DNA of 64,000 nucleotides from Prochilodus magdalenae. Taxonomy: Eukaryota > Chordata > Actinopteri > Characiformes > Prochilodontidae. The stretch covers positions 223,501 to 287,500 of the forward strand of contig JAMWET010000041.1 in NCBI GenBank assembly GCA_024036415.1. The letters are read 5' to 3'. The notes under the pieces are model-generated. The model saw only the letters and a list, made by a program, of their open reading frames with translations, was not told the DNA's origin and made no database searches. The stretch's first letter is position 1. The number at the start of each line of letters is the position of its first letter. Below are positions 1 through 64,000 of this stretch, piece after piece. The position numbers and the translations under genes are program-made.

Positions 1-154
1 CTTTGCAGCTTTGTATCAAGAGTCGGCTCTTGCATATGCGTGTTTTAACGAGACATGTCATATGTCAGTCAGTAAACACATATGCCTTTTTTTTAGGCCA
101 AAAAAAAAAAAAAAAGGGAATTTCACAGGATCCGTCACACATTCAAACACCAAC

Positions 155-1193
155 CTGCTGCAGCTGCTGTTTATACTCCTCACGATGACTCTTCTTCATA
201 TGCCTTTCCTTGGCTTTGGAGTTACAGAACGTGATAAAACACTGGAAACACTGCAGGCTCTCATGCTGGTCTATGAAATCAGAAAGGGAACAGTTTAACA
301 ACGTATAAAATGAGGCTGGTTATTTACTGTAGAGGACTGATCTGCTATTATGCCTGTATTTATTTTGATTGTGTGTATATTTTGTGTTGATTTACTTTTT
401 TTTAAACTTTACTTTTATTGCATTAAAGCAATCATAAACGTCCACAAAGCGCTGAAGAATTTCTACAGCGCTTAACGCCATCTCAGCAATCCAGGCGGGC
501 TAATATTACAGTCATGTAGCCCTATCCTACTAAAGTCAAGTAGTCCTATACTAGTCAATCCAGATGGGCTAAAACTATAGTCAGGTAGCCCTATATTAGT
601 CAATCCAGGTAGGCTAATACTATAGTCAGGTAGCGCATACTAGTCAATCCAGGTGGGCTAACACTATAGTCAGGTAGCCCATACTAGTCAATCCAGGCAA
701 GATAATACTACAGTCAGGTAGCACATACTAGTCAATCCAGGTGGGCTAACACTATAGTCAGGTAGCCCATACTAGTCAATCCAGGCAAGATAATACTACA
801 GTCAGGTAGCACATACTAGTCAATCCAGGTGGGCTAATACTATAGTCAGGTAGCCCATACTAGCCAATCCAGACGGGTTAATACTATAGTCAGGTAGCCC
901 CATACTAGTCAATTCAGGTAGGCTAATACTATAGTCATGAAATCGAGACGAGTGTAAATGGAAGCCACAGAGACCCTTACAAAACTAACACCGCCTCAAG
1001 TTGTAAAACGTTTCCCCACAGGAGAATTAGGTTAACAGCCCTTACATGACTGTATGATTGGAGGTGGCTGAGGATCCTGAATGATGATCGTAGCGTACGG
1101 CTGCTCAGCTTTTTCAGGATTCAGTTCCGCAGGAGCAGCAGTTTCTCCACCTCCCATAACTATTTCCTCAATCTTCAGTATATCCGAGTCCAT
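155..1193 (-). CDS. C2H2 zinc-finger gene, 5' coding exons (partial at left edge)
   Basis: Two coding exons on the minus strand. Exon 1 (1193-1046) starts MDSDILKIEE, is acidic/Pro-rich, encodes 49 residues and leaves in phase 1 at a GTAAGG donor. Exon 2 (270-155) enters in phase 1 after a pyrimidine tract ending in ATAG and encodes one C2H2 finger (C-x2-C-x12-H-x4-H, beginning CFQCFITF) followed by a basic/Gln-rich tail. The donor after CAG is GTTGGT, a weak site; read through, the frame stops three codons later, so the downstream structure is uncertain. The finger and the intron phase match exon 2 of the large gene at 4.5-19 kb (CLECHIIF finger), so this is a paralogue. A 5'UTR segment 1230-1194 follows an AG acceptor. 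The rest of the gene is expected left of the window. The family is not identified further. Confidence 0.7.
480..945. repeat. 44-46 bp minisatellite
   Basis: About nine to ten imperfect head-to-tail copies of a unit containing AGTCAATCCAGG, then a variable GTGGGCTAA or CAAGATAA, then ACTATAGTCAGGTAG and CCATACT. It lies inside the first coding intron of the zinc-finger gene at 155-1193. Higher-order alternation of two unit variants is visible around 650-830. It is an ordinary tandem repeat with no coding potential. Confidence 0.9.
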
Positions 1194-1194
1194 T

Positions 1195-2097
1195 GTGAAG
1201 AGATGGGGTATCTATATACACACCCAGTTTCTATTAGGAGAAATACGAAGAGACAAAAACACAGACATAGTTACACAGAGTAGGTCACGTTCGACTTCAA
1301 AATGTCAACATTACCGTTACTCTACAACCCAGCGACGGAACCACAACAAAAGCTACAGGCACACATACACTATTCTGTCTGCTGTTGGTTCATTTTGGGT
1401 TTAACTAGTAGTGTTAAAAGTTTAACAACCCAGTTTCTTACGAACGCTGCAGTGGCCCAAGTTGTAGCCAATGTTAACATTCAAATGAACGACGGGTGGC
1501 TAGCGAATTAGCCAGCTATGCTAGCCAAGTTATAAAGGCCGGATACATTTAGCTAGCTAGTGGTCTTGTAAAGTATTGCGCATAGAGCAAGTTAACCTGG
1601 TTAAACGATAAGCTAGACGTTATTGTGACTTCATACAAAAAGCCGGAGTAACATTATTCCGAACTTGATATGTAAGGTGACGCCAAACTGCAGGCCAGCT
1701 AACGTTAACTAGCATGCTAGCTAGCTAACAAACTGAGGGCCCAACTGACATAGCCTTTTCTTCGCTCTACACACAAAACCCAGACTACATGAGGAATAAC
1801 TGTATGGGCAGTATCATTACAATAAACTCGGACGAGCTCCGTATATCATCACGCCTTTGAATGTGGTTAGCTTGTTCGTTACTGTCAAAACAAGACACCG
1901 TATCTATGCGCTTTAGCTAGCTTGCTAACTTGGCTAATCAGTCTCCTTCGAGGTTAAACTTACAGTGGTCTATTGTCGGACACAGAGCGCGTACGTGCAA
2001 GCTTGAGCAAACCCCTCACGTAAACGGACAGCCAGACTTTTATTTTTACATTCGAAAAAAAGGAAGAAAGAAAACATAAATATCTAAGTTCCTTACC
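1195..2097 (-). other. 5'UTR intron and leader of the left zinc-finger gene
   Basis: An acceptor ending TAATAG at 1231-1232 precedes the ATG exon. Two plausible donors lie upstream on the minus strand: CTG|GTAAGG with exon edge at 2097, and ACT|GTAAGT near 1966. Either would give a noncoding first exon close to the promoter motifs at 2143-2274. The stretch 1495-1735 contains many GCTAGC/CTAGCTAG palindromes. No coding exon is seen here. Confidence 0.45.
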
Positions 2098-2142
2098 AGA
2101 TATCGCTACACTTTTATGGAGGGAAAACAGCACCAGCTAGTC

Positions 2143-2150
2143 ATGCAAAT
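2143..2150 (-). promoter_or_regulatory. Octamer motif ATGCAAAT (POU-factor type)
   Basis: Exact 8-bp octamer about 50-180 bp upstream of the candidate 5'UTR donors of the left zinc-finger gene, and 113 bp from the NRF1 motif. The exact match and promoter-proximal position are seen; binding is inferred. Confidence 0.5.
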
Positions 2151-2262
2151 CAATGTAATGGGAGGGCGCAAGCGGGTCGCAAACCTGACTAACCCACCGC
2201 ACCAGCATCCAACCGGGTGCAGGCGCTGAGAAACGGGTCTGTAGCGGGATAAGGCGGCCAAG

Positions 2263-2274
2263 TGCGCATGCGCA
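2263..2274. promoter_or_regulatory. NRF1 palindrome TGCGCATGCGCA
   Basis: Exact palindromic NRF1 consensus in a GC-richer patch (about 2150-2290) that lacks a TATA box, as expected for a broadly expressed CpG promoter. It most likely drives the minus-strand zinc-finger gene whose start codon is at 1193. Confidence 0.6.
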
Positions 2275-2609
2275 CAGATTTTCAAACTTTATGGCCGAGT
2301 AAAAACCCTTACCTTAGACAAACTCGCTCTGGACGGTTTGATACGCAGTTCTAGAGAAACCTACCAAGCCAGAACTGTTCACAGCAGTGCGGACAGGAAC
2401 CAGACGTCTGGAGAGTTAATGGCTCCCTCACAAACAGTCATTTTTATGTCAAATTATTATAGCATGTCCGTTTATGGTCGTTTCTGACAGAGGATTTGGC
2501 CTAAAACACCCTTTTAAGGTGAAACAGCACAGACAGAAAACACTTTTCCAGGTTTACTGTCTTCATTCTGAAAGTAATGTATATAAGGGGATATAGACAA
2601 AATACACTC

Positions 2610-3075
2610 ATCATCAAAAGAATAGCTGCACTCAGAAGGAAGTGTGGGATTGCAATGCCATTGGGAAGGAAGATAAAGGGTACCAGGAACAATACATGAT
2701 GAGACATTTAGACTGATATGGGCAATATTAATTGAGCTACACATACAGAGGTAGTGTCTCTCAGTATGGCGTCGGGCCACCATGTTTGCTAATGACACAT
2801 GCCAGACATCTTAGCATGGAGTTGTAAAGGTTCTTAATGGTGTCCTGTGGGAATCCATCGCATGCAGCTTAAATATTCTCACACAGTTCCTGCAGAAGGT
2901 GCGGCAGGGGTGAAGATGGATTGACATCAGGCCTTCTGGATGTGTGACACATGACAACAAACCCTTCATCTTGGTGCTGACCACGGGCCTCCACACACAG
3001 ATTCATTGGTTGTCTCCACCGAGACAAAAATGGGATCCTTCACTGAAAATGACCTGCTGCCATTCTGATTGCTTT
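2610..3075 (-). mobile_element. Tc1/mariner-type transposase relic
   Basis: Read on the minus strand, broken frames resemble the IS630/Tc1 transposase core: a block like W-Q-Q-V-I-F-S followed by VWRP, and, further on, a C-terminal block around CVISKHGGPTPY typical of the last residues of Tc1-like transposases. The middle of the gene is missing and the frames are shifted, so it is dead. Related copies of the same family occur at about 23390-23900 and 31080-31720. Confidence 0.6.
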
Positions 3076-3584
3076 TGAAATTTAATTGCTCTGTTGTTGG
3101 TTTTCTTTTGACTTTACCTCAGAATTTTGTGTAAGTCAGTTAAACTGAGTCAGTTTGCTTATAAACCAGCCAATCAGAGCAGAGCAACAAATTCATGATC
3201 TCACCAAAAAATGGAAAGCAGCTTGTTTTATTTCAGGACCAGATAACAGGGTGTACATGGCCATGTAAAACCTCATCTTGGGCGCTTTCACCCTGTCCAA
3301 AGTCACATTAAATAGATATCAGGATATGCCAGATTTAAGTGTGTGGGCATTCTTATGGCACTTACACTGAGAACAATGAATTGGCCAATGCAGAGCTCAG
3401 ATCTTAACATCCCTGAATTACCTGGATGGTGAGAAGCAGAAAATTCAACCAACTGCTATTACTGAACTCTGGAGGCGTGGAAAAATCCCCTGCAGAAGAT
3501 AGCAAGTCTTCTGTAAGGCTATTATAAAGCTAAGAGGTGGACACACTAAAGTGATCTGACCTCCCTCTCCTCCATTCCCAAATC

Positions 3585-3720
3585 CGTTTCTTTTGGTCCA
3601 CTCATTATGAAGTTTACACAAAGTGTCAAAGATAACAGCCATTTTCAAATTAGGTCCAAAACTGAAAAAAATGGAGATACAAAGTTTTGTTTTCCGATAG
3701 CATTGAAATACTGATATCAT
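3585..3720 (-). repeat. Fragment of non-autonomous DNA element (family M)
   Basis: Contains TTGGTCCACTCATTATGAAG and AAAATGGAGATAC, matching in inverted orientation the elements at 26705-26945 and 30085-30290. Strongly diverged; ends not resolved. Confidence 0.45.
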
Positions 3721-4392
3721 ATATTTGGTTGTCGGATGTCATTTTGTTTGTTTCCTGCAAAAATGTGTACCTAATACTTAATGGTAAGAACTGATGTAAA
3801 TGTAGGCTGTTCTGACCAAGCATTAGGAACACCATAAATGATACATGGAAACAAATGCAAATAATGCATGCTCTTTAATAAACAGTAACAACTAGTTAAA
3901 AAAGACCTTGTGACAATTGAGAAGACAAATTGCACCTATACATACTCAGTCCTCACTGGCATAACATCTGCTTACAGGAAATAATTTACAATTACAACAA
4001 TGCTTTGCACAATTATGCGCATAGTGTCGACATAACGAAGTGGAACAGGTATTGCAAAAGCAGAACAGACAAAAAAAATGAGATGTCACTGTCAGACAGC
4101 CCTCTACATCAAGCAATAACTTAATAATGATAAATAAGAATATAAAAATAGGCTTAAAAGAACATCCAGTGCTCTTCACAAAAAATGGCACCCATGGAAA
4201 ACATGAGCCAAACAGACAAAACAGCAAAAGTAACACTGTAAAAACGATCTATATTGCTTATACTTTTGATTCTTCTTCAAAATATTTGTAAATTATGCAA
4301 ATGTAGTTATTTGATGTGTAATAACCAAAAGAAAATACCTAAATTGTATCAAACCTTTTATAAGATTCAATAAAGCTTTTTTTTTTTTAGGG

Positions 4393-4398
4393 TTTATT
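4393..4398 (-). terminator. Polyadenylation signal AATAAA
   Basis: AATAAA on the minus strand about 145 nt beyond the TAA stop (4542-4540) of the zinc-finger/piggyBac fusion gene. Confidence 0.5.
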
Positions 4399-4539
4399 TA
4401 AATACATTTATATTTTTGTTAATATTTTGAATGAATGATCAAAAGGATGAGCAATAAAGAATTATATTTACATCCTGTTTGTTCAAGTTTACCAGGGGTA
4501 CCAATCTGGGAAGAGCACTGTCATCACAGTTAATAAACT

Positions 4540-5805
4540 TTATGCAGCTCCTTGGCTGTGAAACTTCAGGAAGCAGTTGTGATTGCGTGAAATGCAAAGG
4601 AACACACAACATTTAAGACATCGCACTCGAGACGTTCGCTCGCAACCTCCAAATCTACACCTGGCTTCTTCACCTTCGGCAAGCTGCTCTGGCCAGTGGC
4701 CCAAACCATCATACCGCGTGGCTGCATCAGGCAAAGGAGTCTCAAAGTCAGTAGAAGGGCCTGTGCTCGTATTTGACCTTGGCCGTTCTGGAGCTGGGGG
4801 ATACGGGGCTGAGGATTCTTGAGCATCTGTATTGCTGGGGTGGATTAAAGCTTTGGAAACTTCCAGCCGGAAAGCCATGAGTGACAGTAGCTCTGGAACA
4901 AAATTCCGATCTTGTTTGTACTGTAGCCAGGAGTTAACCAAAGCCAGATCGATAAGGTCCCAAAGTACAGACAGCGGCCAGGCACCGGGTGATGGACTTA
5001 TGCATGGTGTGCGGTATAGGCTTCTCAAGTCTCTGTTTAGGTTTGCTGCCTTGATGGCCCGCTCAAAGCCACTGACGAGGGAGGTCGAGCGTGACTTTTC
5101 CTTTGTGACCGCAGACAGAATGAAGCCATGATGGCATCGGAACAACTTCAGCTTCCCATCACGTGTCATAAACTCATCGCCAACTTGCCCCCTCGCACCA
5201 CCAACCTTGCCAGCACTGCGCACTCCTGCCTCTAGGAGATGCTCCAACATAGATGGGGTTGACAGCTCTGGTTTGCAGAGGAAGATCATCCCTTGATTAT
5301 TACCCTTTTCCCGAGAAACCATTTTCTCAACCACTTCCTCTCTATTAAAGTCATTTATACGCAAGTTGAAGTCCATGACCAAGCCACCGACACTTATCAT
5401 GACCGTGTGATGTAGTGAGTGTGTCGGGTGCCTCTGAAACGGAAGGGGGTACTGGTCAACTCCATGGTTCCCGTGTCTTTTAAGCGCTTGGCACCCTTCA
5501 CGAACTCGGTTCACTATTGTCTGAACCTTCCATAGAGGCTCTGTCTTTGATACTGAAAGGTCTGTGCAGTTCTGTGCATTCTGTGCATTAGACTTTTCAC
5601 CTGGCAGATGCGTTTCAACACTAGTACCCCTCTGATTTGTGCCGTTTTGGCCACTTTGTTCATGACCGCTGACATCTCTGGGCTCTTCGGTTGGACCAGA
5701 CAACCTCAGTTTATGGACGAGTTCAGAGAACCTGGAAGCCGGCATGGCATCGGCAATCAGCGGCACTCGAGTGCAGTCCTCCCAGTACAGCTTCATACTC
5801 GGAAA
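4540..5805 (-). CDS. Last exon of the fusion gene: piggyBac-derived catalytic-fold region and C-terminal Cys-rich finger
   Basis: The exon enters in phase 0 after CTCTAAG and reads FPSMKLYWEDC, continuing the piggyBac N-domain of the previous exon (which ends GIHIAMGTLK). Then come a block like RFSELVHKLRL, a polar Gln/Asn-rich linker, the RNase-H-like part with VDQYPLPF, a LEHLLEAGVRSAGKV block (normally preceded by DNYFTS, here CKPELST), LRSLYRT and DLALVNSWLQYK blocks, a Pro/Ser-rich spacer, and a terminal CRFGGC...VRCLKCCVFLC...HNCFLKFH finger matching the family's C-terminal cysteine-rich domain. The stop is TAA at 4542-4540. The transposase part has no frameshift. Confidence 0.75.
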   Translation of the reverse strand, partial: FPSMKLYWEDCTRVPLIADAMPASRFSELVHKLRLSGPTEEPRDVSGHEQSGQNGTNQRGTSVETHLPGEKSNAQNAQNCTDLSVSKTEPLWKVQTIVNRVREGCQALKRHGNHGVDQYPLPFQRHPTHSLHHTVMISVGGLVMDFNLRINDFNREEVVEKMVSREKGNNQGMIFLCKPELSTPSMLEHLLEAGVRSAGKVGGARGQVGDEFMTRDGKLKLFRCHHGFILSAVTKEKSRSTSLVSGFERAIKAANLNRDLRSLYRTPCISPSPGAWPLSVLWDLIDLALVNSWLQYKQDRNFVPELLSLMAFRLEVSKALIHPSNTDAQESSAPYPPAPERPRSNTSTGPSTDFETPLPDAATRYDGLGHWPEQLAEGEEARCRFGGCERTSRVRCLKCCVFLCISRNHNCFLKFHSQGAA

Positions 5806-8800
5806 CTTAGAGGAATAAAAGAGAAGAATCTGCTAAGTATGTAGACTCAGACAACAATATTCATTTCATAACAATAAGAATTAGGGACGCACAATATGGG
5901 TAAACTACTATTGTGAGGGCGACATGCCTTATAATAAACATACGCATTTTTTTTTGATTGTGTAAACACTTGGGTTTAAAATAACTGGGCAGGATGCTCA
6001 TAACACACTAAACCATTCAGTGATTGGTCGGAAACCTAATATTAAGAAGGCTGATATCACAGTAATGATCAGAATACAATATATCATAAAGTCTAAATGT
6101 TCCACCATATGACATGTCTGGAACTATTCAGAAATTGCATGGTAACCGTAGTACTGTTCCTCTACATTGATCTTATACACTAAATTAATATTGTATCATT
6201 TCAATCCCATCATCATACATGTTATATTTGAAATATGTCAGAACTGGGACTACATTTCAATCAAGGCATAATGTAATAGATGACTGGGTGACTTTCACTG
6301 GCTTATTGGACATTTCAACAAATATATAATCAAAGGCTGTATGTTTCCACACTGACACACTACCACACTGACACACTACCACGCTGACGTCAGGATGGCT
6401 GATACACCAGCCAGGACTCCCTTTTGTACATTAGGGCAGTGTTACTCTTCTTATCCTATGGGAATACTGCCAACTCTATTTAGAACTAATGGAATATTTC
6501 TGCTTTTTATTAGGAATGCTGTGGATGCGCAGAAAAGAAAATTCATGAGTATCAACTCCGGACAGTACAGGTTAAAATGTGTATAGCCAGAATGTGTATG
6601 TTAACTATATTTTATGATGCAGAATGTAAGTATGTATGTCAGATGTTTTACACTTAAACAAGTATTGCTAATTATAGTTGTTATAGTAGAATTTAAATTG
6701 AACTGTGTACAGTAGATTATTTCATTACATCATATTGTTTGATATATGTTTGTATTTTATTTATCCAAAGACTGCTATTGCTGCTATGCAGTAAATTAAC
6801 TTGGGCATCCTGCGTGGTTATATTTGTCAATTTGGGTGACAGTTTTTAACACTGGCTGTGGTTCAGGTCAGGTCGAGCTTGTGCAGATACAAAATTAGAC
6901 CTGACTACAGCAATAATTTACATTTATTTACATTTACGGTATTTAGCTGACGCTCTTATCCAGAGCGACTTACAAGGTTAATCATATTACAGGTAGGTCA
7001 ATGTGGTGTTAGGAGTCTTGCCCAAGGACTCTTATCGGTGTAGCACAGCATAGTCAACTAGACTGGGATTCGAACCCCAGTCTCCCACGTGTGGTGTTGG
7101 CTCTGGGGTGGGTAGTGGTCTTATCCGCTGAGCTACACCAACCAATAATCAGAACCCCTGGCCATTGAGTTCATTTATAAACCTAATGGTATGGAGTCGG
7201 ACCATAAATGCCTGTTGGGCAGTTAGTTTTCGTTGCTGATTATAAGAAAGATTAAGTCATTAAAGTCATTACTCACCTTCAGAGTGCCCATTGCAATGTG
7301 GATTCCTACAAACTGAGCCACCTCTTTATAGGTAACAGGCTCTGGCAGTTTTGACACCTGCTCTGTGCATGCAGCAATTTCTTTCCATGTATTCCAGGTA
7401 AAATACTGAACGAAGTAGTCTATGGGCTTCCAACTGTCTTTTCTGCCTTGCTCTTCGTGTTCATCTTGAGAACAATCTCGGTTTCTAAAACAGAAGAAAA
7501 GAGAAGAGAGGAAACAGATTAAGTAGATAACAATTTTCAAAACAATTCCTAAAACTAGCAAGTAAACGTTACCACATCAAACATACCTGGACAATTCATG
7601 TTGTTGTACTGCTCTGTTGGTGCGAATTCCATAGTAGCAGGACATAATATGAGTTTCGGCTTCTGGCTCCGACTGAAAGTTATCAGTATCCTCCGTGTCT
7701 GAACTCTGGGAGAGGAATTCCAGAAAGCCCTGGGCGCCCTGTTGCTCTGCACCATCACCTGCAAGAGTTGAATATTCCCCCAGGGCTAAGTAAATGTAAG
7801 CTTTGCTTAAAAGAAAGCTTTTACCACAGTGTGCTTAGCTGCTGTGACTTACCCTCTTCAGCGCTGGAGTATAAAGTATGATGCATTTCCATTTGAGTGC
7901 ATCCCGCGCTGACTTCCTCACACTCGTCTAATCCAGATGCAGCCCCTGTTGCATGGGAGAAAAGAGCAAATATTGATGAACCGTGATGAACAGTGCTACA
8001 CATTTTCCTCAAACTGAAAATTTAAAAACATACATGATCCTGATTTTCCGGTCCTTTCCTCTGGCCCTCCTTGCTCGTTAAGGCTCGGCTCCACAAATAT
8101 CTCTCCCTCCTCCTCTTTAACAGGGTAGAAAATGCATTGCTTGCCAGCAGACACTACAGAGGAGCCAGAGGGAATACCATCTGTGGCAAAGTTCAGAAAA
8201 AGAGTTAGTTTAATAGCCGTCAATTCAAAATCAACATGATGCTACCAAGCTGCGAGGGTGAGGGTCGCACGAAACACCATCGCATCTTTCCTAATTGCTT
8301 CACAACGAGTGCTCAGCATGATTAGAGCAGAACACTAACTGACAACGTCCCACATTGGCTAACCTCATGCTAAGAAAGGAAATGGGAATAGGAGGGCCAT
8401 CTTGCCCATCCAATTAGACAATCTTGGACCAACGCTTTGAAGACTGCACCACTCCATGACCTCCTGTCTTCAAAGGTTGTTCAAGATTGCTAGTCACATC
8501 AGGACCTCGTTTTTAGTAAGTATGTTTGCTTGTCTATCTCTACTCATTGCCTATGTTTCCATGCATCCGCCAATCCAAGATTTTTACCAATCCAACTGAA
8601 TTCATTAGGATAATAGATTAAGGTGTTTAGATGCTAGTCCACTCAACAATCGGATGAAAATCTCTGTTAACATGCACACTTCATGTACATAAAGCCCAAA
8701 TTTTGTCCCACTTAATATAGATGTTACCATGAAAATAGTTTGGCTTTTAGCTTTCTAAAACATTTACATTTAGGGCATTTAGCTGACGCTCTTATCCAGA

Positions 8801-11800
8801 GCGACTTACAAGGTTAATCATATTACAGGTAGGCCAATGTAGTGTTAAGAGTCTTTGCCCAAGGACTCTTATTGGTGTAGCACAGCACAGTCACTGAGTC
8901 CGGGACTCGAACCCACGTCTCCCACATGTAGTGATAGCTCCCTGGCAGATAGTGGTGTTATCCGCTACACCAACCGCTGATTGGACTATTCAATATGCCC
9001 TATAGCCGGTGTGAACACACTGTCCTTTATTTGCTCTTATACATTTTTGATGCTTGTTTTTGCCAGTTTTATGGACATCCTCTCCTCTGCGGATCTGCTT
9101 TCGGCTATCACCATGAACGTTATAAACTTCTGCTATGATGCAAAGACACAGAACACACTTAAACTGTCAGGCTATCAAGGTAATCAGATACAGGCATTTT
9201 TCAGTTTAACAAATGATTTAAAGGATTACGCACCCAAATGGATAGAAATATGGACATATTCTGCTTGAGCTATTTTAGATTATCTACAGATTATCAAGCT
9301 TTATGTATGTAAATGTGGCTACTAATGGCAATCAGGTGAATGACAAGTCATGACTACAATTCATGTATATTTTAAAATATATACGTTCTGGGTTGTGGGG
9401 GAGCTGGAGCCTTTTCTAAGGTTTAATTGACGGAAGGCAGGCACACGCACAAACACACCCACTCTCTAACAAACACACACACACCCACTCACACACTCCT
9501 AGGCGGCAACTTAGCATCTCCAAATCACCTCACAGCATGTGGTTGGGCTATGGGAGTAAGCCCACAGAGACACTGAGTGAGCCGGGAATCAAAACCAGGC
9601 CCTTCTTGCCGTGAGGCGACAGCACTACCCACTGCGCCACAGCGCCCCCTGCTGTACTACTTTAAATCCCAATACAAACAGGAATAAGTCTACATAGGCT
9701 TGACAGACTTACCTAGGCATGTGGTGAGGGGAGTCTGTATATTCTGGTTTCCCTGTAGAACGTGGGTTTCGTGGTCCTCGGCTTTTACCAGAAACACCTG
9801 GACACCCTGCATTAAATCTCTCTCACTAGGGTGGACATTCTGAGACGCTGGGATCGAAGCACTGGTTTCCGTCTTTACGTCAGCAGAAGTGCGAGTAGAG
9901 GTTAGTCCTGGTTGCAGGCTGACCTTCAATGCAAATGAAATGATTTTATTTAATAATAAGAATAAAATCAAAAAAAGATTCTTATCACATTAACAAAGAC
10001 AAATTACATTTAGAGGCCTCTACATAAAGCATGTGATTTATTCAGATATTAATTCACATATACAACTGTATCTCATCAGATGACAGAAATTTAACATTAT
10101 TTAATTTTTCCAGTTACTTTTATAGGTGGCATGCAACCACTCAACCAATTATTGTTGGTTGTGTGTAGTTTATACTCCAAAGCATCTCAAACAGGGTTAT
10201 GAACGATATGTACTCACAACTGGTGGGTTTTATCGGTAGTGGCTGAAAATTATTGATGGTTTGGGTTTGTAGCTTTCAAAGTATTCAAAAGCAGTATAAT
10301 GACAGAGCCAAAGCCGAAGGCCTTAACACAGTGACCGTGCGATGTATTCAGATGACGTTAACATAATTACAAGCTTGTGTTTATCTGGTAGTATCGTTCA
10401 CACTATTTCTCAAATAAAAAAATTGCAATATTATTTTTTCCAACCTCGATTTCGGGTTTGGTTTCTACAGTTTCACCACCAACATGAACTTACTGACCAA
10501 TCGCGCTGGCCTCTGCTGTTCTCACGATGGCTGTGTACCAAGCACTAACAACTTTTTCACAAACGTAGGTTAGATCCGAACCTCCAAAGGCACCTCAGAC
10601 TGGGCTCCAAATATCTGATTTAAATACTGAGGCACCCAAATTTATTTTAAGAGTCTTTCAAGCGATGAACTTTTGTAGCAGCCCAGTGTGGCTGTTTGCC
10701 CAATTCTCTGGCTTGCTCAAGGGGGGCTTGGACCCGGTTTTTCCCCACCCCCACCCTCAAATGTCTGTACATTAACTTTGTGGGGTTTTTTTGTTTTTTT
10801 TTTCTTATATATAACAAACTGATTTTCTGTGAAGCTGCTTTGAGACAACGTTGGTTGTAAAAAGCGCTATACAAATAAACATTGATTGATTGATTGAAGT
10901 AGGCAGATTTTAAAGATCCTGACACAATTCCAGTTTGAGGTGGTAAAACAGTATGCATGGTTATGGTATGGGGCAAAAATAATTTTCAGATCTCTGTTTC
11001 ATTTGCCTCATATTGACTGTGCGAAGGCCTCGCTGTCCATTGACTTATATATCAAGAAGCTTCCCTTCCACATCCACAGGATACTCACCTGTCTTGTCAT
11101 CTTGCCCTGAGGTGTCGGGAAATTTTCCAGGACCACTCCTGATGAAGTGCCCTTCTTGACTTGTTGCCCAGACTTTTGAGCCAGTGGTTGGTCTGCTTTC
11201 ACCACCCCTACAACCGCGGCGGAAACAGGCTGTAACTCGAAGACTACTGGATCTTCAGGGGACTCCTCCAAGGTTGATTTCCCGTGAGCTGTAGTGGCAC
11301 CCCTGTCTTCCCTTTCTTTATTTTTGTCCTCACAGTTATCTGTGAGCGAGTAGAGCTGGAAGACGACCTGGCACTCTTCTTTATCGGCCTCTGGCTCTTT
11401 CGCACCTTGGTTTTCAGCAGCGCTTCTTTTTCCAAGCTGTCTCTTTCCGCTACCTTTGCCACCTCGTCCTTTCCTACTTCTCGTCATGGATGTTTTGGCT
11501 TGGTTCTCTACTCTCTGAACGAGGATCTCCTCTTCCTCCTGCTTTATTTCGGATTGCTCTGGAAGGTGGGAATTTTGAGATGTTGGGGCCATGGTTTCCA
11601 TAGAAACCTCTTTCTGAGATGGTGTACCGCTGTGGTCTAATTCGCTGTGGGTTGATTCATCTTCCTGATGATCGGAGGCTTCTTGGGAATCATTAACCTG
11701 AGTGGGGGCATGGTCATCTGCTTCACCCTGATCCTCAACCATGACTAAATTCACATCTGAAGGCAGCTCCTCTTTAATGTCCATGCTTTCCTGAGGTTCG

Positions 11801-14800
11801 GAAGCTGAGCTTGGCAGAACTGACCGCACGTCTGTGTTTTCTGCTTCTGCGGGCTTCTTGCCGTTTGTTTGATAGTGGCATGTGCTGGGCTCTGTGGATG
11901 ACACCTGAGCAAAAGCCTGACCAATTTCAGTGGAACCTTTACCAGGCATCTCAAGATGGCCAGCATGAGTACCTTGATCAGTTTTGCCCTCGCCTTCAAC
12001 AGAAGTTGATGTCATTGGTAAAGATGGGGAAGAACTGAGAGCTGGGAATGACAGTCTGTGTATATCTCTGTCTCCCAGACCAATCTCTCTCATCTCAGGA
12101 TCCACATCCCAGTCTGTAGACACCTGTATTTCAAAGTTGCTTGAGTGAACTGAATCTGCAAGTATCACTTCACCTGATGTTGGGCTCATGGCTGGACTGT
12201 TAGAAACATCATAGGTGACGTTAGAGTGCAGGAGTCCACTTTCAGAGTGCAGACAAGCCATGTGCTCCTGCAAAGCAGACACCTCTGAGAACATCGTACC
12301 ACAATCATGGCATCCGATCGCAAGCCGGGAAAACGGAGGGCTCAGCGCAATTTCCTGGTCGATTTTTGTAGGGGCTTTGCGCTTGCGTGGGACTTTCGGC
12401 TTTGTGTGCGGAGGAGCAGGACTGAGATTAGAGTCCTTCTGGAAATTTGATGAATCCTTCTGATCCTCTTTTGACTCCTTTCTCATCGTTTTTGTCTTCT
12501 TCTTCTTTTGGCTTGTTGTTTTCAGTGCCTTTTTTTTGTGAGCACCTCCCTTCGCCTTTACCACTGTAGTCACTTTTTCCTGAACTTCCTTGGTTTGACA
12601 CTTAGCTTTTAGTGGCTGCTCTAATCCCGTAGTCTTGGCATCCAGTTTGTGCACTTTCAGCTGTGGCTGCTTGTGACCTTTCAACAAGAGCAAGGCTTGT
12701 TGCTTTATCTGATCCTGACTGGAGGCTTGAGAAGCACCTTTTTGCTCCTTCTCCCCTTGCTTTGCTAACTTGTGGATCTCTGAGCCTTTTTTAACCTTGG
12801 CTTTCTTCGGAGACACCGATTCTGCTGTCTTGCTTAGTTTTTTTTTCTTCGGCAAAGGCTTTCCGTCTTGCTGTGTCTCCTGAGACTTTCGTTTCTTGGC
12901 CAAACCTTTCTGTTTTTCAAGTTTTTTCTTCGGAGTTTTCCCGCGTGGTTTTTGTTCAGGCGTGTTTGTTACTTTCGGACTACTGGGTACATTAAGGACC
13001 TTAATGTCCGCTGACGAATTTTCAGTCGTCTTGGCTTTTTTATGTTTCTGATTTTTCTGTTTTAACTGAGGCACTGTTTCAATCTGTGCCGAAACTGGCA
13101 CATCAGTATCTTGTTTACCTTTCAATGGGCTAGTTTTTGACACCTGTAGCACCTTCTGCTTTGGAGATTTTTCCTTGTTTTCTCCAAAGCGTACAAGCTT
13201 CTTGCCCTTTGCCTTCTCTCCTTTCTTTGCTACGGACTTTGATGGAGTGTTGCCCTTCTGGGCAGGTGTTATCTGTGAAGAGCTTTTTGCAACTTTACCC
13301 TGAGCTTTCAGGGGCTTTAACTTTTCAGTCACTTGCTTTTTAGATCTTTTCTTCTTAATAGGTAAAATCTTCTTAACGTGGAGGCCACCTTTAGCATTTG
13401 GCGGATTCTGTTCTTTTGTTACCACTGTGCTTGGCTGTGTGACAGACTCACTGCTATGTTGCTGTCCCACATGGGAGATTTCTTGGTCATTATTGAGTGA
13501 AGGTGGATTCGGTGACTTGGGCTGCTCTGGGAATGGAATTTCCTTTTCAGACGTTTCTGGCTGTCCATCAGGCTTTTGGCCATCATCATAGGTAACAATA
13601 TTCTCCTGACCGCTCTGTGGCTCTGCTTCTACTAACAAGTTTGCTTGGTCAAGTCTTTGCTCCAGAGACTCTTCGTGGGTGATGGTTTCCTCGGCGGACA
13701 TGATGTCTGTTGGCACTGAAAGGTCCTCTGGAACTGACTCAGACTGTCTCCTTTCAAAGTCATTTGTGGAAGTCGGAGATGAGGCCTCCCCTGTCTCTGC
13801 CTGTCTCTCTGTGTTGACATCTGAAGCAACTTGGACACCCTGTTCTTCTATTGTTTCGCTTTGTTCATGACCCACCTCCAATGGAGGGGTTGAAACTGAC
13901 TTTTCAGCCAGTTCTGGCACAAGTTCAAGTTGAACCTCATTTAACTGTGCTGCTGCCATATCTGATTCAACAGCTGTCACCTGTTCCTCTACATTCACTG
14001 AAGAAACCAAACTTGTCTCTTCCTGGACTACAGTTTCCTCTTGTTCAACAGCCATCTCCATCTCTAATGACTCTTTGCAAGTGGTTTGCTCGGTTCCATT
14101 TGCCGTTGTCCCTTCACACAACGGCGGGTCCCCTGTCTCCTGAACTACAACTGGTTGAACCGTTGGCTCTGTAAAATTGAAGTGCAATGGCTGTATGAAG
14201 CGCGGGGGCTGTTGCGTTCCCGTGGTTTGTGTCTGAAAAGGTACCTGGTCAAGCCCGAGTATTACCAGCTGATTCACTTTCTGGACATTTCCCAATTTCT
14301 CTATTAGTCTTTTGATGTGTTCAGCTCCAAGAGGGCTTATTTGCTGTGGTGCCGGTCCAATGGCTTCCATGCGTAGTACTGGAGGTTGGACTCCTGTAGG
14401 TTGAATTGCAGATGGATTTCCATTTAAGTCTTGTGTTGCTATAGCGCTACTGGACAGAGTAGTGGTTTGACACTGGGAGTGCTTAATCTTAATGTGATGA
14501 AGCTGTGATTTGGCTGTCTTGAAGGATTCTTCACATTGTGAGCATGCAAATTTCTTTGTGGATGGACCTGCAAAAGTCAAAAATGGTTTGTATGAAAGCC
14601 TTGGTAATTCAACCTCTTGTACAACCTCAAAACATTCTCATTAGTGCTGCATGCATGGGACATAAAGGAACCAAATTATAGATCTGGAGTTTGCCTTGTC
14701 CACTATACAATAAAAACCCAATAAGACAGCTGAAACATGACATGAATTCAATGTAGCGTTTTTATTGCTGGGAAAAATCATGACCTGTTTTTACCTGAGC

Positions 14801-15746
14801 TTTACATTTAACTAAGTTGTCGTATAGCTTTTGTGTTTCATTAGCATAATTCTAAAAACAATTATTGACACACCTCTCAGCCAATAAGGAACATCTTAAG
14901 GACTACTTCCATTGACTGACCTAAACAAGGGTGTGTGGTTGACATGACAGTGTCACAAGTGTCATTAGTGTCACTAATAGACTACTCTTGCCCTAGCCAC
15001 AGTGAGCTTTCATGTTAGACATTAATTAACATAGAGTTAATAGGAGTCTACTACATGCTATTATGTATGCACAAGCAACTTCATTAAAACCAAGCAGTTA
15101 ACAACGGGTTGGAGGAACACTTTAGCCAACCCTGCTTATTCTACTTGCTAACCTAAAACAGAATTAGCTGTAAAGCAAACAGGGGCACACTCCTGCTCAC
15201 TTTTAAAAAAGGATTTGATCAAGATTTTAGCATCTCTATCATCAGTCAGAGGAGCTCATTCAGTGGCAGACTGCTGTCCCAGTCCTGCTCCACTGACAGA
15301 CTCAGGAAGTCTTTTGTCCATCAGGCCATAAGACTGTTCAACTCCTCTCAGTTCAGCAAATGGAAAACTCTGTGACACTCTTCATTCCGGTCACTCCAAT
15401 GGACACACCCCCATGTCTGCAAACACTCCCTCCTAAATGCCCAATATCTATTTATATTTATATTGTATTGTCCTACTCCGTTCTGTACTACTGTTTACAT
15501 ATCCTGCACTGCTAAATTATTTATATTACTGATAACAGCTATCTTCTCAATTTGCTTAGCAAATGGTTTACCACTACCTCCATTTATACTTTACACAGAC
15601 ACTGTGGACTCTATTTTTATACTTTCATACTTTATATTGTATCTCTGTCTCTATCTGTACAACTCTATCTTGCTTCTGTTGTTACCTCTGTATAGTTTGT
15701 ATATCTGCTACTGGATGCCTTGAATTTCCCTCTGGGATCAACAAAG

Positions 15747-15785
<39 letters not shown>

Positions 15786-18700
15786 GTTATCTTATCATGC
15801 CAACTCTTGGGCAAGTCATATAGTCTTACATGCTCACTCTTGATGGGTGCCCATGGTATTTATTATTATACCAGAAAACGTCTATTCAGACTACAGTAAG
15901 GTGATGGTCTCTGCTATCCATATTTTCGTCTTTCAGTCACCAAATGCAAATGGATAATGCAAACGTCATCCAGCCAACTAATTAATAACCGGGTTTGTTG
16001 TTCGTTTTTTTATTAGTAACCTACAACAATGAATGTTGATTCGTTGATTCAATGTTGATTCATTGTTGTAGCGATAGCTGTACTGTTACAGAAGATACTA
16101 AGGCTACAAAGAATGCTTTGACCTACACTTGATTATAAACTGAAGGGAAAAAAAAAAACTGTATTCCAGGAAACAGGTAACTGATTTTCTGTGGTTAGAA
16201 ACCTGTTATACAGTTGGAGAACAAAAGTAAATAAATAAAATAAAATAAATATTATATATATATATAATAAAAAGTAATTATTATACTAGTGCAGAAACAA
16301 GTATATGTATGAATGTATTCTATTATGGTAATACTACTATGTAATACTGAATACATAGTAATAGTATGCCCTAATGCTATTTATGTCAAAGATACAGTAA
16401 AGGTAAGCAGTCAAATATCTAAGTATCAGGAGAAGCAAGCTATGCTTGCATGCTTTAATATGAAATATTTTCACACATCACATATTATTTCTTTGTGTTT
16501 ATCAAGGCTTATTCAATAATGCAAAATCAGAAAATGATTCTGGGTTAATATAGTATATAATTTTAATGCATTGGTGGGAAAAAGCTTAAAGCACGACTTC
16601 ACTTTTTAATTTTTATTACGCTGTACTGCATATACCCAGAACATTACAGCAAAGCGATGATATCTGTCTACTTGATAAAAAAAAACAACAACAACTGTTC
16701 AACCACTACTAAACCTGCGAGTGTGGCTAACCTCAAAACCATTCCAAACTGAAACCATTTAACCACTGAACAAACAGTCCCATCACAGAGCAGTGTTTTG
16801 GTGCAGTCCATTTTAGAGGCAGCTGCCTAAAGTTTTCTATTTAAGGCACCCTACTAAAATTACTACCTAAGGTTTTCTAAGATAGGTTTTCATAAATACA
16901 GTAGGTTCAAGGGCTGAGCCCTGAGGGACACCCTCAGTAAAGGGAACAAAAGAGGATTTGTGGTCCTAGATTGAGATGAACAGCTGTCTGTTACAAAAAC
17001 TTTATTTTCCCCCTCCAAAAAACATTCAGCATCCATTATCTTAAGCTTTACTCCAATGACTGTTTGATATCAGCTGTTATAATAAGTGTAATAGCCATTA
17101 TATACAACACACAGAGACACGTAAGGCTTACCCCTATTCCTTTTTTTCTTTGTGCTGGCTGTGCCTTTCTTTGGATCTCCTGTGCCCTCGGTATCTCCTT
17201 TCTCATGTGCCTCCAAGTGTTTCTGAAGAGCCTTGGGCATGCTGAACCTCTTGCCACACTCTTTGTGAATGCAAACATACGGCCTTTCCCCGGTGTGAAT
17301 GCGCTGGTGGTATTTGAGCAAGGTGAGGGTTTTGCAGGGTTTGCCACAGTCTGAACAAGTGTATCCATGCTCGCCGAAGTGGACTTTCTTGTGGTTTGTG
17401 AGCTCGGACGATCGGCTGAAGGCTTCTCCACAGATGGGGCATTTGAAAGGCTGCTTTTCTGTGTGTGTACGTTGATGAGCCATGAGCTCAGTTGAGCAGG
17501 TGAAGTGTCGGTCGCAGACATAGCAAGCGAAGAGGGCATCTCCAAGCATGCACTGCTCATACTCGGTAGGGTGGTTCATTTTGAGGTGCCGCTCCTTGCT
17601 TTTGTTGTCACTGAAGATGATGTGGCACTCCAGGCATTGTAGCGACAGCTGAGAAGCTGTAAGTGGATTAGAAACCGGAATAGTTCATTAGAACAGTACA
17701 AGACATTTTTTAATCATTGCAATAAGACAAAATATACAAGGTGAATTCTAATAAATGTGATTGTAATAGTTTCATTAGGATTCCACCAATCATGAAATTA
17801 AAACTGACAATTAATTTCTATCTAAATAATTGTGATAATTGTCCAAATATGTTGATTGTATGCAACTATAAACCTAAAGTGGCCCAACTGGAAACTTACC
17901 TATCTTGCTTTTTAGTTACTGACACCTAAAAGTATTGGTATCAGGAAGGGGAAAATCTGGTATCCGTGCATCCCTATTGGATATGATACAGAATTGTGCC
18001 AAGAAAAGGTTGAAAAACTGCCTTTTTCAGTTTATCAATAAGTTCAGTATTTGAAATACTGCTTGAAAGCTATTTTATAGCACCCTGATCCACTGATGTA
18101 GTCACAAGCTAATGTAAGCTAACCTAAAAAATACAAGCCAATATGCTAGTCACAATGCACCAATATGATATGATGCAATATAATACAATTATTTCTTCAA
18201 TGTTGAAACCACAAACTTCTTTTTCTTCTGACCTTCCATGAAGTGTATGGAATATTTAAATTGTGATATTAAGATGATAGCCAAGCAACTGATTACACTT
18301 GAAAGTCAGTATTAACATGTACAAACAGAAGTGATGGAAACTTACAGGTCAGAGGAATCACAGTGGGCTTGGACATGTCCATTTTTAATGGATCCATTCT
18401 GTCCTTCTTTGGAGGAATGCTTTTCCTGGCACCCTTATCCTTTTTGGAGCATTCCTCATCTCTGGGAGTCAGACAGTTCAATGTTGAGCCTTCAGGAAAT
18501 CCGTTTTCACATGTTGCCTCTTTATCCACGGCACTTGAATCCAAAAGGGTATTTGCATCTGAGGCTTCACTGGGGTCTGTGTGGACTATAGACTCACTAG
18601 GGGGCTCTGTGGCATTGGAGTCTAATGCTGAATTGGTGGCTGCTATTATTTCATTGGGCATACTTGGGTCACATGAGGCATCAGAGAGAGATAACTGAAC

Positions 18701-18964
18701 CTCAGAGTCTTTGGGGTCACCACTGCCAGCTGTCTCCTCCTCAATTGCCATGGTAAGTGCACTTTCTTCCAGCGTCACTTCCGCTGGTGATATTGGTTCA
18801 ATTATTGCTTGAGAATAGATGGGTAAACTCAGTCTCGGGCCTTCAAAGCCAGTTATATCTTTGACAACTAATTCTCCTTCTGGAGAAGCTTCAGAATTTA
18901 AACCTGAAGCCATATCTCCTTTAGAAAGAAACAGGTCACTGACTGATTGTTCAGCAACTTCCAT
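4540..18964 (-). CDS. C2H2 zinc-finger/piggyBac transposase-derived fusion protein (2,239 aa, 9 coding exons)
   Basis: Exons on the minus strand: 18964-18346, 17656-17132, 14567-11089, 9923-9713, 8180-8034, 7945-7853, 7758-7587, 7484-7277 and 5805-4540. Every junction is GT-AG, phases agree (1,1,0,1,1,1,2,0), and the sum is 6,720 nt, exactly 2,240 codons with stop. Order: acidic N-terminus (1-206); five C2H2 fingers (about 215-370); another finger at about 386-410; a long Lys/Glu/Gln-rich region; a finger at about 1125-1150; short acidic exons; piggyBac-like domain (about 1765-2239). Expected to be nuclear and DNA- or chromatin-binding. By-eye alignment keeps the first catalytic Asp (in a VDQ block), while the second reads Cys and the third Asn, so transposition is unlikely. 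Five in-frame exons upstream of the transposase part argue for exaptation, not a recent insertion. Gene name not recognised. Confidence 0.8.
5820..7270 (-). other. Intron 8 of the fusion gene
   Basis: AT-rich intron splitting the piggyBac-derived domain. It contains a SINE (about 6920-7143) and no further exon that I can see. An intron inside the transposase segment indicates either old domestication or an intron gained after capture. Confidence 0.6.
6920..7143 (-). mobile_element. tRNA-derived SINE (full length)
   Basis: On the minus strand: a TTGGTGTAGCTCAGCGGATA-type A box, a B box GGTTCGAATCC-like block (7065-7080), a CTGTGCTACACC body, and a tail AAGTCGCTCTGGATAAGAGC followed by GTCAGCTAAATACCGTAAATG, which is the LINE-derived tail of fish SINEs. 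The head is degenerate as a tRNA. Sister copies are at 8763-8976, 23111-23325, 25756-25965, 35524-35728 and 41735-41942. Confidence 0.8.
7277..7484 (-). CDS. Exon 8 of the fusion gene: piggyBac N-terminal domain
   Basis: Encodes 69 residues entering in phase 2 and leaving in phase 0. It carries the family signature WKPIDYF...YFTWNTW...IAACTEQ and KEVAQFVGIHIAMGTLK, which in piggyBac-type transposases precedes the LP(S)xxxYW block that here opens the next exon. The match to the family is clear by eye and the frame is intact. Confidence 0.75.
7587..8180 (-). CDS. Exons 5-7 of the fusion gene (short acidic linker exons)
   Basis: Three small exons (8180-8034, 7945-7853, 7758-7587) with GT-AG borders and phases 1, 1 and 2. 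They encode a Glu/Ser/Gln-rich linker with no known domain, ending with MSCYYGIRTNRAVQQHELSR just before the piggyBac exon. Acidic Ser-Asp stretches such as SSDTEDTDNF resemble casein-kinase-type sites. Confidence 0.65.
8763..8976 (-). mobile_element. tRNA-derived SINE
   Basis: Same family as 6920-7143, antisense to the window and with the same body and GGATAAGAGCGTCAGCTAAA tail. B-box region reads GTTCGAGTCCC on the minus strand. Confidence 0.75.
9385..9650. repeat. Dispersed SINE-like repeat (GGCGACAGCACTACCCACTG family)
   Basis: Begins near GTGGGGGAGCTGGAGCC, contains a CA-rich block, then GAGCCGGGAATCAAAACCAGG and a terminal block ending GCGCCACAGCGCCCC. Degraded relatives are at 21915-21998 and 46050-46280. 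Confidence 0.6.
9713..9923 (-). CDS. Exon 4 of the fusion gene
   Basis: Enters in phase 0 after TTGAAG and leaves in phase 1 at CTAG|GTAAGT. Encodes about 70 residues starting VSLQPGLTSTRT and containing VQVFLVKAEDHE; polar, no recognised domain. Confidence 0.65.
9930..11080 (-). other. Intron 3 of the fusion gene
   Basis: Contains a plus-strand retroposon tail at 10685-10900. Nothing else identifiable. Confidence 0.55.
10685..10900 (+). mobile_element. Retroposon 3' tail with (ATTG)n end
   Basis: Sequence runs from CTGGCTTGCTCAAGGGGGGC through GCTGCTTTGAGACAACG and AAAAAGCGCTATACAAATAA to a short (GATT)n tail at 10882-10896, the usual look of a fish LINE/SINE 3' end. A relative is at about 47260-47440. 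Confidence 0.6.
11089..14567 (-). CDS. Exon 3 of the fusion gene: 1,159-codon Lys-rich exon with two C2H2 fingers
   Basis: Enters in phase 1 after CTTTTGCAG (G|GTCCATCC) and leaves in phase 0 at ACACAG... CAG|GTGAGT. It begins GPSTKKFACSQCEESF, a complete C2H2 finger, then a Glu/Val/Gln-rich acidic part, then several hundred residues packed with Lys clusters (such as KKKRSKK and KKKKTK) and short Pro/Ser motifs, then a second finger CHDCGTMF...ALQEHMACLH, then another acidic stretch. The basic region suggests nuclear/nucleolar targeting or nucleic-acid contact (inference). No stop or frameshift. Confidence 0.8.
14580..17125 (-). other. Intron 2 of the fusion gene
   Basis: About 2.5 kb. Contains a LINE 3' fragment with TCTA tail (15225-15785), an AT-rich stretch with a (TA)n run near 16250-16270, and no additional exon recognised. 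Confidence 0.6.
15225..15785 (+). mobile_element. LINE 3'-end fragment ending in (TCTA)n
   Basis: Plus-strand text with CAGACTGCTGTCCCAGTCCT and TTTGTCCATCAGGCCATAAG, followed by a pyrimidine-rich 3'UTR and GGGATCAACAAAGTATC leading directly into about ten TCTA repeats (15749-15785). This is the known 3' structure of fish non-LTR elements, whose terminal tetranucleotide seeds the microsatellite. 5' truncated; coding part broken. Confidence 0.65.
17132..17656 (-). CDS. Exon 2 of the fusion gene: five C2H2 zinc fingers
   Basis: Enters in phase 1 after CTTACAG (T|CT TCT CAG) and leaves in phase 1 at AGGG|GTAAGC. Fingers in order begin CLECHIIF, CYVCDRHF, CPICGEAF, CSDCGKPC and CIHKECGKRF (the last with a four-residue Cys spacing). 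Fingers 4 and 5 are joined by a canonical HTGERPY linker. The Lys run KKKRNRG at the end may form a nuclear localisation signal. Confidence 0.85.
17670..18340 (-). other. Intron 1 (between coding exons 1 and 2) of the fusion gene
   Basis: AT-rich; nothing identifiable apart from splice signals at its ends. Confidence 0.6.
18346..18964 (-). CDS. Exon 1 (first coding) of the fusion gene
   Basis: ATG at 18964; MEVAEQSVSDLFLSK opens 206 acidic, Ser/Glu/Asp-rich residues with no known domain, leaving in phase 1 at ACCT|GTAAGT. The start is the first ATG after a 5'UTR acceptor (GTTTTAG at 19025-19020). Same intron phase before the first finger as in the gene at 155-1193. Confidence 0.75.
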
Positions 18965-20055
18965 GTTCCTTAGCTCCCGATTGAACCAATAAAGGAGACC
19001 TTAGAAGAATGCAAAGGGCCTAAAACACACACAACAAAGAATTAGAATTTGATGGCTTAGAGAGGGCTAAAACCAGACTTCAATATTTGATTTACTGTGT
19101 TATGCAGTATTCTATATGCCAGTGTTGTATGTCTCAGCGTCATTGATTGGACATAATACATTTTTAATAGATTACTTTCATCTATCAATATTTTCTCATC
19201 ATCATATCCAGCATGCAGTACACAAATCCATCAGGATTCCTTGTGGTGCCAACTAATTCTAATGGCTACCTTGGGTACTAAAATATTGGCTAATACACAC
19301 AACCAAGTTAGCATTAGTGTTACTCTTAAGTCAGTCACTGAACAAAACTGAAAACTAAAAAGGTAAACAGCGATTCTGCCCTAGTGTAGCCTAAATCCGA
19401 ATCTGAAGACGTTTACCAACAGTCAGCCAAACTACAGCCAACCTCCCAAAAATCTATCGCAAAGTAACTGTATATTGTACGCCTGTTAAGTCTGATGTAA
19501 TAGCCATTACCGGGTCCAAAGGCTCATTCAGAACCCAAAATCAAACAGTGTCAGAACTTCAGGTATACCTTTCTTTGGGAAAGGATTAAAAGGTGTGTTA
19601 GTTGAGGCTGAATAGCCCAGAGCCCAAAACTCTGCTAAATCATCAGTCTACAACCTTTCATTGTGATGTGTGAGAATATGAAACGGCTGTGGTTGGTAAG
19701 ATAGAATTCCTAAACAAATGGGAATACACAGAGTTGAGCTGACCAAGCTAATGGTAACTGACAAAAGCTAAATTAGCCCTAACTGAAGTAGGCTGCAGGT
19801 TTTATAGTGAGTTACTTGATATTAACCCACATCTTCATGTTTTGGTATTAAGTCGTAAGTTAGCCTAAGCAAGCTGTCTTCGCCTTATCAACAAGCCACA
19901 AAGACATGGCTTCATTCCGGCTGTATCATGGGTGTCTGCAAAGGGTCAATTGGATGCTAACGTTAGCCGGGTTACCTAAATTAGCTTAGGTCCATTTCAA
20001 TAACGAGCGCCTTGAGGTAAAGACGAGGACCCGGATGTGGAGGTCAGTACTCACG
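18965..20055 (-). other. 5'UTR exons and leader intron of the fusion gene
   Basis: A 55-nt leader segment (19019-18965) precedes the start codon. A donor GAC|GTGAGT lies with exon edge at 20055, so a noncoding first exon probably occupies part of 20055-20850. The intron between shows no coding exon. Confidence 0.5.
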
Positions 20056-20853
20056 TCTCAACAAGGGGACAGTTCTTCCCAGCTTGGAGATGCCTCATCA
20101 CAAGGGGGGCTTTCCTGATCTTTAAACCAGGGAATCTCACTCTGGAGGGCTACTGAGGCACTGATGCGATATGTATGTTTATATCAGATGTAATGGTGGG
20201 TACGTTTCTCAGTTTGGCCAGAAAGCCCTTCAAATCCTGAACAAGAGAGATCCACTCGGACGAACTGAGTTCAAACCGACTGAGTTTCACTGTCAGTGAA
20301 TACATTAAAAATGGTAAACAGTCAAAATAATACAGTGAGCTCGCTAGCTACACTATACTACAGCGAGGAAACTGGAAAACGCTGCAGTGGTGGATACATA
20401 GCGTTTACATCGTACAGCCTTTTGGAATACTGCTGATCAGTGATCAGCAAATGAGTCGTTCAGATGTAACTGTATGCACGGGGGCTATGCAGGAACGGCT
20501 ACAGCTTAGCTTGCTTGTTTGTTTTCAGGGATTATAATGACCGGCCGCAGCACAATTATTATGACCACAGTCTTGATAGTGAAACCACCTCTACTCACAG
20601 ACTCGCCCACTACACTAGCCAGACCCCTGTTCTCCTCCTCTGTTAGCCCATTGTTGCCTTAGCAGGTCAGTCTCGCCCAACGCGCAGATACATACGGCTA
20701 CGCTAATGCTATCCGGTATATTCACCACAGCCACCGTAACGCGTTCAGAACCGCAAGCGCAGCGGTATGTGCAGGTATTTCGCCTACCTGTTTTGTTTCA
20801 GCCATGCATTGCTCATTGCTAGTAGTACAAAACCATCACTAAACCAGCGTGGG

Positions 20854-20861
20854 TGACGTCA
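20854..20861. promoter_or_regulatory. Full CRE palindrome TGACGTCA
   Basis: Exact 8-bp CREB/ATF site in a CpG-bearing segment upstream of the fusion gene, 20 bp from an ACTACA inverted repeat. Likely part of its promoter. Confidence 0.6.
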
Positions 20862-20880
20862 CGAGCAGCCAGCGCGGTGG

Positions 20881-20913
20881 AAGGACTACAGTTCTGTGGG
20901 AATTGTAGTCCTT
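20881..20913. promoter_or_regulatory. ACTACAATTCCC-type promoter element, inverted repeat
   Basis: Two 10-bp arms AAGGACTACA and TGTAGTCCTT face each other across 13 nt; the minus strand reads ACTACAATTCCCACAG, the well-known ACTACAnnTCCC vertebrate promoter motif bound by ZNF143-type factors. Together with the CRE this marks a strong TATA-less promoter for the minus-strand gene. Confidence 0.6.
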
Positions 20914-21124
20914 CACGGATCGCTTCCGTATGCTCGGTCCATGTTCTCGCTAATATTCATCAAAAAATAAAAGGAAATTCCGTCGTCAAATTGTGTACAT
21001 CATTAACCCCTAGACATTTAAATAAAGCATGTCGGAATGGTTTCTTGTGAAATGGTTCGTTGCTGAGAAACGTAGCGACCAGTTCCTTTACAATAATGGT
21101 GGCTGTCGGGTCTTTATGAAAGCC

Positions 21125-21703
21125 TATTCTTTGGATTTGCTAAGTCATTACTTTGAGAGGCTTTCTCACTGTTTTAAGGTGCTATCTTATTATTTCGAGG
21201 TGTTGTATCAGTATTTTGAGAGGCTAAGTCTTTATTCTGAAATGCCAAATTATTTGTAAATGCTAAGGCATTAAACATTAGGATGTTATCATATTATTTT
21301 CAGATTGTAAGACATTAATTTACAATGTTATCATAATGTTTTGAGACGTTAGACATTATTTTGAGGAGTAATCTCGTTTTTTAAGTGGTATCTTATAATA
21401 TTAATGCTAACGTATTATTGTTATACATGTTTTATCAGTATTTTAAGATGCTATCATTAATTTGAGGAATGATCTCATTATTTTGATATCCTTTCCCTTT
21501 ACTTTGAGAAAAGATATTATTGTGAAGTGTATTTTGAGATGTTATCTTATTATTTTGATTTGCTAAGTCATTATTTTGAGGTGGTATCATCTCCTATTAT
21601 TTTATTGCTATCTTATTATTTTGAAATTAAACACATTTTAGTGTGCTATTTTATTATTTTGAGTTATCTCATTATCACAAGTTATTACATGCTAAGTTAT
21701 TAC

Positions 21704-21776
<73 letters not shown>

Positions 21777-21880
21777 AGTCATTATGTTGAGATGTTATGT
21801 TATTATTTTGAGTTGCTAACTTGTTATTTTGAGATGTGAGGGCATTTGAGGTGGTAAGCTAAGTTATTAATTTAAGATCT
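21125..21880. repeat. AT-rich degenerate tandem repeat (TTATTTTGAG...) with internal (TCTA)n
   Basis: Dozens of short imperfect repeats alternating TTATTTTGAG with short spacers such as ATGCTATC or TGCTAAGTCA, interrupted at 21704-21776 by about eighteen TCTA units. Plus-strand frames through it are only repeat translations. Confidence 0.8.
21704..21776. repeat. (TCTA)n microsatellite
   Basis: About eighteen perfect TCTA units. Confidence 0.95.
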
Positions 21881-22639
21881 CACTCTATCTCACTTGGTTA
21901 TCTTCTAAACCATTGCAGGGCAGACACACAGACATACACATTCACACAGCGCTATGAAGCAACAGTGCTACCCACCACACCACTGTGCCGCCCCAGTTTA
22001 TAGTATTTTTTATTCCGTTCCCCTTGTTTTATGTATTTTGTACCATTATTTTGATATAATTTCTAGTTCTTGGGAGATTCTTAATGCTTTTGGAATGTAA
22101 AAATTGTGATTGTGCTGTGAATGAGCTTTCATGGTTTTGGTGTATCCAGCCATTTCATTTGCTATCAGGCTTTGAATGTCACAGCACCACTGTGAACTGA
22201 TATGGTTATTTTATAGCATTGGCTTTTTTATATGCTCAGGTGGTTACAGCATTAATCAACTGTCAATACCCATTTTCTTTTTTTCAGATATGTTTGGAAT
22301 AAGCCCCACCATGGTGAACCATTTAATAATTTACTCTGCTAATCTGATAACTAGAATATGCTGATAAGACAACATGGGCTGTACTTTTTATGTTCAGACA
22401 GGCAACCATCTGCTTTTATCCCATGCTGCTTTTGCATCTGCAGTTATTGATGTAGAGTCTGGTAGGAAAAAATCTCTATTACTTTATAACTCATAAACAG
22501 CTCAGTGAAATATGATTATACAAGTAGAAGGTAAGTGTTGCCTCTGTTGGAAGACCACATAGATGGCATATTGTCAAGATATTTTGGGGTAGAAATTAGA
22601 ATTAGGTGTCATCACACAACCTCAACTGTCCATTTTTTA

Positions 22640-22860
22640 TGTTTTTCAGTTTTGAAAGTAATTTGAATGGAATTGTTCCCCTTCACATTCTGTGTAGATT
22701 CCATGATGAATTGGCCAAAGGTAATGGCCCAAGACTGATTTAAAGAACGTCTGGATCCACTGACTTGCATTAAGAGTAAAATATGATTTTTCTTCCTCTA
22801 CAAAGTTATTATTTTGGGGATATGAGGTTTTGATCCAACAGCAGGGTCATACTGAACATC
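22640..22860 (+). repeat. Family-M non-autonomous element copy
   Basis: Shares the order TGTGTAGATTCCATGATGAAT, GGCCAAAGG..ATGGCCC, ACGTCTGGATCCACTGACTT and ...AAAGTT with the copies at 26705-26945 and 55425-55560. Confidence 0.5.
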
Positions 22861-23110
22861 ACCTCTAATTTGATTGGTAAGCAGACTTTACAGATTAGCA
22901 AACTGGGAAAATCAGGTGGACAGTGGACTTAGCCAGCTGTGTTGACTGAGTGCACAACAAGTGCGAATGTGTATCTTTATTTGTGACCTTTGCCTTTGTC
23001 CCTAGTACCTGCCTTTTAGGAAAGAGTAACAGTTTAGGAGTTTTAGGAAAAGATTCGGTCAGCACTGTAACTGAGCAAATGGCAAAAAAATACCAGTTTA
23101 CCTCTAAAAG

Positions 23111-23325
23111 TTGGTGTAGCTCAGCGGATAACACCACTACCTGCCAAGTAGCTACCACCACAAGTGGGAGACTGGGGTTCGAATCCCGGTCTGGGTGACT
23201 ATGCTGTGCTACACCAATAAGAGTCCTTGGGCAAGACTCCTAACACTACATTGGCCTACCTGTAATATGACTAACCTTGTAAGTCGCTCTGGATAAGAGC
23301 TTCAGCTAAATGCCGTAAATGTAAA
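23111..23325 (+). mobile_element. tRNA-derived SINE
   Basis: Best preserved copy in plus orientation: GTTGGTGTAGCTCAGCGGAT A box, GGGGTTCGAATCCC B box, CTGTGCTACACCAATAAGAG body and GTAAGTCGCTCTGGATAAGA tail. Confidence 0.85.
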
Positions 23326-23389
23326 AGATTTGATCCACATCACTGTGCAAATGAGGCAAAATACAATGTTTGCTAATGCAACATGGATT

Positions 23390-23900
23390 CATCTCGGTCT
23401 TGAGTTCTCAATGGTGTCGTGTAGTCCATCCCAAGCACTTTGAATCTTCTCACACAGTTCCTACAGATTTAGCAGTAGGGGTGGAGATGGAGTGGCACCG
23501 TTCATCTTGGTGCTGACCACCGTGTCTCCACACACAGCATTCTTGGTTGTCTACACCAAGACAAAAGCAGGACTCGTCACCGAGGATGACCGAATGCCAT
23601 TCTGAGTCACTCAATGACAGTCAGGCACAACACCATTGCAGTCTTTGACTGGTCGCTTGATGTCAGCAATCGTGGGTCAGTCAGGTTCTTTGCTTACGTG
23701 AGAAGTTGGCTCACTGGCAGACTTAGTTGGCTGGTCACTTGCCATAGTGGCCCCGATGGTAGATTCAGTGGCAGCAAAATGTGTGGTTGAATAGTTATTC
23801 TTCTGGCTCCACACATCCACTGAAATCTTACACGTCTTATTTTATCCTCGGTTTGAGAAATTAGTAACAATTCCTTTTTTTCCAGAGATTTTCAGAAGTA
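23390..23900 (-). mobile_element. Tc1/mariner-type transposase relic
   Basis: On the minus strand, degenerate blocks matching the copies at 2610-3075 and 31080-31720, including TGTGTGGAGACACGGTGGTC and a GACTGCAATGGTGTTGTGCC stretch. Frames broken. Confidence 0.55.
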
Positions 23901-24199
23901 TCCTGGGCACGGTTACACTCGCCAAGCTATGAGGCTATGATGAATTTGCTGAAGCATCATCTTGAGAATGTTTGATGAGAATAAAAAACTGTGTAAATGA
24001 TATATTATGACCTTCACATAGACGAGAGTTTCAGAAATAGTTACTGTTCAGTGACATAAGAAGTGACCTGTAAGTAACCAAGTTGTTAAAAAGAACAACA
24101 CACCTGTATTCATTTTATAGCAACACTAGAAATGAAATAAAGAATGAGTTCCCATCAATAAAAGTGCTTCTGTCTTGTTTACAGACTGAAACTTTGCTG

Positions 24200-24205
24200 T
24201 TTATT
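24200..24205 (-). terminator. Polyadenylation signal AATAAA of trypsin gene 1
   Basis: AATAAA on the minus strand 40 nt after the TGA stop at 24248-24246. Confidence 0.65.
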
Positions 24206-24245
24206 TGTCGAAGAAAGTGTGTGACAGACATTTCAACTCTCACTC

Positions 24246-32862
<8,617 letters not shown>

Positions 32863-32916
32863 TATTACTGATGGAGGTTCACAATTGATGGACTGAAGGA
32901 ACAACTCCTGGGGATA

Positions 32917-32926
32917 CATATATATG
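32917..32926 (-). promoter_or_regulatory. TATA box of trypsin gene 1
   Basis: CATATATATG on the minus strand 55-64 nt upstream of the ATG at 32862, the same spacing as the TATA boxes of the two plus-strand copies. The leader between (CCTCCATCAGTA before the ATG) also matches those copies. Confidence 0.6.
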
Positions 32927-32999
32927 CACACATGACTGCACTTGTATGTTGACTTTGGAAAGTGTGTTGAAACTTGCCAACTGTCCAAACGTCTCTTAT

Positions 33000-35900
33000 C
33001 TTGTTGAGCTGTCAAAGGCGGCTACTTCAAGGTAACACACAGAGGCCACTAAACATAGCCTACCCAGTACTGTTACCAAATTCGCAAAATGTCTCGACAT
33101 ATTTTAATAATCAATTAATTTAACTTTACTAGATAGGCCAGATAAATACTTCAGTCTTTAGTTTCAACATAAGTCTATATTTATCTATTAACATCTAACC
33201 TTAACCTAAAGGTTTACAGTAGACTAGCTTTTTAAGCCTATCACATTCTGAAGGAAACGGGCTACCATGGATGAGGTGCGTTGGTTATGGAAGAATGGAG
33301 AAGAAGGGACATGAATAGACGTAAAGGCTGTCTGTGTGGTGTTAAGGAAAGCTAACCGGTGAGTTAGGGGTGCTGTGAGTTATGGGTATTAGGAATTAAT
33401 CCCAAATTAGGAGTGAAGGGGAAGAACCCAAGGCATGTCTGCACCGCTACATCACTCAACACCCCCACCAACAAAAGTCCTTATTCCTGAGGACCACAAA
33501 GTGTTCAGCGCAGCATCTCACAAGATCCTTTCCATGGCACCACTCAGCTACCATAGTGACTGGAACAATCCAAAACTCTTCTGCTGAGGTGGAACCGTTT
33601 TCTTCTGATACCATTGGTAGCGTTCACTGCTACTTAAGAAGGAGAGGACACAGCTATGTACAAGCTCAGTGCTTTATTCGGGGGGTACTTACCAGCAACC
33701 TGCATTACACATGGTCGGAATGCTAACACCCAACTCTATGGCTATTTTTGAAACGTCATAAATGCTGCCTGCTTATACAGTATTCCCTACTAGCTGAGGT
33801 TCATCCGTTGGGCCAGCATCCTTTACTGACTGCATATCCAGTAATACCCTCATAATGTCAGTTTGTATAATAGTGTCAGCACAGTTCCAGTAAAAAAACA
33901 ACAGAAGACTTCAGAGGACGGGAACACTGGACATCACGGTCCTCTAAGTGTTTCTCAACCCAGCCACCCTGTCCTGCACATTTAAGAGGATTCCCTGCTT
34001 TAACACCACCCCTGCATGAGCGTGAGGTGTGTTGGGAGGAGGGAAACCACTCAAATGGGCAGGGCAATGTCCGTCCAAGACCAGGCTTAAGAAACACTGG
34101 TCTAGAGCACCAACTTATTAGACGGCACAGGTAGCAAGGCATCAAGACAGCTGCCTGCCGTTTTGGACGTAGCCAGTGTTGGGGCTAGCCCAACAGCCCT
34201 AAACATGGTGGATACCAATGCTGGTTTTCAAAATAAGAGTCCCCAGCAAACCAAATGGCCAGAAAACATGAATGTCTCTTAACCATCAAAACATGCTGAA
34301 ATCAAACAATCAAAATTTGTTTAAATATCTAAAATATTCAGTTAGTGGCCAATTTAACTAGAATATATCAGAAATGAAATGCATTCAGTGATTTTGCGCT
34401 TCGGTGCCTAGACTTAGACATAGGTAAGTCACGTACTTGCCTTGGTATCCACATTCACACAGACTAAAGAATTATACTGGGTCAAAACCCAGACATGAAA
34501 TGTATTGTATGTAATTCCTAGTTCTCCAGTATGTTCATAATAGTTCATATTAATAGGATGGTTTATGAGGGTGGGTATTTTGACGGGCTTACTCAAGGCG
34601 AAAGAGAATTTCACATCTTTTACTGAATAAAAGCTTTTAAGCTCAACACAGTCAGTCAGTCACATATAGTCATTCATTGTGCATCTCTCTGGTTGGCTAT
34701 GTAGAATCTATAGATCCCATTTCCCAGTTTTCCATGGTTTTTCACATGATATCTAAGCGTACTTACAGTACCAATCACAAACCACCCCATCGTTCTACAA
34801 CACGTGAGTACTAATTTTGCCTGTTTTCCCTGTTTAGACCAATCCTAATTATGGAATCTATATTTTAATATAGTATTTTTCCAGAAACTCATATTGTATT
34901 TACTGTAAGATATATTGTACTGTAAATACAAGGTATATTTCCATGTGTTTTTCAAAGTAAGTGTCAACAGTGGGAAATATTTGCATATATTTCAATATTA
35001 AAAATGACACTGATTTATCTACATGCATTACACGGTCAAAAGTATATGGACACATGGCCTTTGCTGGCAGACTGAATGAACTCCTTGCTACTCCTTTTCT
35101 ACACATCCACCTTTCTACTTCAGTTTAAAAACATTACAGTTGAAAAAGCAACATTTGAACAAAATAGCCAACTTTAGTACCTATCTCTGTAGAATAGCAC
35201 TCTTAGAAGGCTGCCACCAGCTGTTGCCAGAAACCTCCACATTGCTAGGGGGCTTACGTCATTGTGCTGCTATTTGTATCAACACAAAGAGGAAATGAAC
35301 ATTTATTTCTGAACAAGACAAACACAGGTAGTGATGAGACTGAAGCTATGAAGTGATGGACGGACAAATTTTAAAGCTTGTTGTCCTAATTTTTTTATGA
35401 ACAGAAAAACATGATGTGACTGTACAGTAACTCACTGACACAGGCTTTCCGGTCGTGCATTAAATAAGTTTCATTTCTGTTACTTAACCTGAGTCTAGAG
35501 GACACACCCATACCATGCACACACACACACAAAGCTGACTCCCTTATCCAGGGCGGCTTACAAGTGTAATTGTATTACTGGTAGGCCAGTGTTGTGTTAG
35601 GAGTCTTGCCCAAGGTGTCTTGGTGTAGCATGGCAACGTCACCCAGACCAGGAATCGAACCCCAGTCTCCCACATGGGGTGGTGGGTCAGTGGCAGGTAG
35701 TGGCATTATCTGTTGCACCACAACAATGACATATATACATAATAGAGGCAACGGCCCTAATTAGAAGTTGTGGTCTGGACTCTGGGGTGGTCAGTCTATT
35801 GTTCAGAAAACTTTTTAGCTTGAGTTAGCAATTTAGTTACTCTAGTTAGAGCTGTTTGACAGCTACACATCCTTTCAGACCCCGTAGCGCTGTGTCATTT

Positions 35901-36190
35901 TCTCACAGTGAAGGATGGATAGAAACACCCGTGGGTTTTGTTCAGATCTGAAGTATTTAAAGCAGTATCTGAAAGAGATGGTGTTTCTTGATGGGGGCAG
36001 TTTTGTTGTCTAGTTTAGTTTTTCAAAAACTGTATAAAACCTGTATATAAGCACACCATTCCCGTTCAGACCAACTTGCTGGAATGGTGTTGATGTGTTG
36101 AACTGCGGGACAAGTTATCGGACAAAAGAAGAAGCAAAGGAAGAGGAAAGGGAGGAATGTAAATCATGTAACAATAGTGTGCCACAATGC
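33000..36190. other. Intergenic DNA between divergent trypsin genes
   Basis: Spacer between the heads of trypsin genes 1 and 2. Holds a fish repeat at about 33940-34105 (TTTCTCAACCCAGCCACCCT to AGACCAGGCTTAAGAAACAC), a Tc1-like terminal fragment near 35035-35060 (GGTCAAAAGTATATGGACAC), and a SINE at 35524-35728. No gene seen. Confidence 0.55.
35524..35728 (-). mobile_element. tRNA-derived SINE (diverged)
   Basis: Minus-strand copy: GGGGTTCGATTCC B-box-like block, ATGCTACACCAAGAC body and CCGCCCTGGATAAGGGAGTC tail. Confidence 0.7.
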
Positions 36191-36767
36191 AAAGCTTTGC
36201 ACAATCACTAATTAATGGGCTCGGTTTCAACATCATTGTGACTCAGCTCGTTTCAGTCTCGGGGTAAAGGCTGACTTGGAAATTGTTCTTGAGGCCAGCT
36301 GAGTACAGTCCTTTCATCTGAGGGAACAGAAAGTGAAACATTTATCTGTTAATCTGGACTGCTGGTTGAAGATATAATGAATGTTTCCATAATGACTTAA
36401 CTGGGCACAGTTTTTTTGCTGATGTTCCAAAGTCAGAATATTATTATTACTTTTTTTTAGTTTTCATTTATTAAAAAAGTTTGGCAGCGTATTCTGTACA
36501 AATTTGAAAATTCAGCTGCAAATGGTATATTTATAATTCCATTCCCAATGTGAGTGTGCATTATTACAGATTTAATTCAAATTCAATTGTAAAACATTTT
36601 GGAAGTTAATATGGAAAAGCAATGTACTTCTTAGCTCCCTAATAATAATCTTCCTAATAATCCTAATGGTCTGATTTAATGGTCATTTTAAAAAAGGAAA
36701 GTCAATTACTGATTTGCCATTTGAAGTTCCTCATGTTGGTGCTTCAGCTCTAACTAAAGAAAAACTG

Positions 36768-37246
36768 GAGTCACAGACATGTTAGCATTGAGTCCCTGTC
36801 AATCAAACGCTGTGGGCGGGGTCCCTAAAGGAACTATAATAATAGTTCAAATAAACTACATACTAAATTCAGTTTTTCTCTTATCTTATTTGTATTGCCA
36901 TACCCCTAAAAAATGTCTGGTCTGACTCTTTTCATACTGCAAAGTCGTGGCCTTTACTTTCAGCCTCAACTGACTCGCCTCTAATGGTCTTGAAAAATGC
37001 ACTACTAGGAAATAATGAAAAAAGCGTGTATTACAGGCGAGTCAGTTGAGGCTGAAAGTCAAGGCCACGACTTTGCAGTATGAAAAGAGTCAGACCAGAC
37101 GTTTTCAGGATATGGCAATAAAAAGAAGAAAAGAGAAAAACTAAATTTAGTATGTAGTTTATTTGTATAGTTATAGTTCCTTTAGGCACCCCGCCCACAG
37201 TGTTGATTAACAGGGACTCAATGCTAACAGGTCCGTGACTACAGTT
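36768..37246. repeat. Long inverted repeat (about 215-bp arms)
   Basis: Left arm about 36768-36984 and right arm about 37030-37246 are reverse complements at roughly 90% or better, with a loop of about 45 nt. Shared landmarks: TTAGCATTGAGTCCCTGT, AAACTACATACTAAATT and CATACTGCAAAGTCGTGGCC. In unit B only the left-arm flank survives, so the right arm looks like a local inverted duplication specific to unit A. Confidence 0.85.
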
Positions 37247-37798
37247 TTGTCATTGTAGAACGAACAGAATCATGCTGCTGGAGACGTGTAGTAGTATATA
37301 GAAATGTCCACCATTCAGTTCTGCTTAGCAGCTGTTTGTTTACTTAACCCTTCACATGTAGAAGTGAACATGTAGAGGAAGAGGCTGAGCTGGAGAGACC
37401 ATTCAGTAATTCAAGACCTGTGGACAATGACCAGTGACAGCAGTGCTCCAAACTTGGAGAAGACAATACGGATGGATGAATGGATGAATTAGTGTAGATG
37501 ACACGTCTTTTGGATGAATTGACTTTCTCCATGTTGCTCAAACACCAACAATACCTTCACATGTAGTCAGATATTCCTGGAGTAAGAAATGTTCAGTTGA
37601 TGTAGGAAACAATGTGTTGGTACAATGGGTATGTATGTTGTCCATCACTTTATTAACAAAGGCTTTGTTACTGGGAAAGCTATATTTAGTGTCCTGCCTT
37701 TGACAGGTCTAGTGGACAGGACAGGACTGTAGGAGGACAATTGGCAAGTTTTAAACAAAAGAACCGTTTACTGATTTATCCAGGGGTAGGGCCCGGCC

Positions 37799-37832
37799 CA
37801 GGTGGAGCATCATCTCCTGTGTGTATATATAG
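37799..37832 (+). promoter_or_regulatory. Promoter of trypsin copy 2: E-box CAGGTG and TATATATAG
   Basis: E-box at 37799-37804 and TATA box at 37824-37832, 51-59 nt before the ATG. Identical arrangement at 48274-48305 in copy 3. A CAGGTG/CACCTG E-box is what PTF1 uses in pancreatic acinar promoters; pancreatic expression is inference. Confidence 0.6.
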
Positions 37833-37882
37833 AGGAGCCTTACTCAGTCTGTCAGTCTGCTTCTGACCCTCCATCAGTAGTT

Positions 37883-42744
<4,862 letters not shown>

Positions 42745-42762
42745 AAAAGTCTGACTGCTTTC

Positions 42763-42768
42763 AATAAA
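42763..42768 (+). terminator. Polyadenylation signal AATAAA of trypsin copy 2
   Basis: AATAAA 19 nt after the TGA stop. The copy 3 equivalent is at 53641-53646. Confidence 0.7.
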
Positions 42769-43089
42769 GTGACCTGATCAGGCAAAATCTGGGTGAAGGC
42801 TTTGTTTGTGACAATCAGCACACTGCACAAATACACAGTAACAGGAGCATGGTTTATTACGGCTCTAATGTCCTGTTATAATTTCAGGAACAGGACTCTT
42901 ACTCAGCTCAGTGTAGGTGAGGAGACTCCAGTGTCTCGCTCAGTCCACCAGTCTTTAATAGAAGGACATTAATTAGTCTGACACTGAGATCTATTTAAAT
43001 GATCATAAGCACAGAACACTGAAGGAGAACAGTATCCATTAGCTAGAACCAAGTTCTGTCCAACAGCTCAAAACAAGCTCAAAACAAAA

Positions 43090-44690
43090 CCTCGCTGTCC
43101 CCTGTACACCAACACACAATTTACAGTGCACTAACACATTACACTTACTTAGGTACTGTACACCAACAAACTACTTACAGTACACTAACACATTACACTT
43201 ACTGAGTTACTGCACACCAACACACTACTTACAGTACACTAACACATTACATTTACTGAGTTACTGTACACCATCACACTACTTACAGTACACTAACACA
43301 TTACACTTACTGAGTTACTGCACACTAACACATTACTACTAACACATTACACTTACTGAGTTACACACACTACTTACAGTGCACTTACACTTACTGAGTT
43401 ACTGCACACCAACACACTACTTACAATACAGTGACACTTACACTTACTGATTACTGTACACCAACACTGAGTTACTGTACATTAACGCATCACACTTACT
43501 GAGTCACTGTACAACACATTACTTACAGTACACTACGTATTAGACTTACTTACACTTACTGCACAGTTACTACACTTACAGAGTTACTGTACACCAACAC
43601 ACTACTTACAGTACACTAACACATTACAATTACATAGTTACCGTAAACCAACACACTACTTACAGTACACTAACACATTACACTTACTGAGTTACTGTAC
43701 CCCAACACTACTTACAGTGCACTAACACATTACACTTACTGAGTTACTGTACACCAACACATTACTTACAGTACACTACGTATTAGACTTACTGAGTCAC
43801 TGTACACCAACACACTACTTACAGCACACTAACGCACTACACTTACAGAGTTACTGTACACCAACACACAACACAGTACACTTACATTACAATTACATAG
43901 TTACACTAAACCAACACATTACACTTACTAACATATTACACTGTACTGAGTTACTGTACACCCACAGTACTTACAGTACACTAACACATTACACTTACTG
44001 AGTTACTGTACACCAACACACTACTTACAGTACAACACTTACTACTTACAGTACACCAAACACACTTACAGTACACTAACACTGACTTACTGTTACAGTA
44101 CACCAACACACTACTTACAGTACACTAACACATTACACTTACTGAGTTACTGTACACCAGCACACTACTTACAGTACACTAACACATTACACTTACTGAG
44201 TTACTGTACACCAACACACTACTTACACTAACACATTACACTTACATAGTTACCGTACACCAACACACTACTTACAGTACACTAACACATTACACTTACT
44301 GAGTTACTGTACCCCAACACTACTTACAGTACACTAACATATTACACTTGCTGAGTTACTGTACACCAGCACACTACTTACAGTACACTAACACATTACA
44401 CTTACTGAGTTATTGTACACCAGCACACTACTTACAGTAAACTAACACATTACACTTACTGAGTTACTGTACACCAACACACTACTTACAGTACACTAAC
44501 ACATTACACTTACTGAGTTACTGTACACCAACACACTACTTACAGTACACTAACACATTACACTTACTGAGTTACTGTACACCAACACGCTACTTACAGT
44601 AAACTAACACATTACACTTACTGAGTTACTGTACACCAACACACTAGCACACTAACACATAAAAACATAATTGAGTTACTGTACACCACT
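43090..44690. repeat. 54-bp minisatellite array (1.6 kb)
   Basis: Unit built of CACCAACACACTACTTACAG, TACACTAACACATTACACTT and ACTGAGTTACTGTA. Roughly 25-30 full or partial copies; the right half (44100-44640) is more homogeneous. It separates the two tandem trypsin units. Confidence 0.95.
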
Positions 44691-44979
44691 GCAAATACCA
44701 ACCATCAACCAACCAGAAACACAAAAACATCCAACAAACAAACAAAAAATTCCAACATAAATGTAAATTCTACATGGATATACAGTATGTTAGCTATGTG
44801 GCTAACTCTGATGTGCTAATATGTGTATTATTGATCTCAAGAACAAATTGTAAACGTTATTGTAAAAAAAAAGGAAAATTGTAAACACTTTAGGTTTGTA
44901 ATTTAATAGAGGTATATAATAAACAAGAACAGAAGAAAAACTGTAAACTGCTGTTAGACATATCATCAAAAATTCAGCT

Positions 44980-45840
44980 TCACCCAGAAGGAAGTGGCTG
45001 TGCTATTGGGAAAGAAGATCTTTCTCTCGTTCTCCTGATCTTAGAAAAAACATTCCGGGAACTGAAAGGAAACCTCCCGCTAAAACATGACTGGAATATT
45101 GCATTGCTTTTTCACAGAGCATTTTTAGAACAGATCATTTCTAGCTGGGGGGTCGTCTGGGGCTTTTGCACCGAACCTGTTGAAAGACCAGTCTAGTTTA
45201 AAGTTAGATTATTCTCAGTGCTATATGTTCTGTATGGTCAGTAAATAATTCAGTTCAGTTGATTTTATCTTTAAGCACCCCATCCCAGCATTCCAGACTT
45301 TACAAGTTCTGTATATTTAATTCAAGTCTTTGTTTGATGTTCTTTGTGGAAATCCTTCGTCATGACTTCCTGCGACCTCCTATAATCTAAAACTGGTCCT
45401 GAATCCTGACCTGCGTAGCACCTGACTATCACATACTTTCCACAGATGATCTAATCTTGCATCAGATTATTTTCCATTGCCTGCATGACCTAATCAGAGT
45501 CTACAGCTCACATGATACATGCCATGTAAATCTAAGGCTGACTATTGACTGACTGTGTTGGGCCTTTTCTTTTTTTTCATCTAATTCCATACGTGTAATC
45601 TGGCTGGTTGCCTGGTCCAGATATTTGAAACAAGGATTGGGGGAAAGCCGTGTGCACCATAGTGGTGCTGATGGTGGTTTCAATGGCAACAAAACATTTG
45701 GTAGATTGTCTGGTTTGGTAATGAAGCTCCTCCACACATCAGCTGAGATCTTTATCTCCTCTTCCGTCTTCAGTTTGAAGAATTAGTAAGAACTCACTCT
45801 TTCCACTAAAAGAGTGAGTTCTGGGAAACTGAGCAGATTT
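44980..45840 (-). mobile_element. Fragments of the Tc1/mariner-type relic family
   Basis: CACCCAGAAGGAAGTGGCTG near 44990 and a block at 45650-45810 (GCTCCTCCACACATCAGCTG, GAAGAATTAGTAAGAACT) match the relics at 23390-23900 and 31080-31720. A 14-bp hairpin (45789-45822, AGAACTCACTCTTT and complement) sits at the edge. Confidence 0.4.
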
Positions 45841-46049
45841 AAAAATACGCTACAGCGTTCTGTAACGTCTTACAGAGATATCCTGAGCACAGATACAGCT
45901 GTTAAAGGACTAACTGGGTGAGCCAATTTGCTACAGCGTCACACTGAGGCAGACTCAGACTCTACAGCTCTAGTTTTTAGGAACACTGAAGACAGAAGCT
46001 TGTTCTTGTGAGTGAAAAAGTTCAACAATGACTTTTCCCTGAATTTGTA

Positions 46050-46280
46050 TCTGACCATCTCATAAGATTCATTCATCCTCTAAGTCATTTATCCCTCTGG
46101 GTCACCTATCCCAGCGCTCAGTGGGCTGAAGGCAGGAAGCCCCTGGACAGGCTGCCAGTCCATCACAGGGTAAACACACAGACACACAGTCACACTCGCA
46201 CCTGCATCTCTTTGGACTGTGGAGCATCCAGAGGAAACCCACCCGGACACAGGAAGGACCACAGACACCCTGACCAGGAA
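46050..46280. repeat. Fragment of the GGCGACAGC-type repeat family
   Basis: Reads CTGCCAGTCCATCACAGGGT, AACACACAGACACACAGTCA and CCAGAGGAAACCCACCCGGA, the standard internal part of this fish repeat. Confidence 0.55.
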
Positions 46281-46335
46281 TACATCCATGCCCTTCTTAT
46301 CCTACAGCCCTGGCCACTGTACCATGTGCCATAAC

Positions 46336-46437
46336 AGCAACATCAGTGTCTGTCTATCTATCTATCTATCTATCTATCTATGTATCTATCTATCTATCTA
46401 TCTATGTATCTATCTATCTATCTATCTATCTATACAG

Positions 46438-46494
<57 letters not shown>

Positions 46495-46510
46495 GTCTGT
46501 CTGTCTCTAT
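46336..46510. repeat. (TCTA)n microsatellite, compound
   Basis: About 40 TCTA units interrupted by TGTA at two places and by TACAG, ending in TCTG units. Confidence 0.95.
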
Positions 46511-47179
46511 CTATAACTCACTTGATTATGTTATATGGGAGATTTGTCTTTATGTGATTGTAAGACTTCACTGTTAAACTGATACTCACTATGTAAAACA
46601 TGGGCGGTGGTAGAGCGATCCTGCATGACAACATGACGTAGCTCCAGTGATCAGATGAGTGGCAGTTCCTGTCATGTGCTCAGCGGTGATCTATTCTTCT
46701 TAAGTGTTGCACAATCACTAATTAATGATCTCAGTTTCAACATCATTTTGTCTCTGCTTTGTCTCAGTCTCAGGGTTAGGTTAACTTTGTTCCCCGGACC
46801 AGCTGAGTGCAAGGCTTCAATCCGAGGAACTAGAAAGGAACGTTTATCTGTCATTATTGAACATCGACACTTCACGTCTGCATTTCTGACCAGTTTACCC
46901 TCTATGCCGCTTCATTTGTGGAAGCTTTGCCTGCATGCCACGGACCCATCCGATGGTCCTGCTATTTCATCACATACCTGTTCCCCCTTTTCCTGCTTCA
47001 CAAATTAACCAGACATTTTCCTCTGCCCACATGAGACACCAAGCACTTCTCCTAATCTTCCTAATAGATTGACTGTAGGCGTCTAGCAGAAGATTTGTAC
47101 TGAGATAAACTGCTTACAGTGCTCTCAGGTTTTACTGGTAACACTTTCATTCAGGCGTTCAGGTCTGTTTCTCACTGCT

Positions 47180-47440
47180 ACCCTCATAGTCTACAACAGT
47201 TGCAGATTTTTCTCCTCAGACCATTGCTTTTGTGCTTGTCTTGTTATCCGGTGTGGACCAGAGGAGGATGGGTCCCCCCTTTTGAGTCTTGGTTCCACTC
47301 AAGGTTCCCCCTTGCTCTAAGGGGGCTTTTCCTTGGCTTGCTCATTGGGGGCTTGGACCAGTATTCTATGGAAGGCTTCTTTGTGACAGCCTCTGTTGTA
47401 ATAGGCTTTATAAATAAAGTTGATTTGACCTTTAAACCAA
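47180..47440 (+). mobile_element. Retroposon 3' tail fragment
   Basis: TGCTCTAAGGGGGCTTTTCC through CTTTATAAATAAAGTTGATT, related to the tail at 10685-10900. Confidence 0.55.
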
Positions 47441-48273
47441 ATGAACCCTGAAGAATGTTAGAGCTGACAGATCTGAATATTATTATGACTATGTTTTCAT
47501 TAGTAAAAAGTGTGCCCACATATTCCGGACTTTATTCATATTTTAATACAGTGCGTGTTCTTAGAAGTTTCATTTCCAGTGTAGGCGTGCATTAGTAAAG
47601 ATTTCAAATACATAATGTGTAGCTGCATTTGCATTTCTGTGTACGATGGCTGTTACCATGTTAAGCTAATATGGAAAAGCAAAGTATTTCGACATCTCAG
47701 TTTCATCAATGGCCAGAGTAACTCAAAGGTCATATTAAAAATAGAAGATCAGTCACTGATTTGGAGTTCGATTTCCTCATGTTGGTGCTTAAAGTATGAC
47801 TAAATAAAAAATGCAATGACAATCCTTTATTTTAGTGACTTCCTGTCAATCACAGTGGGTGGCTGCAGGAACAACAAAAATGTATTATTCATATTTATTA
47901 CAATTGACAAAACAAAATGACCTACAAGACAATGAGCAGTGACAGCAGTGCTGGAGAAGACAATATGGATGGTAATAATGATTCAGTGTAGGTGACATGT
48001 CTTCTGAATAATTCTTCTGTGTGACTCAAACACAGACATTACATAGTCATTCCTGGAGTAAGAAATGTTCAGTTGATGTAGGAAACAATGTCTTAGTACA
48101 ATGAGTATGTATGTTTTCCATGACTTTATTAACAAAGGCTTTGTTACTGGGAAAGCTATATTTAGTGTCCTGCCTTTGAAAGGTGTAGTGGACAGGACAG
48201 GACTGTAGGAGGACAATTAGCAAGTTTTAACAAAAGAACCATTTACTGATTTATCCAGGGGTAGGGCCCGGCC

Positions 48274-48305
48274 CAGGTGGAGCATCAACTCCTGTGTATA
48301 TATAG
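48274..48305 (+). promoter_or_regulatory. Promoter of trypsin copy 3: E-box CAGGTG and TATATATAG
   Basis: E-box 48274-48279 and TATA box 48297-48305, 51-59 nt before the ATG at 48356. Sequence nearly identical to copy 2, so the promoter itself shows no decay. Confidence 0.6.
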
Positions 48306-48785
48306 AGGAGCCTTACTCAGTCTGTCAGTCTGCTTCTGACCCTCCATCAGTAGTTATGAGATCCATCGTGGCTGTTTTGTTGCTCATTGCTGTGGGTGAG
48401 TATGTCTCTTTCACTCTTTCGTGGCCTTTGCTGGGGTGTATTCTTGCTATAGTAGTATGGGAAGTTGTTTAGGGCCATTCAGAGAGGTCTGAGATTTTTT
48501 CACAGTGGTGGTGATGGTGTTGGGAACCAGGGGTCAGAGTGTCTACAGCAGAAATACAGGCCCTTTAATAACTATCCAGAACCACCAGTGAACCTACATG
48601 TGTCTTCTCTTATTTTTATGCGTGATGCTAACACTGCTAAATGTTCAGGTTATAGGTTTTCTCTGTGGTCTTCTTTCAGGGGTCTAACAAAATCCCTGTT
48701 ACTCACCTAACAGTACTGGAGGTCTCTCTAGATTTGGGTTATTTTTCGAAAACATAATAACTGCTGCCAGCTCAAAATGCTTTAC

Positions 48786-48797
48786 ATATATGTACAT

Positions 48798-48828
<31 letters not shown>

Positions 48829-49905
48829 AACATACACAAACATATACACATACACAAACATATACACACATACATATACACACACACACAAACATATACA
48901 CACATACATATACACACACACACAAACATACACAAACATATACACATACACAAACATATACACACATACATATACACACACACACAAACATATACACACA
49001 TACATATACACACACACACAAACATACACAAACATATACACATACACAAACACATACACAAACACAAACATACACAAACATATACACACATACATATACA
49101 CATACACAAACATATACACACATACACAAACACATACACATACATATACACATACATATACACACAAACACAAACACACAGACATACACAAACACATACA
49201 CAAACATATACACATACATATACACACATACACAAACACATACACATACACAAACACATAAACATACACAAACATATACACACATACACAAACACATACA
49301 CAAACACATACATATACACACATACACAAACATATACACATACATATACACACATACACAAACACAGACATACACAAACACATACACACATACATATACA
49401 CACGTACACATACATACACACATACACAAACACATACATATACACACATACACAAACACATACATATACACATAGACATACACAAACACATACACATACA
49501 CAAACATATACACACATACACACATATACACACATACATAAACATATAGACATACATATACACACAAACACATACATATACACCCATACACATACACAAA
49601 CACATACACATACACAAACATATACACATACACAAACACAGACATATACAAACACATACACAAACATATATACACACACGCACACATACATACACACATA
49701 CACAAACACATACATATACACACATACACACACACACATACATATACACATACATATACACACATACACAAACACAAACATATACATATACACATAGACA
49801 TACACAAACACATACACATACACAAACATATACACACATATACACACATACATAAACATATACACATACACACATACACATACACACAAATACATAAACA
49901 TACAT
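48786..49905. repeat. 1.1-kb (CA/TA)-rich satellite-like tract
   Basis: Alternating purine-pyrimidine repeat built of ACACATACACAAACATAT-type units in intron 1 of trypsin copy 3. It is open in several frames on both strands only because the repeat contains few stops. Absent from unit A. Confidence 0.95.
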
Positions 49906-49959
49906 GTACATACCATGTTAGTGTAACTAAATGCTGAGTTAAACAGATACATTTTTTTA

Positions 49960-50300
49960 CGTGTTTCCTAAAAGTGAGCACTGAGCTCGACTGTCTAACA
50001 GGAGCTGGAATTGAGCTCCACAGTTTTACAGAAGGTATTTGCAGAAGGTCAGTATCTGTAGATGTAAGATCGCGAGCTGGAACAGAGAGACGTTCTGTGA
50101 TGTAAGATTTTTCAGAACTTTATAGATCAGCAGCAGAACTTAGAAATCTGTTCTAACAGCTACAGGTAGACAGTACAGCTCTTTAAGAACAGAAGTGATA
50201 TGAGCTCGCTTTTCAGTGTTTGGCTTGCCTCGTTCTGCATGGGTTGCAGGGGATAGGTTTTCTTAGGACGCCCAGTAAGGAGAGCATTACCATGATTAAT
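49960..50300. repeat. Dispersed repeat fragment
   Basis: GAGCTCCACAGTTTTACAG, ACTTTATAGATCAGCAGCAG and CAGAAGTGATATGAGCTC resemble conserved pieces of retroelement copies commonly seen in fish introns. Identification tentative. Confidence 0.35.
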
Positions 50301-51499
50301 TCTGCTGATAAGTACTGGATAAATAAATAATAGTATTAGTAGGAATCAGGACAATAAAGACCAAATAACCGGGAATGGGAATGACCTATTTGGCAGAATT
50401 TGAGGAGCAAGTGTGAAGTCCAGTTTAATACACGTACGCTAGCTTGTTTTCACTGGTCGCAGTTCGAGCTAGAACCATCAAAGGATCCTGCAGGATCTTA
50501 GAGCCTTTATGGGAAGAGTGTGCTTTTGCTTTGAGGCCCAAATCACAAATACTCTGCCATAAATGAAACCATTACATACAGACTCATATACATATCAGCA
50601 TATACATCAGTTCAAGCTGTATTTATCTTGTGCTGACTTTTCTTGAAACATCTGTGACACAGCTGGCAGCGGAGCCAAAAACATTAAGATCATCGGAGGA
50701 CGTGAGTGTCGTCCTCACTCCCAGCCCTGGCAGGTGTTTATAAGTAGAGATAACGGAAACCGGTGGTGCGGTGCATCCTTAATCAGCCCTAGGTGGGCAG
50801 TGTCTGCTGCTCACTGTAGCCTGCCGTGAGTATCTCATGTCACTTCCTGTTTATCTCATGTCTATCTCGTATATCTAAGTCTAGCTGTAATGAAACTAAC
50901 CGTGTAGATACTGAATCCTAATGTTAATACTTTGTCACAGTGCTTCTCTCAATATCTCCAAATAAACATAATCTCAATAAAGGAGAAAATACAGCATCTC
51001 TTCTTCCATTTGAAGGGCCTCTCGTCTTCTTCTCCACCTGGGAGACCACAATCTGCAGACAAATGAAGGCAGTGAGCAGAGAATCAGGGCAGAGAAGGTC
51101 TTTACTCATCCACAGTACAATCCCAGCACGTATGACAATGACTTCATGCTGATCAAGCTCAGCCAGCCTGCTGTTTTCAACGAGCGTGTGAAGGCGATAT
51201 CCCTGGCTACCACATGTTCAAAGGCAGGACAGAAGTGCTTGGTGTCTGGATGGGGTAATCAGGCCACCAATGGAGGTGAGGTGTCCAGCACGCTAATGCT
51301 GAGTTGACTGTAGAGTGTAATGAAGTTCATTTTCCCTCTTAATCTCTCGTTCTTTAGTTCATTTCGATAAAATACTTTTACTTTAATTAAAAGTAAGTGA
51401 CCTCATCAGATAAGAAACAAATCACCTGTGTCTGAAACATATCTAATAGTGTGCTATGCCTCCACAAATAACAGCTGTGACTGGATTTACCATAGACTG

Positions 51500-51760
51500 G
51501 ATAAGTTTCTGGATGTAGGCCACATCAACGTTCAGCTACTCTTGCATTTAAGGATTGCACAGTTGGGCCAGATTTGGTGGATGCCTTCCCTGGCACAACT
51601 CTGAGGAGAATTCCCTGTAGGCTGGGAATTTAGCCACTGCCGGTAGACCGGTATGACCGTACGCTTCAATACACCTGCAGATTCAGCTACTTTCTTCACA
51701 CTGTGGTCTTTGGCCACGTCCAAATGCCAATCATTAACATCTGCATAGGACCATCATTGG
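51500..51760 (-). mobile_element. Tc1-like transposase N-terminal relic (unit B)
   Basis: Same HTH-coding relic as 40085-40345 (AKDHSVKKVAESAGVLKRTV), with an extra 60 bp (GGATAAGTTTCTGGATGTAG onwards) missing from unit A. Confidence 0.5.
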
Positions 51761-53414
51761 AGCCATTCACTGCACAGAACCACGTCTTCCTAATCTCTGA
51801 GTCACACTCGATTCATTTACATTAACTTTGTGACATTTGTGACATTACCTTTAACATACAGTAGTTCCTCAATCCATTTAGCATGATGCTAACTGGTGGG
51901 CAAAATACGCCAAACACACCTTAAAACTACAGATTGGTGACATGTTTTACTGTTCCAGGTGCAAACTTACTGCAGTTTTCCACTGTTCCCGTTTATCACA
52001 CGCTCGCATGTTGCATTTATTTGTGACAAAATCACAAAGAACATGCTCTGCGCTGGCTTAACATAGGCAGAGATTCATGCCTCAATATTAAAAAAGACCT
52101 GCATTAGTTGCTAAGTACTGAATGCAAAATACTCCAAGACAAATTTAATCACATACCGTCTAGTGAAGTTAAGGTTACTATAATATTCAAAATGCTTTAA
52201 AAGGAGTCTTGCCCAGGGACTCTTATTGGTGTAGCACAGGACAGTCACCAAGCCCAGTCTCCTGCATGTGGCAGTAGCTCCCTGGTGAGTTGTGGTGCTA
52301 CCTGCTGAGCTATTTTGTTCATTGAGACCCAAATGGTGAACTAAGTGGAGATTTGCAGGACGTGTAGGAAATGTTTCCATGAGGAGTTGGTCCAGCTCTG
52401 TCCTTCTCGTAAAGTGCCATTACCATTAATGAAAAACACTATCATGTTGAAGACTTGACTCCAAGCATTTCAACTCTTTTAAACGCTGGTCATTAGTTAA
52501 ACCCCACATGCTGGAGTCGAAGAATCGACCCTTTTGGAATCAACTCCCACATCTTATGCAGGTGGTGGTGTTATCCGCTGAGCTACACCAACCAACAAGC
52601 AAAATCCAACAATGTCCATCATCTTGAATTCTTCTAATGGTTGTTTGGTGCTCTAGAGGAGTGTGTTTTCGTGGATGTTGATTGGATTGCCTGGTATAAA
52701 CCTGGATACGTTTTCCCCTCATTCACAATAACAAAGACATTTTGTTTTAAATTTAATTTGATTTTTTTTTTTACTTTAAGTACACGTAGGATGTACTTTT
52801 ATAATTCAGCTTAAAAAAATTACTTGTACTGTAACTTTTATTTGAGTAAATGATTTGACCAGATTATTACTACTTTTACTTGAGGAACTTGGCAGTTCGT
52901 CCGTCTTCTGTTTATTACTGAAACCACTTATGCTAATGTCTTTTAGCCAGCTGTTATACCAGTGTAAATGTGTCCATCTTTCCAAGCCAGGTTTCACAAC
53001 CAAACGCTCCTGATAATTGTAAAGGTGCCTCCCCCTACTGTTCTGCATATGAGGAAAAAACCTCCACTCAAGTGCCACCCTGACTAGCATAGACCAGCAT
53101 GGCTGATCACCAGCAAAACTAGCCTCTGTTGCATATTGGGTATGACCATGCTGGATGACCAGCTAAACCAGCATGACTGATTAAGATCAGTATGTAACAA
53201 CCAATACAGCACCTGTTTGGTTAATCCTTTGATTCTTCTTGTCATTATCCACCGTCTTCATCAATGGTGGATTACACAATGACCAGTACAGGGGCTAATT
53301 ATGAAATATCAGAGTAAAGCCAGTGTAAGGAAACAACACTGGAGTGATCAGTTTCACCCCTCCATCTCAGTACATCTGCTGTAAGTTACAGTACAGAATC
53401 ATAAAGACGGATAA

Positions 53415-53585
<171 letters not shown>

Positions 53586-53640
53586 TGAAAAAGTCAGACT
53601 GCTCAGTCACAATGCTGTAAATCTTGTTTTGACTGCTTTT

Positions 53641-53646
53641 AATAAA
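53641..53646 (+). terminator. Polyadenylation signal AATAAA of trypsin copy 3
   Basis: 53 nt after the TGA stop of exon 5; flanks match copy 2. Confidence 0.6.
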
Positions 53647-54234
53647 GTTATCTGATCAGGCAAAATCTGTGTGAAGGATTTGTTAATGACAACCAGCATA
53701 CATGACACACCTGAGTTACACTGGAGTTGTTAGCTGTTATCTATTTCATCGAATGTTTCCTTATGGTCATGGTCATAGTGTTAGATTTCACCTGGGTCTT
53801 AGAAGCAGCCCTCCAGACTAATAGATCTCCAGGACCAGGACTGGGCATCCCTGCTGTAAAACAACATATTAAAATAATATTAAAAGACACAGAGAACATG
53901 AAACTCCTGCTACCTGTGCAATACCCTGGTGCCCGTCTCACAAAAGACCATTTCTTCATTTGCCAGATAACTCTGGCTTAGTTTGGATTTTCTGTATCAC
54001 ACAGTTGGACCGGTTTTTAACAAGCTACATTCACTGAGGTAACTTATGCTGCATGCTTACACAGCGGCATGCATAGAGAGATGGCGGCGGGATGGATAGT
54101 CACACTGGGGTCAGCAGCAACTGCAAGATTACCATATAGAAGCACTTTGTAAATCTACAAACCTACAGACTCCAGTCCATCTGTCTCCCCATGTACTTCA
54201 TTAGTCCCTTTTCACCCTGGTCTTTTCTAGTCAG

Positions 54235-54370
54235 GGCCCCCACAGGGCCACCACACAGCAGGTATGGTGTGGGTGGTGGATCATTCTCAGCACTGCAGTG
54301 ACACTGACGTGGTGGTGGTGTGTTAGTGTGTGTTGGGCTGGTGTGAGTGGATCAGACAATGCAGTATCTT
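54235..54370. mobile_element. One-arm fragment of the palindromic element
   Basis: CAGGTATGGTGTGGGTGGTG through TGTGAGTGGATCAGACAATG matches the arm of the element at 28765-29575. Confidence 0.65.
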
Positions 54371-55424
54371 GCAGTTTTAAGCTACCGTAGCTAGCAAGTA
54401 AGGGACTTTGTAGCACAACGATTAGCATCAAGCAAACTGCAAACTGCTTGATTGCCTGTATCATAACATGCTCGGCTTAAACTGAGTTGGCAGTGCCGTA
54501 TGTGTCACAAGCCCTTAAACCTGTTGGAGAGTTCCTTATACAGCTTGTCCTTCGCCTAAACTCATGGAGTCTCCAGGTGACCTATACTAAACATCCTGGA
54601 TGCAGTCACATGACAGTTTGTGCATTTGTGAACATGTGGCCTCATTTACAGAATGGTTACTGCATGAGACCAAACCAGCTCATTTTAAAAGCCTGTGTTT
54701 GTATTTATACTGCCTGTTATAAACACAGTTAACTGCTCTAATGATTTGAGAATATGTTCTATATTACATAGAACCCATTCTGACCACATATCTAGAACAA
54801 AAGAATGAAATGCTGAAAAAGGAGATAATGAAGTTATGAAATGGTTGCTGTTGCCAGTATTCTTACCTTAAAATAGTCGTAGAAGACACAATGTGACCTC
54901 TTTAATAAGACCCATTTAATAATAACCGATCCCTCATCACTGTCCTTTAAGTGGAAAGTGTTCTGGGCTCTTATGGGTTAATATAATTTAGAGGAAGAAG
55001 GCCAACTGGGGTTGCTTGGACCCTACGAAGTCGAAGTTGGCATAAGTCCACAATGCCAACACATAGATGGTTATGCCACTCAGAATACTGTTCTACTAAG
55101 GTGTTTGAGTTGGGTGATCACTAGTGCCCTTAGGCGGAGTAAGCTGAATTATTTACAGTGTAAGTTTCAGACTTGAAGATGATTACTCACACCTGCTGTT
55201 GTACCACTGTATTACACTTTCTCCATTTTCATAGATGTACAGTATGAACAACATACAACGTCAACAGCCACATAAACAAATCTATTTTTACCTAACACCT
55301 TGACTTGGCTTGAACTTAAACTCGAGTTAAAACCAGCATTAGTGTTCTGGTTTCCTCAGGTAAACAAATCCTAGTGCCTTTATCTTCACGGTTCAGTTTT
55401 AGACTGATACCATTTATACGATAT

Positions 55425-55560
55425 GTTAACTTCATGATGAATGGACCAAATGGGCCAAAGGAAATGTCTTACAATGGATTACACTGACTTACATTCATAG
55501 TATGGTTTTTCTTCTCTTGCAAATGATGTTTTATTCAGACAGCATTGAGGGCCCCTTGCA
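55425..55560 (+). repeat. Family-M element copy
   Basis: TTCATGATGAATGGACCAAA and ACACTGACTTACATTCATAG as in the other copies. Confidence 0.5.
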
Positions 55561-55611
55561 CTTCTATCACTGCAAGTGATCCTGCTATGCACATGAAATA
55601 GTGAGAGATAT

Positions 55612-56370
55612 ACAGTGCTGTGTATATTCACCCATCACCCCAATTGTACCATTTTTGCTAATTTGTCACATGTACATGTTTCTCATCACACGCAAGATTC
55701 AATTTTAAAATAAACAAGTAAACACAAGATGCAACTTTTAAGTGATCATTGCATTGAATTAAGATACAAGATTAATTTAAAGCCCCTAAACCTAATAACC
55801 GTCTGTGGCACATTTGGCAGCAAACACTGCAATTAAACATTACTTGCAGTGAGTCTTTTGCATCGCAGTGGAGGGGTGTAAGAACAGCTTTTCATAAACT
55901 GATGGGCAGACATTCTCCCTCAAGATTATAGACCGAAGAATACATGGCTCCATCTACTATACGTTGCCTAGGTCCTACAGAAGTGAAAGAAAAGTTGGTA
56001 AGATGCTCCCATGGAATGTGGTGTTGGTTTTATAACCACGTGTACTCTCCATTTGTGGATATTGCTCCTCACTGTGGTTAGCTGGAGTCCTAGAGACTCC
56101 AGTGCAATAGCTTTGTGGTATCATTTTTTGACCTTGCCAGACAGATTCTGTTTAAGTGAGGTGTAGATGCAACAGGGTTGGCAGTGATCATCCTTGAGTA
56201 TGGCTAGTGAAACAGGCAATTTGGTTAAGCTCCTTGGTTTTCCATTTAGGGTCAAATAGGGCTGAACAATGATTGTATGTGCTCTGATAAATGTCTTTGC
56301 TTTCAGTATTTGGTGTAAGACCCTTGAGCTACAATCAAATAGTTGCAACTGTCTTTCAGTACGGTGCACT
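55612..56370 (-). mobile_element. Tc1-like DNA transposon relic
   Basis: Begins with a terminal-repeat-like CAGTGCTGTGTATATTCACC; inside are blocks conserved in fish Tc1 elements on the antisense strand: GAGTCTTTTGCATCGCAGTG, GACATTCTCCCTCAAGATTA, CTCACTGTGGTTAGCTGGAG and TTTGACCTTGCCAGACAGAT. Transposase frame lost. Confidence 0.6.
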
Positions 56371-57243
56371 GACTTGAATGACTGTTAGCCCTTTTTTCCT
56401 TTTTTATCCATTTGATAGTGGTAGACTTTCTGAAATAGATGGCAGACCCCATGTTGAACCTCAACATTTCTATCGGATCTGGAGTTTGAAGAAGTCGTTC
56501 CAAAATGCAACATTAACTGTTCTTTGTAGACTAACTGGTGTTTTCAGGGCTGTAGATTTTCTGCACGACTCACCATCGCTTGAGGTTCAGTTAAATAGCT
56601 TGGGGATTGGTTTCTTATGCTGTAATGCAGTGTTTGGTGTTTGCCAAACACAACAACACTTCAATCCATAATTTTTTTTTTTTTACCGTGTTCCCATGTT
56701 CGTCCACATAACATTATTTCAGTAATCGTCTGGTTTATCCTAAAGCCCTTAAGAAGGTTTTGAATACTGGGGAATAGAGGATATCTCCATGCTATAACAC
56801 CATATGTACCATTTTGATTCAGCGTTTTGTTCAATCAGTTGGCCTGATTGTAAAATCATAAAAAATATGTAGCGTTAAATAACTTTGATCAATCGGTGAA
56901 TGAATGAGGGAGAAAAAAATTAATTCAGTCTACAGAAAAAGGTTTTTAATTTCAAATAAGGAAAAAAATACAATCACTACATTTGTAGGCACATAATTTA
57001 CAGATGCTGAAGACTCCAGTGTAGTAAATAAAGAAAAAAAAAAAAGGAAAAAAAAAACAAAACCAAAAACAACAAAAGCTAATAAGCCAATTATTTCTGT
57101 GGTTACATAAACAAAAATGAAGGTCAAACAAACTATTATTCCGATGTTTTCACCATTTCTAAAATATACACATCTTAAACAATGAAATTAATAGGAATTA
57201 ACAACTCCGTGATGGCCTTAAACAATAAAGGGGGTGGAGGGAA

Positions 57244-58760
57244 TCAAATCTCTCCACTCGCATGTTTCATGTAATGCATGTGAAGTTCAGGTTCCCTAAC
57301 AAAACAAACACCACATTCAAAACACTCCCATCCCCCCTCAGAAACCACAACCTCTCCTTCGATTTCTTCTCCATCTGTGGGCTCCTCTTCATGTTCTCCA
57401 GTTGAAGAAGTGGCTGAGGAACCAACTGAAGAATCAATTGAAAAGTCAACTGAAGATTCAGCTAAAGAATCCGCTAAAGAACTGGTTGATGAATCAGCCA
57501 AGGAATCGGCGGATGAATCAGCTAAAGAGTCAGTCAAAGAAAGGTTTGATGAATCGGGTGATGACTGACGAATAGTGGAGGAATCAGCTGAAGAGTCATC
57601 CGATGAATCGTCTGATAAATGTGCGGATGAATGTGCAGATGAGTGTGAGGATAAATGTGTGGATGAATCGGCTGAAGAATCAGATGACTCCGACATGCCT
57701 GTGCTGGCAGATGATTCAGAAGATTCACTACTAGAAGGAGAATCTTCATCGCTTTCCTCATCAATGTCTTCCACAGGACACTCTGTGCTGTCTTCATGTT
57801 TATCCATTACATCGGCGCCTCCCACAGCTAGTTTCTTCAAAACTGACACTCTTCTTTTCTTCTCAAAACGAGAACCCTTTCTACAATGTCTTCCATTCTT
57901 GGACAGCTCTAGATGCTGCTTACGGTGGCTCAATAGGTTACCCAGCTGAGAGAATGCCTCAAAGCAGGTGCTGCACCTATACGTCCTAGCAACTGTGTGA
58001 ATATGAAAGTGGTGGCGAAGAGCTGACAAAGCCCGGAAGGACTTCTGGCAAACGTGACAGGTATGTTTCTTGGTGCTATGGCCCAGCAAGTGCTTGTCCA
58101 GAGTTTCTTTACTTTTGAATCCTTTGGCACATTTGTGACACCAAAGACCCTGCTTATGCATTTCCTGGTGAGCTGTAAAGGTATGTAGTGTATGGAAGTT
58201 CCTGTTGCACTGTTCACAGCGGAGACCGGTAGGCTGATCCAGATCATTCAGCCTATGATATCTCATGTGGACAGCCAGGCCTGCTGACCGAGCAAAACAC
58301 TTCCCACATTCCTTGCAAGAGAATTCCCCACCCTTCTGATTTTCATTGAGATGAAGCTTCTGATGGTTTCTGAATGTTTCAGGGCAGGCGTACATCTTCC
58401 CACAGATGGAACATACATATACCCTCTTCTCGTGGCTGCACATGGATTCTCCATCTTCCGACAGCATGGCACGGGAACGGACGATGAAGATTTCATAGGG
58501 TTTAATCTGACAGTTACTTTCAAAAGAGGACGTATGATGTTCATGTGTTACCGTTATTTCCTCTTCTTCGTTACCCATTCTCATCATCTTCTCCAGATGT
58601 GGACCATTGGTCTCATTGACAGTTGACACAACCGGTCTTTTCCTGCATTCTCCCTCTAGCTTAACGTCTTCCTTCATATGTTCACGCAGGTGGATCTTGA
58701 ACGCTTCCCAGCAAATGAACTGCTGTCCACAGTCTTGGCATCTCATGCTGTGCCGTTTCA
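57244..58760 (-). CDS. C2H2 zinc-finger protein, terminal exon (8 fingers, Ser/Asp-rich linker)
   Basis: Exon enters in phase 1 after CTTTTCTCCAG (58761) and ends at TGA 57246-57244; about 505 codons. The first codon is completed from an upstream exon, so no start lies here. Fingers begin CQDCGQQF, CSICGKMY, CKECGKCF, CEQCNRNF, CHKCAKGF, CHVCQKSF and CSTCFEAF; then a Lys/Arg stretch, a roughly 130-residue Ser/Asp/Ala repeat region, and a lone last finger CFECGVCF...HYMKH. Layout (finger cluster, acidic spacer, last finger) parallels the neighbouring gene at 60987-64000, whose last finger ends HYIEHARGVL against HYMKHASGEI here. The upstream exon was not found within 58,770-60,980. It may be small and unrecognised, or lie beyond the neighbour, making this an alternative last exon. 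Confidence 0.78.
57390..57745 (-). repeat. Coding Ser/Asp-rich repeat region
   Basis: Within the exon above: irregular repeats of codons for Asp-Ser-Ser-Ala and Ser-Leu-Ala-Asp, with Ser-Ser-Glu-Ser stretches. Repetitive DNA of this kind is often length-polymorphic; the protein part is acidic and probably disordered. Confidence 0.7.
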
Positions 58761-58769
58761 CTGGAGAAA

Positions 58770-60720
58770 AGAGAAGGATGTTTTGAGGTCAACTATAGTT
58801 AAGATCAATACAGTCAATAAAGCTACAGAGCTTTTTATTTATTTATTTATTTATTTTAATGGTTGACGTAAAAAAAAAAAGTTCTAAACCCCTAACTCTG
58901 TTTGTGCCCAAAATTACAAAAACACTGCATTTTTTCTTTCATATTATAGTTTATACATTTACGACATTAAAACAAAGTTAGGTATACTCACAGCTTTATT
59001 TGCTAATTTTAATATTGTTTCATTATATGCATTTCAGTCATATAATACACATAATTACAACAGATTTCTTACAACAAACTCCAACAAGGACTATTTACAA
59101 ACCATGTTGGTTGCTTCAAAACCCAGCGGTTATTTTCCCCACACTATACAAAAGTATTGTTGAAAAAAAAAAATTGATAAAGTAAACAAAAACAAAAATT
59201 GTGTCATTACACATCTAATTCTATTCTACAGTCAAATTTAACTAGGATACCATGAATATGACTTCAATGGAATGAGGTGTTTCAAATATCTACATTCCTT
59301 TTAATGCTTAATCAAGGAAAAAGAGAATTAAAAATAATAATAATAAAAAATATCACAAGAACAGTACATAGCCATTATCATAGCCTTTACAAACCATATA
59401 CAAGACAACTTGCTGTCGGTTAATTACTGTGAATGCCAGAATGCCAGTTTGCTGGGTAAAGTATTAGAACAAAACCTGGGTTATGTATAATGAAGATGCT
59501 GATTGCCCAGGTGTATCTGCTGTCTTAGACCAAGTGAGAAAAATCAGGGGGAGCTGATCAGAGAAACTGTTTTGGTAAACAATAGGCATCAACAGGCGTA
59601 TAACCATCTGGGGGAAACACTCTAATGGGAGAGAAACCAGTGTAAGACTTTCCAGTCAACTGTCCATTACCCCTTCTTTGTAACAATCTACATGTTAACA
59701 CAGTTCACCATAGGCATGTAAACCAGGGACGTTTTAATGTGCACATGTTTCAGCAGTCTTGCCACATGAGAAAGTGATGAGCGTTAATGACTGAAAATAT
59801 AATATACGGTTTAAATCAACTGGGGAGTTAACGATGAGCTGAAATATGAAACGTTTTAAATCTTCTAAGCATTTAAAACTCCTTATCATTTAAAGGGAAG
59901 CCATTCACCACCTCCTTTGAATTTCCTTTCCTAAGATAACATTAATTTTTTTTTTTTTTAAATGATAGTAATGCTTGGGTATGAAATTTAAACTTGCTGG
60001 AAGGTCATAACACAAGTTTTCGCACCTTCAACACACTAAATTCAACACACCAGCTAATTATAAGGACAAATATATTTTATTAAAAAGAATCTGCTAGCAA
60101 TACTCATTAACCAGACCAAATAAGGAATGTTTCATTAGTGCAACATTAGTGCAACTCCGGATGATTATATGTTGTCACTGCTATATCAAAACTTCCCTTT
60201 TCCTTGATTGCTTTAATAGCCATTTACAAATATCACATAACATATATTAGAAGTTACCAATTTTAAAGATTTTTGACGATGTACAGGAAAATCAAAAATC
60301 AAAAAGCACCATCAATTCGGAGAATGAAATCTAACAGCAAGATCTTACTGGTATTTGAGTGACTTTGATTTACCCTGTGTGTACTAGGACAAGTTTCCCA
60401 GACCCAAATTCAGCCCACATTACTGGCGATTCCACTTTGGCATGTCAATTTAGTCCAAGCCTAAGCTCAATTTATGAGAAACAGTGTCCCTATAAAAGTT
60501 TAGTGTTACCCCTATACATTAATTATAACAGAAACAGTGCTTAACTGTTAAAAAAAAAAAGCAACATCTCTAACAAAAATACTTAAGCAAAAAACAGACT
60601 TTAGAATTAATCCTGGATAATCATTCAGCTGGTCACAGAATGAGTTACTGCTGGATAACTAAAGCAAGCAGCCATCACAGTTCGCAAGACACATCAATGG
60701 ATCCTCAAAGATTATTTTAG
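58770..60720. other. Spacer or intron between the two right-hand zinc-finger exons
   Basis: AT-rich, contains a (TTTA)n run at 58828-58857. No coding exon recognised on the minus strand despite the phase-1 acceptor at 58761 requiring one upstream. Confidence 0.5.
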
Positions 60721-60726
60721 TTTATT
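60721..60726 (-). terminator. Polyadenylation signal AATAAA
   Basis: Minus-strand AATAAA about 260 nt past the TGA stop of the 60987-64000 gene; it would end that transcript before the 57244-58760 exon. Confidence 0.45.
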
Positions 60727-60986
60727 TAACACTCAATTTACATCGTAACTACTGTCACACAGTTCAATTAGAGAAAAGAGAATTTGTAGAAATGTCACTT
60801 AACAGCAACACTTCAGTGCAGCAGCTGCACTTGAATCTGTAGTTTCGCTGTAGCGCTTAAAGACAACGGTTCTGTGTATGCAAGATTAGAAAAGCAGTAG
60901 TTACACAGTAGTCTTGAAGTGAATGCTGAAGAAAATCTGTAGTCCCAACATATTCCGACCGCATCAGCAACACTAACCAGAAACGT

Positions 60987-63900
60987 TCACAACACGCCAC
61001 GTGCATGCTCAATGTAATGCTGATGCAAGTCTGTTTCCTGATCGAAAGAAGTTCCACATTCGATACAAGTCAGGCTCTCGTCATCTACCGCAGGAGCAGA
61101 TAAGCCTGAGTCTATTTTCTCTTTATCGCCCGAACACTCCTGATGGTGGTCAATGAGATCTTTAACTTCATCAAAAGTCCGTGGGCAAAGAGAGCAACGG
61201 AAGGGCTCCTGATTTTTGTGAAGAGTCTGGTGTTGCTTAAGTGCATGTGCAGACAAAAAGCTTTCGCCACACTGTTGACATCTGTGCTTCTTGCATGATT
61301 GTGAATTAGTGGTTGTGGGTAGCTTTGCCAGCGACACAGAGTTCACACCTGAAGCACATGCAGAGGATTGGGGTTTAGTTATGGGCCCAGTCACAGATGA
61401 TGTGTTAAGCCTGTACCGGAGTTCAGTCGGGAGACGCTTCCGTACTTCATCGTGCCATGCAAGATGCTGCTGCAGCTGACTTTCAGTCCAGTAGCCACGG
61501 CAGCATAGCGCACATGAATGCGGCCGGGTCCTGGCTGCCTCTTTATGGGTGTCTAGTTGAGCCTCACTTGGAAAAGCTTTACCACATTTATGACATTTAA
61601 AGAGACATTTTGCAGTAGACTCCAAAGAACGTTGTGGCAACGGCGGCCCCTCCACTACTTGTGGTTTAACAGATCTAACTGGCCGTTTCTGATCACCATT
61701 AACTGCACTGCAAGACTTTTCGTGGTTATAGAGGGCACCAGGAGAACTGTAGAGCTTCTCGCACCCTGAACAAGAAAAAGGCCTAGGGCCTCCATAGGTG
61801 CTTCCTGATGGTCGCCCACGAACCCTTCTGTGTTTCTGCCATTTGTGTGCCCTAACACCTCGTATATTTGAAAAGCTCTTTTGGCAGTGGGTACACTGAT
61901 ATTTTAATTTCATCTTGTCTCCTCTGGCAGGGACCATCTTAAATGGGTTTGGAGAACCTGCTAAAGGTTTGTTGGGCGGATCGGGCATTTGTACACCAAG
62001 GGGAGTATCCAGCTCCATTTTTTCTGCATTTTTAGCAACATCAGAGGGACTGGCATGGTGGGAGGCCACGTGGGAGATTAAAAGAGATTCACAAGAGAAA
62101 ACCTCCTTGCAATCTGAGCAAGCAAAACTGCTCTTTGGAGAAGCAGTGGCTTTAACTTTAGGCTCAGCTTCAGGCTGGGCCTGTACTGGTGGGTGGTATT
62201 TTTGATGCCGGCGAAGGACGCACAGATAAAAGAATTCTTTTCCACACAAGTTGCATGAAAAATTTCCATCACGGTTGCTTTTCCTCGAGAGTGCACTGTT
62301 CTTTGAGAAACGCCTGGCCATTCTCTTGTCTTTGTGCCATCGCTTGTGTGTACCAAGGGCTGCATTTGTCGAAAAGCTTCTCCCACATTCTGAACAAATG
62401 AAAGGAAATTTGGCTGACTGCTCTTTGAAATTTTGATGGGAAGCATTTTGCCATTCAGACTTTGACTTTAATAGGCGACCTTTGCAGTGCATGCTCCTAT
62501 GAATATTTAGAGCACCTACAACTGAGAAGGCTTTGCCACAGTCATTACATTTGTATTTCAAATCATCTTGACGTATTTTGGGTACACTTTCAGATGTCAA
62601 GTCCTTCCCAGCTGTCTGGTTTTGAGTAGTGGCATTTTCTTGGGCTACATTTGACGTCTCCAATTCATCTTTCTCACTCCCCTCTATTTGTTTCTCAGCC
62701 TCAGGTTTCATGCAGTGTTGTTGATGAATTTGTAAAGTTGAAAGGCAGTCAAAAAACGCAAGGCAGGTCTGGCACTGAAGTTCAGAGGTATGGAACATCT
62801 TTGCCTTTTCTACTGGAAAACCAGTTTCATAGCCATGGCATTTCATATGGAACTGAAGTGCCATAGCACGGGAGAAAAGTTTCCCACAGTCAGGACAACT
62901 GTACGAATTCTTTTTCAACTGCTCAACCTGATAGTCAAATGACTTTACAGCAGGTGGGGTGCTATTATGAACAAGCTGATGTTTCAGAAAACAGGCGAGC
63001 ATGCGGTAAGACTTTCCACAAACATCGCACTTATGTTCTTCTTTGGACTCTTCAGCAGTTTTTCGATTCACGATCCCTCTCTTGCGACCTCGTCTCTTGC
63101 GTCTAACACGTCCCCTTTCAGACTGATGGGAGGGTTCTGAACTAGACATGCTCACATCTGCACACTGTTGCTGATACTGCTTGTGATGAATGAAGGCTCC
63201 TGTAGACCAAAACCCTTTCCCACATTTTTTACAGTGATGAACTTTGGGGCCCAAAAGTGTTTTTGTTGGATTGAAATGTTCTGCCTTTCTTTCTTGGTCA
63301 TCCTTACCACAGCAAATTCTTCGATGGTTGTAAAGACCACTGGGATTTGCATAGCTTTTGTTACACTGCGAGCATGCATAGGGTTTCTTTGTGTCGTGAT
63401 GCTGCTGATGAGAGTGCAGAGCAGAGAGACGAGAGAATTGCATTCCACATATTTCACATTTGAAGCTATTCTTCTGCAGATTTGCAAGTTGATATGTAAT
63501 GGACTTGTAAGGCGTTCTGTCTTCGTGTTTTCCCAAATGAAAGTAGTGAGCAGCCTTGGAGAAACTTTCGTGGCCACAAATCTCACACTTAACTCTTCTG
63601 ATAGGAGTCACACCGACATTTCTTCGCAAACGAGATTTTTTACCCATTCCTCCCTTGTGCCATAACATATGACATCGTAAGGCCACAGCCTTAATAAATG
63701 TGCGTCCACAATCGGGACAATCATATGTCTTGGTCTCCTGCGGAAGATTTGTGTCCATCTCCTGTGCAGTACTTACTAATTCTCCCTTGAAATTCTCATA
63801 GTCAATCTGTACAATTTTTACATTCATCTCAGGGTTTATTGGCTGAGAAACGGCCACCTCAGTTTCCTGGCTCAAGTTAAAACTATAGTCTTCTTTTTCC

Positions 63901-64000
63901 TCTTGGTCTGATTCACAAACTAATTCAAGATCAGGGTCTTGACCTTGTTGGGAGTCACAATCACTTTCAGAACTGTCAGATTCTGTTATGCTGATAACTT
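60987..64000 (-). CDS. C2H2 zinc-finger protein, about 19 fingers (partial at right edge)
   Basis: One open frame from the window edge to TGA at 60989-60987, over 1,000 codons. The frame stays open through an acidic stretch (SDSSESDCDSQQ and LVCESDQEEKEDY) up to 64000, so the start lies outside; a TTG near 63875 is not a start. About nineteen C2H2-like units, mostly spaced by long linkers, few with HTGEKP-type linkers. Several are degenerate (His-x3-Cys or lacking the last His, e.g. around 61530-61590 and 63300-63330). The last finger CIECGTSF...HYIEHARGVL is followed directly by the stop. A basic run RRKRRGRKRG (about 63070-63110) is a likely nuclear localisation signal. Expected nuclear DNA-binding protein; paralogue of the 57244-58760 exon. 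Name not recognised. Confidence 0.85.
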   Translation of the reverse strand, partial: VISITESDSSESDCDSQQGQDPDLELVCESDQEEKEDYSFNLSQETEVAVSQPINPEMNVKIVQIDYENFKGELVSTAQEMDTNLPQETKTYDCPDCGRTFIKAVALRCHMLWHKGGMGKKSRLRRNVGVTPIRRVKCEICGHESFSKAAHYFHLGKHEDRTPYKSITYQLANLQKNSFKCEICGMQFSRLSALHSHQQHHDTKKPYACSQCNKSYANPSGLYNHRRICCGKDDQERKAEHFNPTKTLLGPKVHHCKKCGKGFWSTGAFIHHKQYQQQCADVSMSSSEPSHQSERGRVRRKRRGRKRGIVNRKTAEESKEEHKCDVCGKSYRMLACFLKHQLVHNSTPPAVKSFDYQVEQLKKNSYSCPDCGKLFSRAMALQFHMKCHGYETGFPVEKAKMFHTSELQCQTCLAFFDCLSTLQIHQQHCMKPEAEKQIEGSEKDELETSNVAQENATTQNQTAGKDLTSESVPKIRQDDLKYKCNDCGKAFSVVGALNIHRSMHCKGRLLKSKSEWQNASHQNFKEQSAKFPFICSECGRSFSTNAALGTHKRWHKDKRMARRFSKNSALSRKSNRDGNFSCNLCGKEFFYLCVLRRHQKYHPPVQAQPEAEPKVKATASPKSSFACSDCKEVFSCESLLISHVASHHASPSDVAKNAEKMELDTPLGVQMPDPPNKPLAGSPNPFKMVPARGDKMKLKYQCTHCQKSFSNIRGVRAHKWQKHRRVRGRPSGSTYGGPRPFSCSGCEKLYSSPGALYNHEKSCSAVNGDQKRPVRSVKPQVVEGPPLPQRSLESTAKCLFKCHKCGKAFPSEAQLDTHKEAARTRPHSCALCCRGYWTESQLQQHLAWHDEVRKRLPTELRYRLNTSSVTGPITKPQSSACASGVNSVSLAKLPTTTNSQSCKKHRCQQCGESFLSAHALKQHQTLHKNQEPFRCSLCPRTFDEVKDLIDHHQECSGDKEKIDSGLSAPAVDDESLTCIECGTSFDQETDLHQHYIEHARGVL

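Follow-up and report, generated by a model that had tools for sequence, protein, structure and literature searches.

Analysis of a 64,000-nucleotide stretch of Prochilodus magdalenae DNA, referred to below as the window, points to a host gene that formed when a piggyBac transposase was joined to the C-terminal end of a C2H2 zinc-finger gene, an event older than the divergence of the living teleosts. Its product would be a nuclear regulator that does not cut DNA, and we give this reading as a whole a probability of about 0.8. The fusion belongs among the host-transposase fusion genes such as CSB-PGBD3, being old and widespread in teleosts, and does not form a separate class.

The gene occupies the minus strand from 18964 to 4540. 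Rebuilding it from its junctions gave nine exons with consistent phases and eight introns, all of the GT-AG type and 7,705 b in total; the joined frame consists of 2,239 residues and a stop codon, i.e. 2,240 codons. The earlier note had proposed this chain, with the same start, end and length, and all of these were reproduced. Both expected domains exceed their Pfam cut-offs in the joined protein: C2H2 with E 9.3e-23, and DDE_Tnp_1_7 with E 1.8e-17 over two stretches (64.2 bits against a cut-off of 22.4). The transposase domain is split by one intron, its N-terminal part lying in exon 8 and most of it in exon 9. A pattern search identified seven C2H2 fingers, of which six lie near the N-terminus and the seventh at residue 1134. 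The linker is long and charged, and about 1,350 residues separate finger 6 from the transposase part. The parts of the gene are arranged as follows:

20551..20950, no strand: CpG-rich stretch (200-b windows with GC 0.50-0.54 and CpG o/e 0.89-1.15)
18346..18964, minus strand: exon 1, start codon and acidic N-terminal region, residues 1-206 (rebuilt splice chain)
17132..17656, minus strand: exon 2, C2H2 fingers 1-5 (Pfam and finger pattern)
11089..14567, minus strand: exon 3, finger 6, long linker with a Lys-rich part, lone finger 7
13314-12322, minus strand: Lys-rich part of the exon 3 linker
12247..12312, minus strand: C2H2 finger 7, residues 1134-1155 (finger pattern; conservation 0.60)
9713..9923, minus strand: exon 4, linker with two SUMO-type motifs
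8034..8180, minus strand: exon 5, linker with the SUMO-type motif VKEE
7853..7945, minus strand: exon 6, linker
7587..7758, minus strand: exon 7, linker and acidic run-up to the transposase part
7277..7484, minus strand: exon 8, N-terminal part of DDE_Tnp_1_7 (Pfam)
4540..5805, minus strand: exon 9, remaining piggyBac domain (RNase H-like core), cysteine-rich domain and stop codon (Pfam)

The CpG-rich stretch, located upstream of exon 1, is the likely promoter, a candidate placed on a map of coding exons alone. It emerged from a scan of 4001-22200 in 200-b windows (GC >=0.5, CpG o/e >=0.6), in which all other windows over the thresholds overlap coding exons. A UnaL2 LINE 3' element (Rfam RF00436) is present at 8769-8822 on the minus strand, inside an intron of the gene, and a closely similar sequence is found near 6930-7000. 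Elsewhere in the window, a second C2H2 frame of 514 aa with a long Ser/Asp-rich stretch (57244-58788, minus strand) resembles the fusion from finger to finger only. Long tandem arrays lie at 43102-44646 (54/108-b units) and 48794-49904 (6/62-b ACATAC-type units), and are the probable cause of the strong base skews there; a further array of about nine 44-b units is located at 528-937.

The same fusion was recognised in many other teleosts. With the whole protein as query (words from residues 1690-2239) 214 matches were obtained, the best 120 of which were listed, and with the American eel relative 202, again with the best 120 listed; together these searches gave at least 140 distinct long relatives of 1,323-2,719 aa. 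Among the matches listed, every relative with a species name is a teleost. Arowana and elephantfish represent Osteoglossomorpha and eels represent Elopomorpha, the rest being Clupeocephala; in each clade the taxonomy of a single species was consulted. Six or more C2H2 fingers within residues 1-450 are carried by 123 of the 140 listed relatives, and at least one finger by 139; many of those short of six look like truncated gene models. Such numbers indicate that the exon chain is not due to chance. The layout is not peculiar to this fish. In the transposase part, serrasalmids share 83-85% identity with the window and perch-like fishes about 50%. One goby entry, P0041 (Knipowitschia caucasica), combines C2H2 fingers and piggyBac ends without the RNase H-like core, reflecting either loss or a faulty gene model.

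Since the parts follow the same order in Osteoglossomorpha, Elopomorpha and Clupeocephala, the fusion would predate the living teleosts. Separate trees of the finger part and the transposase part (124 rows, clade labels assigned by the analyst) both recover Otophysi, Otocephala, Salmoniformes with Esociformes, and Acanthomorpha, as well as Elopomorpha (two rows) and Osteoglossomorpha (four rows); Clupeiformes are recovered in the transposase-part tree only. Pairwise distances in the two parts correlate at 0.81, the pairs being non-independent. The concordant trees and correlated distances fit a single fusion before the living teleosts split, followed by vertical descent. As to the claim that the transposase part has been kept under selection as protein, the unbroken frame put forward for it is no proof by itself; long retention at the protein level is supported instead by the conservation across teleosts.

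Membership of the piggyBac superfamily by descent is indicated by the domain score, the fold and the cysteine-rich zinc domain. The fold of homologue P0010 matches piggyBac 6x67 and piggyBat 9c0f. In the family alignment, the columns of P0042 residues C579, C584, C592, C595, C600, C607, H612 and H568 are kept in 139-141 of 141 sequences, while those of H566 and H609 are not kept in the family and hold His in just 2 and 1 of the 8 comparison proteins, respectively. The catalytic positions and the zinc domain are placed as follows:

5455..5457, minus strand: first catalytic Asp, residue 1935, kept (D in 137/141)
5272..5274, minus strand: second catalytic Asp position, Lys at residue 1996 (K in 139/141, R in 2/141)
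5041..5043, minus strand: third catalytic Asp position, Asn at residue 2073 (D in 0/141; residue read by hand off the alignment)
4543..4722, minus strand: C-terminal cysteine-rich (zinc) domain, residues 2180-2239 (139-141 of 141 sequences keep the Cys/His ligands)

The catalytic aspartates of the active piggyBac transposase are presumably D268, D346, D447 and D450. In the family alignment the first is present in 137 of 141 sequences, and the second, third and fourth in 0 of 141, whereas the same four columns hold Asp in 7, 6, 6 and 7 of the 8 comparison proteins. The alignment thus shows a piggyBac domain devoid of three of its four catalytic aspartates throughout the listed family. The window gene lacks the full set that would mark an active transposase, and cutting activity is unlikely.

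The behaviour of exon 9 in the Prochilodus genome (1.18 Gb) is that of a host gene. One full match was found, along with two partial ones (34% and 48% identity) in piggyBac-like frames on another contig, only the best candidates having been scored. A single full copy and a family across teleosts argue for a host gene rather than a repeated element. The stretch 3500-8300 contains 10 short inverted-repeat pairs, none of them convincing as a pair of ends around exons 8-9. The next-best exon 9 match in the genome (34% over part; G000:C7201:377971-382062) is an intact 619-aa piggyBac-type frame with four catalytic aspartates present, either an element or a second host gene. When the Pfam piggyBac model was run against all six frames of the genome, 55 stretches matched, some of them fragments of one element; the window's own exons are absent from these matches, perhaps because single exons score low (27.9 bits for exon 9).

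Conservation, taken as the fraction of 124 rows that share the residue of the window, is high in the fingers (0.67) and exon 2 (0.72), and low in the acidic N-terminus of exon 1 (0.23) and in exon 3 (mean 0.30). At their DNA-contact positions, fingers 1 and 4 are identical in 98-100% of the 124 rows, and an array with conserved contact residues, as in DNA-binding regulators, is predicted to bind DNA. The contact positions of the other fingers vary more, position 6 of finger 3 being identical in only 4%, and this variation counts against the regulator reading. In the linker, the following SUMO-type motifs, defined on the window's own sequence, were identified:

11767..11778, minus strand: IKEE, kept in 107/124
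11536..11547, minus strand: IKQE, kept in 118/124
9878-9867, minus strand: VKTE, exon 4, kept in 109/124
9788-9777, minus strand: VKAE, exon 4, kept in 111/124
8121-8110, minus strand: VKEE, exon 5, kept in 121/124

A sixth motif, VKAD at 1504, is kept in just 31 of 124 rows, and for the median linker lysine conservation is 31%. Exons 4-7 contain three motifs against 0.16 expected by shuffling, a number reached in 0 of 2000 shuffles; the three motifs of the exon 3 linker, by contrast, do not exceed the 3.46 expected by chance. The conserved Psi-K-x-E motifs point to a putative SUMO-modified regulator. Such motifs are short, and conserved islands of other purpose may look alike.

The regulator would act through three parts: the finger array would bind DNA, the transposase end would bind DNA or histone tails and may also dimerise, and the conserved SUMO-type lysines of the linker would recruit repressive partners. 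DNA cutting would be absent, and the mode of action would be that of other host-transposase fusion regulators. A more specific role would be that of a genome guard, in which the transposase end recognises piggyBac-type ends and silencing is brought about by the fingers together with the SUMO sites. The 55 piggyBac-domain stretches, with pieces of one element among them, speak for it, and a similar role was speculated for CSB-PGBD3 (PMC2268245). We hold this specialisation to be rather unlikely. More doubtful is a bivalent architectural protein, with the fingers at one fixed DNA site and the catalytically dead transposase end at another, on transposon-end-like DNA or histone tails, bridging host and transposon-derived sites; the ~1,350 SUMO-motif-bearing residues between its two ends are presumably flexible. 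If it were true, the gene would rank among the oldest C2H2-transposase fusions and would have been retained as the teleosts radiated.

The nine exons could also represent two adjacent genes, a zinc-finger gene and a piggyBac-derived one with its own promoter and start, fused by gene prediction. With the C-terminal 608 residues as query, a search confined to proteins of about 335-1064 aa gave 42 matches. Among them are 12 named genome entries, 456-1,016 aa long, of which 11 carry the transposase part without any C2H2 finger. The short entries favour two genes; they could reflect truncated models or a short product made separately. Against this stand five contigs of 7,073-7,422 b (source 'lgn', taken to be assembled public reads), with frames of 2,174-2,281 codons running from Met to the cysteine-rich end and seven fingers each. 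Just 243-594 b of each contig lie outside the frame, too short for introns that total 7,705 b in the window's gene, so the contigs look like cDNA and are the best support found for a transcript linking both parts. The predicted models of many species likewise agree on the fusion, and the finger-part and transposase-part trees agree with each other. The separate promoter for the transposase part named in the earlier note as grounds for refutation gave no sign ahead of exons 8-9 in the CpG scan: between 5806 and 20550, every window over the thresholds overlaps a coding exon. Two genes are highly improbable. The transposase part lies in one frame with host domains, as in host-transposase fusions. 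The fusion and domestication proposed at first gain support from the common part order across teleosts, the single full copy of exon 9 and the cDNA-like contigs.

Retained activity of the transposase part on DNA, for example nuclease or strand-transfer activity based on altered residues, is highly improbable: the fold and first aspartate are kept, and human PGBD5, described as lacking three of four catalytic aspartates (PMC3902484), is reported to induce DNA transposition (PMC4625184), but the second aspartate is K or R in 141/141 sequences and the third and fourth are never D.

In databases the listed orthologues are named 'uncharacterized' or 'zinc finger protein 576, tandem duplicate 1'. 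The latter name, with the symbol znf576.1 in fish annotation, is given to several listed orthologues and denotes this same gene, but is silent on the transposase part. Literature searches by this symbol and name found no paper with either. In a study of flatfish ovary, one transcript is entered as znf576, an identity called not conclusive there (PMC2751788). Among the papers listed in searches by name and topic, a set apart from the Cosby et al. 2021 survey, no description of the gene or of a fish piggyBac fusion was found. The suggestion that no C2H2/piggyBac fusion with this layout had been described may thus hold for the literature searched, although the gene itself is already in databases under placeholder names.

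Like the window gene, PGBD1 (SCAN/KRAB-piggyBac) and POGZ (C2H2-pogo) join transcription-factor-type domains to a transposase-derived part; PGBD1 differs in its N-terminal domains and POGZ in its transposase superfamily. Host-transposase fusions were surveyed systematically in tetrapods (Cosby et al. 2021, via the review PMC8290160), where a transposase domain is likewise in frame with host domains, probably through splicing, and kept as a host gene. Compared with these, the window gene is teleost, has a C2H2 array and a ~1,350-residue spacer, and its transposase is catalytically degenerate. In CSB-PGBD3, piggyBac transposase is also the C-terminal part of a chromatin protein, there as an alternative 3' terminal exon conserved in primates for >=43 million years (PMC2268245); in contrast, the window fusion occurs in three main teleost lineages and has two transposase exons. 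A large survey of fused transposon domains mentions CSB-PGBD3; a C2H2-piggyBac fusion is not mentioned in its available passages, and 'C2H2' is absent from its main text (PMC12062965). PGBD5 is similarly ancient, intron-containing and piggyBac-derived, with the same loss of three of four catalytic aspartates, whereas its transposase domain covers 7 exons against two in the window, and 'zinc finger' is absent from the text of the paper (PMC3902484). The window gene is set apart from PGBD5 by its exon layout and its fusion to fingers. With a similar catalytic loss, PGBD5 reportedly does not appear to bind either DNA or chromatin (PMC3902484), which counts against the regulator reading.

Occurring from arowana and eels to carps, salmons and perch-like fishes, the C2H2-piggyBac fusion is old, widespread and apparently unstudied. 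Its dead catalytic centre and untouched zinc domain would make it a clean case for the role of a captured transposase once cutting is lost, and teleosts include easily edited laboratory species.
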